From Desulfomonilaceae bacterium (GTDB taxonomy: Bacteria > Desulfobacterota > Desulfomonilia > Desulfomonilales > Desulfomonilaceae), in NCBI GenBank assembly GCA_031082285.1, contig JAVHLK010000029.1:1-54879 (forward strand): DNA of 54,879 bases, read 5' to 3'. The notes under the pieces are model-generated. The model was not told the DNA's origin. It did no database searches and saw only the letters and a program-made list of their open reading frames with translations. Positions 1 through 54,879 of the stretch are shown piece after piece. Made by a program: the position numbers and the translations under genes. Position 1 is the stretch's first letter. Each line of letters starts with the position of its first letter.

Positions 1-3000
1 CTCTCGATTCTCAATGCAATTGTTCAGCGCAGGGTCTTGCAATACTTCAAGATCGCGAGAGGAACGGATCCCACAGCAGCTGCGCGGGTCACCAAGACTC
101 TGGAAATCGAGCGGCTTGAGGATCCGGGAAATCGAATCCACTGTGTGGACGTCATCGTAAACAGGGAAGGGAGATGGGTTATCTCAATTCATGAACGCAT
201 ATTTGACTATCTCGCGTTTGTCATCCCCATCAATCCCGACTCCAGGTTAGGCGACGGAACGATTGAAGAGCGCAAGATGCTCGCATTCTCCGAGTTCCTG
301 TTGCGTCACGAGATCGATCATACGCTCTATCCTCTCAGGACGGAGCGAGATATCGTAAAGTCCGACGTGGAATTCGCAATGAATAGGAGGGAGAACGATC
401 CCACGTTCTACCGAGACCTGCGAAAAGTCCTCGCTGACGAGATGATCGGACTCAAGGGCCGGCGCTATCTCGAACTCTTTGACAATGCGGAGCGAGAAGC
501 GCCCTTTGGCGGCATCGTCACAGAAATCGTCAACAGTTTCGCCGTCACGATCTCGGACATCCCGTTGGACTTTATCGAAGAAGTTTTTCTCGGATTGCAG
601 ACGGAACTTCAGACAAAGGTTCTGGGAACATGGTACAGGCGCAGCAGAGACACCACGTATTCGCTGACCCGGCGAACCGCGTCCCTGAGAAAGCTCCTGC
701 GAGTGTTCTACCGCCTGGTCGATACCGATGCCGGTCGCGCCGAAGTAGTGTTTAATGCGTTCAAGGAACGTTGGGGTCTGGTCTATCTTCTCCATGAGTT
801 GGGCGTTCCCGAGATCAGCGTGGAAGACAAGGATTCCAGACAGCTGTATGAGCTGTTTGGGAGAGCGTTGAAGGAATTCTCTGAGGAGACCGAAGGTCTC
901 CATCCGATGCGTCGACCCGAACCGGCCGTATCGCCTGCCAAGTCCGTCGAAACTCCCGTTGCACAGAAGAGCCTGAAAGACAGAATTGAGGAAGCGAGAA
1001 AGGATCCCGCGTTTCCAGAACAGGTTATGGATGTCATCGATAAGAACAAACTAAATGCAGTCGGTCACAGCGGATCCAAGTACAGCGAGCTGATAGAAAC
1101 GCTCCTGGCCGTTCCCTGGGGAAAGACTCAGAAAATACGGGTGACTCCCGAAGCCTTTGAAGAGGGTCTGGATCTCTCCCATTACGGACTCGAGAGACCC
1201 AAGGAAATCCTCTGTGACTTCTTCAGCAACCTCATATGGCGGTACCGGCATTTCAATGAGGGAGATGCAAACCACCGGAGGAAAGACGGCAGCTCGTTTC
1301 TCTTTGTCGGTCCTCCGGGCGTGGGCAAGACTTCACTGGCCATATCCATTGCCAAGAATCTGGGGATTCCGTACCACAAATTCTCGCTCGGCGGGATGAG
1401 GGATGAGGCCGATCTGCGTGGACACGGCTTCACCTATGAGGGCTCAAAGCCGGGAGCCATCGTTCAGGGGCTCATCAAGATGGGCGTCACCAACGGAATG
1501 TTCATCATGGATGAGGCGGACAAGACCGAGAAGTTCGCCATCGCGACCCTACTGGAGATCCTTGACCCCGAGCAAAACCACCTGTTTCACGACAAGTTCA
1601 CCCAGTCCACTGTCGACATCGATCTCTCCAACTGCCACTTCATCCTCACTGCCAACACCCTCGACACGGTTCCGCCTCCCGTAGTGAACCGGTGCGAGGT
1701 GGTCGTACTCGACCGGTACAGCGTTGATGAAAAGATCTGTATTGCTCGTACACATCTCATTGATCGAGTTCGCGAGCGATATTCCATCACCGAAGACCAC
1801 ATCTCCATAGCCCCCGATTCTGAGGCCGATCTGCTCAGGCACATCATCAAGACCTACACCCATGAGGCCGGAGTGAGGGAACTGGAACGAATTATTCGTA
1901 CCCTCTTTCTGCGGATCATGAGAAAAGAAATCCTCGGTCGGGATAGCGCTGCAGTGAAGCTCACCCGTGAACAAGTCAAAGAATACCTCAATGCTCCCGC
2001 ACGGGCGAGGGTCATCAACGAGGATGACCGGGTGGGCGAAATGACCGCGCTCGGAGTGAACGTTGAACGAGGCATGGGTTCGATCATCCCCGTTCAAGCC
2101 ACCCCCGTGCGGGCGGGTCATGCGAGGGGAAACGGCCGGGGATACCTCAGCATGGTTAATGCGACCGGAAACATCGAACATATCATGGACGAAAGTCGAA
2201 AGGTTGCGGTAACCGCGATACTCCACTGTGCAGAAACTCTGAACATCGATCTTCAGCATGCCGAAGCGCCGATTCATCTTCACTTCATGGGGGGGTCCAC
2301 CCCAAAGGACGGACCCTCCGCCGGGGGGGCCATTGCGCTTGCCCTGGCTTCGGTACTCTCCGGTCGCAGGATTCGACGGGACGTGGCCATGACCGGAGAG
2401 ATCGATACTCAGGGCAGGGTTACCTCGATAAGCGGCCTCGGAATCAAGTTGGAAACCGCGTACGACGCCGGGTGCAAAACGGTGCTTATTCCCAAGGAGA
2501 ACCTTCACGGAGCCGACGGAATAGAGAGATTATCCGACGCGCTGAAGCGAGAGCTTCAGGTGCTGGAATACGAACAGTGGAAAGGACCGCATACGCCCTT
2601 CGATCCGGACAGACACATGCTCCAGATCGTGGCGGTCGATCACATTACTCAGGCGGCTGAAATTGCGTTGATCGACGATCGGCAACTTTCCGAGATTGAG
2701 ATGAGCCTCGTCGCTCACGGCCGTCTAGTCGCTGAGTCGATTCCAAAATTGTCGGAAACCGATCGACTTCCCTGCACCGTCGTCTATGCGAAAGCCCTGT
2801 GGGAGATGGGGTCTGACGGTTCTCACGACCGGTTCTGGGAAGACAACGGTTCATATGTCCTGGTCCGTCCTTCAGCCGGGAAGGATCTTGCAGAGCAATT
2901 CCCGGCTTTGGAAGAAAATCGGCGGCTGTGGAATTTCGACCCGACAGAGCAGGCAGTAACGGAGACGCTGCGAGACATCGTGAAACACCTTCATGTGTGC

Positions 3001-3408
3001 ACCGGACATCGGTTCGCTCCCGCGCTGATTGCACCGTTCTTCTTCCTCAAACGCGACCTGAAGACTCTGTCGGGATTCTCTCCTGGACCGGACTTTCAGC
3101 CTCTCAAGCTATTCGCAAACAACTACACATGCAAGGGATTCAAGATCAAGAGCTGCAAGCCGGTGCTGAATCGGGTCTACTATTATCTGTCGCGACTCAG
3201 TGTCGAGGATCTGCGGGCCTGCCCGTTCCTGACCACGTGCGACGACATCTACGTCCTGGACCCGTCGTTCATCCCCGAAGCGCTGTTGCTCGACGCGTCA
3301 CGCGCTGAAAAGCTTATTCACGGCAGCCTCAAGAGATGGCTCGCGGCCGTTGAGGGGAAAGAAGGGGGCGAAGAGAAACCCGCGCTTCAGACGTCACCGC
3401 AGGCGTAG
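1..3408 (+). CDS. Lon-like ATP-dependent protease with N-terminal HEXXH region and C-terminal extension (5' end outside window)
   Basis: The reading frame is open to the first base, so the true start lies upstream; a TTG at 37 is only the first in-window start codon. About 1135 residues are visible, longer than a classical Lon (about 800). Residues are numbered from that TTG. Region 1-300 is not a recognisable Lon substrate-binding domain and contains HEIDH (91-95, bases 307-321), an HEXXH zinc-protease-like motif. The AAA+ part has Walker A GPPGVGKT and Walker B MFIMDEAD. The S16 protease part has the catalytic Ser in KDGPSAGG and the catalytic Lys in GIKLETA, both expected for an active Ser-Lys dyad. 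About 240 residues follow, with four cysteines near the end (C-x6-C and C-x5-C spacing). Lon-family unfolding and degradation of cytoplasmic proteins is well supported. Metal binding or peptidase activity at HEIDH is inference. Confidence 0.93.
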   Translation, partial: LSILNAIVQRRVLQYFKIARGTDPTAAARVTKTLEIERLEDPGNRIHCVDVIVNREGRWVISIHERIFDYLAFVIPINPDSRLGDGTIEERKMLAFSEFLLRHEIDHTLYPLRTERDIVKSDVEFAMNRRENDPTFYRDLRKVLADEMIGLKGRRYLELFDNAEREAPFGGIVTEIVNSFAVTISDIPLDFIEEVFLGLQTELQTKVLGTWYRRSRDTTYSLTRRTASLRKLLRVFYRLVDTDAGRAEVVFNAFKERWGLVYLLHELGVPEISVEDKDSRQLYELFGRALKEFSEETEGLHPMRRPEPAVSPAKSVETPVAQKSLKDRIEEARKDPAFPEQVMDVIDKNKLNAVGHSGSKYSELIETLLAVPWGKTQKIRVTPEAFEEGLDLSHYGLERPKEILCDFFSNLIWRYRHFNEGDANHRRKDGSSFLFVGPPGVGKTSLAISIAKNLGIPYHKFSLGGMRDEADLRGHGFTYEGSKPGAIVQGLIKMGVTNGMFIMDEADKTEKFAIATLLEILDPEQNHLFHDKFTQSTVDIDLSNCHFILTANTLDTVPPPVVNRCEVVVLDRYSVDEKICIARTHLIDRVRERYSITEDHISIAPDSEADLLRHIIKTYTHEAGVRELERIIRTLFLRIMRKEILGRDSAAVKLTREQVKEYLNAPARARVINEDDRVGEMTALGVNVERGMGSIIPVQATPVRAGHARGNGRGYLSMVNATGNIEHIMDESRKVAVTAILHCAETLNIDLQHAEAPIHLHFMGGSTPKDGPSAGGAIALALASVLSGRRIRRDVAMTGEIDTQGRVTSISGLGIKLETAYDAGCKTVLIPKENLHGADGIERLSDALKRELQVLEYEQWKGPHTPFDPDRHMLQIVAVDHITQAAEIALIDDRQLSEIEMSLVAHGRLVAESIPKLSETDRLPCTVVYAKALWEMGSDGSHDRFWEDNGSYVLVRPSAGKDLAEQFPALEENRRLWNFDPTEQAVTETLRDIVKHLHVCTGHRFAPALIAPFFFLKRDLKTLSGFSPGPDFQPLKLFANNYTCKGFKIKSCKPVLNRVYYYLSRLSVEDLRACPFLTTCDDIYVLDPSFIPEALLLDASRAEKLIHGSLKRWLAAVEGKEGGEEKPALQTSPQA

Positions 3409-3478
3409 GGGCGGGTTTTTCACCCGCCCGATCCTGGGTGCTTGATTGCGGGCGGGTATAAAACCCCTATCGGGGGTG
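3409..3478. repeat. Hairpin-forming GC-rich repeats after the Lon-like gene
   Basis: Directly after the stop codon an 8-bp stem (gggcgggt / acccgccc) encloses a T-rich loop at 3409-3429. A second, weaker copy of the same theme (ggcgggtataaaacccc) follows at about 3451-3466. The T-run is in the loop and not after the stem, so this is not a standard intrinsic terminator, although it may serve as one between two converging genes. It resembles the short dispersed hairpin repeats found elsewhere in this window. Confidence 0.5.
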
Positions 3479-3655
3479 AGCAGCAAACGTCCGCGACGAG
3501 CCGGCAACCCGTCGCGCATTGCGTAACAAAAATGAATCCCCATTGTGCTGTGATTTGTCTCCACGCCAGCCTTTTTGAGACAGTTTCTGAGATGCCGCTC
3601 TACTCTCATAGGGCAGGACCGACGACAGCATGCCTTGGCGGTCTAACTGCTCCCG

Positions 3656-5428
3656 TCAGCCCGCAGGCGGGCGGCCTTCCTCATCCCAGCCGCGCGCTCG
3701 GTAGTACTCTCTGAGCAGGGTATCCATGTCATCCCTGGATATGGATTTTCCCGTTTCCGGGAGCGCCTCTTCATGGAAGCGTTTGGGCAACCGGTCATCT
3801 TCGGGAGTGAGTCCCTCCCGGAGATTGAAGCGTCTGGTCTCGTCTGTCACTCCGGCAGCCAAGGCCCTCATGCGGGCCGTGTCAAGGTTCATGCCGGTAA
3901 TCGCTCGAACGATCAGCGACAGTTCGCCCCACTGGTACAAGTCCCGGTAGAATCGACAGAGGATGAGGGTATCGAAGAGAGTCAAGCGATCCTCCCACTC
4001 GGCGAACATTGCCGCTTTTCCCTCGATCCGGTCCGGGTCGATCATCTTGGACAATTCAGGTTTATAGAACGTGGCCCTCAAGTGACACGCTCCGCGATCG
4101 CTGGAAGCGTATGCCAACCCCATCCCCTTGAGTACGCGAGGGTCGTAGCCCGCAGGCTCCAGGCCCTTCACGTGGATCGCCTGATCTTCCATGCCCCATG
4201 CCGCGGCCGCGTGTTTCATTCCACGAGCGAGCGTATCTCCAATGTCCCTGCGATATGCCATGTCTTCAAGGAGTTGGGCTATGCGGTCCACCTGACCGTA
4301 GTCGAGTGGGTAGTCAATCTTGCCCTGTCTGGACGCTTCGATGGCAAACGCGGCCAGGTTGCCGCCGGACATGGTATCCAGACCCAGCCGGTCGCACAGG
4401 TCGTTCAGATACGCGACCTCTTCGATGCCGTCCACTTCGCACAAGCCCCCGAACGCGTAGATAGTCTCGTACTCGGGGCCCTCGATCTTGAGACCCTTGT
4501 GTCGGCCTTCCTTTACCGTGGCCATCCTTCCGCATGCAATGAAGCACTTTCTGCATGCGTGTGCCTGGACGCTGCACCGTTCATGCAACGCGGTCGCGTT
4601 GATCCGATCCTTGTGTTCGGCCCGACCCTTTTGCCAGTATCGGGTCGGGAATCCCCCCACACCGTTCATGATGTCCACAAGCATGGGCGTACCGAAACTC
4701 TTGTAATTCTTTACGCCGGGATCGTCCTTTGCCGACGAGGAGACGGCTCTCGCGAACTCCTTGACGAGAACCGGATCTGCCAATTCTTTCTTCCGGTTTC
4801 CCCGAAACGCGATGCCTTTTATCTTCTTGGACCCCATGACCGCACCGGCACCGGTTCGCCCCGCGCTTCGCCAGCGGTCGTTTTCCACCACGGCAAAACT
4901 CACCAGGTGTTCACCGGCCGGACCGATCACCACGACGCCGCACTGCGACGTTCGGGGACGGTTATCCTTTATCCAGGATTTGATGCGGGCTTCGGTCGCG
5001 TACGTGTCCAAGCCCCAGAGGTCCTTTGCATCATGGAACCAGACCCCCTCGTCCGAAATCTCGATCCACACGGGGTCTGCACTTGCTCCATCGATCGCGA
5101 CCGCGTCATAACCGGCCGCGGCCATGTACTCGGTGACCGAGCCCCCCGAGTAGGATTCCGAGTAGAACCCCGTTTGCGGAGACTTCGTGTAGATGCCGTG
5201 TCTGCATGATCCCCAGATCGGGGTACCTGCAGTGGGGCCGATCGCGAGCACGAGATGGTTCTCCGGAGCGAGAGGATCCACTCCGGGCGGGTTGCCTTCG
5301 AGCAACAGATGAGTGGCCAGCCCCTTGCCTCCAAGAGTTTTCTCGAGCAACTCATCGGATATGGTGTGCGTATCGGACGACCTCTCCGAAGCGTTCACCT
5401 TTACGATCATGTTGAAGAATCCGTGCAT
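3656..5428 (-). CDS. Aldehyde:ferredoxin oxidoreductase, tungstopterin type
   Basis: Oxidises aldehydes to carboxylates with ferredoxin as electron acceptor, or runs in reverse, in the cytoplasm of anaerobes. About 590 residues is normal for the family. Visible features are the pterin-binding GRTGAGAVMGSKKIK stretch (about 190-205), the [4Fe-4S] motif CxxCxxxC (ACRKCFIAC, about 292-299), and the distal cluster cysteine near 490 in DTLILC, matching the DxxxxC pattern of Pyrococcus AOR. A GTG at 5434 is in frame, but the upstream gaggtag suits the ATG at 5428 much better. No ferredoxin or partner subunit is adjacent, so it looks like a stand-alone monomer-type AOR. The natural aldehyde cannot be read from sequence; in an aromatic degrader it could be an aryl aldehyde, which is speculation. 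Confidence 0.95.
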   Translation of the reverse strand: MHGFFNMIVKVNASERSSDTHTISDELLEKTLGGKGLATHLLLEGNPPGVDPLAPENHLVLAIGPTAGTPIWGSCRHGIYTKSPQTGFYSESYSGGSVTEYMAAAGYDAVAIDGASADPVWIEISDEGVWFHDAKDLWGLDTYATEARIKSWIKDNRPRTSQCGVVVIGPAGEHLVSFAVVENDRWRSAGRTGAGAVMGSKKIKGIAFRGNRKKELADPVLVKEFARAVSSSAKDDPGVKNYKSFGTPMLVDIMNGVGGFPTRYWQKGRAEHKDRINATALHERCSVQAHACRKCFIACGRMATVKEGRHKGLKIEGPEYETIYAFGGLCEVDGIEEVAYLNDLCDRLGLDTMSGGNLAAFAIEASRQGKIDYPLDYGQVDRIAQLLEDMAYRRDIGDTLARGMKHAAAAWGMEDQAIHVKGLEPAGYDPRVLKGMGLAYASSDRGACHLRATFYKPELSKMIDPDRIEGKAAMFAEWEDRLTLFDTLILCRFYRDLYQWGELSLIVRAITGMNLDTARMRALAAGVTDETRRFNLREGLTPEDDRLPKRFHEEALPETGKSISRDDMDTLLREYYRARGWDEEGRPPAG

Positions 5429-5686
5429 TTTCACCTACCTCAATCATCGTTTCCATGGTAAGGAGAGTCGTCCAGCGACTACATGACGTGTGTGGCCGCC
5501 AACAAGTGATTGCCTTTGAAACGATTATAGGAAAAATGGACGTGAAGTCCAAGGGCCTCGTTCACGGATTTCGTCCCCGTCGGTGAGCCCGGTGTGCAGC
5601 CCAACCGTGCCGTGATGCATGACGCCATTCCCGTGCGAGCGAGTGCTGCCGCTTAGGCGAGCGATCGTTATCCCTATGGCAAGCCG

Positions 5687-7237
5687 ATGAAACGACCTAC
5701 TTCGAAAACCAGGCGCCAGACCGAATACGGTGATTTCCAGACGCCGTTGGATTTTGCCCGTAGGGTGTGTCGGTCGCTTGCCGAGCAGGGACTACGTCCT
5801 AATTCCGTACTCGAGCCGACATGTGGTCGTGGGAGCTTTCTCGTGGCGGCCCTGGAACGGTTCGCGACGATTCGGAAAGCCGTGGGCATCGAGATCGACC
5901 CTGAATCGGTCCGGGTCGCACGCGCGGCCCTTGCCGGCTTACGGAACGGCCGGAGGGCCGAGGTCCGACAAGGGAACTTCTTTGAGCAGAACTGGACCGA
6001 GATCCTGGAAGCTTTGCCCGAACCGCTTCTCATCATCGGAAACCCTCCGTGGGTGACCAACTCGGAGCTGGGAACCATCAGAAGCTCGAACCTTCCCGCA
6101 AAGTCAAACTTTCAGAATCACAAAGGCCTTGAAGCCGTCACGGGAAAGGCGAACTTTGACATCTCCGAATGGATGACGATCAGGTGTCTCGAATGGATGA
6201 ACGGCCGTCGAGGGGTTATCGCACTACTCTGCAAGGCCGCCGTGGCAAGGCGAGTGCTTGCCCGGTACTGGAGGGCCGGGGAAGAGCCGGTTCGTGCCGA
6301 CATGTATCTCATTGACAGTCATAAGATCTTTGGTGCCGCAGCGGCCGGATGTGTGCTCGTCGTGGACGCGTCGACGCCGAGTCGAGATCGGTCCTGCCGT
6401 GTGTACCCGGGTCTCGAGACGAACCATCCGTCCGCAGCCTGGGCATATGTCGACAACGCGTTTATTGCGGACATTGATGCGTACAAGCGTTGGAAGCACC
6501 TCTCGAGGGCCGAGCGCTACATATGGAGATCCGGCATCAAGCACGACTGCGTACGGATCATGGAGTTCACCGAGGAGTACGGGGGATTGCGCAACCGCAT
6601 GGGAGAGATTGTTGACTTGGAACCGGACTACCTCTACCCCATGCTCAAGAGTTCCGATCTCGCGGATGCACGCGGAAGACCACCCACGCGGTGGTTGCTC
6701 GTAACTCAGCGGTCGGTGGGAGCGGATACCGGTGAAATCCGAGAACGGGCGCCGAAGACCTGGGAATATTTGTGCAGACACGGCGATCTCCTGGACCGTC
6801 GAGCGAGTTCCATCTACAGAAAACGGCCTCGATTCTCCATGTTCGGAGTCGGGGACTACTCATTCTCGCGCTGGAAGGTTGCCGTCTCAGGGCTGTACAA
6901 GAATCTTGCGTTCAAGGCGATCGGCCCCTTTCGAGGCAGACCGGTAGTCCTGGACGACACGTGCTACTTCCTGCCGAGCCGGTCTCGACATGAAGCTCAA
7001 TTGACGGCTCGACTTCTGAATTCAGAGATTGCCGCGGAGTTCTTCTCGGCGTACGTGTTTCGGGACGCGAAGCGACCGATCACCGCGGAGGTCCTGCGTC
7101 GGCTGGATATTCGTAAGCTGGGTAAGGAACTAGGGATTGAGGACGAAGAATTGAGATACCTGGGAAGTACGTCCCATGACCCGCAATTCTTGGAGGACGC
7201 GAAAGATTGCTGCGTGCGGGCTCCCAATAACCAATAG
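5687..7237 (+). CDS. Solitary N6-adenine DNA methyltransferase-like protein
   Basis: A class I SAM-dependent methyltransferase of the N6-adenine DNA methylase type, 516 residues. It has the FQTP segment near the N-terminus (17-20), SAM motif I VLEPTCGRGSF (41-51), an acidic motif II (GIEIDPES), and the catalytic NPPW (119-122) that defines adenine N6 or amino methylases. The C-terminal half looks like a target-recognition region of the type seen in type IIG or BREX-like methylases. There is no nuclease motif (no PD-ExK region apparent) and no adjacent restriction or specificity gene, so it is either an orphan methylase or part of a system encoded elsewhere. The Shine-Dalgarno before the ATG is weak. 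The target sequence is unknown. Confidence 0.85.
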   Translation: MKRPTSKTRRQTEYGDFQTPLDFARRVCRSLAEQGLRPNSVLEPTCGRGSFLVAALERFATIRKAVGIEIDPESVRVARAALAGLRNGRRAEVRQGNFFEQNWTEILEALPEPLLIIGNPPWVTNSELGTIRSSNLPAKSNFQNHKGLEAVTGKANFDISEWMTIRCLEWMNGRRGVIALLCKAAVARRVLARYWRAGEEPVRADMYLIDSHKIFGAAAAGCVLVVDASTPSRDRSCRVYPGLETNHPSAAWAYVDNAFIADIDAYKRWKHLSRAERYIWRSGIKHDCVRIMEFTEEYGGLRNRMGEIVDLEPDYLYPMLKSSDLADARGRPPTRWLLVTQRSVGADTGEIRERAPKTWEYLCRHGDLLDRRASSIYRKRPRFSMFGVGDYSFSRWKVAVSGLYKNLAFKAIGPFRGRPVVLDDTCYFLPSRSRHEAQLTARLLNSEIAAEFFSAYVFRDAKRPITAEVLRRLDIRKLGKELGIEDEELRYLGSTSHDPQFLEDAKDCCVRAPNNQ

Positions 7238-7642
7238 CCAAGAACCGGTAATCCCCCGGCTTGATCGGAGGCCATCCATTTCATCGTGACCGCCTGTTGG
7301 GAAGAGAACTCCCGAAACACGTACGACTACCTCTTTTCAACTTACCCCGATCTTCATCCTTTGTGCCGATTCACTCACAAGAGTGAGAGTCTGTTTGACC
7401 ATCGAGGCCATGCCGGCTGTGCGTTGTTTCTTGAATCACCTTTGAACGGACATCGCGGCACCGGAGCACTTCTCTCGTTGAGTAGTCTTACCGATCACGG
7501 AAGCGGGCAGGAGTGACGCTCATGGGGGGCGCACAACGGAGAAGATCATCCAAGAAAACGGGACCGGCATCCGATCCAAGATCGACACTTCCATCTCAGC
7601 GGGTTTCAGCCGTGCCCGATTCAATAGATCGGCTAAAACTAT

Positions 7643-7671
7643 TTGACAGATGGGAAAAACCTATTGTAAAA
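7643..7671 (+). promoter_or_regulatory. Putative sigma-70 promoter
   Basis: TTGACA at 7643-7648, a 17-base spacer, and TGTAAA at 7666-7671, a partial match to TATAAT. It would transcribe toward the molybdopterin oxidoreductase operon with a leader of roughly 365 bases. Assigned from consensus only. Confidence 0.35.
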
Positions 7672-7701
7672 GAAAGCCATCAAGATTGCCGGAGGTATTC
7701 C

Positions 7702-7728
7702 GTGAAACATCTCTTCGTGTTTACCTGA
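7702..7728 (+). other. Possible 8-codon leader peptide
   Basis: A GTG codon six bases after a good Shine-Dalgarno (ggaggt, 7691-7696) opens an 8-codon frame, MKHLFVFT, ending in TGA. It lies about 30 bases downstream of the putative promoter at 7643. It could be a leader peptide or the remnant of a lost gene. Nothing beyond the Shine-Dalgarno and spacing supports it. Confidence 0.2.
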
Positions 7729-8043
7729 AGCGCGGCGCTCACGTTACCCGTGGGTACGCCGTCCTACGGGCGGGCCGAAGAGAACCTCTCCGTGTCCGGT
7801 AATGCTCGTCCCTGAGTCCTCTCTTCTTGGTTCTGCCCGCGGTCATTTTCATCAAACAGACCGTCGCGCAAGAGCGTTCCCAATCCCGGCCGCATAGTCG
7901 CCTTGATGAAGGTCGAGAGCTACGAGGTCTGAGAAAGCCCGGATTCCGGTTATCGCCGGAATGAAGGTGGCGAATTTAGGCAGAGCTGCCGGTTTCAGGA
8001 ACTATAGGACTTATTTCGCGCCGACGCCTAAGGAGGCAGGATC

Positions 8044-10050
8044 TTGGAGAATCGACGGATCGCGACAATTTGCAGGATTTGCAAGGAAAATTGCGGAATT
8101 CTGGTTTCGGATAACGGACACACTCTGAAGATCGCCGGTAACCCGGAACATCCCATCAGCAGAGGTTTCTCATGCTTCAAGGGGAGAAACTTCGGCGATG
8201 TTCACAACGCGCCTGATCGCCTCCGGACCCCCATGCTCAAGAAGGGCTCCCGTTGGGTAAGCATATCTTACGAAGATGCGGTTGAGGTTCTGGTCCACAA
8301 GCTCAATGCAGCCAAAGACAAGTACGGTCCGCAAAGTGTTGCGTTCTACAAGGGCGAGTCTGTGAAGCATCAGGAAATCGCTCATTACATGAGCCACCTG
8401 GCTTTTGGGTTCGGGTCTCCCAATTATATCTCCGTCGGAAGCCTGTGCCACTATGCAATGGTCCTTGGGCATTCGTTGACATATGGGGGAATGCCCAAGC
8501 CCGATTTCCAAAGGCTAAAGACCGCCGTCGTGTGGGGAGCGAATCCCGCCAATGCTTCCCCTCTGGAGTTCTCCCGCCTCAAGCGAGCGGTTCGTGATGG
8601 GACAAAACTGATGGTTGTCGATCCGTCACGCACCAAGACCGCCGAGCAGGCGGATATTCATCTTCCCATCACGCCCGGGTCCGACGGCTATTTGGCCCTG
8701 GCCTTCATGAAGCACGCGGTCGAGAATGTGGGTCCGGATGCCCCGGGTAGCCTTTCCACAGGATGGGACATTCTTTCCGACACGGTGAAAAGCCTGTCTT
8801 ACGGGGAACTTCTTAGGCACACGGGCCTTGATTGGCCTCAATTCCATCGTGCTGCGTCACTCATTTTTGCAAACCGGCCCGGATGGGTTCTCACCGGATT
8901 GGGGCTGGAACTCCAGCAGGTCGGTGTTCAAGCGATCCGGGCCATTGCGTGCCTCCAATCGGTATTGGATCCGTCCAACAGGCCGTTTCCCATCTCTGCA
9001 GGCATGAGGGATCTCCCCGGCCGGGAAAACTACCCGCCGTTACCTGCTGCGATAGGTGCGACGCAAGCGCCTCTGTACGTCCAGACGAGACGCGAGGCAC
9101 AAGGCATGTTTCTGTCCCGTGCGATCTTGAACGACGATCCATACCCGTTAAGGGCCATGCTTGTCGTGGGGGGCAATCCCATGAGCACCTTTCCCGCCTA
9201 TTCGGAACATAGGCGAGCCTTGGAGAAGCTCGATTTTCTTGCGGTTTTCGATCTCTTCATGACGCAGACGGCACAATTGGCGGATCTGGTCCTGCCTGCC
9301 TCCGATCATCTCGACAACCTGGAACTTCATGATTACGGCCCGGCCGGCCGGCCCTACCTGGGGCTGGTCAAGCCGGCCACCTTGAATCCCATCGGCCTGC
9401 CCACCTGGAAACTTGTGTTCAGGCTCGCCCGCGAACTCGGCCTCGAAAGGCTCTTCCCCTGGGCGGATAACAGGGACGCCCTTGCTTACAGGTTGTCTGC
9501 CGGCTCAATTCAAATCGAGGATCTTGAAAAGAGCCCTGGAAGCGTACTTCCGTACGAGACAGCCGAGAAGCGCAATAACGGCTGGTTCACTGCAGACGGG
9601 AAAGTCCAGTACCGATCCGAAAAACTGGAAGAGTTCGGTTACGTGGGCGTACCCGTCCCAAATTGCTTTGAGGTACCTTTCCGAACCGACCGTGAATTCC
9701 CCCTATGGTTGAGCACGGGCGACCGTATTCCTGTGTACCAACACAGCCAGTATCGGCAAGTTCCCACGTACAGGGACCGGACGCCCGAGGCCTTCGTGGA
9801 TGTTCATCCCGGCACCGCGGCTGAACTCGACATTGGTAATGGCGATCGGGTTTTCGTTGCGACTCGTTACGGTCGAATGGAAATCCGAGTCAACCTGAGC
9901 GACGAAGTCCGCAGGGATTGTATTCGTATTCCTCATGGCTGGGAAGAGGCAAACGCCAATACCTTGACGGGTCTCGAGTACTTTGATTCGATTTCCGGTT
10001 TTCCGTGGCTCAGGGCCCTTCCCGCGAGATTGGAAAGGAAGGACGGATGA
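8044..10050 (+). CDS. Molybdopterin oxidoreductase, DMSO-reductase superfamily
   Basis: A 668-residue catalytic subunit of the Mo/W-bisPGD superfamily. The N-terminus binds one [4Fe-4S] cluster through C10, C13, C17 and C44 (CxxCx3Cx26C). C135 in SLCHYAM sits where these enzymes carry the metal-ligating Cys, Ser or SeCys. The C-terminal 110 residues form the usual molydopterin-dinucleotide-binding fold. There is no Tat signal, so it is cytoplasmic. No electron-transfer subunit (FeS or membrane anchor) is adjacent, which is unusual for respiratory members and recalls stand-alone enzymes such as acetylene hydratase or transhydroxylases. It starts at TTG behind a strong aaggagg, and its stop overlaps the start of the next methyltransferase gene (ATGA), implying coupled expression. 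The substrate is unknown. Confidence 0.93.
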   Translation: MENRRIATICRICKENCGILVSDNGHTLKIAGNPEHPISRGFSCFKGRNFGDVHNAPDRLRTPMLKKGSRWVSISYEDAVEVLVHKLNAAKDKYGPQSVAFYKGESVKHQEIAHYMSHLAFGFGSPNYISVGSLCHYAMVLGHSLTYGGMPKPDFQRLKTAVVWGANPANASPLEFSRLKRAVRDGTKLMVVDPSRTKTAEQADIHLPITPGSDGYLALAFMKHAVENVGPDAPGSLSTGWDILSDTVKSLSYGELLRHTGLDWPQFHRAASLIFANRPGWVLTGLGLELQQVGVQAIRAIACLQSVLDPSNRPFPISAGMRDLPGRENYPPLPAAIGATQAPLYVQTRREAQGMFLSRAILNDDPYPLRAMLVVGGNPMSTFPAYSEHRRALEKLDFLAVFDLFMTQTAQLADLVLPASDHLDNLELHDYGPAGRPYLGLVKPATLNPIGLPTWKLVFRLARELGLERLFPWADNRDALAYRLSAGSIQIEDLEKSPGSVLPYETAEKRNNGWFTADGKVQYRSEKLEEFGYVGVPVPNCFEVPFRTDREFPLWLSTGDRIPVYQHSQYRQVPTYRDRTPEAFVDVHPGTAAELDIGNGDRVFVATRYGRMEIRVNLSDEVRRDCIRIPHGWEEANANTLTGLEYFDSISGFPWLRALPARLERKDG

Positions 10051-11138
10051 CACTGGTAGATTTTTCAACAAGAGACTCGATGACCGGGAAAGACCGTCTC
10101 ATGGCGCTCACGGCAGGTCAAGCCGTCGACAGGGTCCCTTTCAACCCCTTCTCTCTGGGATTCTCTGCAAGACTGTACGGTGTCGATCGAGGTCAATTCT
10201 ACCGCAATCCCGACGTGGCGTTTGCTGCCGGAATGCACCTGATGAGGCAATTCCCCTGGATGACCTTCCGACCGGCGTACGGTTGGGCCGACCGAGGCGC
10301 CTGGGAGTTTGGCGGACGGATATGTTGGCCCGACGGCGATCGCTACTCCGCTCCGTTTTCACCTGAAGCCGTGATAACAACGCCACAGGAATTGGATTCG
10401 CTTCCCGACCCGGATCCGGAATCCTGCGGCATGAACCCCTTGGCACGTCGATTCAACGAGCTTTGCAGAGAACACGGCTTTCCCGCGTCACTCCCCGGGG
10501 GAACTCCGACTACGATGAGTGCGGCAATACTCGGTAAGTCCCGGTTTCTGAATTGGATGATCCGCTACCCCGAGGTAGTGCACAAACTGCAGCGCAAAGT
10601 CACGGATTTCTTGATCCACAGTGCGGAACTTACGATCAATAAGTACGGTGGTCCGAACTGCAGCGTGCTGTGCGCCGTGCCCATGGAATCGAATCAACTG
10701 ATTTCCGCGAAAATGTTTGAGTCTTTCTGTAAGCCTTACATAGGAGAGATCATGGATTACTACGCGTCAGAAGGCGTGAAAAGCGTGGTGGTTCATCTTT
10801 GCGGGGATCACACTGCCAATCTCAGCCATTGGGCGAACATTCCCGTGCCTCGGAGAGCCGTCTTTTCCGTGGGCAAAGAGATGGACTTGGATGAAACCGG
10901 TGTATTTCTCGGCAAGGACTACGTTCTGGCAGGCAACCTCGACAGCAGCATACTTCAGTTCGGGTCGGCGGACCAAGTGAAGGACGAGGTCAAGCGGTGC
11001 TTGCAGTCAGGCATGAAGCACCCCGGAGGATTCGTGCTGATGCCCGCGTGTGAGATTCCTCCGGACATGCCTCTGGAAACCGTGAGCGCCATAGCGGAGG
11101 CTTTGTTCGAGCACGGTTACTACACTGAAGATAGGTGA
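10047..11138 (+). CDS. Uroporphyrinogen decarboxylase-fold (MtaA/CmuA-like) methyltransferase
   Basis: A 363-residue protein of the URO-D superfamily. The C-terminal part has the zinc-type pattern of cobalamin:CoM or corrinoid methyltransferases: H250 and C252 in HLCGD, and C335 in MPACEIP. True HemE lacks this set and has a conserved N-terminal arginine-rich motif not seen here. These enzymes move methyl groups between a corrinoid protein and a thiol, or demethylate methoxylated substrates. The ATG overlaps the stop of the molybdopterin oxidoreductase (ATGA) with ggaagg just upstream, so the two are translationally coupled. A corrinoid protein lies 3.2 kb downstream on the same strand, the likely partner. 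An in-frame start further upstream would lie inside the previous gene and is unlikely. Confidence 0.88.
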   Translation: MTLVDFSTRDSMTGKDRLMALTAGQAVDRVPFNPFSLGFSARLYGVDRGQFYRNPDVAFAAGMHLMRQFPWMTFRPAYGWADRGAWEFGGRICWPDGDRYSAPFSPEAVITTPQELDSLPDPDPESCGMNPLARRFNELCREHGFPASLPGGTPTTMSAAILGKSRFLNWMIRYPEVVHKLQRKVTDFLIHSAELTINKYGGPNCSVLCAVPMESNQLISAKMFESFCKPYIGEIMDYYASEGVKSVVVHLCGDHTANLSHWANIPVPRRAVFSVGKEMDLDETGVFLGKDYVLAGNLDSSILQFGSADQVKDEVKRCLQSGMKHPGGFVLMPACEIPPDMPLETVSAIAEALFEHGYYTEDR

Positions 11139-11293
11139 CGGTCGACTTCCACGGTTGCCGGGAACTAACGCCGTGATTTCGTTTCGAACGAAACGGGACC
11201 GGTGAAGCGGGACCGAACAACGAGTACCATGCGCTGAAGCGTGAGGGGGAGGGACCGGCCCCTCCGCCGCGCCAATTCGGAAGGCGAACGGGT

Positions 11294-12133
11294 GTGCGTT
11301 CTATGGATCTGGAAATAAGAGATTTGCGCAAGGTCATCGATAACCGGAAACACAGCGCGGTTGTGCTCGATGACCTGCAATTGCGGATCGGATCGGGAGC
11401 GTTGGTATCCATCGTGGGACCGAGTGGGTGCGGAAAGACCACGTTGCTGGAAATAATCGCCGGCCTTCAGGCCAAGACACACGGCGACATCTTGATTGAC
11501 GGGGTTCCCGTTGAGAAAAGCTCGGCAAATAGGGCAATAGTCTTTCAGCAATACGCACTGTTTCCATGGTTGACGGTTCAAAAGAACATCGAGTACGGCC
11601 CCAAAGTTCGTGGGTTGAGCCGGAGCGACAGAAAGAGAATCAGTCGAATCCACGTTGAGATGGTGGGTCTTTCAGGGTTCGAGAGTCACTATCCGCACGA
11701 GCTGTCAGGAGGCATGCAGCAGCGAGTTTCGCTGGCACGCGCTCTGGCCATCGATCCGGACATCCTCCTTCTTGACGAACCTTTTGCCGCTTTGGACGCC
11801 CAGACCAAAGAGAAATGCCAGCAGGAGCTTCTTGACGTATGGGAGGAGACGGGCATCACTATTCTCTTTGTCACTCACGACATCTGCGAAGCCTTGTTTC
11901 TGTCGGACCGTGTTTTTCTTATGGCGGCGAATCCCGGAACGATCAGAGATTGCATCGAGGTTGATATGGAGCGTCCGAGACGGAATTCGCTCAGGCTCGA
12001 CACCAACTTTCGCACAAAAGAGGCACAGATAAGGAGTTTTCTCAATGACGGCGCCAGTGAGTTTGAGATCGATCAGCGCGACCGATGCCCTGTACGCCTG
12101 GCGCGTTCCACCAGGCTGCATTCCATCGGGTAA
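11294..12133 (+). CDS. ABC transporter ATP-binding protein, NitT/TauT family
   Basis: The nucleotide-binding subunit of an importer for small organic or inorganic anions (nitrate/sulfonate/taurine class). It shows Walker A GPSGCGKTT (42-50), a Q-loop in VFQQYALFPWLTV, signature LSGGMQQRV, Walker B ILLLDEPFAALD and the switch histidine in VTHD. The FPWLTV segment after the Q-loop is typical of this subfamily. The GTG start has ggaagg about ten bases upstream; the in-frame ATG nine bases later is an alternative. It is followed by the permease and the binding protein, so the importer is complete. The last 30 residues are poorly conserved. Placement in the methyltransferase locus suggests it imports that pathway's substrate. 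Confidence 0.93.
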   Translation: MRSMDLEIRDLRKVIDNRKHSAVVLDDLQLRIGSGALVSIVGPSGCGKTTLLEIIAGLQAKTHGDILIDGVPVEKSSANRAIVFQQYALFPWLTVQKNIEYGPKVRGLSRSDRKRISRIHVEMVGLSGFESHYPHELSGGMQQRVSLARALAIDPDILLLDEPFAALDAQTKEKCQQELLDVWEETGITILFVTHDICEALFLSDRVFLMAANPGTIRDCIEVDMERPRRNSLRLDTNFRTKEAQIRSFLNDGASEFEIDQRDRCPVRLARSTRLHSIG

Positions 12134-12247
12134 GACCTGCGGCATGCCTCCGAAACGAAACCGTTCTTGCCGTTCGCAGTGGAGGAGTCTTGCTGCAGGT
12201 CTCGGAAAAGCTGCTCATTGGCCCGCACCTTGTCATGAGGAAGTCTC

Positions 12248-13009
12248 ATGAAGCAACTCGTTCACAAAACCGCTCTTCCAGTGCTCTTACTGGTCCTGTG
12301 GTACGCTGCGTCGAGATTCGGACGCATATCGCCTCTGATATTGCCGGACCCTGAATCCACAATACGAGGGTTGATTGCACTCGTCCAGAACGGAGACCTG
12401 GCGCTGAACGGCTATGTCAGCCTCAAGAGGAGCATGGGAGGCTTCTTGCTGGGATCGTTTCTAGGGGTGTCCTCTGGAATATTGATCGGTTGGTCCCATC
12501 TCTGGGAGGATTTGCTCGATCTCCTCATTAACTTCGTTCGAGCCATTCCCAAGACGGCCTTGGCCCCTCTGTTCATCGTCTGGTTCGGACTGGGCGACAC
12601 TTCAAAAATACTGCTCATTGCGTTCAGCAGCTACTTCTTCACGGTGATCCCAACCATAGAAGGGGTGAAGAACGTTGACGCCCTCTACGTCAAGACCGCC
12701 AGATCAATGGGCGCCGGTGAATGGCAGATCTTGAGGGGCGTTGTCATGCCTGCCGCCATGCCCGCCATTTTCGCGGGGCTCAGGCTCACGGTGACCACAG
12801 CCCTGATAGTGCTTGTGATGGTGGAAATCATCGCGGGCAATGACGGGCTGGGGTACCTACTGCAGGAAGCGCGTGGAAACCTCGACATGGCGACCATGTT
12901 TGCAACGCTCTTCGCATTGGGGGTATTGGGCTACTGTCTCGATGCGGGGATGCAATACCTCGGCCGAGTTCTCATGCCGTGGAGAAAAGGCAAGACTCTG
13001 TCCGCGTGA
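12248..13009 (+). CDS. ABC transporter permease, NitT/TauT (SsuC-like) family
   Basis: A 253-residue inner-membrane protein with about six hydrophobic segments and the EAA-type cytoplasmic loop (YVKTARSMGAGEWQILRGVV region, about 149-169) that contacts the ATPase. It belongs to the BPD_transp_1 family of sulfonate/nitrate/taurine importers. It starts at ATG after gaggaag and follows the ATPase gene by 114 bases that hold no convincing gene. Confidence 0.93.
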   Translation: MKQLVHKTALPVLLLVLWYAASRFGRISPLILPDPESTIRGLIALVQNGDLALNGYVSLKRSMGGFLLGSFLGVSSGILIGWSHLWEDLLDLLINFVRAIPKTALAPLFIVWFGLGDTSKILLIAFSSYFFTVIPTIEGVKNVDALYVKTARSMGAGEWQILRGVVMPAAMPAIFAGLRLTVTTALIVLVMVEIIAGNDGLGYLLQEARGNLDMATMFATLFALGVLGYCLDAGMQYLGRVLMPWRKGKTLSA

Positions 13010-13324
13010 TTCCCGTTGAAAGCTTCATGAGTTTTCTTACGGTTATCATTGGCTGCCGCCGCCGGTTTGTCCATCGGTGCTCGGCATCCAGAGTGACGGG
13101 GTTATTGAACCCTGTCACGAGTACCTAGGTACAGGATTTCATAAGTTTGGTTACGTATCTTGCACGCTGAGATTGCTTCGTCGTTTCAGTCCTTGCAATG
13201 CCGGCATCGAGGTTGTCATTGCCAAGACGAAGCCCGTGGCAATCTAGTGCGGTTTAGAATACGAAACCGTACTTAGGAAATCGATTACTCACATCTTGAG
13301 AAAAGAACGGATCGGGAGAAGAGA
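13010..13324. other. Intergenic region with a degenerate dispersed repeat
   Basis: No gene is visible between the permease and the binding-protein gene. The middle holds a degenerate copy of the 'gagattgcttcg' repeat family. The end carries the ggagaa ribosome site of the next gene. A separate promoter for the binding protein is possible but none matches consensus well. Confidence 0.5.
13169..13245. repeat. Degenerate MITE-like repeat unit
   Basis: Begins gagattgcttcgtcg, has a tgcaatg...tgtcattgc internal inverted pair, and ends ggcaatct, approximating an inverted copy of its start. It matches in layout the better preserved unit at 15687-15774. Confidence 0.55.
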
Positions 13325-14293
13325 ATGAGCAGAAACAGATTGCACAACAGCGTTTGGTTTGCTTTCGCCGCCTTGTTGGCTTGCTTGCTTATTTCGCAAG
13401 TGATCTATGCCTCGGAACGGGACAAGATGAAAGTCGTGTACGCTTCATACCATGACTTCTGTATGGACGTACCCATCGCAATTGAGAAAGGGTATTTTGA
13501 CCTGCTCGGCCTGGATTTCGAGCCCGTGGACATAGCCAGTGCCCCGACTCGCATAAGCTTGTTGCCGAGAGAAGACATTGACGGGACTTTCCTGCCTTCG
13601 TCCACAGCTCTGTTTGTGGTGGAAAAGGGCATTGATTTGGTCTTGATCTGCGGTATAGGAAACCGATCGTTCGACTACGCCGTGCTTAAGGACTCTCCTA
13701 TCAAGGACATACAGGATTTTGCGGGCAAAAAAATCGCGAACTTGGCCAAGCCCTCCAATCCCTGGCTGGCTCTGGAATACGATCTGGCCGCAAATGGAGT
13801 AAAAGGGCACTCGGTGATTTCAACTGGCGACGACGCGGACCGGATCTCCATGTTGCTGAGCGGGAACGTCGACGTCGCGATGTCTTCTCCCCTGATGGAG
13901 GCGAAACTGGGCGACCAAATCAGGGTGGTGCATAGCTGCTCCACCAGCAAGTACCTTTGGAATTCCTGTGGGTGGTTTTTCAAGCGAGATTACATTCGCA
14001 AGCATCCGGAAGCCGTCAAGAAGTTTGTTCAGGGGCTGGCTATGGCGAGAAAGATCATACACGAAAACCCTGATGAGGCTATCAAGATATATTCCAAGTA
14101 TAACAAAATGGATCAATCCTCGTTCAAGAAACTTTTTCAGATCGCTTCCTTCGATAATCCTCCCGTGATCTACGTCTACGGACTGCAAGAGACCCATAGG
14201 ATGATGCAGCAGTTCAATCTACTGAAAACCAAGTTGGACGTTACCAATCATGTAAACGGACAATTCGCCGAATCACTGGACGTCCGGTATTGA
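13325..14293 (+). CDS. ABC transporter substrate-binding protein, NMT1/SsuA-like
   Basis: A 322-residue periplasmic protein of the NMT1/THI5-like family, which binds the ligand of NitT/TauT importers. The N-terminus is a clear Sec signal (positive start, hydrophobic 12-27, cleavage probably after the ASE region near residue 30). The mature part has the two-lobed binding-protein pattern, with the conserved GKKIANL and AVKKFVQGL stretches. The start is ATG after gggagaa. The family includes binders of sulfonates, nitrate, pyrimidine precursors and aromatic acids, so the ligand cannot be named. Its position between the permease and a corrinoid protein suggests a methylated or methoxylated compound, which is inference. 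Confidence 0.9.
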   Translation: MSRNRLHNSVWFAFAALLACLLISQVIYASERDKMKVVYASYHDFCMDVPIAIEKGYFDLLGLDFEPVDIASAPTRISLLPREDIDGTFLPSSTALFVVEKGIDLVLICGIGNRSFDYAVLKDSPIKDIQDFAGKKIANLAKPSNPWLALEYDLAANGVKGHSVISTGDDADRISMLLSGNVDVAMSSPLMEAKLGDQIRVVHSCSTSKYLWNSCGWFFKRDYIRKHPEAVKKFVQGLAMARKIIHENPDEAIKIYSKYNKMDQSSFKKLFQIASFDNPPVIYVYGLQETHRMMQQFNLLKTKLDVTNHVNGQFAESLDVRY

Positions 14294-14379
14294 TCTGTTT
14301 TCGAGTATGGGCGACCTAAACGGATGACCGAGTATGAACGGAACGCATTGGGATCTCGTATCCGGTCGAGGAAAATGGA

Positions 14380-15069
14380 ATGATTTCAGAAGAGAGACGA
14401 AGCGAGATACTGGCAAACCTTTCCAGCGGGGTGGTGGAATACGATGAAGAGCAGGTCCGAGAGTGGGCACACATAGCTCTTGAAGAGGGTCTGGACGCGT
14501 ACGATGCGATCATGAGCGGTCTCGCGGCCGGAATGGAGATCGTTGGGGATTTGTACGATCGGCACGAATACTTCGTCCCGGAAATCCTCATGTGCGCGGA
14601 CGCTCTGTATGCCGGCCTGGACATCCTTAAACCTCACCTGAGTGTCGAGGCTTCACGAGCCCCAAAGGGGCAAGTGGTCATCGGCACTGTTCAGGGAGAC
14701 GTCCACGATATCGGCAAGAACCTGATCAAGATGATGTTCGACGTCGGCGGCTTCACGGTCCACGACCTTGGTCGAGACGTGCCCCTCGACAAGTTCGCGG
14801 AGGAACAGATACGTACCAATTCCGATATCGTGGCGATTTCCGCTATGATGACCACAACAATGATGGGGATGAAGAAGATTGTCCAGGCGATCAAGGCCAA
14901 GAACCCCAACGTAGCCATAATGCTGGGCGGAGCGCCTCTGACCCGAGACGTGGCCGAACTCTTCGGCGCGGACGGATATGCAGAGCACGCCGGCAACGCG
15001 GTGCAGGAAGCCATCAAGATGATAGCCCAACTTCGCAGACTCGACCAAGAAGACGATCCCGCAAACTGA
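14380..15069 (+). CDS. Corrinoid (cobalamin-binding) methyl-carrier protein
   Basis: A 229-residue protein with the two-domain layout of MtaC/MtbC/MttC-type carriers. A helical B12-binding cap (about 1-90) is followed by a Rossmann B12 domain with the lower-ligand motif DxHxxG (D107, H109, G112), the S-containing SAMMTTTM strand and the GGAPLT loop. It carries methyl groups on cobalt between a substrate methyltransferase and an acceptor methyltransferase. The ATG follows a gaggaaaa Shine-Dalgarno. The UroD-type methyltransferase upstream is the obvious partner. No reductive activase (RamA-type) gene is in the window, although such carriers need one. Confidence 0.94.
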   Translation: MISEERRSEILANLSSGVVEYDEEQVREWAHIALEEGLDAYDAIMSGLAAGMEIVGDLYDRHEYFVPEILMCADALYAGLDILKPHLSVEASRAPKGQVVIGTVQGDVHDIGKNLIKMMFDVGGFTVHDLGRDVPLDKFAEEQIRTNSDIVAISAMMTTTMMGMKKIVQAIKAKNPNVAIMLGGAPLTRDVAELFGADGYAEHAGNAVQEAIKMIAQLRRLDQEDDPAN

Positions 15070-15374
15070 GGCGTTGTGGCGTTCAATAACCTATTGTGCA
15101 GGAAATGATCGTGTGACCCATTGCAAATTTCCTGATATTCGGTGCCGCTGCTTTCTGTCATAGGCTATCGGCACGTTGGATCTCCTTGTCGCGGTTCTTA
15201 CCGGAGCCTGTGTCATCCATGCCGTATCCCACTCTTCACACGTGTGGGAGGCACCAGTGATGCATTTTCCCGATCGTTTCCCGAGAATTGCCGCGACAGG
15301 GGGATGACTTCGTTGGTCTTGCGACACCCCCGCCACGCACGAAACCTCCTCGACAAGAAGACCCGCAGCCTCAT

Positions 15375-15713
15375 ATGCCGGCCCGTGTTTCATTCACGTT
15401 TTCAGACCATTGCGAGATCGGCCGGTCTTACGTTGAGAGTGGAACAGACTACTCTTTCGAGAGAATCGGAAGGCTCGCCGGAATCGCGATGTTCTCGGAC
15501 GAAGACCTTATGCACAGGCCGGTTCTGAAAGGATGCAACGCGCTTGACATAGCCTACTTGATGGAGTTTATAGAGATTGCCGAAAGTCCTGTCCGAAATG
15601 AGGGCGTCCGTGTCGTTACCTGGCAAGTGCCGCCGGCCTTCCTAAGTGCTCGGTGGCACAAATATGGACACGTATTCCGGCGAGCTGAGATTGCTTCGCT
15701 TTGCTCGCAATGA
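15375..15713 (+). CDS. Hypothetical protein, doubtful
   Basis: A frame of about 112 codons from an ATG with no clear Shine-Dalgarno. The middle (SFERIGRLAGIAMFSDEDL through DIAYLMEFIEIAES) has a natural-looking composition, but I recognise no family. The 3' end runs into the dispersed repeat at 15687, so the last ten residues are repeat-derived. It may be a remnant truncated by repeat insertion rather than a working gene. Confidence 0.25.
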   Translation: MPARVSFTFSDHCEIGRSYVESGTDYSFERIGRLAGIAMFSDEDLMHRPVLKGCNALDIAYLMEFIEIAESPVRNEGVRVVTWQVPPAFLSARWHKYGHVFRRAEIASLCSQ

Positions 15714-15774
15714 CAACCTTTACCATGTCTTTGCGAGGAGCGTAGTCCCGCGCAGAACGCGGGAAAGCAATCTC
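15687..15774. repeat. 88-base MITE-like repeat with 10-base terminal inverted repeats
   Basis: The ends gagattgctt (15687-15696) and aagcaatctc (15765-15774) are perfect inverted repeats. Inside are an inner pair (ctcgcaatgac / tttgcgaggag) and a copy of the 19-base hairpin tcccgcgcagaacgcggga (15746-15764). No coding capacity. A non-autonomous mobile or regulatory repeat is likely; no transposase is in the window. Confidence 0.7.
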
Positions 15775-15822
15775 GACGCGGAAGAAATGTGCGACCGTAT
15801 TTGCCTGAAAATCTGCTTCCTT

Positions 15823-15852
15823 CTCGTTCCCAGGCTCTGCCTGGGAATGCCT
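15823..15852. repeat. 30-base dispersed repeat with 'cccaggc' inverted arms
   Basis: Contains ttcccaggc and gcctgggaa as inverted arms around a short loop. An almost identical copy in reverse orientation lies at 44616-44646, with one extra base in the loop. Both are intergenic. Confidence 0.65.
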
Positions 15853-16074
15853 ATCTTTCCTGCGTCCCGCGGGATGTTCGGCCCGGAGCCCAGGTGGACT
15901 TTCATGATCAGTTATGATCGCCCAGATCATGGCGGTTCGCCGGGGAGACGGAAGGCAGAACGTTTTTGCCGACGAATACCCCCAATGGAGAAACAGAATA
16001 GAGGAAGCCCGGATCGTCACAAGCTGTGAAGAATCTCAGGACCGGAAACCGAGGAGGCGAAAACTGTAAATCAA

Positions 16075-17880
16075 ATGGCCGTGAATGAACGCGTGAAAGA
16101 CAAACTCGACCGGTTTATGCTGTGGCGCGCGGTGAAGCTGGTATGGGAGAGCGCACCGGGGTGGACTGCCGTCAACCTCGTTGCCATCTTGGTGCTGGGC
16201 TTGCTTCCGCTCGGGGCAGTGTACGTGATGAAGCTGGTGGTGGACGCGGTGACGGATGCGATCGGAGGACCTGCCGGTCAAGCGCATATGGATTCCATCC
16301 TGTTCCTCGTAGCCATCTCGGGCGCTCTCATTCTGACGCAAGTCCTGGTATCCTCCGCGGCAAACGTGGTGAAGAGCATCCAGTCGCAGCTGGTGACGGA
16401 CAGGCTGGCCTCCATCATTCAGGACAAAGCCGTCGCAGTGGATATGGAATGCTACGACAATCCCGATTACTACGACAAACTACACAGAGCCGAAGATGAA
16501 GTGGCCTTCCGTCCAAACAGAGTCGTGGACGGTCTGGTGGAGCTCGCCAGAAATACGATCTCATTGTTGGCAATGGCCGGGCTTCTCTTTTCGTTTCACG
16601 TGGGCCTGGCCGCCGCGGTGCTGATTGCGTGCGTGCCCGATTTCCTGGTCCGCCTGAAATTGAGCGAAAAGCTGTATGCCTGGTTCCGCCAAAACACCAC
16701 GCCGATAAGGCTTGCGAACTTCTTCCACTGGATGCTCACCAAGCAGTTCCATGTCAAGGAAATGCGCGTCTACGGTCTTGGCTCGACCTTGATGAATCGA
16801 TTCGAGAAGATTCGCTCCGCGCTCCGGCAGGACAAGTTCAGGCTCGTCGCTCGGTACGGCGTATTCGAAATGCTCGCCGGCACGGTCACGGTGGCCGCGT
16901 ATCTGGCGGCGTACATCTTTATCGTATACCGGACTGTTGCAGGGGCCATTACCCTGGGCGACATGGTTATGTATTACCAGGCATTTCAGCTTGCCCAGGA
17001 CAACTTCAAGAATTTGATGCGGAGCATCGCCCTGTTGTTTGAAGACAGCCTTTTCATATCGAGTCTTTACGATTTCCTTCACTGGGAGAACAAGGTGAAG
17101 GAACCCGCACGTCCCAAGGCGCTCCCAAACGCGATTACTTCGGGAATAAGCCTGGAATCGGTCAGTTTTCGATATCCGGGCCGGGGCAACGAAGTTCTGG
17201 AAAACGTGACATTGAACATGCAGCCGGGCCGCATCACGGCCCTCGTGGGAGAAAACGGGTCGGGCAAGACCACGTTGTTGAAGCTGCTGTGCCGGTTCTA
17301 CGATCCGACGGGCGGTTCGATCTGCATAGACGGTCAGGACTTCAAGTCGATACGCAGAGAAGATCTGTGGAAAAGCATGGGCGTGATATTTCAGGATTAT
17401 TCAAAATACCCGGTCACCGTGCGGGAGAACGTTTCCTTCGGCGCCTGCCATGTGGACGAACGGATGGACCGCGTCGTCGAGGCGGCAAGCGAAGCAACTG
17501 CACATGCCATGATCATGAATCTCCGACGACAGTACGATACGGTGCTGAGCAACTATCTCGAGGGAGGGCAGGAATTGAGCGAGGGCGAGTGGCAGAAGAT
17601 GGCGCTCGCCCGCGCGTTGTATAACCGCGGACAAATCTTGCTGCTCGACGAGCCGACCTCGTCCATGGACGCGAAGTCCGCGCGTCGTTTTCTCGCTCAG
17701 CTCAAAGAGAACTCGAACGGACGCGTGGTGTTGCTCATAAGTCATGATCTGTCGACGGTCGGCATCGCCGACTGGATATACCTTCTCGATCATGGTCGCA
17801 TCGTTGAAATGGGAACGTACGAGCAACTCCTGGAAAAGCGAGGACGGTTCTGGCGCCTGTTCAGCACAAGCGCCTCTTGA
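16075..17880 (+). CDS. ABC exporter, fused membrane and ATPase domains
   Basis: A 601-residue half-transporter. An N-terminal membrane domain of about six segments (about 30-345) is followed by an ATPase domain with Walker A GENGSGKTT, Walker B ILLLDEPTSSMD and H-loop ISHD. The signature is ELSEGEWQKMALARA rather than LSGGQ, a variation seen in peptide and lantibiotic-type exporters. There is no peptidase C39 domain. It would export a lipid, peptide or glycan as a homodimer. The ATG is about 17 bases after gaggagg, a long spacing, and no other in-frame start fits. It precedes the GH13 and GT-C genes on the same strand, but with gaps of about 200 bases, so a common pathway is only suggested. 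Confidence 0.92.
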   Translation: MAVNERVKDKLDRFMLWRAVKLVWESAPGWTAVNLVAILVLGLLPLGAVYVMKLVVDAVTDAIGGPAGQAHMDSILFLVAISGALILTQVLVSSAANVVKSIQSQLVTDRLASIIQDKAVAVDMECYDNPDYYDKLHRAEDEVAFRPNRVVDGLVELARNTISLLAMAGLLFSFHVGLAAAVLIACVPDFLVRLKLSEKLYAWFRQNTTPIRLANFFHWMLTKQFHVKEMRVYGLGSTLMNRFEKIRSALRQDKFRLVARYGVFEMLAGTVTVAAYLAAYIFIVYRTVAGAITLGDMVMYYQAFQLAQDNFKNLMRSIALLFEDSLFISSLYDFLHWENKVKEPARPKALPNAITSGISLESVSFRYPGRGNEVLENVTLNMQPGRITALVGENGSGKTTLLKLLCRFYDPTGGSICIDGQDFKSIRREDLWKSMGVIFQDYSKYPVTVRENVSFGACHVDERMDRVVEAASEATAHAMIMNLRRQYDTVLSNYLEGGQELSEGEWQKMALARALYNRGQILLLDEPTSSMDAKSARRFLAQLKENSNGRVVLLISHDLSTVGIADWIYLLDHGRIVEMGTYEQLLEKRGRFWRLFSTSAS

Positions 17881-18099
17881 TCGACGGTGATGGAAGACCC
17901 GAGCGGTTTCGGTCGGGAACGCCGGCTCAGCCGCAGCATCACAAAAAAATTGACAAACAGCCGCTACCTGCGTAAATTTCGAGGTTACTCGGAGGATTCG
18001 AGCCTCCTGCGATTCCACCGTTCGAGTTCCGCCCACATACCGGAGACCATTGAAACCCGTAGTTTGTGCCGGCGGCGCTTGTAAGAACATCGACGCCAT

Positions 18100-19812
18100 A
18101 TGAAGTCCATAAAAGATCTGAACTTTTCACCGGCCGGGGAGTATTTCCCATCTCCTTTAGACTGGCGCGACATCGTGCTGTACAGCCTTTTGGTGGACCG
18201 GTTTGATGACGGCTCGTGCCGACTTTGTTTCGGGGACGCCGGTGTTCGAGACGCGGTAAGATCCCCCGAGAATCGCCAAGCTTTCCAGGGCGGTAATCTC
18301 AGGGGAGTCATGAGTCGGTTGGATTACATTGCCGGTCTGGGCGCCAAGGGGATATGGCTTAGCCCCGTCTTCAAGAATCGTCCCGAACGCGACGACACCT
18401 ACCACGGGTACGGCATCCACAGCTTTTTGGAAGTCGATCCTCGATTCGGTACCGTGGAGGAGCTTCGTGAGCTTGTTTCCAAGGCGCACGACCGGGGCAT
18501 GTACGTGATTCTTGATATCGTCGTCGCGTTCACGGGAGATAACTGGGCATATGAAGGCGACCATTTCTGCGAGTATTCGACGGAACTCATGGAACCGTAT
18601 CCCTTTGGGTTCTGGCGGACGCTTTCCTCGGGCAACAACGGCTCTTGCAACGATGCGGTATGGCCGCAAGAGCTTCAGTTGAAGCAATTCTACATGAGGC
18701 GCGGGAAGATACGCGACTGGAAAATGGAAGGCCCGGAAGCCGTCGAGGGTGATTTCGACACCCTGAAGAAGCTCGACATTCGTCAGCGGGAAGTTCTCGA
18801 CATTCTTATACGAATTTACAAGTTCTGGATACGTACCGCAGACATCGACGGATTTCGTCTGGACGCGGCCAAACACATGGATCCGCTTTCCGCGGCTCGG
18901 TTCTGTTCCGCAATTCGTGAATACGCCAAGGCGCTGGGTAAACACAATTTCCTGATTTTTGGTGAGATCGCATCAGGATATCAGACGATTCAGCAATATC
19001 TCAAAGGCTGCGCATTCTGCGCAGTGAACGGCCGTCGCCATCACGGCTTTGACGCGGCGCTGGATTTTCCGCTGAGCTATATCCTGGAGCGCGTGGTGAA
19101 AGGGTTCTCCAGTCCGGAGGAGCTCCGTTGGGTTTACGACAGCACTAATCCATTATATGCCAACAGTCGGGATCCGGGCGTGAATTCCGTGACTTTCCTG
19201 GACAACCACGACCGGAACCGGCGCTTCATGCATCAGAATCCTTACCGGGAGCAGTTGGTGCTGGCTCTGGGGTATCAGTTGACGAGCCTCGGGGTTCCCT
19301 CCATCTATTATGGTACCGAACAGGGCTTTGACGGAGGCGGCCCCGATCTGCACTACGTCCGTGAATGCATGTTCGGGGGCGTATGGGGGGCGTTCGGCCG
19401 GTGCCGCACGGGCTTCTTCGACACCGAGAATCTTGTCTACAAGAGTATCGCGCGACTGGCGGCCATAAGGATGCAAGAGCCCGCGCTTAGGTACGGACGG
19501 CAGTATTTTCGGGAAACGAGCACGAACGGAATAGACTTTGCTCATCCCGGGGACAGACATTGTACTCTGGCATATTCACGCGTTCTGGACGACGATGAGA
19601 TCGTCGTAGCGCTCAATCTGGACTTTCACGCTCGAAACGACTTCATCACCATAGATTTCACCATGAACGAGGAAGGCGAATGGCTGGCGGATCTGCTGCA
19701 GCCGCAATTCCGCGTTCAGGTCGTGAAGCGGCATGGCCGCAGCTCGGTACAAGTCCGTCTTGGCGGTCTGCAGATGGCGATTCTCAAGAAAGAGAAGCTT
19801 TGTGCCGGCTGA
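18100..19812 (+). CDS. Alpha-amylase family (GH13) glycoside hydrolase or transglycosidase
   Basis: A 570-residue cytoplasmic protein (no signal) with a (beta/alpha)8 GH13 core. Region II GFRLDAAKH carries the nucleophile D255, region III IFGEIAS the acid/base E289, and region IV FLDNHD the transition-state D371. Region I is atypical: DIVVAFTGDN replaces the usual DxVxNH. All three catalytic acids are present, so it should be active on alpha-glucosidic bonds. A C-terminal beta domain follows from about 470. Family members include amylases, trehalose synthases and sucrose-type enzymes; the exact one is not decidable here. Its stop overlaps the probable start of the GT-C gene. The ribosome site before the ATG is weak. 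Confidence 0.88.
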   Translation: MKSIKDLNFSPAGEYFPSPLDWRDIVLYSLLVDRFDDGSCRLCFGDAGVRDAVRSPENRQAFQGGNLRGVMSRLDYIAGLGAKGIWLSPVFKNRPERDDTYHGYGIHSFLEVDPRFGTVEELRELVSKAHDRGMYVILDIVVAFTGDNWAYEGDHFCEYSTELMEPYPFGFWRTLSSGNNGSCNDAVWPQELQLKQFYMRRGKIRDWKMEGPEAVEGDFDTLKKLDIRQREVLDILIRIYKFWIRTADIDGFRLDAAKHMDPLSAARFCSAIREYAKALGKHNFLIFGEIASGYQTIQQYLKGCAFCAVNGRRHHGFDAALDFPLSYILERVVKGFSSPEELRWVYDSTNPLYANSRDPGVNSVTFLDNHDRNRRFMHQNPYREQLVLALGYQLTSLGVPSIYYGTEQGFDGGGPDLHYVRECMFGGVWGAFGRCRTGFFDTENLVYKSIARLAAIRMQEPALRYGRQYFRETSTNGIDFAHPGDRHCTLAYSRVLDDDEIVVALNLDFHARNDFITIDFTMNEEGEWLADLLQPQFRVQVVKRHGRSSVQVRLGGLQMAILKKEKLCAG

Positions 19813-21325
19813 ACCCCCACTCCCCCGGATGAGATCCTGTTGGCCCGTATGTGTCCTGCCGGTCGCCGGCATACTTATCTACATCGCTTCCGTTTTGGCG
19901 GCCGACGGATTCACCATCGACGATGCCTACATTTCGGCCAGATACGCAAAGAATCTTGCCTTCAGCGGCCAATTGACATGGAACGTGGGGGAAGTTCCGA
20001 GAACGGAAGGGTACACGTCGCCGCTTTGGGTTGTCGCGTCATCTCTACTCTTTTTCGTCACGGATAGTTCCGCGTTTCGTCCGATCCAGCTTATGAGCGC
20101 CGTGTTCGGCGCTTTGACGCTTTTGATGCCGTGTGCGCTGGCACGCAGGCTCGGTCTTTCACGCAACGCGGTTGCATTTCCTCTCCTCTTTCTGTCCCTG
20201 ACTCTTCCATTTGTCGTGTGGAGCGCTTCGGGAATGGAGAACGCGTTGTACACGTTTCTGGTACTGCTCGCGCTTTATCTGGTAATTAATGAAGAAGACA
20301 ATGGATTGCGTTATGACACTCCGCTGGTTCTTTTTCTTGTTTTTCTGACTCGTACCGAAGGTTTGGTGTTCTACGGCGCGACGGTCGCGGTCAGATGCGT
20401 CAAATTGATCCTGGCCCCCGATGCCGGACGCGACCAACGAAAGAGGTTTCTGGTCTGGAACGCAATCTTCCTGTCGTGCTTGTTCGCGTATCTTGTCTGG
20501 AAAATCTACTATTACGAAGCCCTCCTGCCCTTGCCCGTCCACGTTAAGAAGCCGGCAGGATATGCGGGTTTGGCGTACGTCGGCAGTTGGCTGCTTTATG
20601 TTGCACCGTTCTTGCTGCTCGCATTGCTTGGCTTAAGAATCGGTTGGAACGTGAAGAAGGCCCATATGTGGGCAGCGTTGGGTGCCTATCTCATGGCAAT
20701 CTCGATCTCCAACCCCATGATGGGACATGACTACAGGCTCCTGGTAACCGCATTCCCACTGATATACGTGCTTGCCGCATGGGAGCTGGATCGCCTCTTC
20801 AGGAACGGGCACGCCAAGAGAGCGCAAGGAATGCTGCTCGTCGGGATTGTCGTCTTCTTGTGCGGAACGCTCATCAAACATCCCGGAGACTATGTGGACT
20901 CATTGCGACGCAGAGCCGCGGCAAGCGCTCAAGTCCTCGGACAAGTGCACATTCCCTTGGGTAAGTGGCTGGATGCGCGGCGGGAACAAGCCGGCATCAA
21001 GAGAGTTGCCCTTGCGGACGCGGGTGCCATTGCGTTTCACTTCGAAGGCGAGATCATCGACCTTTACGGGTTGAACGACAGAGAGATTGCACATAAAGGG
21101 TTTTCAGCCCAACGAGTCCTCGAGAGAAGTCCGGATTATATCGTGCTGAACAGCAAGAGCGATACGCGGTTTGAAGGCAACGACACGGCGTGTGGGAAGA
21201 TGTCCGAGGAGATATTTGCGTCGGATTCGTTCAAGAAGCACTATTCGTTCGTAAAGCAGTTCGTGAGTCATGAACCATTTTACTCGTTATGGGTGTACCA
21301 GAGGCTTCAAGGTCCTGAGAGATGA
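19802..21325 (+). CDS. GT-C membrane glycosyltransferase, AftB-like
   Basis: About 507 residues with some ten hydrophobic segments. The first loop contains TIDDAYISARYAKNL followed by a GYTSPLW motif, typical of the GT-C family that includes mycobacterial AftB and many Gram-negative lipid-linked sugar transferases; the DD pair is the usual catalytic acid site. It would transfer a sugar from a polyprenyl-phosphate donor on the periplasmic face of the inner membrane. The start is uncertain: GTG at 19802 with a purine-rich aaagagaag upstream (overlapping the GH13 stop), or ATG at 19829 with no ribosome site. The acceptor is unknown. Confidence 0.82.
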   Translation: MPAEPPLPRMRSCWPVCVLPVAGILIYIASVLAADGFTIDDAYISARYAKNLAFSGQLTWNVGEVPRTEGYTSPLWVVASSLLFFVTDSSAFRPIQLMSAVFGALTLLMPCALARRLGLSRNAVAFPLLFLSLTLPFVVWSASGMENALYTFLVLLALYLVINEEDNGLRYDTPLVLFLVFLTRTEGLVFYGATVAVRCVKLILAPDAGRDQRKRFLVWNAIFLSCLFAYLVWKIYYYEALLPLPVHVKKPAGYAGLAYVGSWLLYVAPFLLLALLGLRIGWNVKKAHMWAALGAYLMAISISNPMMGHDYRLLVTAFPLIYVLAAWELDRLFRNGHAKRAQGMLLVGIVVFLCGTLIKHPGDYVDSLRRRAAASAQVLGQVHIPLGKWLDARREQAGIKRVALADAGAIAFHFEGEIIDLYGLNDREIAHKGFSAQRVLERSPDYIVLNSKSDTRFEGNDTACGKMSEEIFASDSFKKHYSFVKQFVSHEPFYSLWVYQRLQGPER

Positions 21326-21421
21326 CGCGCCGGCATTTCATGATGAACCCCACGTAAGACTGCGGTCACGCACTTCCGGTTGCTTGCAGTTCGGGCGGCA
21401 AGAACCATCCCGTCGTCCTGA

Positions 21422-23626
21422 TTACCCGCGCTTCACGGGAAGCTCTATGATGAATCTCGCGCCTCCGAGGGGGTTGTCCTTGACGCGGATGAACCCGTTA
21501 TGGTCCGAGACGATGGTGCTTACGATGGTGAGGCCCAGACCGGTCCCCCCGAGCTTCTTTGAGAAGTACGGCTCGAAAAGTCGTTCTCGATCTTGGGGAT
21601 CGATGCCGGGTCCGTTATCCGCGACCTCCACTGAAGCAATGGACAGGATCGGATCGTATGCGGTTCGGACTTCCACCGTTCCGGTGTCGCCTGCCGCTGC
21701 TGCCGCATTGTCTATGAGGTTGACGAGCACGCGTTTCATCTGCTCCTTGTCCAGATCGAAGATGGGGACCCTCGTCGCGGGTTCGAACGAAAATCTTGTT
21801 CCGTTATTGCCCTGCAGGTACAGTTCAACGACTTCCCGCACCAAGGCGTTGAGGTCGTTGGGAACCGGGTTTGCCGAAGGCATCCTGGCGAACTGGGAGA
21901 ACTCGTTGACCATGGTCTTGAGCTGTTCGACCTGGTCGATGATGGTTCTCGTGCACTGGTCTAAGATCTCGGAGTCGACGCCCGGTTTCCCCAGGTACTG
22001 CCGCCTTACCCGCTGAGCACTGAGCTGAATGGGAGTGAGCGGATTCTTGATCTCGTGCGCGATCCTGCGGGCCACTTCCCTCCATGCGGCCATTCGCTGG
22101 GTCTTGACCATTTGAGTCATGTCTTCAAAGACCAGCACGACGCCCATATTGTGCCCTTCTTCGTCACGGAGGTTGTTGGCGAAGCAGATGAGCGCGACGA
22201 CCTTTTCAGGAAAAGAAAGTGAGATCTGCCGTTCAACGGCCTCGGCATTGAGCGCGTTCAGGTCTCCGAGCACATCGTCCAACGCGGCATAGGAAACTTC
22301 CGGGAGCACTTCGGATAGGGGCTTTCCAATGATGTCTTCCTCTGAAATCCGCAACAGGCTCCGCGCCGACTTGTTCATGGTCGTTATGGACCGGTTCTCA
22401 TCAATGGACAGGACGCCGGCCGCCACGTTTCTCAGGACCGTTTCCATGTACTTGCGACGATTCTCCAAATCCGTGTTGACTCGGACCAGCTCGTTTCTCC
22501 CGGTGCGCAAATCCGCGGCCATCTCGTTAAAAGACTTGACCAGGACGCCCAGTTCGTCGTCGGCGACAGGTTCGACGTAGACCTCCAGGTCGCCCCCGGC
22601 TATGCGCTCGGTTGCTTCGGAAAGCTTGAGCAGCGGGTCGGTGATGTCGCCCGCAATGGACACCCCGATCCAGAATCCTATGAATATCACCAGCAGGGCC
22701 ACCATCAGGAGGATCAATATGTAGATCGTTTTCACCGGTCCCTTCATGCGTCTCGCTTCCTGGTAATCGCCGAACGCATTGGATATGGAGAACAAGCGGG
22801 CGGCAAGCGAGGTCGGTATGTAGTAATCGGCCACCACCGCGGCTTCAACGCCGCCGTCGGAGGTCGACTTGACCGGTGAAATTCCGCGGATGAGATCGCT
22901 CCCGCCGTCCAGCGGGATGATCTTTGACGTCGTCTCCCCCTTGAACGAAATCTTGAGAAAACTCGGCCGAGGCGGAGGGACGGCCACGTCTCCGAGCTGC
23001 TCGTCTCTCATGAGCACAGGCGGCGAACCGTCGCGAAAGTAGATCTGCACCGAACTCAGCCCGTCTCTTTCCCTCCAGGTCTTCAAGACTTCCCACAACA
23101 TGGATCGCTTGTTCGGATCGAGCAACGCGCGTTTCTCAATAAGTGAAGCCAGTCCCTCACTACTGTTGAGTGCATTGTCGGAGGCATTCTGGTAGTAGGC
23201 CTGGGCCACGACCAACGAAGACTGCAATGATTCCTCGACCTGTTCCTTGAACCAGCTCTCGATGGTGGTGTGAAGCACTCCCGCACTGGCAATGAACAAG
23301 ACAACGGTGGGGACCAACGTCAGAGCGACGAAAGCGAGGGTCAATCGAGTCTTGAGATTTGCGCCCAAGACTCCTTGTCTGCGCTCGAAGACGAGTTTGA
23401 AAATGTTGCGGAACAGAAAGAAAATGATCAGGATCAGCAACAGCGTGACGATACTGAGGAGAGCAAAGAGCAACAGGTGGCCGGCAAAAGGAATTTCCTC
23501 CGCGGACCGTGCAATCCGAGATTCCACCAAGAAGATGATTCCCACCACGACGGCGGCGAAGAGCGCTACGAGGAGTTCCCTGCGCCTTTTTCTTCTCGCC
23601 TGTCGCTCGGTGATCGCCCGTTTCAC
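21422..23626 (-). CDS. NtrY-like sensor histidine kinase
   Basis: A 734-residue inner-membrane kinase. Hydrophobic segments lie at about 19-36, 49-73 and 95-118, then an extracytoplasmic region to about 298, a fourth segment 301-325, HAMP (about 325-380), PAS (about 392-505), HisKA with H524 in RRIAHEIKNPLTPIQ, and HATPase with LVNLIDNAAAA, DNGPGI and GTGLGLTIV. The extra N-terminal membrane segments and the H-box match the NtrY family of nitrogen or redox sensing kinases. No response regulator (NtrX) is adjacent. The start is GTG overlapping the stop of the upstream zincin gene (GTGA), so the two are co-translated. Confidence 0.92.
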   Translation of the reverse strand: MKRAITERQARRKRRRELLVALFAAVVVGIIFLVESRIARSAEEIPFAGHLLLFALLSIVTLLLILIIFFLFRNIFKLVFERRQGVLGANLKTRLTLAFVALTLVPTVVLFIASAGVLHTTIESWFKEQVEESLQSSLVVAQAYYQNASDNALNSSEGLASLIEKRALLDPNKRSMLWEVLKTWRERDGLSSVQIYFRDGSPPVLMRDEQLGDVAVPPPRPSFLKISFKGETTSKIIPLDGGSDLIRGISPVKSTSDGGVEAAVVADYYIPTSLAARLFSISNAFGDYQEARRMKGPVKTIYILILLMVALLVIFIGFWIGVSIAGDITDPLLKLSEATERIAGGDLEVYVEPVADDELGVLVKSFNEMAADLRTGRNELVRVNTDLENRRKYMETVLRNVAAGVLSIDENRSITTMNKSARSLLRISEEDIIGKPLSEVLPEVSYAALDDVLGDLNALNAEAVERQISLSFPEKVVALICFANNLRDEEGHNMGVVLVFEDMTQMVKTQRMAAWREVARRIAHEIKNPLTPIQLSAQRVRRQYLGKPGVDSEILDQCTRTIIDQVEQLKTMVNEFSQFARMPSANPVPNDLNALVREVVELYLQGNNGTRFSFEPATRVPIFDLDKEQMKRVLVNLIDNAAAAAGDTGTVEVRTAYDPILSIASVEVADNGPGIDPQDRERLFEPYFSKKLGGTGLGLTIVSTIVSDHNGFIRVKDNPLGGARFIIELPVKRG

Positions 23627-23997
23627 GTTTCCTCACCAGTCATGGCGTAGAGCTCTTCGTCGTCGAACCCCAGATGGTGACCCAACTCGTGAATGACGAC
23701 GTCCCTGATGACCGTGGGAATCTTTTCGGGACGGCCCGCGGAGCGAACGATGGGGCGCCGGTAAAGATAGATTCGGTCGGGCAACACATTCACGGAAAAG
23801 AAGCTCTGATGAGTCACGGGAACGCCCACGTAGAGGCCGAGCAAGTCCCACTTCGAGTCGAGATCCAGGGAATGAAGCGTCTCTTGGTCCGGGAAGTCTT
23901 CGACGATTACCTCCACGTTTTCCATCTTTCGGCGGAAAATCTCGGGGATTTGGTCGAGTGCTTCGGCCACCGATCTGTCGAACTGATCCTTGATCAC
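23623..23997 (-). CDS. Small zincin-like metallopeptidase, PF06262 type
   Basis: A 124-residue soluble protein with the zinc-binding HELGHHLGFDD motif, the extended HExxHxxGxxD typical of the minimal 'Zincin_1' (DUF1025) family. Function in the family is unproven; some members are thought to be cytoplasmic metalloproteases. The start is GTG after gaaggaa. It is first in a two-gene operon with the NtrY-like kinase (GTGA overlap). Confidence 0.85.
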   Translation of the reverse strand: MIKDQFDRSVAEALDQIPEIFRRKMENVEVIVEDFPDQETLHSLDLDSKWDLLGLYVGVPVTHQSFFSVNVLPDRIYLYRRPIVRSAGRPEKIPTVIRDVVIHELGHHLGFDDEELYAMTGEET

Positions 23998-24061
23998 TGT
24001 TTCCTTCGCAGCCGTGGTGCCGGTATCGGGTTCCTTCGGAGCCTCCGTCCCGCGTGCCGGC

Positions 24062-24090
24062 TTGACAGTGCTCTCAGCATGCGCGATTAG
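24062..24090 (+). promoter_or_regulatory. Putative promoter for pth
   Basis: TTGACA at 24062-24067, a 17-base spacer, and GATTAG at 24085-24090. The -35 is perfect and the -10 weak. It lies in the divergent region between the zincin gene and pth. Confidence 0.35.
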
Positions 24091-24125
24091 ACGATGCTGT
24101 AACAGAAAAATGGAGAAATGGGAAG

Positions 24126-24737
24126 GTGCAGGGAAGATCTACGGGAAAACAGATCGTGATCGTGGGACTGGGAAATCCTGGAAGAGCTTATTCCCTGCAT
24201 CGCCACAATGCCGGCTTTCACGTGGTCGACGAGCTTGCGGCCCAAGAAAACGGATCCTGGAGCCGGAACCGAGAGAAGACCATAATCTGTGGGATTGAAA
24301 TCGAGAGCCAAAGAGTGATCCTGGCAAAACCTCAAACCTATATGAACTTGAGCGGAAAGGCGGTCGCTCCGCTCCTGCAACGCGAGAATGCAGACCCTTC
24401 ACGTCTCGTCGTGGTTCACGACGATCTGGACATCGCGCTCGGCAGGATTCGCATCAAGGTGGGAGGAGGTGACGGCGGTCACAAAGGGATCCGTTCGATC
24501 GCGGATTCGCTGAGATTCCGCGACTTCATTCGGGTGAGACTGGGGATAGGGCGCCCCCCGGAAGGGGTGCCTGCAGAGGAGTTCGTGTTGACCGTGTTCA
24601 GTCCGGACGAGCAGCCAACGGCAAGAGCCTTGATAACGGCGGGAGCGCAAGCGGTAAGACTGATCGTTGCCTCAGGCGTGGAAGAGGCCCGGAACACGGT
24701 GCACTCCGGAAGGTTAACGCAGGAGTCGGCAAAGTGA
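24126..24737 (+). CDS. pth: Peptidyl-tRNA hydrolase
   Basis: Releases tRNA from peptidyl-tRNA that drops off ribosomes. 203 residues, standard length. It has the family start VGLGNPG, catalytic His and Asn in RHNAGF (H27, N28), KPQTYMNLSG and VVHDDLDI with the catalytic-site Asp, followed by GGDGGHKG. The GTG start leaves a 7-residue leader before the conserved GKQIVIVGLGNPG and has ggag about ten bases upstream. In many bacteria pth sits beside rplY or ychF; here it is followed by a methyltransferase with its own -10 box. Confidence 0.97.
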   Translation: MQGRSTGKQIVIVGLGNPGRAYSLHRHNAGFHVVDELAAQENGSWSRNREKTIICGIEIESQRVILAKPQTYMNLSGKAVAPLLQRENADPSRLVVVHDDLDIALGRIRIKVGGGDGGHKGIRSIADSLRFRDFIRVRLGIGRPPEGVPAEEFVLTVFSPDEQPTARALITAGAQAVRLIVASGVEEARNTVHSGRLTQESAK

Positions 24738-24850
24738 TAGCGGACCCTGTGGGCGGTCGGTTCCACCTGCAGAAGGAGGCCTGCCGTCCACATGCCTCGG
24801 TCGTATCAGTGCTCTGTTTGGGGCCTTGCCCGGGATGTGCGGTTTTTTTC

Positions 24851-24874
24851 TTGCCAATCATCCGGGTCTATAAT
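24851..24874 (+). promoter_or_regulatory. Putative promoter for the methyltransferase gene
   Basis: A perfect TATAAT at 24869-24874. The nearest -35-like element, TTGCCA (24851-24856), is only 12 bases upstream, and at the ideal 17-base distance the sequence is merely T-rich. A six-bp stem (agttcc tgaa ggaact, 24890-24905) lies in the leader. Plausible but not certain. Confidence 0.4.
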
Positions 24875-24924
24875 ATCGTTGGGAGTCTCAGTTCCTGAAG
24901 GAACTTCCCATAGGGGGTTATGGA

Positions 24925-25623
24925 ATGAATCAAACGATGGTGAGTGAGGACAACGCTCCGTTGCGCAAGATGCTGCGCCCGATCGTACGGGCCTTGAGGA
25001 CCGCGTACATTCAGGGCACAAGCGTGGTGAAACTGATGCCGTCGGAGCGGGCCATTCAGCTCTATTACAAGTATCGCCGCAAGAGCTATGACCTGCAGTG
25101 GGCCATGGATCCCGGTTACAAGAAGGGTCTCAGGCAACTGGTGGACCTGGCAGTCGACGCCGACGACCGCGTTCTGGATGTCGGTTGCGGTACCGGGTCG
25201 GCAACTGTGGTGGCGGCGACTAAGGCCCGTGAAGTCGTCGGCATCGACCTGTCGCCGGACATGATCGAACTGGCTCAAGAGAAAGTCGAGAAGAAATGCC
25301 TGGGGAATACCAGGTTCATAGCCACGTCCGTAGAAGATTACAGGCCTGACGGCAAATACGACACGGTCATCAGCTCGTTCATGATACCTCATGTCAAGCC
25401 ATCCTTGAGACCGGCCATCTACTCATGCATGTACAATTTCCTGAAGCCGGGCGGCGCGGTGGGACTGTTCGCGTCCAGGGGCGAGGTGTGTGACGTGTAC
25501 GAGACCCGCAGCGAAATTGAGGAGAACCTTCATTGGGCAGGGTTCTGTGATGTGGAACTGCTCGATGTGTATGATATCTACCGGATCGCTCTGGCGCGGA
25601 AACCGGCAACCCCGGAAGAATAG
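24925..25623 (+). CDS. Class I SAM-dependent methyltransferase
   Basis: 232 residues. The SAM-binding core starts with motif I VLDVGCGTGSATVVA (about 76-90), then an acidic GIDLSPDM loop, consistent with the Methyltransf_11/25 group of small-molecule methyltransferases. The first 60 residues are a basic helical extension. The substrate is unknown. The start is ATG after a long G-run (aggggg). It is transcribed alone, between its own promoter-like -10 and a strong terminator. Confidence 0.85.
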   Translation: MNQTMVSEDNAPLRKMLRPIVRALRTAYIQGTSVVKLMPSERAIQLYYKYRRKSYDLQWAMDPGYKKGLRQLVDLAVDADDRVLDVGCGTGSATVVAATKAREVVGIDLSPDMIELAQEKVEKKCLGNTRFIATSVEDYRPDGKYDTVISSFMIPHVKPSLRPAIYSCMYNFLKPGGAVGLFASRGEVCDVYETRSEIEENLHWAGFCDVELLDVYDIYRIALARKPATPEE

Positions 25624-25649
25624 TACGCGGCCGAACCGGTAAAAACGTT

Positions 25650-25690
25650 ACACCCCCGGGCACGGATTGTCCGGGGGTGTTGTCGTTCTT
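25650..25690 (+). terminator. Intrinsic terminator
   Basis: A 13-base stem (acacccccgggca / tgtccgggggtgt, 25650-25662 with 25668-25680) with a 5-base loop, followed by a T-rich tgtcgttcttt. It ends the methyltransferase transcript. Confidence 0.8.
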
Positions 25691-25825
25691 TCCGGACTGT
25701 GGGGCACCGAGCGCTTTGGCGCACTCTTGTCGCAAAGACACCGTCAATATTGTCCTTGCGAGGGAGCGGCTCCCGACAGTCCCGAAGCGTCAAGAAAACG
25801 TTGCCGTACTTGAGAGAACGCGTAC

Positions 25826-26944
25826 TTAGAAGTCGGGGGTGAGGACGATTCTTCTCGTAATGTCTCCCCCGTGGGCTTCTTCGAACGCTTCCGCTATTCC
25901 GGACATGGGCCGCGTCTGCAACAGTGAATCGATCTCGATTTGGCCGGATTGAACCAGTTCCAGAACCTTGGGATAATACTTCGGCAGGCAGCCCCAAGTT
26001 CCGATCAGTTCGGCATCGAACGCCATGAGCCGAGAGATCATGTACGTGTTTTTCGCCATTCCGAAACCCACCACCATGAGTTTGCCGATATACCCCAGCA
26101 ATCCCAATGCGGTGTCCTGAACCGGTCCGACGCCCGTACACTCGAAGATCTTCCAACCCACATTGTGCTGTACGCCCGCTTGTTTCGCGATGTCTCTGAA
26201 TTCGCCCTGAATCGCTTTGAAATCCTTGTCCCGTGAATTGATCACATAGTCTACGCCCATGGACAGAGCCCGCTGGAGCTTCTCTTCATTACGGGCCATC
26301 CCGACTATCGGTTTCGCACCGAAGGTCTTGGCAACCTGTGCCATGTAGACTCCCACGCCGCCGGTCACTCCGGTTATGAGCACCGGATCGCCGGCCTGAA
26401 CATCCGCCCGAATCGCTGCCTGATAAGGAGTGGTCGCGGCATCGGCTATGACGGCATAATTCTCCAGGGGACGTCCCTTGAGATCCTCGATGACGCACAG
26501 GTCCTCCGCAGGAACGGGAATGTAGTCGGCAAACCCGCCGTAAATGCCGAGAGAGTTTCCCGGCATCTTCTGTGCCAGACATCTGTTGTTGCGTCCTTTG
26601 GCACAGATATCGCACGAATTGCACGGCATGACCGCCGGCACGATCACGTTCTTGTCCACCCAAGACTCGGCTCCGGGACCGGCGGCAACCACCGTCCCCG
26701 AAATCTCGTGACCCAGAGTCAACGGGGGCTTGGTAATCGTGGGGACTCCGTCGTAAAAGTACCCGAGGTCCGTGTGGCACACGCCGCAGCCTGCTACTTT
26801 GACCAGTACCTCCCCTTGGCCCAATTCGGGGACGGGGATCTCCGTCTTTTTGAGCTCACCGGGAGCGGTTATTTTCCTGGCTTCCTTGTCGTAGGTGGGA
26901 CCTTTCACCATCTGCCATGTTTGAATTTTTTCGGGAATGCTCAC
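25826..26944 (-). CDS. had: 6-hydroxycyclohex-1-ene-1-carbonyl-CoA dehydrogenase-like, zinc MDR family
   Basis: A zinc-dependent medium-chain alcohol dehydrogenase, about 372 residues. It closely follows the pattern I know for Had/BamQ of anaerobic aromatic degradation: the IQTWQMV opening, GCGVCHTDLGYFYDGVPT, GHEISGTVV (catalytic zinc), four structural-zinc cysteines in PCNSCDICAKGRNNRC, and NAD-binding GVTGGVGVYMAQ. That enzyme oxidises the hydroxyl of the ring intermediate after dearomatisation of benzoyl-CoA. Other pathway genes (hydratase, ring hydrolase, benzoyl-CoA reductase) are not in the window, so it acts from a separate locus or serves a related alcohol. An in-frame ATG at 26965 precedes the start, but the perfect aaaggaggt lies inside that extension, so the GTG at 26944 is chosen. 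Confidence 0.85.
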   Translation of the reverse strand: MSIPEKIQTWQMVKGPTYDKEARKITAPGELKKTEIPVPELGQGEVLVKVAGCGVCHTDLGYFYDGVPTITKPPLTLGHEISGTVVAAGPGAESWVDKNVIVPAVMPCNSCDICAKGRNNRCLAQKMPGNSLGIYGGFADYIPVPAEDLCVIEDLKGRPLENYAVIADAATTPYQAAIRADVQAGDPVLITGVTGGVGVYMAQVAKTFGAKPIVGMARNEEKLQRALSMGVDYVINSRDKDFKAIQGEFRDIAKQAGVQHNVGWKIFECTGVGPVQDTALGLLGYIGKLMVVGFGMAKNTYMISRLMAFDAELIGTWGCLPKYYPKVLELVQSGQIEIDSLLQTRPMSGIAEAFEEAHGGDITRRIVLTPDF

Positions 26945-26978
26945 CAGAACACCTCCTTTGCACATACGTTGCCATAAA

Positions 26979-27005
26979 ATATTAGGGGATGCGGGCTTCT
27001 GTCAA
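26979..27005 (-). promoter_or_regulatory. Promoter of the Had-like gene
   Basis: On the minus strand a perfect TTGACA (27005-27000) is followed after 15 bases by TAATAT (26984-26979), or after 18 bases by TATTTT. About 35 bases downstream lies the gene's strong Shine-Dalgarno. A good candidate despite the short spacer. Confidence 0.6.
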
Positions 27006-27143
27006 GGGAAATCTCGGATTCCCTCTCGAAGAGACAAGAAAGGCACAATTACTTGATTGTAAATGACAAAAATCGTGTCATCGGCAGAGCGCCGATACGC
27101 TTCTCGTTCATTATCCGGAACAAATGACGCTCACGCAGGGGGC

Positions 27144-28076
27144 TCAGTATGAACGCAAGTACGCCTCGAAGACGTCGTGTACCGAGCGAGTGACCGGCCC
27201 GGGAGTTCCGTTTCCGATGATCAGATCGTTCAAACGAGTCACGGAAAGCACATTGCGTGTGGTGGATGCAATGAACGCCTCACGAAAGGACGCGACTTCC
27301 CCCATGCGAACGGGGGTTTCTCTGAGGCGAAATTCCGGCTTGCCTCCCAAGATCTCGATCACCACGCGGCGGGTGATGCTGTCGAGAATTTTCCCATCCA
27401 ACGGGGGGGTCAGAATAACACCGTCCGAATCCACGAAAAAGACCGTGAATGTCGAGCCCTCCAGGATAGTGTTCCCATCCTCGGGACACACGAAAACCAC
27501 GTCGTATGCATCATGTCGGGGCACGACCAGTTGGTGGGCAATGATGGCGCCGACGTAGTTCAGGAGCTTCACGGCCGGGTACATCCTCTGGTAGGCAAAC
27601 GTGGCCAAGGCAACCCCCTTTTCGTAACACTCGGCATCCGGCGTGATCAACGGTTGGGCGGCAATATAGAGATGGGCCCCCGCACCGGACTGCTTCATTG
27701 TACAGCCTTGGAGGCCGCCGCTGAAAATCACATTGAGGAGAAGATCCGCGTGGGGGTCCCGCTCCCTGTTGAGCCGGACGGCCTCCATGAGGATGTCTCT
27801 CAGGGCGTCTTGTCCCATGGGCGGGACCATGTGTATGCCGGCGGCCGAATCATAGAGCCTCCGGAGGTGGTCTTCCAGACGGAAGATTTTTTCTCTCACG
27901 GTTCTGCACGCGGTAAAGACTCGGTAACCCCGGAGTGTGCCGCTGACGTCATCCCAGTAAGGGAGCGAGAGCTCCTCAGTGGGAACAAATCGGTCACGCT
28001 GATACGATATAATAGTTCTTCCCTCCGAATAAGCATTCTCAATCCCCCCTGCCGGGAACCGGCCGGGGACGCTCAC
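27144..28076 (-). CDS. Class IV PLP-dependent aminotransferase (branched-chain type)
   Basis: About 310 residues of the fold-type IV aminotransferase family (IlvE, D-amino-acid transaminase, ADC lyase). The PLP Lys is in YPAVKLLNY, the conserved acidic residue in [10 protein letters not shown], and the phosphate-binding loop in [11 protein letters not shown]. The usual EGSxxNxF has TFTVF here, so the Asn is replaced, and substrate assignment to branched-chain amino acids is tentative. The start is uncertain: a GTG at 28094 and one at 28076 are in frame. The latter overlaps the secA stop (GTGA) and is chosen; real homology begins about 20 codons further on. It is co-transcribed behind secA. 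Confidence 0.8.
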
Positions 28077-30715
28077 GCGGCTTTTCCGCAACACTTCTTA
28101 TATTTCTTCCCGGATCCGCATGGGCAGGGAGCGTTCCGTCCTATCTTCTCCGTCTGCCGGCGAACGGTCTTGGGCTTGCCGTCGTCTCCACCGGAACTCC
28201 CGTGGGACAGAACCATTTCTTGTTCGCGCCGGCCGGCCAACTCGTCGAGTTCCTCTTCCCGAGCAATCTTGACCAGAAGCATCGTCCTTACAGTCTCTTC
28301 CTTGATTCGGGCGCTCATGTCAAGAAAGAGATCGTATCCTTCCTTTTGGTATTCCTTTAACGGGTCTCTCTGACCATACCCCCGCAGGCCGATGCCTTCC
28401 TTGAGATGATCCATACTGAGCAGGTGGTCTTTCCATTGGTTGTCCACTGCCGTGAGCATGACAAACTTTTCGAGCTCCCGCATCACTTCCGAGGTCACTT
28501 CCTGTTCTTTGCGTTCATACGCCTTCCTGACCTCATCGATGATATGGTCGGCGATGCCCCCTCGAGTCTGCTCCGTAGACGGCAAGGAATCAAGGTCGAA
28601 CCGGATTCCGAACTGTCCCCAGAGCGCTTCCGACAGATTCTCGATGTCCCAGTCCTCGTACAAGGATCGTTCGTCGGTGAAACGATCGACGAGGTCCTCA
28701 ACCACATCCTCCATCATCTCGAGAATTGTACCCTTAAGATCGTCGCCGCCGAGGATGAAACGGCGCTGCGAATAGACGACCTCGCGCTGTCTGTTCATTA
28801 CGTCGTCGTATTCCAGCAGATGTTTGCGGATTTCGAAATTGTGACCTTCAACCTTCTTCTGAGCGTTTTCTATGGCTCGGGTGGTATACTTGTGCTCAAT
28901 GGGCTCTCCTTCCTCCATGCCCACTCGCTCCATGATCATCCTGACCCGCTCGCCGCCGAATATGCGCATGAGGTCGTCTTCGAGGCTCAGATAGAAACGG
29001 CTGGAGCCCGGGTCTCCCTGACGGCCCGATCGGCCTCTCAGCTGGTTGTCGATGCGCCGAGATTCGTGCCGTTCGGTTCCGAGTATGTGGAGTCCTCCGG
29101 CCTCAATGACATTTCGCTTCTCTTCATCACACAGGCCTTTGAATTCTTGCAGCAACTCATTGAATTCTTCCGTACCCTCGCCTTTTTTCGACCTGGATCG
29201 CGCAAGAAAGGTAGGGTTGCCTCCCAGAACAATGTCCGTTCCACGGCCCGCCATATTCGTCGAGATCGTTACCGCGCCGAAACGGCCGGCTTGTGCTACA
29301 ATTTCAGCCTCACCTGCATGATTCTTGGCATTGAGAACGTTGTGGGGGATTCCGAGCTTTTTCAGTCTTCTGGAAAGGTACTCCGACTTCTCGATTGAGA
29401 TCGTGCCCACCAGCACGGGCTGTCCGCGCTTGTGGCAGTCCTGAATCTCCTCCACCGCCGCGTCGAACTTCTCTTGTTCCGTCTTGTAGATCAGGTCGGA
29501 GTTGTCGTCTCGAACCATCGGTAAATTCGTCGGGATGACTACCACGTCCAACTTGTAGATCTTCTTGAATTCCGGAGCCTCGGTGTCCGCGGTACCGGTC
29601 ATGCCGGCCAATTTGTCGTACATTCGGAAGTAATTCTGGAAGGTAATGGTGGCGAGCGTCTGATTCTCATTTTCGATATGGACGCCTTCCTTGGCCTCGA
29701 GTGCCTGGTGAAGTCCGTCGGAGTATCGACGGCCCGGCATGAGCCTCCCCGTGAATTCATCCACGATGATGACCTGGCCGTCCTTGACGATATAATCCAC
29801 ATCCTTCTTGAACAGGGTGTGGGATTTCAAGGCCTGGTTCACGTGATGGAGCGTTTCCATCTGCCCGGGATCGTACAGGTTCTCAACATTCAAGCTTTTT
29901 TCCACACGGGCCACGCCTTCTTCGGTGAGGACCACGCTGCGGGCCTTCTCGTCTATGGTATGATGAACGTCCTTGTTAAGGCCCGGAATGACCCGGTTGA
30001 TCTTGTAGTACCGATCGGTGTTCTCGTGAGTAGGACCTGAGATGATGAGAGGCGTCCTTGCCTCGTCGATGAGAATGCTGTCCACCTCGTCGACGATTGC
30101 GTAATGGAGGTCCCGCTGAACATAGTCCTCCAGCGAAAACTTCATGTTGTCTCTGAGGTAATCGAATCCGAACTCGTTATTGGTTCCGTACACCACGTCG
30201 CAGTTATACGCCTGCCTCCGTTGCTCGTCGTCGAGATCGTTGATGATGACCCCCACGGACAAGCCGAGGAACCTATAGATGCTGCCCATCCATTCGGCGT
30301 CTCTTTGGGCGAGATAGTCGTTTACGGTGACCACGTGAACGCCTCTGCCCGTCAACGCGTTCAGGTACACGGGCAAGGTCGCGGCCAGGGTCTTGCCTTC
30401 CCCGGTCTTCATTTCAGCTATTTTGCCCTGATGGAGAACGATTCCGCCGACGAGCTGCGCGTCAAAATGTCTCATCCCCAGGGTTCGCATCGAGGCCTCT
30501 CTCACAAGGGCAAAAGCCTCGGGGAGGAGGTCGTCCGGTGTTTCTCCCGCCTCCAACCGACGCTTGAACTCATCGGTCTTTGCCCTCATCTCCTCATCGG
30601 AGAGGGCCTTCATCTTGGATTCGAGTTCATTCGTCTCTCGAACAAGAGGTTCAAGCTTCTTGAGTTCACGTTCATTCTTGCTTCCGAACAGCTTTCTCGC
30701 TATTGCCCCCAGCAT
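28073..30715 (-). CDS. secA: Preprotein translocase ATPase SecA
   Basis: The motor of the Sec pathway; pushes unfolded preproteins through SecYEG. 880 residues, full length. It has Walker [14 protein letters not shown]-like [13 protein letters not shown], the preprotein cross-linking domain, the second NBD with [10 protein letters not shown] and [10 protein letters not shown], and the C-terminal zinc motif [14 protein letters not shown] that binds SecB and phospholipid. The ATG follows gagagga. A class IV aminotransferase gene overlaps its stop. Confidence 0.99.
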
Positions 30716-31339
30716 GTTGGTTCCTCTCGAGCTGAAAAACTTAGACGGGGAGTTTCACGGAATCTTCCGTACATGTCCGTCATGCTTCCGTACGGCGGAC
30801 AGCCGCCCTTTTGCTGCTTCACGGCCCTCCGGTACAAGAAAAAAAGACCGATCCATTGAGACCCGACGTTCGAAGGGAACCCCGTTGTCTCATCTCGGTC
30901 GGAATTTTCATCCGTCTGATATTAAAAGACACAAGACCGCCCACAAGGTTCGGTTTGACGAAAAAAACGATCGCACCTCGTTGACTCGGCGATAGGCTCT
31001 CCCGGTCACCATCCATGCCGGCACTCACAAAGAAAGATTCAGGCGTGCCGGGTGAGACCAGGCTGGGGTGGGTCCTGCAAGACGCAAGAACTCTCATGCT
31101 TCGTTGAGTCGTTGCACGCATGAGCGTCCGAGCGGGCCGCATCGCGACTCGAACGCAGTCTGTCTAACATAGCCCACAAGGCCTGTCAACCGGCCGGGAA
31201 GAATATGAATGTTCGACAAAGTTGAAATCCCGGCTAAAAAAATATTGTCCCCCGACGCGTAATCAGAGTATAAAGGAAACGGAGTCATTGTACGACGATC
31301 CTCTTGAATTGCAGAGCTTGAGTTAGGGGAGGGACGTGA
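30716..31339. other. Divergent intergenic region between secA and the REC-GGDEF gene
   Basis: About 620 bases with no credible gene. A TTGACA/TAGACA pair with a 17-base spacer on the minus strand (31189-31161) could be a secA promoter with a long leader. On the plus strand TTGAAA (31222) and TATTGT (31243) with a 15-base spacer could serve the cyclase. A ccggcac/gtgccgg inverted pair lies near 31020-31055. No recognisable riboswitch. Confidence 0.4.
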
Positions 31340-31342
31340 GTG

Positions 31343-32323
31343 ATGCTGTCGGTCTTGCCGCCGGAACAATCGAAGGCACAGGCCCGCGTTCTCGTGGTGG
31401 ACGACGATCCCATGGTGCGTGAGGTGGTGGTGTTGGCGATCGAGGCCATGGGGTACGAAGTCGACGCGTGCGGTAACGGTGTTGAAGCACTGGAAAAGAA
31501 CGAGAAGAGGCATTTCGACTTGATCGTGACGGACATGCGGCTGCCCGGCCTTGACGGGTTGTCTCTCATAGAGAAACTCCGGGGCGGACCCGCGGACACC
31601 GACGTGATCGTCATGACCGGGTATGGTTCCATTGAGAACGCTGTGCAGTGCATGAAAGCCGGCGCCCTCGAGTACCTCATCAAGCCCTTTACTCCGGATC
31701 AGATCCAGGTGGCCGTACGTAAGTCATTGGAACATCGGGAACTGATAAGAAGGGCCAAAGAACGGGAGTTCTACAGGGAACTCTCTTACCTCGACGCCCT
31801 TACCGGGGTCCACAATCGTCGCTATCTCGATGAGGCCCTCAAGACGAACATCCTCCACGCTCAGTTGCATGGCACCTCGTTTGTGCTCCTCATGGTCGAT
31901 ATCGACGATTTCAAGATCTACAACGACTTGAACGGCCACGTCATGGGCGACGAGGCCCTTGCGCAGGTCGGGCGACTGCTCAAATCAGTGTGTCGCGGGT
32001 ACGATGTCGTGACCAGGTACGGCGGCGAGGAGTTTGCAATCATATTCCCTCATGTGAACAAGTCCAACGCGCTGGAATTGGCCTATCGGATACTCAAGGA
32101 AATAAGGAAGACCCAATTCTCCGGTGCCCACGCGCAGCCGACCGGCTCCCTCACCGTTTCCATAGGCGTTGCCGCCTACCCCGAACATGCCGCGACAGCG
32201 GCCGAGCTGGTCCATTGTGCCGATGCAGCTCTGTACGCGGCAAAAAAAGCGGGCAAGAACACGATCGAGGTCTACGGATCACGCCCAACCGGGGACCATA
32301 ATCGGACAACGAAACAAGCTTGA
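31343..32323 (+). CDS. Response regulator with GGDEF domain (diguanylate cyclase)
   Basis: Makes the second messenger cyclic-di-GMP from GTP when phosphorylated, like PleD or WspR. Numbered from an in-frame GTG one codon upstream (31340), the receiver domain (about 15-130) has the acidic pocket DDD at 21-23, phospho-acceptor D65 in TDMRLPG, a Thr in MTGYG and K115 in IKPF. The GGDEF domain has the active GGEEF (228-232) and, five residues before it, RGYD (219-222), the RxxD inhibitory site for product feedback. Upstream is a clear ggggaggga. It ends seven bases from the converging SH3-protein gene. The partner kinase is not adjacent. Confidence 0.95.
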   Translation: MLSVLPPEQSKAQARVLVVDDDPMVREVVVLAIEAMGYEVDACGNGVEALEKNEKRHFDLIVTDMRLPGLDGLSLIEKLRGGPADTDVIVMTGYGSIENAVQCMKAGALEYLIKPFTPDQIQVAVRKSLEHRELIRRAKEREFYRELSYLDALTGVHNRRYLDEALKTNILHAQLHGTSFVLLMVDIDDFKIYNDLNGHVMGDEALAQVGRLLKSVCRGYDVVTRYGGEEFAIIFPHVNKSNALELAYRILKEIRKTQFSGAHAQPTGSLTVSIGVAAYPEHAATAAELVHCADAALYAAKKAGKNTIEVYGSRPTGDHNRTTKQA

Positions 32324-32330
32324 GTAAACC

Positions 32331-33140
32331 TCAGACGTCGCCTTCCAACCTCACATACTTGAAGTCCACCCATCCGGCACGGCCTGCGGGAGTTACGACC
32401 CGGTACCAGATTCTGCTCCCCTTCAACCGTTTCCCCGTCACCTTCACTTGCTGACCGGTCATGAGTTTGTCCACGACCGAGGCGCTTGTCAGGGGCTTGG
32501 TCCGCACTCGCAGATGGTCGGTCAGTATCCTTCCTTCACGGCTCAGTTGCATGAAATGATCCGGTTGCTCGTCTTGAGCGGGGCCGGGTCGAGAAAAGCC
32601 GGGAGATCTGACCGGGTCCGGCGAGGAAGCTGCCTTGGCTTCACGCGCAAATTCATTGCCGCCAGCCTCGCCGCGCGCGTCGGAGAGGCTCAGAAGGCTC
32701 GGTTTGGTCAGAGTGGGTCTCTGAACGGCCTCCTTCGGGGTCGCGGGCTCTGCAATAGTCGGTACGGAAGCGGATTCCGCGATCTGAATCCGCAGGCCCT
32801 TGAAATTGGAATGCATGTCCTCCCTCACCTTGCCGATCATCTCTTTGAGTTCGGCGAGGGTTTGGGCCTGGTTTGCCTGTCTCGAGTAGAGATCGTTGAG
32901 CCCGGTCATCCGTTCGTGGACTACGGACGAAACGCGCACGAAATGTACTTGGGCAAGACAGGTTGCCACAATGACGCCGGCTAATACCCATGAGAAGTAA
33001 CGAAAAGGAAAGAGAATCTGGTCTTCGTCCTCCAGGAAGGCGGAAGCACCCAATTTCCCTTTGACCCAGAAGTACCAGAGGATGAGAAAAGCGGCAACCG
33101 CGGCACATTGAATTGCAATGATCGTGACATGGAGAACCAT
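32331..33140 (-). CDS. Membrane-anchored protein with C-terminal SH3 domain
   Basis: About 269 residues. Two hydrophobic segments near the N-terminus (about 3-25 and 45-70), a helical stretch, a proline/serine-rich linker, and a bacterial SH3 domain at the C-terminus (RTKPLTSASVVDKLMTGQQVKV and AGRAGWVDFKYV) that likely binds peptidoglycan or peptide ligands. An in-frame ATG at 33173 exists, but aagggaggt lies inside that extension and points to the ATG at 33140. Function unknown; a cell-envelope role is inferred from the SH3 domain. Confidence 0.75.
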   Translation of the reverse strand: MVLHVTIIAIQCAAVAAFLILWYFWVKGKLGASAFLEDEDQILFPFRYFSWVLAGVIVATCLAQVHFVRVSSVVHERMTGLNDLYSRQANQAQTLAELKEMIGKVREDMHSNFKGLRIQIAESASVPTIAEPATPKEAVQRPTLTKPSLLSLSDARGEAGGNEFAREAKAASSPDPVRSPGFSRPGPAQDEQPDHFMQLSREGRILTDHLRVRTKPLTSASVVDKLMTGQQVKVTGKRLKGSRIWYRVVTPAGRAGWVDFKYVRLEGDV

Positions 33141-33593
33141 GAGCAGGAACCTCCCTTGGGGCAATGCCGACATGATTTACCATTATATTTGACCTGATGC
33201 AACAACTCTTTAATGTAAAATATGTGATAAATCGAAGATCACCTGATATTTACATGTACCATTTGAGGCACTGAGTATCGGCCGGGAGACTGGAGCGGAT
33301 CCGCAGGCCCAGTTGCCGTCCCGCCCGCGATTCGATAATCGGTCAAAGGGGGATGACGCTGAGACGGGTGAAACCATGTCCTGGAAGGCCTCGACGGGAT
33401 ACCGGTCGGCACTCACGATCGAATTGTACGACGGTCGTACGGGTGGAAGCCGCGGTTTTATTTCTCAACGACGGGCGGTATGGATAGTGGTCCGGCGAGC
33501 GGGTGCGGACCGGATCGCTATCCCGAGCGCAACAAAAGGTGCTTGACTTCTCGGGGGACATCTGGTTACATAATTCTTTTAGAGGTTAACCGG
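33141..33593. other. Divergent intergenic region before the rpmH cluster
   Basis: No convincing gene and no DnaA boxes of the TTATCCACA type were seen, although rpmH often lies near oriC. The first part is AT-rich and probably holds the promoter of the SH3-protein gene. Confidence 0.4.
33543..33574 (+). promoter_or_regulatory. Putative rpmH operon promoter
   Basis: TTGACT at 33543-33548 followed by an AT-rich ttacataat. TTACAT is at 17-base spacing and the better match CATAAT is at 20. It is positioned to transcribe the small frame at 33594 and the rpmH cluster. Confidence 0.35.
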
Positions 33594-33704
33594 ATGAGCC
33601 AAGAATCGTGTCCGGAGGATTGCACCCAACGTGGCCGACGGCCACTCGACATAACTCGACGGCATGGGGTTTTCGGTGACCGGTACAAGAAACGGATCGG
33701 ATAA
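33594..33704 (+). CDS. Small ORF (36 aa) just before rpmH
   Basis: ATG behind an agaggtt Shine-Dalgarno opens a 36-codon frame, starting MSQESCPEDCTQRG, that ends six bases before the rpmH GTG. The peptide is basic with a CPEDC pair. No homologue comes to mind. Its position between the putative promoter and rpmH, and the tight spacing, suggest either a translated leader that couples to rpmH (whose own ribosome site is poor) or a real mini-protein. Unproven. Confidence 0.35.
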   Translation: MSQESCPEDCTQRGRRPLDITRRHGVFGDRYKKRIG

Positions 33705-33710
33705 ACGACA

Positions 33711-33845
33711 GTGAAAAGAACATTTCAACCGAGCAACATTTCTCGTAAACGAACTCACGGATTCCTCGTCCGGATGAGGACAAAAAGTGGAAGAATCGTC
33801 CTCAAGCGGAGAAGGGCTAAAGGACGCAAGCGCCTGTCGGTCTGA
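33711..33845 (+). CDS. rpmH: 50S ribosomal protein L34
   Basis: A 44-residue, highly basic protein that begins [18 protein letters not shown] and continues with the diagnostic RMRTKSGR...[12 protein letters not shown], an unmistakable L34. GTG start with only a weak ggat upstream. The next gene, rnpA, starts inside it and overlaps by 59 bases in another frame. The set rpmH-rnpA-yidD-yidC-jag-mnmE is a conserved bacterial order. Confidence 0.97.
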
Positions 33846-34194
33846 AAAGAGACGTTTTAGGCTGACCAAAGATGACAGAGTACGGCGATCATCCGAATAT
33901 CGGACGATCATGAAGGAAGGGGCCCGCTATCGCACGTCTCATTTCAGTGTCCGGATGTTGAGGAACCCGGCGGGCAGGCAGCGACTGGGATTGGCAGTCG
34001 GCAAGAAAGCTGGGAACGCTTGTGCGAGAAATCGGATCAAGAGAAGGCTCAGGGAGTACTTCAGACTGAATCGGGACAAGATGCCTCCCGAAACGGATAT
34101 GGTATTCATTGCCTTGCAGGGAGCAAGCACGTTGCCAACAAACCGGCTCCGACGGGAGCTGGACCGATTCTTCGAGAAACAGTTTTCAATTTAG
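33787..34194 (+). CDS. rnpA: Ribonuclease P protein component
   Basis: Basic protein cofactor of RNase P, which matures the 5' end of tRNAs. 135 residues, with the family core starting at [17 protein letters not shown] and the RNR signature [13 protein letters not shown]. The only usable start is GTG 33787, inside rpmH, with gagg seven bases upstream, itself part of the L34 coding sequence. No ATG, GTG or TTG occurs between it and the conserved core. The resulting N-terminus has about 20 extra residues. The overlap resembles, in milder form, the rpmH/rnpA nesting reported in Thermus. Confidence 0.95.
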
Positions 34195-34403
34195 GAAGAT
34201 ATACCCTTGGAGGGGCCATCAGGTTGTATCAGATTTTGATATCGCCTCTCCTGACTTCCTCTTGCCGATTCTATCCCACCTGTTCCGAATACGCCCGTGA
34301 CGCGGTACTGCGGTACGGCGTCTTCAAGGGATCGTGGCTTGCGCTCCGGCGTTTGCTTAGATGTCGTCCCTTCGGTCCGGGAGGCTTCGACCCCGTGCCC
34401 TGA
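34020..34403 (+). CDS. yidD: Membrane protein insertion efficiency factor YidD
   Basis: The conserved YidD core is complete: [12 protein letters not shown], the [11 protein letters not shown] cysteine motif, [24 protein letters not shown] at the C-terminus. It helps YidC/Sec insert membrane proteins from the inner leaflet. The start is unclear. The family needs residues from about base 34170 on, but the only standard start codons are a TTG at 34020 (deep inside rnpA) and a TTG at 34224 behind ggagggg, which would cut the usual amphipathic N-terminus. The longer form is given; the first 50 residues are probably not translated. Confidence 0.85.
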
Positions 34404-34482
34404 ACCCGGCGTGTCGCCGGACGGAAGCATCCTTCTACGAATCACAACGATACGACATACCCCTGCCGCGGGGAGAAACCGA

Positions 34483-36198
34483 ATGGATCGAAATCTCGTA
34501 TTTGCAATCGTCCTGTCCATTGTCATCATAGTGGTCTTTCAATACTTCTTTCAGGCTTTTTCGCCGCCTCCGCAGAAAGTTCCGAGCACGACCGAGGGGC
34601 CGAAAGAAACCGCGCCGCCGCGCGACGCGCGACCCGAGGAGTTCAAACCGCCCGAAACCGACCCGCGGCCCGCTCAGCCGGTCGCCGAAGACCCGCGAGC
34701 CGTGAAATCCGCCGAGTCGGCGGAAACAGAGGTCAAAGACGTGCGGATCACCGTTGACGGCCTCACGTATCGAGCGGTGATATCTTCGATCGGCGGACGA
34801 ATCGTGTCGTTCGAACTGAAGGATTACAGAGAGAAGCTCAACGGAAATACGCTGGTCAACCTGTTTCCTCCGGATGCTCCGGATACGTCGGGTCCCTCCA
34901 TCATCTTCACCGAACGGGAGGAGCGATTCAACGATTCCGCAGTGCGTTACCACTACGATTCGTCTGAGACATCGGTAAAACTGCGTGAAAAAGGCGCGAA
35001 AAGGACCATCATGTTCCGGGCTCCCGTTAAGGGCGGGATCACCATTGAGAAGTCGTACACCTTCACCGCAGACAGCTATTCCATTGATTTTTCCTTCGCA
35101 CTTACCAATACGTCCAACGAACCGCGGAATTATCTCATCACCTTTCCGTGGAAAAAGTACTTCGACCGGAACACCGGTACAAGCTTTGCGTGGGACAGCG
35201 CGGAAATACTCCTGAACGGAGAACTCAAGGATTACTATTTCGACAAGATCAGGGGAGATGAGGAGCCGTCCGGCAGCGTGCAGTGGGCCGGTCTGGGAAG
35301 CGTCTATTTCCTGAAGGCCCTGGTGTTCGGCAAGACTCCCGCGTCAAAAGTAACCCTTTTCAAGCCTTCACAGGACGGGGTGGCTGAAATAAAGGTCCGT
35401 TACGGCGGCATGGACGTACCTCCGGGCACGAGAGTGGCCGCGGACTTGTCGGTCTATCTCGGCCCGAAGGAACGGCAGGCTCTGAGCGCCGCGGGCAACG
35501 ACCTTTCCAGGGCGTTATTCTACAGCAATTATGCCGTCCTGGATATCATGGCCGAGTACCTGATGAAGTTTCTCAGATTCTGTAACTCAGGGTTCACGCT
35601 CGCCGGCTTGAAGATTCCGGGAACGAACAACTATGGTCTGGACATCATCCTGCTCACCATCGTCATCAAAATCCTTTTCATACCGCTTACGCACAAGAGC
35701 ATGAAGTCGATGAAGAAGATGCAGGATCTCCAACCGGAAATAGCAAAGCTGAAGGACAAGTACAAAGACGACAAACAGGCGATGAACAAGGCCATGATGG
35801 ATCTGTTCAAACAGTACAAGGTCAGCCCGCTCAGCGGGTGTTGGCCGATGTTTGTACAGTTGCCCGTCTTCATCGCACTCTACCAGGCACTTTCCTACGC
35901 GATCGAACTGAGGCATGCGCCGTTTGTGTGCATGCCGTCGATCTATCTGTGCATCAACGATCTCTCCGCTCCCGACCCATACTACGTGACACCGATCCTG
36001 ATGGGCGGCACCATGGTTCTCCAACAGTGGATGACTCCGTCCGCGGGAGATCCCATGCAGAAGAAAATGATGCTCCTCATGCCTGTTGTCTTCACCTACC
36101 TGTTCCTCAGTTTTCCGTCCGGTCTGGTGCTGTATTGGTTGGTCAGCAATGTGCTGGGAATCGGACAGCAGCTCCTGACCAACAGAATGGCCAGATGA
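34483..36198 (+). CDS. yidC: Membrane protein insertase YidC
   Basis: Inserts and folds inner-membrane proteins, alone or with SecYEG. 571 residues: N-terminal membrane anchor (about 5-20), proline-rich linker, large periplasmic beta domain (about 80-340) as in Gram-negatives, then five C-terminal membrane segments with the positively charged cytoplasmic hairpin (KSMKSMKKMQDLQPEIAKLK) and the PLSGCWPMFVQLPVFIALY motif. The ATG has ggggaga six bases upstream; the in-frame extension upstream overlaps yidD and is not family sequence. Confidence 0.98.
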   Translation: MDRNLVFAIVLSIVIIVVFQYFFQAFSPPPQKVPSTTEGPKETAPPRDARPEEFKPPETDPRPAQPVAEDPRAVKSAESAETEVKDVRITVDGLTYRAVISSIGGRIVSFELKDYREKLNGNTLVNLFPPDAPDTSGPSIIFTEREERFNDSAVRYHYDSSETSVKLREKGAKRTIMFRAPVKGGITIEKSYTFTADSYSIDFSFALTNTSNEPRNYLITFPWKKYFDRNTGTSFAWDSAEILLNGELKDYYFDKIRGDEEPSGSVQWAGLGSVYFLKALVFGKTPASKVTLFKPSQDGVAEIKVRYGGMDVPPGTRVAADLSVYLGPKERQALSAAGNDLSRALFYSNYAVLDIMAEYLMKFLRFCNSGFTLAGLKIPGTNNYGLDIILLTIVIKILFIPLTHKSMKSMKKMQDLQPEIAKLKDKYKDDKQAMNKAMMDLFKQYKVSPLSGCWPMFVQLPVFIALYQALSYAIELRHAPFVCMPSIYLCINDLSAPDPYYVTPILMGGTMVLQQWMTPSAGDPMQKKMMLLMPVVFTYLFLSFPSGLVLYWLVSNVLGIGQQLLTNRMAR

Positions 36199-36210
36199 GG
36201 TGGACGCGCA

Positions 36211-37035
36211 ATGTCTTCTTATGAATTTACGGGAAAAACCATCAAAGAGGCGGTTGCCAAGGCTTGCGAAGAACTCCGTACGGAGGAAGCGCTTCTCGAT
36301 GTGGAAGTACTCGAAGAGAGTACGCGAGGATTTCTCGGAATAGTGGGACAGAGAGACGCACGGGTCAGGGTGCGAAAGCGCAATATTCTCAAAGAAGTGT
36401 TGGAAGCGGAGGACACCAGGTCCTCTGTCGACACGGACGTTGAGGAATCGCCGCCGGAAGAATCGTTGGAGGAAGCTGAAGTTCCCAGGCAGTCGGCCGT
36501 CTCATCCGTAGATGAGGGTGAGGTCCCGGAGAATCGCGAAGTCGGTCCCCCTCCGCCTGCTCTCGGAGAAGCCAAGACGGTGCTTGAGGAAATCCTCCGA
36601 CGGATGCCGGTGGAAGCCGAAGTTCGTGCGTCAATGTCCGGCGACGCGGTGTACCTGGATATCAAGGGTGACGGATCGGGTCTCCTCATCGGAAAGAAAG
36701 GCCAAACACTCGACGCGCTACAGTTCCTCGTCAACAAGATCATCAACAAGACCACGCCTTCAGGCAGTAAGACGGAGATCATCGTCGATACCGAGAATTA
36801 CCGCATGAGGAAGACGGAGAACCTCCGCGAAATGGCATTGAAGATGAGCGAAAAGGCCAAGAGAACCCTGAAACCGGTTTCGTTCAACCCAATGCCTGCC
36901 GGTGAGAGACGCATCGTCCATCTCATTCTCGCCGATGAGCGTGAGGTGTATACAAAGAGCTACGGTGAAGGACCGCTCAGACGAATCATCGTGTATCCGC
37001 GGCACGGCATGGCCGGCAAACGCCGAAGACGGTAA
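36211..37035 (+). CDS. jag: RNA-binding protein Jag/KhpB
   Basis: 274 residues in three parts: Jag_N domain at the start (YEFTGKTIKEAVAKACEEL), an acidic low-complexity linker (about 65-118), then KH (GLLIGKKGQTLDALQFLVNKI) and R3H (RRIVHLILADEREVYTKSYGEGPLRRIIV) single-strand nucleic-acid-binding domains. The family regulates envelope biogenesis and cell elongation through RNA binding in other bacteria. It starts 12 bases after yidC with gaggtgg upstream. Confidence 0.95.
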   Translation: MSSYEFTGKTIKEAVAKACEELRTEEALLDVEVLEESTRGFLGIVGQRDARVRVRKRNILKEVLEAEDTRSSVDTDVEESPPEESLEEAEVPRQSAVSSVDEGEVPENREVGPPPPALGEAKTVLEEILRRMPVEAEVRASMSGDAVYLDIKGDGSGLLIGKKGQTLDALQFLVNKIINKTTPSGSKTEIIVDTENYRMRKTENLREMALKMSEKAKRTLKPVSFNPMPAGERRIVHLILADEREVYTKSYGEGPLRRIIVYPRHGMAGKRRRR

Positions 37036-37082
37036 GTACACTATGGCTCAAATACGGTGACGTATTGCCCACACCGGAAGGT

Positions 37083-37181
37083 GACGGGCAGCGACGCCCG
37101 GCCCACGCTGCTGCGTCGGCGCAGGCGGGGAAGATCGTTGTGAGGGAATATTGCCGTAGGGGTCCCGCGCAGAACGCGGGA
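37083..37181. repeat. Two dispersed-repeat copies between jag and mnmE
   Basis: A 'gacgggcagNgacgccc' copy lies at 37083-37107 (sister at 44567-44591) and a copy of the 19-base hairpin tcccgcgcagaacgcggga at 37163-37181 (sisters at 15746-15764 and, inverted, 53593-53611). No gene lies in this 243-base gap. Confidence 0.65.
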
Positions 37182-37278
37182 TGTCCGCCCGCGGTCACTC
37201 GAAGTGGCGCATCCTACGCGAGTACATCACCAATTGTCGCTGGACAACACATAGCCTTATTCACCACCGGCCCCCATC

Positions 37279-38676
37279 ATGCCCCTCCACGCAAATAAAT
37301 CTCCGGACACCATCGTGGCGCTGTCCACTCCGCCCGGATATTCGGGAATCGGAGTGATTCGCATGAGCGGGCCCGATTCTCGGGCCATCCTGGAGCGCGT
37401 CTTTCAACCGGCCGGCATGCGGAGGGGGATGCGGAACCGAAAAGGGCTCTACGGGAAAGTGGTCGATCCGGAGAGCGGTACCGTTCTTGACGACGGCATC
37501 GCCCTGGTCATGGAAGGCCCGGGGTCGTACACCGGTGAGGACGTCGTTGAACTCAGTCTTCACGGAAGTCCGGTAGTCCTCGACACGGTCCTGCAGATCC
37601 TGGTCCGGCAGGGAGCGCGGCCCGCGACGCGGGGAGAGTTTACCCGGAGAGCATTCCTTGCCGGGAAACTTGACCTCGTGCAAGCCGAAGCGGTCATCGA
37701 CCTGATAGAAGCTCCCGGCCCTTTGGCTGCCCAAGAGGCCAGGGCCCGATTGGACAGGTCACTGTCCGAGAGGATTGAGGAAGTGTCCGCCACGCTCAAG
37801 GACATTGTCGCTCGATTGGAAGCCCATATCGATTTCGATGAAGATGACGAACACGCAGCGCCGGATCCGGAACCCGACGTCAGGCTCGTGTTCGAACACA
37901 TGCGGGAACTCCTGGAACTCGGCGACCTGGGCCGAGTTCGCAGAGAAGGAATCAGGACCGTTGTCGCGGGAAAGCCCAATGTGGGGAAATCCACGCTGTT
38001 CAACGCGTTGCTTGGGGCCGACAGAGCCATTGTCACCCCATTTGCCGGAACCACGCGCGATACCGTTCACGAGCGCCTCATCCTGGGAGGCGCGACCGTC
38101 AACCTCTGCGACACCGCCGGCATCAGGGAAAACCCGGATCCCATCGAAATCGAAGGTATTCGGCGCACCGAGGCGCAGATCGCAGCCGCGGACCTTGTAC
38201 TCGTCGTCCTGGACGGGTCCTCCGTGCCGGACCGAGAAGATGCCGCTGTCCTCACGCGATGCAAAGGAAGACGCGTCATGACGGTCTTCAACAAGATCGA
38301 TCTTGGGGCGGTTCCGGAGAGCATGTTCCGTGACATCGTATCCGCCGATGCTCCGCAAGTGGGGGTGAGCGCCATGACGGGCGACGGGCTGGACGCGTTG
38401 CGTCGGACACTCGCACAAACCGTTCAGTCCATCACCTCGCCGGCACCGGACCCGCCCTCGGGAGGACTCAACCGCCGATGCCTCCTGCTCATGGAAGCCG
38501 CGATGATCCCGATCGGACAACTCCTCGAAGACTTTGCCCGCGACGCGGTCATTGCTCCGGAGATCGCCTCCTTGGAACTGAGACGAGCAATCGGCCCGTT
38601 GTCCGAGATTACCGGCGAACGCGTGGACGACGGAATCCTGGATCGCATCTTTGAACGTTTTTGCGTGGGCAAATGA
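37279..38676 (+). CDS. mnmE: tRNA modification GTPase MnmE
   Basis: With MnmG, makes the carboxymethylaminomethyl group on U34 of certain tRNAs. 465 residues: N-terminal folate-binding domain (DTIVALSTPPGYSGIGVIRMSG), helical domain, inserted G domain with GKPNVGKST, TTRD, DTAGI and NKID, and the C-terminal FCVGK (the CxGK motif, catalytic Cys). No good ribosome site is seen before the ATG. MnmG and parAB, which often follow, are absent. Confidence 0.98.
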   Translation: MPLHANKSPDTIVALSTPPGYSGIGVIRMSGPDSRAILERVFQPAGMRRGMRNRKGLYGKVVDPESGTVLDDGIALVMEGPGSYTGEDVVELSLHGSPVVLDTVLQILVRQGARPATRGEFTRRAFLAGKLDLVQAEAVIDLIEAPGPLAAQEARARLDRSLSERIEEVSATLKDIVARLEAHIDFDEDDEHAAPDPEPDVRLVFEHMRELLELGDLGRVRREGIRTVVAGKPNVGKSTLFNALLGADRAIVTPFAGTTRDTVHERLILGGATVNLCDTAGIRENPDPIEIEGIRRTEAQIAAADLVLVVLDGSSVPDREDAAVLTRCKGRRVMTVFNKIDLGAVPESMFRDIVSADAPQVGVSAMTGDGLDALRRTLAQTVQSITSPAPDPPSGGLNRRCLLLMEAAMIPIGQLLEDFARDAVIAPEIASLELRRAIGPLSEITGERVDDGILDRIFERFCVGK

Positions 38677-39085
38677 GCAGGCCGGAGGCCAAGACGGGAG
38701 GGGGCCTCAGCCCGTGGTCCGTCCCGGAAACGCGTGGTTGGACGGTGCGGAGCATGTGTGTGGCGGTCGGGAGGATTTGTGGAACATATGGAAATAATGG
38801 TAAATTTATTGTTGGGGTCTCGCAGAAAGTAAAGCTATACTTGAGATTTTATGGATAACCATCGAAAATAAATACCGTTTCAAAATAACAAATCGCTTGA
38901 CTTTTCCTCGGGTTTGGGATACGCATCAGGAGCATCATGTGAAGACCCGAGTTCAAGGTCTTCCACCCGTCGGGGAAAATCCGGTGCGATCTGGAGAAAG
39001 TTCAAGCCCATTGAGAGTGAATCAGACAACCTGTGTTACTGGCGGGTTCGGCACTCCGGTTCATCACCGTCTGGAGGTAGCGCTT
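38677..39085. other. AT-rich intergenic region before the outer-membrane protein gene
   Basis: The middle (38765-38900) is clearly more AT-rich than the surroundings. A TTGACT at 38897 followed by a weak gatacg is a possible promoter. No gene is seen. Confidence 0.35.
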
Positions 39086-40051
39086 ATGGCAGCAAGGGGC
39101 ACGATGGGAATTCCATGTGCTGTAATACTCCTTGTCGTTCTATTGATGACGACAGGTCCGGCCTGGGCCGGGGATGCGAGGTACCGCTATCCCATAAAAG
39201 TGAGAGTGTCGGAAGCTGATTCACCGTCCTACGGGATGGGTGGGGTCAGGGTGACCTCGCAAGATCGTTTGAGAGACTGGGAAACGGCCGCCGGCGCGTC
39301 CAACGCCGAGATTCTCTGCCCGAGGAGGGGATTCACGTTTACCGGAGGCATGCGTCCGTTCTTCAGCAACCTCATAGGCTCCACCAAGGTGGTGAGCAGG
39401 GGCGGAGAGGGCACGTTCCTGGCTCTGAGCGGTCACTTGCGTATCCCGAGTCAGAACACGTTGTGGGAGTTTTATTCTACGCTCCGATTGTGGGACAGGG
39501 TATCGTTGAACCTTCAGTACCTGCCGTGGCATTGGGGCGGACCCGGGCACATTCCCACCGATGGAAACTTTGGGGGAGTTCTCCTTCACGCGAACGATCC
39601 GATCCACGCGGAACTGGGCATTAGCCAGTTCGTACTGGGAGCGGACTATGACGTGTCACTGGGCCGGGACGTTGTGTTCGGGCCGAACGGAGATCTTCAC
39701 CTCATCAAGTGGAAGCAGCGAGTGGCAAGAGACGCAGCTGAAGCGGTCGATTTCTCGCAGACCATGATTCAGCCCGCAATTGGCGGACATGTGAGATACG
39801 ATCCCTCCAACACGGGATATTTCTCCTGGTTCAAGCCGTATGTGGAGGGTCGATTTTCGTGGATGAGCCTGTACGGCCTTGGTCTTTCAACGTGGGACAT
39901 GGCGGCCGGCATTGCACCCCCCGTGAGTAGGAACGTCGATGCAGGAATAAAACTGGGGTACAAGCAGTGGAAGATCGAAGGCAACAGAGGCCGGTTGTTT
40001 GCGGACGTGGCGGTGGAAGGACCGTACCTGGATTTCTCCCTTCGTTTTTAG
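39086..40051 (+). CDS. Secreted protein, probable outer-membrane beta-barrel
   Basis: 321 residues. Signal peptide at 1-30 (hydrophobic ILLVVLLM, then AWA cleavage site before GDARYRY). The mature part alternates aromatic and polar residues in short strands and ends with LDFSLRF, a C-terminal aromatic typical of outer-membrane barrels recognised by BamA. I do not recognise the family. The ATG has ggaggt at good spacing; an in-frame extension upstream has no protein character. It is followed by a strong terminator, so it is monocistronic. Confidence 0.72.
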   Translation: MAARGTMGIPCAVILLVVLLMTTGPAWAGDARYRYPIKVRVSEADSPSYGMGGVRVTSQDRLRDWETAAGASNAEILCPRRGFTFTGGMRPFFSNLIGSTKVVSRGGEGTFLALSGHLRIPSQNTLWEFYSTLRLWDRVSLNLQYLPWHWGGPGHIPTDGNFGGVLLHANDPIHAELGISQFVLGADYDVSLGRDVVFGPNGDLHLIKWKQRVARDAAEAVDFSQTMIQPAIGGHVRYDPSNTGYFSWFKPYVEGRFSWMSLYGLGLSTWDMAAGIAPPVSRNVDAGIKLGYKQWKIEGNRGRLFADVAVEGPYLDFSLRF

Positions 40052-40180
40052 CGTCCTTACGGCGAGCCGTACGTAGCCGGGCCGGTACCGTCGTCTCTGC
40101 GGCCCGCTCCGAAACGGTCCGGCGTTCGCCGCGAAACGCCGATGGATAGAGCGTACATCGAGCCCCTTGATGTTTTGGTG

Positions 40181-40214
40181 TCCCGTTGGGTTTCCACCCG
40201 ACGGGATTTCTTTT
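40181..40214 (+). terminator. Intrinsic terminator
   Basis: An 11-bp stem (tcccgttgggt / acccgacggga, one G-T wobble) with a 4-base loop, then tttctttt. It insulates the outer-membrane protein gene from the next promoter. Confidence 0.88.
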
Positions 40215-40220
40215 GTTGCC

Positions 40221-40249
40221 TTGACTGGTAATTTTGGCGGTCCTATAAT
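40221..40249 (+). promoter_or_regulatory. Strong sigma-70 promoter of the S24-repressor operon
   Basis: TTGACT at 40221-40226, exactly 17 bases, then a perfect TATAAT at 40244-40249. It is the best promoter in the window, just after a terminator and upstream of the repressor and transglycosylase genes. Confidence 0.85.
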
Positions 40250-40259
40250 TCAGATTAAC

Positions 40260-40275
40260 CGACTTGATAAAGTCG
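40260..40275. promoter_or_regulatory. Palindrome at the transcription start, possible operator
   Basis: cgacttgataaagtcg is a perfect 6-bp inverted repeat with a 4-base centre. It lies about 11 bases after the -10 box, where a bound repressor would block transcription. It may be the autoregulatory operator of the repressor encoded just downstream. Confidence 0.45.
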
Positions 40276-40347
40276 CGAACCGATGGACGATCATCTGGTG
40301 GGTTTGATTCACGCACGGAGCGCAGCGCTCGCCGGTCGGAACGGATC

Positions 40348-41394
40348 ATGAAAACGTTTGCACGCTATGCCAAGGAGCGGATAGACCGTCTGGGAAAGAG
40401 CCAGAAGGCTTTGGCCGAAGAACTCGGCGTCTCTCCGGCATACATATCACAATTACTCACGGGCCGGAAGAACCCGCCCGATCTTGCACGGCCCAAGAAC
40501 CGGTCTCAATTGAGGGCATGGTCGGACACGCTGGGAGTTGCAGAGGATGAACTTCTGGACTTGATACGATACGAACTGCATCGGGTTCCTCCTCGACCCG
40601 AGCCGCGCTTTCTGCGTATGCGCAAATTGCTCCTTGAGAGGTTGGGGCGAAACGAGACCGAATTGGCGGATGAGATACGATCTCTGGCGTTGCATCCGGC
40701 CGAGAGCAGGGCAATCCATGCCCTGATTCAGGTGTACCTGGTGTCGCAGGAAGAGTGGTCCGATACCACGGCCTTCGCGGTGAACCGATTCAAGGAGTTT
40801 TGCTACCGGGCCAAGGGCGACCGTCGATTTGTGGAGGAGATCCTGGCGAGTTTCTTTGAAGATCTTCCCTTTACATGGGACTGGGATGCTGAGGCGAATG
40901 ACTTGAGGCTGGTACCCCAGGTGGCCGAGATAAGGCAGGCCATGGAGCGAATCGAACAGGTTCTCTCCGATGTGCAGGATTTGACGTTCGGACGAACCGT
41001 CCCCGTGGTCGGGCACGTGAGTGCGGGAGAGGGGTTTGAATATACGGACGGCGGTTATTCCGTGGGGGACGGCTTTGAGTATGTTCTGCTTCCACCCGGA
41101 GTGGACCCAGCGCTGAGCGGAACACTCTACTGCGTGCGGGTGCGGGGCGACAGCCTGAGGGAACTCTTCGGGGACGGTGCGTTGCTGTTTATCAAGCCCG
41201 AGTCCTGGGAGGAGATCAAGGACGGCGACCTGGTGATATTCAAGCGCAGGGACGACAACAAGGCTTATGTGAAGAAGGTTGAGTTTTCCGGCGAGAACCT
41301 TATACTGAAATCGAAGAATCCTTTGTACAAGGATATCGTGCTTCACAAGAACGAGCTCATGCTCCTGGAGAGAGTCATGGCGGTAGTATTCTAG
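40348..41394 (+). CDS. HTH repressor with LexA/CI-type S24 peptidase domain
   Basis: 348 residues. N-terminal helix-turn-helix of the XRE type (SQKALAEELGVSPAYISQLLTGR, about 18-40), a long helical middle (about 60-215), and a C-terminal S24 domain. The nucleophile is S269 in RVRGDSL and the general base K309 in AYVKKV, with a likely self-cleavage site A226-G227 in HVSAGEG. All elements of a RecA-cleavable repressor are present, so it may respond to DNA damage. It is longer than LexA (about 200) and more like phage CI or stress repressors, but no phage genes are nearby. It starts at ATG 84 bases downstream of an in-frame TTG. The next gene follows by ten bases. Confidence 0.88.
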   Translation: MKTFARYAKERIDRLGKSQKALAEELGVSPAYISQLLTGRKNPPDLARPKNRSQLRAWSDTLGVAEDELLDLIRYELHRVPPRPEPRFLRMRKLLLERLGRNETELADEIRSLALHPAESRAIHALIQVYLVSQEEWSDTTAFAVNRFKEFCYRAKGDRRFVEEILASFFEDLPFTWDWDAEANDLRLVPQVAEIRQAMERIEQVLSDVQDLTFGRTVPVVGHVSAGEGFEYTDGGYSVGDGFEYVLLPPGVDPALSGTLYCVRVRGDSLRELFGDGALLFIKPESWEEIKDGDLVIFKRRDDNKAYVKKVEFSGENLILKSKNPLYKDIVLHKNELMLLERVMAVVF

Positions 41395-41404
41395 GGGTGG
41401 TCAA

Positions 41405-42466
41405 GTGATTGACGGCAAGAAGAAATGTACGCTCGGGGCCGTTGCGGTATGTCTTGTTCTCTGGGGTATCGGGCCGGCGGATTGCGGCGCGACGACCCGG
41501 ACCATAACGCCGCATCTTGATTCGATCAACACCGGGTTTCGCTACGGCCTTCCCCCCGAAATCGAGAAACGGGGTCTCGTATGTGCGTCGCAGCGCATCC
41601 CACTGGATCGGCCCGACGTTCGACGCCGCATCCTTCAGGAGATCAACTACCTGCTTCTGGACAGACGATCCCAAATTCTCATCTGGCTGGAACGTGCCGA
41701 CTATTACAAACCGGTGATTCTGCCCATTCTCAGGCAGTACAAACTTCCTTCCATATTCCACTTACTGCCGGCGATTGAGAGCAGTTACGATCCCAGGGCC
41801 TTGTCCTCCGCCGGGGCATACGGCTATTGGCAGTTCATCAGGTCCACCGCCACATGCGGCCCGGTCAACTGCGATGAGTACGACTGGAAGATGCTGATCA
41901 ACCAATGGAAGGACGAGCGCGGTGACCTGGTGCGATCGACACATTCCGGAGCCCGTTATCTCGCCTGGATGAATCGGGTGAGGAAAGTCGGCATCAACGG
42001 TCAAGAACCGAGGGACGGATTCCAGGACTGGCTTCTCACGACGGCCGCGTACAACGCGGGTCCTGCGAGAGTCCTCGAACGGTTGAATCTGTTCGGCGCG
42101 TCGTCGTACTGGGACGTGCCGTTGCCTCTGGAGACCGAGCAGTACGTCCCGCGGCTCATCGCAATGTGGATCATAAGCAATAACAGGGAGTTCTATGGCG
42201 TCAAGGGACGTTCACGAGGTGAGGTGGCATTCGACACGCTCACAAACGTGCGTCTTGCCAAGGACCTCTCGTTTGCCGCGATGGCAAAACTGCTTCAGAC
42301 CACCCCGCGACACATATGGAAACTCAACGCGCAGATCTCTCCGACAAAGCTTGTGTTTCCCGCCAAGTCAGGGCGAAAAAGCATAGCTCACACCATACGC
42401 GTCCCAAAAGGAACCGCGGGAAAGTTTCGATCACAGCTCGCTGCGAACGGCTATACGCGTAAGTGA
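41405..42466 (+). CDS. Lytic murein transglycosylase, MltD-like (GH23)
   Basis: 353 residues. N-terminal hydrophobic signal (about 8-24), then a GH23/SLT domain: catalytic E125 in LLPAIESSYDP, then SSAGAYGYWQF and AAYNAGPARV. It cleaves peptidoglycan between MurNAc and GlcNAc with anhydro-MurNAc formation in the periplasm. The final 70 residues resemble a degenerate LysM-like wall-binding part (FAAMAKLLQTTPRHIWKLN). GTG start after ggggtgg, ten bases behind the S24 repressor, so the two are very probably co-transcribed. Confidence 0.9.
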   Translation: MIDGKKKCTLGAVAVCLVLWGIGPADCGATTRTITPHLDSINTGFRYGLPPEIEKRGLVCASQRIPLDRPDVRRRILQEINYLLLDRRSQILIWLERADYYKPVILPILRQYKLPSIFHLLPAIESSYDPRALSSAGAYGYWQFIRSTATCGPVNCDEYDWKMLINQWKDERGDLVRSTHSGARYLAWMNRVRKVGINGQEPRDGFQDWLLTTAAYNAGPARVLERLNLFGASSYWDVPLPLETEQYVPRLIAMWIISNNREFYGVKGRSRGEVAFDTLTNVRLAKDLSFAAMAKLLQTTPRHIWKLNAQISPTKLVFPAKSGRKSIAHTIRVPKGTAGKFRSQLAANGYTRK

Positions 42467-42561
42467 TGCACCAAATGGGGATTGTTGTGCGAACCATGGC
42501 TTTTGTCATGTGAGTCCGTTCGAGTGCCCCTCGACTACTCTCTGATGGGGTTCGACTATGA

Positions 42562-42861
42562 GGTCCTGACCCGGGAGGGACTTACACGGTCCATCCAAAG
42601 GGAAAGACCACTGCATTGCCGAACCCCATCGGCAAATTGGACGGTGTTGCGGTTCTTGAGGCTGAGAGCCCGCCGATCACCGACTGGAAATCCAAGTCTC
42701 TGCTCCAATGGCATCCCAAAGAAGGGCGGAAGAATCTCGGTTCAGGCATTGAAGGACCCGCGGACGTTGCGGCGGCTCGCGGCGACGAGGGCGTTCTCGT
42801 GGCGGTACCCGATTTGGTCAAGGGCGACCTGTACCTGATTGCAGTACTCAAGGGGAAGTGA
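42562..42861 (+). pseudogene. Remnant of a beta-propeller (SMP-30/NHL-like) gene
   Basis: A frame of about 100 codons, open from just after a stop at 42559, that looks like the C-terminal fifth of a six-bladed propeller protein: KLDGVAVLE, ITDWKSKSLLQWHPKEG and GIEGPADVAA, then VPDLVKGDLYLIAVLKG. There is no start codon with a ribosome site, and the upstream part is missing. Probably the leftover of a deleted gene. Family assignment is from pattern only. Confidence 0.5.
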
Positions 42862-42911
42862 TCGCACGATCGGATGAGGGTCCATTGGAGTACCATTGGT
42901 CCGATCTCGAT

Positions 42912-43484
42912 CTAGAACCGCGGGCACTTCTTTCCCGGGGTGTTCACCACCAATATGCGTGCGCCGGATTCTTCAGCGACACTGAGAAGAGCAACCGTTT
43001 CCGGCAGAAGGTACACCGCGTCTCCCTTGCTCAAGAGGTAATCTTCACCGTCAACACGCATGACGAAACTTCCCTCAACGCAATAGACAAAGCGATCCGT
43101 CCCCGGCTCCTCGACGGGAACATCTTCGACATCATCCTCGAGGATGATGACCTTCGCGTCCATCCTGTTGAGCATGACCCCGTCCGTCAAGAACCGTTGA
43201 GCAGCTCCCACGGTCCGAGTGCGCTCAGATGGTGACGCTGCGGGTTCTCGGCATAGAACGGCCTTCCGGTAGAGTACCTCATCCAGGAAAGGACCGGGTT
43301 TCATGCCGAACGCATCGGCAAGACGTATGATCGTACCAAGTGTGGGCGACGATTTGTTCAATTCAATGGAACTGAGGTTTGATGCCGCGATGCCCGTTCG
43401 TCGAGACAGCTCGATGAGTGAGAGGTTCTTACTTTTTCTATAGGCACGAATTTTCGATCCTACGTCGATGTCGCTGTCCGACAT
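42912..43484 (-). CDS. XRE-family regulator with C-terminal cupin domain
   Basis: 190 residues. Helix-turn-helix near the N-terminus (SLIELSRRTGIAASNLSSIELNK, about 21-43) and a cupin_2 sensor domain (about 105-185; VEEPGTDRFVYCVEGSFVMRVDG). This is the PuuR/SutR-like layout, in which a small molecule bound by the cupin modulates DNA binding. The ATG is preceded by ggagtgag; a GTG nine bases upstream is less well placed. The divergent propeller remnant and the downstream formyltransferase are possible neighbours in regulation. Confidence 0.9.
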   Translation of the reverse strand: MSDSDIDVGSKIRAYRKSKNLSLIELSRRTGIAASNLSSIELNKSSPTLGTIIRLADAFGMKPGPFLDEVLYRKAVLCREPAASPSERTRTVGAAQRFLTDGVMLNRMDAKVIILEDDVEDVPVEEPGTDRFVYCVEGSFVMRVDGEDYLLSKGDAVYLLPETVALLSVAEESGARILVVNTPGKKCPRF

Positions 43485-43609
43485 GGGTCTCACTCCGACC
43501 GGTATACGGGATATGAACTGGATTATACTGCAATAATTCGGAATGGGAAGTGAATACGCGCACTGTACCGGCCCGACGTCGGGACCGAGAGTGAGATCGG
43601 AAACAGGGC

Positions 43610-44485
43610 CTATGCGGAACCATGGTCACGAAAGACGATCTCCTCAATGGCCGCAGTCAAGTCTACCCCTTCTTCCAAGAGCTTGCCTCCCGCGCGGATT
43701 CTCTTGTCCTGCACGGTAATGGTGCCGGAGGCAAGCTCCCGGATCGCTCCGCGCAGCAAGGGAAGTTCCCTGATCTCGCCTTCCCGGCGAATCGTTGTAA
43801 ACAGCGGGTGGCTCTCGCGTTGCTCCCTCGTGGAATCGGACTTGATGTCTCGCTTCCATCCGTCCCAAAGAGGATCCCACTCGGGGCCCGTGATGGGAAA
43901 TCGGCAGTAGGAGATCACGGGACCCCGGTCCAACGTCTTCGTGACCAGGTGGATCATGATCCCCTGTTCTTCGGCCTCTTCCGAGATCAGTTGATGGATG
44001 ACTTCCTGCCAGGTTCCCCGCGGTCCCCAAGGCAACGCGGGGTGTATGTTGACGATGTCCAGCGCGTGGAGTTCCGGATCGCCGATGACGATCATATAGC
44101 CGGCCATCACGACGATGTCCACGGGAGGCAGCAGCTCGACCATCCGTACCACTTCCGCCCCATAGAGATTTCGCCATTCTTCCAGTGCGGGAGACGCCTC
44201 GGCTGCGGACGGGCTTTCCGCAAGGCCCCTTTTTCTCAGCTCCGGCAGAAACTTGACATGCGACAGGGTTGCCACCGGGATATCGAGGCTTGCAGCCAGC
44301 TCGAAAAACATCTCCCGTTGCTTGTACTCCTCATCGGGTGGGCCGTCCCCGGTTTCCCGATGGCAGAATATCCATTGGATTCCCGCGGGGATCTTGTTGG
44401 TCACAAGGTCTTCATGCACGGTCTGCAAGAGGTTGCGTGCCGCGGGATCTCGACCCGTGGAGAACCATCCGATTGAAAATGGCAT
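43610..44485 (-). CDS. Formyltransferase-fold protein
   Basis: 291 residues of the PurN/Fmt formyltransferase superfamily: opening IGWFSTGRD, a central VVMAGYMIVIGDPEL, and the catalytic region DIVNIHPALPWGPRGTW (Asn-x-His pair), followed by VTKTLDRGPVISY. It transfers a formyl group from 10-formyltetrahydrofolate, or is a related hydrolase; the acceptor is unclear because the C-terminal third is unlike PurN or Fmt. The ATG has ggaggt about nine bases upstream; an in-frame ATG at 44506 lies before that site and is rejected. Confidence 0.82.
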   Translation of the reverse strand: MPFSIGWFSTGRDPAARNLLQTVHEDLVTNKIPAGIQWIFCHRETGDGPPDEEYKQREMFFELAASLDIPVATLSHVKFLPELRKRGLAESPSAAEASPALEEWRNLYGAEVVRMVELLPPVDIVVMAGYMIVIGDPELHALDIVNIHPALPWGPRGTWQEVIHQLISEEAEEQGIMIHLVTKTLDRGPVISYCRFPITGPEWDPLWDGWKRDIKSDSTREQRESHPLFTTIRREGEIRELPLLRGAIRELASGTITVQDKRIRAGGKLLEEGVDLTAAIEEIVFRDHGSA

Positions 44486-44566
44486 ATGATTGAAACCTCC
44501 GTTCATGCAGCAAAGGGTGATTGTCTATCGTGATCTGTCCCGGACCCCGGCCTTCGCCGGCGAGAT

Positions 44567-44646
44567 GACGGGCAGGGACGCCCATCCCACGAGGACAGGG
44601 CAGAGCCCTGATGACAGGCATTCCCAGGCAGGAGCCTGGGAACGAG
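44567..44646. repeat. Cluster of dispersed repeats
   Basis: Copies of two families: 'gacgggcagggacgccc' (44567-44591, sister at 37083) and the inverted copy of the 'cccaggc' repeat (44616-44646, sister at 15823). They fill the gap between the formyltransferase gene and the 3' end of the peptide importer; the remaining 170 bases to 44813 are A/T-rich without a gene. Confidence 0.65.
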
Positions 44647-44813
44647 AAAAAAAAGAAAATCAAACCATTAACACACCAATACACAAAGGAAAGGATGAAA
44701 GATGAAAGGGGAATTTCTCTATCTGCCTACATCTGTGCCGTAAGCGTACGAACTTCTTCTCTTTCTTATCTCTTCTTTCATCCCTTCGCCTTCCGCCTTC
44801 ATCCTTCTCTGTG

Positions 44814-45647
44814 TTACCGCCTCAACCTCGGGTCCAGCGTGTCGCGTATTCCCTCCCCCAACAAGTTGTAACCCATGACGGTGATAAAGATGGCCAGTCC
44901 GGGGAAAAGCGAAAGCCACCACGCGATTTCGATGTTGTCTTTTCCTTCAGTGAGCATGTTTCCCCAGGACGGATCCGGAGGCTGAACACCCAACCCGAGG
45001 AACGACAGACTCGATTCCACGAGCACCGCGGAGGCCACGCCCAAAGTGGCTGCGACCAGTATGGGTGCCATGGCGTTCGGCAGCACGTGCAGAAAGATGA
45101 TCCGCAGGTCGCTTGCTCCTTGACTGACCGCGGCCCGCACGAAATCTCGCTCGCGAAGGGACAGGAACTCCGCGCGCACCAGCCGCGTAACGCCCATCCA
45201 AGAGGTTATCCCGATCACGATCATGATGTTCCAGATGCTCGGTTGCAGGAACGCGATGACCGCAAGGATCAGAAAGAACGTGGGGAAGCAGAGCATGATG
45301 TCCACGAAGCGCATGATGATCCGGTCTGCCAGACCGCCGTAATATCCGGAAGCCGCGCCCAGGATGACGCCGATGAACGTCGAGATCCCGACCGCGACGA
45401 ATCCCACGCTCAGCGAGACTCCCGATCCGTGAATGATCCTCGAGAGCACGTCGCGGCCGAGCGGGTCGGTTCCCATAAGATGGTCCCGGCTGGGTTCGAC
45501 AAGTATTTTCTCCACGTCGATCCGGTCCGGCGGGTAAGGTGCGAGGAAGTCCGCGAACATCGCGACGAAGAAAAGGACCGCGACGACGCACAGTCCGACC
45601 ATCGCCAATTTGTCTCTTGCCAGTCGCCTCAGAAAATCAGCATACAT
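44814..45647 (-). CDS. Peptide/nickel-type ABC transporter permease, DppC/OppC family
   Basis: 277 residues, inner-membrane permease with an N-terminal OppC_N segment and five further hydrophobic stretches. The EAA-type loop is near RDFVRAAVSQGASDLRIIF. It pairs with the DppB-like permease upstream. It ends the operon: no DppD/DppF ATPase gene follows. ATG with gaggac upstream. Confidence 0.93.
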   Translation of the reverse strand: MYADFLRRLARDKLAMVGLCVVAVLFFVAMFADFLAPYPPDRIDVEKILVEPSRDHLMGTDPLGRDVLSRIIHGSGVSLSVGFVAVGISTFIGVILGAASGYYGGLADRIIMRFVDIMLCFPTFFLILAVIAFLQPSIWNIMIVIGITSWMGVTRLVRAEFLSLRERDFVRAAVSQGASDLRIIFLHVLPNAMAPILVAATLGVASAVLVESSLSFLGLGVQPPDPSWGNMLTEGKDNIEIAWWLSLFPGLAIFITVMGYNLLGEGIRDTLDPRLRR

Positions 45648-45688
45648 CTTCGATGAACCGTCCTCACTTGCCGCCCGGGCCCTTATCG

Positions 45689-46666
45689 TCAGCCCGCGGC
45701 GCGTATCCGTGGGTCGGCCACGGAGTACATCACGTCGGCCAGCAGGTTGCCCACGAGAGTCAACACCGCGCCGATGACCAGTATTCCCATCACCGTGGGG
45801 TAATCCCTGCTCATTACCGACTGGTAGAAGAGCTGCCCCATTCCGGGGATGGCAAAGATCGTCTCGAAAATCACACTGCCTCCGATCAATCCCGGAACCG
45901 ACAAGCCCAGAAGGGTGATGACGGGAAGCAGGGCATTGCGCAACGCGTGTTTAAAAATCACCGTTCGTTCGTCGAGTCCTTTTGCCCTCGCGGTGGTGAT
46001 GTAATCCTGCCTGATCACCTCGAGCATGTTGGAGCGCATGTACCGGCTCATGCCGGCCAGTCCGCCGAATGACGACACAAAGACGGGCAGAACGAGGTGT
46101 TTTCCCAGATCCAGGACCTTTTCGGGGACGGAGAGCTCCGCATAGGTCAAGGACCTCAGGCCCGAGATCGGCAGCCACTCCAATTTGACCCCGAAGAGTA
46201 TCATGAGCAGCAAAGCCAACCAGAACGTCGGGATGGCGAACCCGACGAACACGAATACCGTGGTACCTTTGTCGAATACCGAGTTCTGTTTGACCGCGGA
46301 CATGACTCCCAGGGGAATGGCCACTGCGAGAATCAATATCATTGAAAGAATATTGATCAATAACGTTACGGGGATGCGTTCCATGATCTTGTCGATGACG
46401 GGGCGGCTGTCCGGAGCGAACGATCTGCCGAAATCCAACATGAGCATATTCTTCAGCCATTTCGCGTACTGTACGTATGCCGGCTGGTCGAGGCCGTAGT
46501 ATGCGCGGATACGCTCGATGGCCTCCTTGTTCATGTTGGGATTCAGGTCGGTCACCACGCTGACCGGATCGCCCGGAGCAAGCTTCATGACGCCGAACGA
46601 GATGATGGTTATCCCCAGCAGTACGGGGATCATGAGCAACAGACGCTTGAGAATGTACGGACCCAT
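45689..46666 (-). CDS. Peptide/nickel-type ABC transporter permease, DppB/OppB family
   Basis: 325 residues with six hydrophobic segments, starting with the typical [20 protein letters not shown]. It carries the family's [14 protein letters not shown] periplasmic loop and an EAA loop ([20 protein letters not shown]). It starts six bases after the binding-protein stop with gagggc upstream, and its product should form a heterodimer with the DppC-like protein. Confidence 0.94.
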
Positions 46667-46672
46667 AAGCCC

Positions 46673-48340
46673 TCACGGAGCGATGTGGTATTTCTGGAGA
46701 TGCTTGGGAACATACCACCGATCGAAGTTGTAGCCGATGCCCAGGGGAGCCGGTTTAATGCCGTGGAACCTCGCGCTGATTATGGGAAGACTGTAGCTGA
46801 CAAAAAGGAACGTGTACGGCTGATCCTCGGCAATAATCTCCTGGAACCTGTCGTAGTATTCCTTGCGCTTCTCGCGATCGTACGTCGCGGCCCCCTGATC
46901 CAACAGTGTGTCGACCTCGGGATTGACGTACGTGATGAAGTTCAGTTCCCTCTCTCCGGTCTTCTTGGAATTCCAGATGTCGATCTGACTGGGATCGATG
47001 CCGATGCCCCATCCCAGCAGGCAAGCCTCGAAATTCCTCCTGTCGATGAAATTCTTGAGAAACGCGGCCCATTCGATGGGACGGATCTTGACTCTTATCC
47101 CCACCCTTCTCAAGTCGCGCTGGATGATTGTAGCAGCCCTTTCCCTGAGCTGGTTCCCCTGATTCGTGATGATGGTGAACTTGAACGGTTTGCCGTCCTT
47201 GTCGAGAATGCCGTCACCGTCCGTATCCGTCCATCCGGCCTCGGCGAGCATCTGCTTAGCTTTCTCCGGATCGTACGGCCACTTCTTCACGTTCGGATTA
47301 TACCAGTACGTGTCCGGCTTGTACGGGGTGTATGCAACCTCGCCCAAGCCCAACAGCACGCCCTTGACGATGCCGTCACGGTCGATTGCCGTGGTGAGAG
47401 CCTGTCGCACCTTCTTGTCTTTGAACTTCCAATCGAGAAGATTGTACCCAAGGTAGGTATACCCGAACGCGAGGTACTTGTACTTCCGGAAATTCTCGTT
47501 GAACCATTTCGTGTTGGTCTGTCGAGTGTACTGGAGCGGGGAAAGGCCCATCTGGTCCAGCCGTCCCGCCTTCAACTCGAGGAACATGGTGGCCGGGTCC
47601 GGAATGACCCGCGTCAGCACCCGGTTGATATACGGCCTGCCCTCGAAGTAGTCGTGATTGCTGTCCACAACTATCTTTTCTTGGGTTTTCCATTCCCGGA
47701 ACCGGTACGGTCCCGTACCAACCGGCGCTCGCTTGAGCGGGCTCTCCGTGATTTCCGTGCCCTCCAGGAGATGGCTCGGCAACATCCCCTGACCCCAAGA
47801 AGTCAGAGCAGGAGCGTACGGCTCCGTGTAGGTCACTTCAAAGGTATACGGATCGAGCACCCGGAATTCCTTCACCTTGAGGAAGTCCGTTGCGTACGCG
47901 GTCGGCGTCTTGGGATTCACGTAAGTCTTGTACGTGTATTCAACGTCCTTCGTCGTAAACGGCTGTCCATCCTGCCATTTCACGTCCTTTCGGAGGAAGA
48001 AGCGAATGGTGAGCTTGTCGTCGGCTATCTCCCATTTTTCCGCCAGGTCCCCCACCAGTTGGATGTCTTTGTCGTACTTGACCAGGCCGTTGAAGATGAG
48101 GCCGGTGATGTCGAAGCTCGACGCGTCGTTGGCCAGTACGGGCAGGAGTACGGATGCGTCGCCGATGGTCCCCCGAATGATCATGTCGCCGTATGCCGGT
48201 TCACTTTCGGTCTCTGCAATAGACGTCACGGTCTCCGTCTTGGGGGAGGGGTCCTTGGTCGTGGCCTTGTGTTGGTCGCAGCCGGTGAGGATCAGAAAGA
48301 CGAGAAGAATTGTGATAATCGGGCCGTGAGTCGATGTCAT
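46673..48340 (-). CDS. Extracellular solute-binding lipoprotein, family 5
   Basis: 555 residues. A lipoprotein signal with lipobox LTGC (C21) followed by a Ser/Thr/Lys linker and an SBP_bac_5 fold (DppA/OppA/NikA). The conserved ADKLTIRFFLRKDVKWQDGQPFTTKDV region is present. It binds oligopeptides, dipeptides, nickel chelates or similar ligands; no basis to choose. Anchored in a membrane and presents ligand to the two permeases that follow. ATG with aaggtg. Confidence 0.94.
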   Translation of the reverse strand: MTSTHGPIITILLVFLILTGCDQHKATTKDPSPKTETVTSIAETESEPAYGDMIIRGTIGDASVLLPVLANDASSFDITGLIFNGLVKYDKDIQLVGDLAEKWEIADDKLTIRFFLRKDVKWQDGQPFTTKDVEYTYKTYVNPKTPTAYATDFLKVKEFRVLDPYTFEVTYTEPYAPALTSWGQGMLPSHLLEGTEITESPLKRAPVGTGPYRFREWKTQEKIVVDSNHDYFEGRPYINRVLTRVIPDPATMFLELKAGRLDQMGLSPLQYTRQTNTKWFNENFRKYKYLAFGYTYLGYNLLDWKFKDKKVRQALTTAIDRDGIVKGVLLGLGEVAYTPYKPDTYWYNPNVKKWPYDPEKAKQMLAEAGWTDTDGDGILDKDGKPFKFTIITNQGNQLRERAATIIQRDLRRVGIRVKIRPIEWAAFLKNFIDRRNFEACLLGWGIGIDPSQIDIWNSKKTGERELNFITYVNPEVDTLLDQGAATYDREKRKEYYDRFQEIIAEDQPYTFLFVSYSLPIISARFHGIKPAPLGIGYNFDRWYVPKHLQKYHIAP

Positions 48341-48669
48341 GTCACCTTCCGTGCGTATGCTTTACCGGAATATAGTCAATACCTCGTTCCCGAGCAAGGA
48401 AAACGTAACCGTTTGTAAGCATTCGATCTCGCGAGCCCGTGAGACCGCACTGCCGAAGAGCGCCTTCCGGCAGTAACCGAATCCTTGTCCGTACAGGTCA
48501 AAACGGTTGCAGGAGTTCCGGCGACTTGATAAGTTGACCTCGGCTCCGTGGGGAACGGGACGGGGATTTCCTTTGAACCCACGGGCCCGTGCCGCCGCGG
48601 GTGCGTGTCGATCGGTCGATATCGGCGGACGCCTGATGTGACCCCGGGTGCACAAGAGGAGGAACGCCC
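48341..48669. other. Divergent intergenic region, no gene seen
   Basis: 329 bases between the binding-protein gene and the coiled-coil gene. Moderately GC-rich. No good promoter match, repeat or RNA was recognised. Confidence 0.4.
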
Positions 48670-49299
48670 TTGGATGAAATGGACTTGACCCCGAAACAGC
48701 GAAAATGGCTGGAAGCCTCACAAAGAATAGGCCCCGGTGCAATGACGCGGACGGAGCGCGAAACGCTTGAGAGGCTCTACGCAGACATGTTGCCCGCAGA
48801 GCAGCAAGAACTTCAACGTTACATTCAAGAGAAATTCGCAAAAGAAAAGGATGAGACGGAAACCACACCGGACGTGCAGGACCCGATCGATCTCATGGAA
48901 CGCCGAGTCTGGACCCCGCCGTCGGCCGGATTGAGAAAGGCGTTTGCCAAGCCGTTGGCCGAGAGCCCGACCTCGGAGAAGGTACGATCCGGGTCCCCCC
49001 GTGCCGGTTCGCCGGACCGTGTGTTCTCGCAGGTCGAGGAAAGTGAGAAGATTCGGCGGTTTCGGTCACGGGCAAGAGAACTGGCGTCCCAGGGCGTTCA
49101 GCTGGATCTGGAACGGATCGAGGCTTGCGTTACGCGAGTGGAAGGACTGCACAAGGACCTGGCGGAACTTCGCCGGAGCCGGGAGGAAGCCGGCGATCCG
49201 AGCGTGTCCCGTGCACTGAGGGAGCGGGAAGAGGAACTCGACCGGGCTGAGAAGGAATTGAAGCGACTCATCGAACCGGTGTCCGACCTGCTGGTGTAG
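48670..49299 (+). CDS. Coiled-coil protein of unknown function
   Basis: 209 residues, highly charged. The N-terminal 60 residues are helical (LTPKQRKWLEASQRIG...). A central proline/serine-rich linker follows, then a long C-terminal coiled coil (about 118-205, rich in E, R and L). No membrane segment or signal. TTG start seven bases after aggagg; an ATG three codons later is possible. It precedes serS by 60 bases on the same strand. I recognise no family. Confidence 0.65.
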   Translation: MDEMDLTPKQRKWLEASQRIGPGAMTRTERETLERLYADMLPAEQQELQRYIQEKFAKEKDETETTPDVQDPIDLMERRVWTPPSAGLRKAFAKPLAESPTSEKVRSGSPRAGSPDRVFSQVEESEKIRRFRSRARELASQGVQLDLERIEACVTRVEGLHKDLAELRRSREEAGDPSVSRALREREEELDRAEKELKRLIEPVSDLLV

Positions 49300-49359
49300 C
49301 GATCCGTCGCCGAGGAGTTCACGACCATACACAGGGCATGAGAATAAGGAGATTTTTGC

Positions 49360-50637
49360 ATGCTGGACATAGCATTCATTCGTGCCAATCCCGATGCGAT
49401 CAAAGCAGGCATCCGCAAGAAAAGGATGAAGGTGGATATTGACGAGCTTCTCGCGGTGGACGAAGAGGCGAGAAAGCTCAGAGCACGTGTGGAGAGCATT
49501 CGGGCGGATCGCAACCGGTTGTCCAAGGAAATCCCCAAGCTCAGGGGTGATGAGAAGGACAATGCGGTTTCGCGGGTAAAGGCCCTGAAGGATTCGCTCT
49601 CGGAGACGGAGCCCAAACTCAGGGAGGTGGAAGAGCAATTCGAGAAGCTCATGCTCCTCGTTCCGAGCCCGCCCCTGCCGGAGGTTCCCGAAGGTGAATC
49701 GGACGACGACAATGTTGAAGTGCGACGATTCGGAGAGCCGCGGGTCTTTGATTTTCCCATTAAGGATCACCTGGAACTCGCGGAATCCCTCGATATCGTG
49801 GACATGCCCAGAGCCGTGAAATTTGCCGGCGCCCGGATGTATGTCCTCAAGAACGAAGGGGCAATGCTCGAATTCGCTCTGTTCAAGTTCGCCCTGGATC
49901 ACTTGGTTTCCCGGGGTTTTCAACCCATGATCGTGCCCCAACTAGTGCGACGTGAAGCCATGGTGGGTACCGGCTTCTTTCCCCTGGGGGAAGAGGACAC
50001 CTTCTTTGTGGAAAAGGACGATCTGTATCTGATCGGCACGTCGGAGGTTTCCCTCGTATCGTACCACATGAATGAAATACTCAACGAGAAAGACCTGCCT
50101 AAGCGCTATTGCGGGTATTCCACGTGCTTTCGCCGCGAGGCCGGCTCGTACGGGCGGGACACTCGCGGGTTCTATCGGCTGCACCAGTTCAACAAGGTGG
50201 AGCAGGTCGCGATTTGCGAGAACGACCCGGAGGCATCGACACGAGAGCACCGGATCCTGCTGGACAATTCGGAGAGCCTCATGCAGGCCCTCGGCCTGCC
50301 CCATCGCGTGGCTCTCGCGTGCGGCGGGGAGATCGGTCAAGGGCAGGTCCTCAAGCACGAGATCGAAACATGGATGCCGAGCCGAGGCAACTTCTCGGAA
50401 ACACATTCCTGTTCGTCTCTCTATGAGTTCCAGGCCCGACGACTCAAGATCAGATGGCGCGGCAAAGACGGCAAGACCCAATACTGCCATACGCTGAACA
50501 ATACCGCCATAGCGTCGCCCCGTATCCTCATTCCGATCTTGGAGAACTACCAGAATGAAGACGGCAGCGTCACGATTCCCGAGGTGCTCCGGCCGCTCAT
50601 GAACGGCATGGAGCGAATCGAGCCCAAGAAGGTTTAG
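49360..50637 (+). CDS. serS: Seryl-tRNA synthetase
   Basis: Charges tRNA-Ser (and tRNA-Sec) with serine. 425 residues. N-terminal long antiparallel coiled coil (about 30-100) for the tRNA variable arm, then class II core with motif 2 FRREAGSYGRDTRGFYRLHQF and motif 3 HTLNNTAIASPRILIPILEN, here NNTAIASPR instead of the more common NGSGLAVGR, a variant found in part of the bacterial family. ATG with aaggag. Confidence 0.98.
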   Translation: MLDIAFIRANPDAIKAGIRKKRMKVDIDELLAVDEEARKLRARVESIRADRNRLSKEIPKLRGDEKDNAVSRVKALKDSLSETEPKLREVEEQFEKLMLLVPSPPLPEVPEGESDDDNVEVRRFGEPRVFDFPIKDHLELAESLDIVDMPRAVKFAGARMYVLKNEGAMLEFALFKFALDHLVSRGFQPMIVPQLVRREAMVGTGFFPLGEEDTFFVEKDDLYLIGTSEVSLVSYHMNEILNEKDLPKRYCGYSTCFRREAGSYGRDTRGFYRLHQFNKVEQVAICENDPEASTREHRILLDNSESLMQALGLPHRVALACGGEIGQGQVLKHEIETWMPSRGNFSETHSCSSLYEFQARRLKIRWRGKDGKTQYCHTLNNTAIASPRILIPILENYQNEDGSVTIPEVLRPLMNGMERIEPKKV

Positions 50638-50730
50638 GGGCTCGTGTGACATGACCCGGCACGGTTACCGGCGCCGGCGTGATTCAAGGGCACCCCCGTG
50701 GTTGCCCGGAACAGGCTCTTATAGGCGATT

Positions 50731-51894
50731 ATGATCAAGCTCAAACGGAATGCGGATCGACGGGTTCGCAGAGGACATCTCTGGATCTTCTCCAACGAGA
50801 TCGAGTCGCCGCCTGTGGCGCAACTCGAACCCGGCGCGGTGCATGAGGTGCGCGATGCAACTGGAGAGTTCGTCGGCATGGCCTACGTCAATCCACAGAG
50901 TCTCATTACCGCGCGAATCCTCTCCCGCCGAAAGATCCCCATCGATCGCTCATTCCTGGAAACTCGAATCCACACCGCTGTTGAATTCCGGAGGCGCATG
51001 TTTCCGTACGGAGCCCCGTGCCGGCTCATCTTCAGTGAATCCGATCTGCTTCCCGGGCTCATTGTGGACCGGTACGCCGAGTATCTGGCCGTGCAGAGTC
51101 ACACCGCGGGAATGGACTCTTTGTTGCCCGGGGTCCTAGAGATTCTTCACGAAGCCATGTCGCCCGCGGGTATCTATCTGCGCAACGATTCGCCCATCAG
51201 GGAATTGGAAGGGACGGCTCTTGAAAAACGCCTTGTATCGGGGTCGGTGCCCGCCCGGGTGACCATCAGGTCGCACGGACTGAAGTTTCTCGTGGACATC
51301 CAGGAAGGGCAAAAAACGGGATTCTTTCTGGATCAGGAGGCAAATCGGGATCTCATGGGGAAATACGCATTCTCCGGAGCCCGGGTGTTGGACCTGTTCT
51401 GCTACACGGGAGCCTGGGGTATCCACGCGGCCGCAACCGGAGCATCCGAGGTGGTCGCGGTGGATTCATCCAGAGGCGCGCTGCATATTGCAGAATCCAA
51501 TTCCGAGATCAATGGAGCGGCCTCACGGTTCTACACGGTGCGTGAGCAGGCCGTGGACTTTCTCAAGAAAACCGATGAATCCTGGGATCTCATCGTCGCG
51601 GACCCGCCTGCCTTCATCAAGAGCCGCTCCAAGGTGAACGAAGGCCGTAAGGGATACATCGACCTGAACCGTCGTGCGATGGGAAGGCTCAAGGTCGGCG
51701 GGATTCTCGTCACCTGCTCCTGTTCCCGCCATCTCAGCTTCGAGGATTTCGAAGAGGTAATCCGCACGGCATCTCATCAGGCAGGCAAACGCATGAGGAT
51801 CCTGGAAACAAGGGGTCAAGGACCGGATCATCCGGTGCTGTTGTCCATGCCGGAAACGAGATATCTCAAGGTGATCGTCGCTCAGGCGATTTGA
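50731..51894 (+). CDS. 23S rRNA (cytosine-5) methyltransferase RlmI-like
   Basis: 387 residues. N-terminal PUA domain (about 1-75; KNADRRVRRGHLWIF-type start as KRNADRRVRRGHLWIF), then a Rossmann SAM domain with RVLDLFCYTGAWG, VVAVDSS and DPPAFIKSRSK, and the catalytic TCSCSRHL. This is the RlmI/RlmK-like group that makes m5C1962 in 23S rRNA. The exact target is inferred from the family. Weak ribosome site before the ATG. Confidence 0.92.
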   Translation: MIKLKRNADRRVRRGHLWIFSNEIESPPVAQLEPGAVHEVRDATGEFVGMAYVNPQSLITARILSRRKIPIDRSFLETRIHTAVEFRRRMFPYGAPCRLIFSESDLLPGLIVDRYAEYLAVQSHTAGMDSLLPGVLEILHEAMSPAGIYLRNDSPIRELEGTALEKRLVSGSVPARVTIRSHGLKFLVDIQEGQKTGFFLDQEANRDLMGKYAFSGARVLDLFCYTGAWGIHAAATGASEVVAVDSSRGALHIAESNSEINGAASRFYTVREQAVDFLKKTDESWDLIVADPPAFIKSRSKVNEGRKGYIDLNRRAMGRLKVGGILVTCSCSRHLSFEDFEEVIRTASHQAGKRMRILETRGQGPDHPVLLSMPETRYLKVIVAQAI

Positions 51895-51988
51895 CTTCGG
51901 TTCCCTCGCCGCCGATCGTCAACTCGGTACTCTGATTCGTCAGTTCAGTCCGCGAACAAACTGCGACCGTATTTATGCCGCAGAGCTC

Positions 51989-52249
51989 TTAACTTGCAAA
52001 TTGCGTACGCATTTCTTCGCGGATCACGCGCCGAAGCATTTCTTCCAGCGGTTCCTTCTGCTGCTGCATATGCTCGCGCAACGCCGCGTTGATGAGGGTC
52101 CGATAATCTCCACCGCCCATCTCATGAACCTGGGCACGCAACCACTCCAAGACGTCATTATCAAGTGGAACCGTAATTGGGGTCTTACCAGGCGGAACCG
52201 GCACTACCGGACCTCGCTTAGCTCTGCTGAAATCGTATTCCTTCTTCAT
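51989..52249 (-). CDS. brnA: BrnA-like antitoxin
   Basis: 86 residues. The BrnA pattern is clear: VPPGKTPITVPLDNDVLEWLR followed by a ribbon-helix-helix-like GGGDYRTLINAALREHM. It neutralises BrnT and represses the operon by DNA binding. The ATG overlaps the brnT stop by four bases (ATGA). Confidence 0.93.
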   Translation of the reverse strand: MKKEYDFSRAKRGPVVPVPPGKTPITVPLDNDVLEWLRAQVHEMGGGDYRTLINAALREHMQQQKEPLEEMLRRVIREEMRTQFAS

Positions 52250-52518
52250 GGATCACTTCCTTCGTATTGCGTGCGCTCGCGCCTTGTGGCCTTTCGTGCA
52301 GAAATAAGGCGAACTGAATCGCCACGCCACGTGTAAACCACCACCAGGACACGGCCCATGGAGTCCATTCCCAGTGTGACGAAGCGGTCCTCTTCAGAGT
52401 GGCCATTTTCCATCGTGAGGGCGCAACCATCTTCCAAGATCGTTGCGGCATCGGCAAAGTCCACATCGTGTTTTGGGATGTTCATCTCCGCCTTGTTATA
52501 GTCCCACTCATATTCCAT
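52246..52518 (-). CDS. brnT: BrnT-like ribonuclease toxin
   Basis: 90 residues of the BrnT family (RelE-like fold, mRNA-cleaving). The conserved YEWDYNKAEMNIPKHDVDFADAA opening, RFVTLGMDSMGRVLVVVYT and RLISARKATRRER (the basic catalytic stretch) are all present, so it should be active. Toxin precedes antitoxin, the usual BrnTA order. Confidence 0.94.
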   Translation of the reverse strand: MEYEWDYNKAEMNIPKHDVDFADAATILEDGCALTMENGHSEEDRFVTLGMDSMGRVLVVVYTWRGDSVRLISARKATRRERTQYEGSDP

Positions 52519-52524
52519 GAGTCA

Positions 52525-52554
52525 ACTATACGCGCAGATGCGTCTTGAGGGCAA
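52525..52554 (-). promoter_or_regulatory. brnTA promoter, nearly leaderless
   Basis: On the minus strand TTGCCC (52554-52549), 18 bases, TATAGT (52530-52525). The -10 ends seven bases from the brnT ATG, so the predicted transcript would begin at or within a base of the start codon. No Shine-Dalgarno is present. Confidence 0.45.
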
Positions 52555-52644
52555 GGGCAGGGGGAGCTTTCTGTCGGCGTCGTTGCGCAAAGCTCCTCCA
52601 ATGACTAACAATAGAAAGAGAAATTTTGAAAGAAGGGAATACTC

Positions 52645-53166
52645 ATGAGAGCGGCGATATATGCGGTGTTTGCGGCCTTGGTAATGGTCTTCGCGGCCGT
52701 TCCGGTTGCGACCGCCCAATACACTTGGTATTTCGGACCGGGATGGAGCCCGGGTACGGGATGGTATCTCGGACCGGAATTGGATCGCGGGCGGCTTCAT
52801 TCATGGTACCCCGGCCGCGGCTTGGCTCACGAACGGTGCGCCGACGTGTGGGAAGACTTGTCCCCTGAACGCATGGACGAGATCGCAACCATCCAACGGG
52901 ATCACATGAAGACGCAAAGCGAACTCCATGCACGGCTCCGTGCAATGAGCAGAGACATGCTGGAACTGGACGGGCGGGAGAGCTTTGACGAGGATGCCTT
53001 GCAAGACCTCAGAAAGAAGATCTGGGAAGTCGAGGACAAATTAAGGGAACAAGATCGTCAACTGGATGAAAAGCTCCTCGCGGTACTGTCTGCCGATGCG
53101 AGGAAAAGACTCGGCGCCTTGGAGCCGTCGGCATGCCTCGCGTACGATGCGAGACGCGGCATGTGA
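52645..53166 (+). CDS. Spy/CpxP-like periplasmic protein (LTXXQ/heavy-metal-sensor family)
   Basis: 173 residues. Signal peptide at about 1-25 (ending ATA before QYTW), a Gly/Trp/Tyr-rich stretch, then a helical domain with LSPERMDEIATIQRDHMKTQSELHARLRAM, the pattern of the Spy/CpxP/CnrX family of periplasmic chaperones and metal sensors. Likely a periplasmic stress or metal-resistance factor. ATG with gaaggg. Confidence 0.8.
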   Translation: MRAAIYAVFAALVMVFAAVPVATAQYTWYFGPGWSPGTGWYLGPELDRGRLHSWYPGRGLAHERCADVWEDLSPERMDEIATIQRDHMKTQSELHARLRAMSRDMLELDGRESFDEDALQDLRKKIWEVEDKLREQDRQLDEKLLAVLSADARKRLGALEPSACLAYDARRGM

Positions 53167-53243
53167 CGGCTCGCCGAGGAGCGTGAACAGGACCGGCCGA
53201 AAAGCCTACGGACGTCTGCGGGACGGGAAGGAGCAACGAAAAC

Positions 53244-53531
53244 ATGGCAGCGGAAATTCTCCTCATCACTGCGGCACTCTTCTTCACCACACCGGCTGGG
53301 GACATTGAGCATGCCCTTCTGTCCGATCATGTGGTGCAGGAATGGGCAACGGACAGGCGTCAAGCATGTCTGGACGACTGCCGCCAATGGATTGAAGGAT
53401 ACGTCAAGAAAGGCAGGCGAGGAGGATCGTCCCGCTTTCAGGCCCGAATGTACGCCCGGTGCGTCGCACGATGCGAGCGTCAATTCTGGAAGGAATGGGA
53501 CAGGGAGATGAAGGAACTGGGTCCGGACTGA
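53244..53531 (+). CDS. Small secreted or membrane protein with twin CX3C motif
   Basis: 95 residues. Short hydrophobic N-terminus (about 4-17), then a helical, charged body with C42-x3-C46 and C73-x3-C77 spaced 26 residues apart. That is the twin-CX3C hairpin geometry used by small Tim proteins and other disulfide-linked helical hairpins, here probably formed in the periplasm. No family recognised. It follows the Spy-like gene by 77 bases, so co-transcription is likely. The ATG is 12 bases from ggaagg, slightly long. Confidence 0.65.
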   Translation: MAAEILLITAALFFTTPAGDIEHALLSDHVVQEWATDRRQACLDDCRQWIEGYVKKGRRGGSSRFQARMYARCVARCERQFWKEWDREMKELGPD

Positions 53532-53560
53532 TCGGTCCGTGGGCCGTTACGGATTCTTAT

Positions 53561-53735
53561 GGTAGCGACCCGGCGAGGATGGTAGCGACCAGTCCCGCGT
53601 TCTGCGCGGGATGCCGGGCGAGTGTTCACGAACGAGGAATATCCCGCGGAACGCGGGAAGGCCGGCGCTACCGAAGAGAAGAGCGTTGCGGGCTATGGTA
53701 GCGACCCGGCGTCTCTGCCGGGCGAAAATAGTAGC
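53561..53735. repeat. Composite repeat region between two genes
   Basis: Three ggtagcgacc copies (53561, 53581, 53698), an inverted ggcgctacc near 53663, the inverted 19-base hairpin (53593-53611), its variant tcccgcggaacgcggga (53642-53658) and a cccggcg...gccgggcg hairpin near 53705-53723. No coding potential. Confidence 0.7.
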
Positions 53736-53746
53736 ATCCCGGCAAG

Positions 53747-54145
53747 TCAAGAAACAGGATCGCTCTTCATCTCAACGACAGCGAGTGCGCATGCAGTCGT
53801 GGGCGTATGGGAAAGCGACACATGTATGGTACCTGCCCGCAGGGCTTCGGCCTGTTCAAAGGCCGCGTCAATGAGTTGGATCGCGGGCCGTGTGCGCTCC
53901 GTGCCGACCACGTGAATCGACCGGGGAGTGACCCCCCGGCTGAAGCCCGTGCCCAATGCCTTTGCAACGGCCTCCTTGGCCGCGAACCGTGCGGCGAAAC
54001 CTTGTACCGGATGGGGCATGGCGCGGCACACCGCGGCTTCCTCCCGAGAGAACACCCTTTCCACGAACCGTTGCGCCCACCTGCTGCAAAGGACCCGTTC
54101 CATACGGGAAATGTCCACCAGATCCACTCCGACGCCGAGTATCAC
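53747..54145 (-). CDS. acpS: Holo-[acyl-carrier-protein] synthase
   Basis: Attaches 4'-phosphopantetheine from CoA to the serine of acyl carrier protein. 132 residues, standard. It shows GVGVDLVDISRMERV (Mg-binding Asp), FAARFAAKEAVAKALG (catalytic-site Glu and Lys) and the C-terminal HVSLSHT. GTG start overlapping the folP stop (GTGA), so it is coupled to folP. Confidence 0.97.
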   Translation of the reverse strand: MILGVGVDLVDISRMERVLCSRWAQRFVERVFSREEAAVCRAMPHPVQGFAARFAAKEAVAKALGTGFSRGVTPRSIHVVGTERTRPAIQLIDAAFEQAEALRAGTIHVSLSHTPTTACALAVVEMKSDPVS

Positions 54146-54879
54146 GGCTCGACCCTTTCCCTTACGATCGCGTCCGTGACCCTGCAGATCTGAACCGCGG
54201 ATCGCACGTCATGGACCCGTACAATCGATGCCCCCCTCATGATGCAGGCCGCGACCGTGGCCATGGTCCCCGTGTCCCTCGCGGAGGCCTCGGGTTCGTC
54301 GAGAATCTTTCCGATGAATGACTTGCGGGAAGCACCGACCAGAACCGGTTTTCCCAGCGACGTCAACCGGTCCAGCCGATTGATCAGTATCAGGTTCTGG
54401 TCGAACGTCTTGCCGAATCCGATCCCGGGATCTATCACGATCTTCCCCGGATCTATCCCCGCGTCTTCCAGGTATCGGGTCCTCTCCTCAAAGAATTCGA
54501 CAAGATCTCCCGGAAACGACCGGTACCGAATGTCCTGCTGCATTGTCTTGGGTCTTCCCAACATATGCATGACAATAAGGCCGCAACCGGATTCCCGGGC
54601 CAGGTCGACCATGGACGGGTCGTCACGAAAACCGGAGATATCGTTGATGATGGTTGCTCCCGCGCGTATCGCACGTTCCGCGACGTGTCGGCGACGGGTG
54701 TCCACCGATATCACCGCGGCGGGTTGCCGTGCGGCTATCCCCTCGATCACCGGAACGGCACGCCTCACTTCTTCCGTCAAATCCAGCTCGTCCGAACCGG
54801 GTCGAGTAGATTCCCCGCCCACGTCAATAATGTCCGCGCCGTCGTGCAACATCTTCAAGGCCGAGGAGACGGCCGTGTG
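54142..54879 (-). CDS. folP: Dihydropteroate synthase (N-terminus outside window)
   Basis: Condenses p-aminobenzoate with the pterin pyrophosphate in folate synthesis. The frame is open to the window's last base, so the start and the first, LNVTPDSFSDG-like motif lie outside. What remains (246 codons) includes ADIIDVGGESTRPG, ISVDTRRRHVAERAI, INDISGF, VIDPGIGFGKTFDQN, VLVGASRKSFIG and the C-terminal VRVHDV. These are the family's active-site elements. It is followed by acpS with a GTGA overlap. Confidence 0.98.
   Translation of the reverse strand, partial: HTAVSSALKMLHDGADIIDVGGESTRPGSDELDLTEEVRRAVPVIEGIAARQPAAVISVDTRRRHVAERAIRAGATIINDISGFRDDPSMVDLARESGCGLIVMHMLGRPKTMQQDIRYRSFPGDLVEFFEERTRYLEDAGIDPGKIVIDPGIGFGKTFDQNLILINRLDRLTSLGKPVLVGASRKSFIGKILDEPEASARDTGTMATVAACIMRGASIVRVHDVRSAVQICRVTDAIVRERVEP

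Follow-up and report, generated by a model that had tools for sequence, protein, structure and literature searches.

The window, by which we mean the whole 54,879-nucleotide stretch of DNA analysed here, carries a rare yet well-conserved gene set of a sulfate-reducer-like bacterium, which is predicted to join import, a Mo/W enzyme and corrinoid methyl transfer and probably serves the anaerobic use of a methylated, most likely sulfur-containing, compound. The set comprises six open reading frames, all on the + strand, and an ORF check of the window recovered each of them where a sequence-only reading had placed it. The first (8044..10050) encodes MopB, a cytosolic single-subunit Mo/W-bisPGD enzyme of 668 aa (Pfam PF04879/PF00384/PF01568); it starts with TTG a few nucleotides 3' of AGGAGG, and its stop codon is overlapped, as ATGA, by the start of UroD1 (10047..11138), a UroD-superfamily methyltransferase (PF01208). 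These are followed by the ATPase (11303..12133; PF00005) and permease (12248..13009; PF00528) of a NitT/TauT-type ABC importer, by an NMT1/SsuA-type substrate-binding protein with an N-terminal hydrophobic signal (13325..14293; PF09084, PF13379), and by a corrinoid protein, the putative methyl carrier (14380..15069; PF02607, PF02310), with the DxHxxG motif GDVHDIG. All six Pfam assignments score far over cut-off, and together with the coordinates they confirm the co-directional arrangement, the ATGA overlap, the importer type and the carrier motif proposed earlier. It also proved correct that no electron-transfer subunit adjoins MopB in the window and that the window holds no RamA-type activase; five RACo/RamA genes lie elsewhere in the genome, and none on the operon's contig. 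An AFOR gene (3656-5434) was considered as a further member and dropped, as it was not recognised beside the operon of any relative.

Conservation of gene order had been set beforehand as a test, and the arrangement held up. The order MopB-UroD-ATPase-permease-binding protein is identical in seven genomes (the window's and six others), two from the Desulfomonile family and five from the class Desulfobacteria, with operon proteins of the relatives ~42-86% identical to those of the window. The MopB stop/UroD start overlap is kept in all seven. Between the window and its closest relative, dN/dS is ~0.07-0.12 in each of the five genes, values that are approximate because dS is 1.2-1.8 and that point to purifying selection on all five. 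Because the order recurs in six other genomes, the overlap is retained throughout and dN/dS is this low, the operon goes beyond chance. The strictly conserved unit is, however, the five genes without the corrinoid protein: the six had been described as one unit, and whereas the five-gene order stands in 7/7 genomes, the carrier lies directly behind it in 5/7 (the window and four of the six relatives). It occupies the same place in the L187 operon as in the window and is not adjacent in L037 and L038. In three of the five genomes the corrinoid protein is accompanied by RamA and a second, MtaA-like UroD (UroD2); the order is UroD2-RamA-carrier in L188 and L189, and in L188, L189 and L039 RamA is located inside the operon or next to it. 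The proposed composition of importer, Mo/W enzyme and corrinoid methyltransferase is therefore kept, amended by the RamA and second UroD that relatives add.

Based on the five-gene order, the overlap, the purifying selection and the carrier linkage, we tentatively favour a reading in which the operon's products import a small methylated compound and demethylate it anaerobically, the compound being most likely of the organosulfur (or organoselenium) kind and its conversion by MopB reductive or hydrating. We propose that the binding protein and ABC importer, as their families suggest, would bring the compound in, and that cytosolic MopB would alter it, most likely by S-O or S-S reduction to a methyl thioether or thiol, although it might instead hydrate it. 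UroD1, judged by family and motif, would then use its His-Cys-Cys zinc to activate that sulfur and would transfer the methyl group to the cob(I)alamin carried by the corrinoid protein. RamA, encoded elsewhere in the window's genome, would keep the carrier reduced, and the methyl group would exit via UroD2 in relatives or via MtrH-type transferases encoded elsewhere in the window's genome. A zinc-site UroD, a linked DxHxxG carrier and RamA/RACo (in the genome, and in or beside three relatives' operons) are present, as in a corrinoid-dependent system, and the operon and its corrinoid chemistry appear well supported; the substrate and the MopB reaction we infer. The separation of the carrier from the operon in two of the seven loci weakens this reading.

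UroD1 contains a complete His-Cys-Cys zinc triad, H250-x-C252...C335, which is found in 45/45 untruncated homologs. This type of site is tied to S/Se methyl transfer, whereas the O-methyltransferases of the superfamily have a zinc site without both Cys (PMC10418091). The nearest solved relatives of UroD1 are MtaA (4ay7) and then CdmB (9rui); it fails the MtaA/CmuA family cut-offs (TIGR01463, 84/235 bits; PRK06252, 98/244 bits) and the curated cut-off for HemE uroporphyrinogen decarboxylase (32/303 bits). UroD2 of the relatives passes the cut-off of the methylcobalamin:CoM (thiol) methyltransferase subfamily, which, together with the triad, favours a sulfur substrate. On the other hand, the same triad occurs in UroD homologs beside GlcD/GlcF-type flavoenzymes, so it may mark a whole branch rather than sulfur, and this weakens the favoured reading. 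Stop-codon recoding in UroD homologs was rejected, since the in-frame stops reported for some of them sit at the C terminus or outside the part that aligns. Outside the core clade, a density test found MopB near UroD in 5/27 loci (three from one family, and one with a large respiratory-type MopB), a result that is suggestive only; pairings of this MopB-UroD kind seem to have originated on several occasions, in different phyla.

Related UroD-importer loci adjoin cysteine, methionine and homocysteine synthesis genes. One UroD + NMT1-importer locus, L128, is accompanied by cysteine synthase as well as Cys/Met PLP enzymes, and another, L177, by a 74%-identical carrier as well as genes for homocysteine biosynthesis; these sulfur genes, along with the carrier-UroD-TauE arrangement of L064, argue for a sulfur compound, but neither L128 nor L177 has MopB next to its UroD, which weakens the proposal for the operon. 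Within its own genome the window's carrier also has two paralogs, ~80% identical to it, that belong to RamA-UroD-MtrH sets. All three importer parts belong to the same family as SsuABC/TauABC and SaoA/SaoP, yet they score under every specific cut-off: the best NCBIfam models are SaoA (251/360 bits) and TauB (237/357) for the ATPase and SaoP (190/295 bits) for the permease, and the cut-offs for SsuC (143/347) and the SsuA family (94/163.5 bits) are likewise failed. When the binding protein was searched by sequence against the PDB, no match emerged; by TM-score its model fold is nearest SsuA, at a moderate confidence (pLDDT 68) that tempers the favoured reading.

The role of MopB bears on two alternatives. 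The alignment shows [4Fe-4S] Cys 10/13/17/44 and the metal-ligand Cys135, with Cys invariant in orthologs. The sequence-only reading had left room for a known, unrelated family; MopB scores far below every curated NCBIfam cut-off and belongs to no named family. Its best model is Fdh-alpha (TIGR01591; 248/666 bits, and 231-248 of 666 across the window and relatives, with a full-length match in L189), and Cys135-His136 resembles the Cys/Sec-His pair of formate dehydrogenases. MopB might accordingly be a formate-dehydrogenase-like supplier or remover of electrons that serves to reactivate the carrier or to oxidise one-carbon units and leaves the imported compound untouched; this is very improbable in view of the low scores, the absence from the aligned orthologs of formate dehydrogenase's RGQNNVQG segment, which holds the catalytic Arg, and the coupling of MopB to UroD1, not to RamA. 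Among solved structures, acetylene hydratase (2e7z, 188 bits, ~26% identity), also a single-subunit enzyme, is nearest to MopB in sequence; its ligand Cys aligns with that of MopB, and the predicted MopB model (pLDDT 79.7) is nearest in fold to it and, equally well, to polysulfide reductase (PsrA/PhsA, 2vpw; Z 33.4). MopB could then hydrate an unsaturated or activated methylated substrate with no net transfer of electrons, either ahead of demethylation by UroD1 or following it, a reaction that would suit the lack of an electron-transfer partner gene in any of the seven operons. We consider such a hydratase improbable, as all aligned MopB orthologs carry Lys14 where acetylene hydratase has its catalytic Asp13 and polysulfide reductase fits the fold just as well; acetylene hydratase is not known to have any link to methyltransferases. 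PsrA/PhsA enzymes are exported and work with Fe-S and membrane subunits, whereas MopB has no Tat signal, partner genes are missing and the PhsA equivalog cut-off is failed (191/694 bits). For the favoured demethylation of a sulfur compound, the Cys ligand and polysulfide reductase fit of MopB and the SsuA-like binding protein count in support, while the Ser metal ligand of typical S-oxide reductases of the superfamily, in place of Cys, counts against. Selenocysteine in the Desulfobacula MopB was rejected: the one TGA in that gene corresponds to a Ser/Ala position (S195 in the window) and does not coincide with the metal ligand, which makes a nonsense change or an error from low coverage the likelier cause.

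The main rival is O-demethylation of aromatics with Mo-dependent ring chemistry, in which UroD1 and the carrier would take the O-methyl group off an imported acid of the methoxybenzoate type, after which MopB would remove or move a ring hydroxyl in the manner of the molybdenum catechol dehydroxylases or pyrogallol-phloroglucinol transhydroxylase. Aromatic acids are substrates of some NMT1-type importers, the Desulfomonile family has, separately, a set of the RamA-carrier-UroD-MtrH type, and the UroD-superfamily MTIs MtvB, OdmB, VdmB and MtoB, to which CdmB is related, are O-demethylases. Nonetheless we judge this route unlikely: the zinc site of UroD1 has both Cys, unlike those of the O-methyltransferases (PMC10418091), none of the seven operons contains aromatic-pathway genes, and the UroD-importer relatives are sulfur-linked. 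Among the substrates suggested at the outset, methylated sulfur (or selenium) compounds are thus favoured, and methoxylated aromatics less so.

No description of a molybdopterin enzyme combined with a corrinoid UroD system was found in the literature searched. Type 1 mlp clusters (MtaA-like S/Se methyltransferase, corrinoid protein and Ram; PMC10418091) share with the operon UroD-type His-Cys-Cys enzymes, a corrinoid protein and RamA, and with three relatives an MtaA-like UroD2; they differ in that UroD1 falls below MtaA-family cut-offs and that the UroD1-coupled Mo/W enzyme and NitT/TauT-type importer are constant here. The O-demethylase systems and the chloromethane system CdmBCA (PMC13222342) share a UroD-superfamily MTI, corrinoid protein and activase, but as described they have no Mo/W enzyme, and CdmB needs no zinc, whereas the UroD1 triad is complete. 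The operon could represent an undescribed anaerobic pathway, a suggestion we put forward with reserve, in which a Mo/W-bisPGD enzyme and then a zinc/corrinoid methyltransferase, encoded by an overlapping gene pair, act on one imported methylated S/Se compound; the retained gene order and the placement of MopB outside known families lend support to the original idea of a single undescribed pathway.

Corrinoid demethylation systems are central to how methylated compounds of sulfur, oxygen, nitrogen and halogens are turned over under anoxic conditions, and many of their UroD-type members still await a substrate. The gene-overlapped Mo/W enzyme and dedicated importer narrow the chemistry to a compound that would need a redox or hydration step as well as demethylation, and the seven genomes make the chemistry of the MopB-UroD operon testable. 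If the substrate is a methylated sulfur oxide or disulfide, the organic sulfur cycle would gain a new anaerobic route through the operon.

The six co-directional ORFs on the forward strand (8044-15069) were recovered at exactly the positions assigned by the sequence-only reading, and their Pfam matches (Molybdop_Fe4S4/Molybdopterin/Molydop_binding, URO-D, ABC_tran, BPD_transp_1, NMT1, and B12-binding_2/B12-binding) all lie far above cut-off. They encode the Mo/W-bisPGD enzyme MopB (8044-10050), the UroD-superfamily methyltransferase UroD1 (10047-11138), an importer (ATPase, 11303-12133; permease, 12248-13009; NMT1/SsuA-type binding protein, 13325-14293), and a corrinoid carrier (14380-15069); the genome carrying the window (as contig C221) is 5.6 Mb. 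The stop-start overlap noted there is also real, with the UroD1 ATG overlapping the MopB stop (ATGA), and all seven operon-bearing genomes show such an overlap (ATGA, GTGA, or TTGA). Short imperfect repeats in the operon gaps and behind the operon form an inverted pair (13190-13222 and 15707-15739) that looks like a dispersed intergenic element; its presence may explain why the intergenic gaps are wider here than in L037, the nearest operon-bearing relative (a Desulfomonile MAG). An aldehyde ferredoxin oxidoreductase gene lies near the operon (3656-5434, minus strand), and a putative alcohol dehydrogenase gene (25826-26965, minus strand), judged by eye, resembles 6-hydroxycyclohexenecarbonyl-CoA dehydrogenase of anaerobic aromatic degradation.

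The MopB query returned the identical five-gene order in L037 (72-86% identity), L038 (a Deltaproteobacteria MAG; 51-72%), and L039 (a Desulfobacula MAG; 47-70%). When 389 Desulfobacteria were searched with UroD, these were joined by L187, L188, and L189, each with the complete order MopB-UroD-ATPase-permease-binding protein (UroD identity 62-63%). The expectation that six genes would stay together elsewhere thus held for the five-gene order, in seven genomes, but not throughout for the carrier, which was not found on the contigs available for L037 and L038. The carrier lies immediately 3' of the five genes in the window and L187; in L188 and L189 this place is taken by a co-directional UroD2-RamA-carrier set (a second, MtaA-like UroD and a reductive activase), and in L039 carrier, UroD2, and RamA follow immediately on the opposite strand. 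Relative to L037, dN/dS is ~0.07-0.12 for each of the five genes; the high dS makes these values approximate. The operon is rare, occurring in 5 of the 389 Desulfobacteria in the sample, a count that includes the two seed genomes. Within the family of the window, it is absent from G005, and G001 holds only a truncated MopB (L068, 12155-13213; 52-57% identity over residues 8-300), with no UroD or importer genes beside it, which is probably a remnant. In L189, an IS91-type element with a Zn_Tnp_IS91/Y2_Tnp transposase is present in two direct, identical copies of 2,373 bp (3318-5690 and 17129-19501) that bracket the entire MopB-UroD-importer-UroD2-RamA-carrier operon, which therefore may move as one unit. 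The Desulfobacula MopB contains a single in-frame TGA (L039, ~10565) at the site of S195 of the window, not a metal ligand; it reflects a nonsense change, a sequencing error in this low-coverage MAG or, less likely, selenocysteine.

MopB falls below all NCBIfam cut-offs. Among solved proteins, acetylene hydratase (188 bits) is closest to it, with an F420 formate dehydrogenase next (160 bits). Its predicted model (pLDDT 79.7) fits acetylene hydratase (Z 33.6 over 651 residues) and polysulfide reductase (Z 33.4 over 640 residues) equally well, each at 3.3 Å. Across the six aligned orthologs, no variation is seen at the four cluster cysteines, at C135-H136, or in a KGESxKHQE segment. MopB has Lys14 instead of the Asp13 of acetylene hydratase and lacks the RGQNNVQG segment of formate dehydrogenase. 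The sequence carries no Tat signal, since the cluster cysteines stand right at the N-terminus.

The MopB tree unites the window with L037, L038, and L039 in a single clade (100/100), whereas UroD-adjacent members are dispersed over it, with no fewer than seven label changes. Other MopB lineages likewise adjoin UroD homologs: family f55 has MopB-carrier-UroD-UroD in two of its genomes and carrier-UroD-MopB-MopB in a third, and neighboring MopB/UroD pairs occur at L138 (a Chloroflexota MAG), at L140 and L144 (an Actinomycetota MAG), and at L133 (a genome from the phylum of G429). Among the 27 loci found with UroD alone, MopB lies within 6 kb of UroD at five (expected, 0.64-0.9), an enrichment beyond the core clade that is suggestive only, because three of these loci come from a single family and L096 holds a large respiratory-type MopB.

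UroD1 is closest to MtaA, followed by the chloromethane enzyme CdmB, and misses every named-family cut-off; UroD2 in three relatives exceeds that of the methylcobalamin:CoM methyltransferase subfamily. The window's carrier shares ~80% identity with those of two RamA-carrier-UroD-MtrH sets in its own genome. All 45 untruncated UroD1 homologs retain H250, C252, and C335. Such a His-Cys-Cys zinc site characterizes S-methyltransferases of the superfamily, and one or both cysteines are replaced in O-methyltransferases (PMC10418091); CdmB does not require zinc (PMC13222342). The identical triad also occurs in homologs beside GlcD/GlcF-type genes and therefore cannot by itself fix the substrate. UroD1 homologs at L192, L193, and L194 (also L093 and L096), mostly paired, accompany carrier and RamA; their recurrent neighbors encode GlcD/GlcF-type flavoproteins and Fe-S proteins, MmgE/PrpD-like proteins, and a creatininase-like protein. 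This is another conserved UroD/corrinoid module.

Gene neighborhoods offer further clues to the substrate. At L128, a related UroD and NMT1 importer precede two PLP enzymes of Cys/Met metabolism, cysteine synthase, and another UroD, and L064 reads carrier-UroD-TauE. L177 of G005 (8695-17829) is a second kind of NMT1-importer/MtaA-like UroD/carrier operon, with two HcyBio (homocysteine-biosynthesis/methanogenesis marker 16) genes, an Fe-S protein, and a carrier 74% identical to that of the window. SsuA is nearest by TM-score to the binding-protein model, which is of moderate confidence. We found no description of the operon in the open-access literature searched. We conclude with high confidence that importer, Mo/W chemistry, and corrinoid demethylation constitute a single conserved unit; a methylated sulfur or selenium compound is favored as its substrate with moderate confidence, and our guess is that MopB would catalyze a reduction rather than a hydration.
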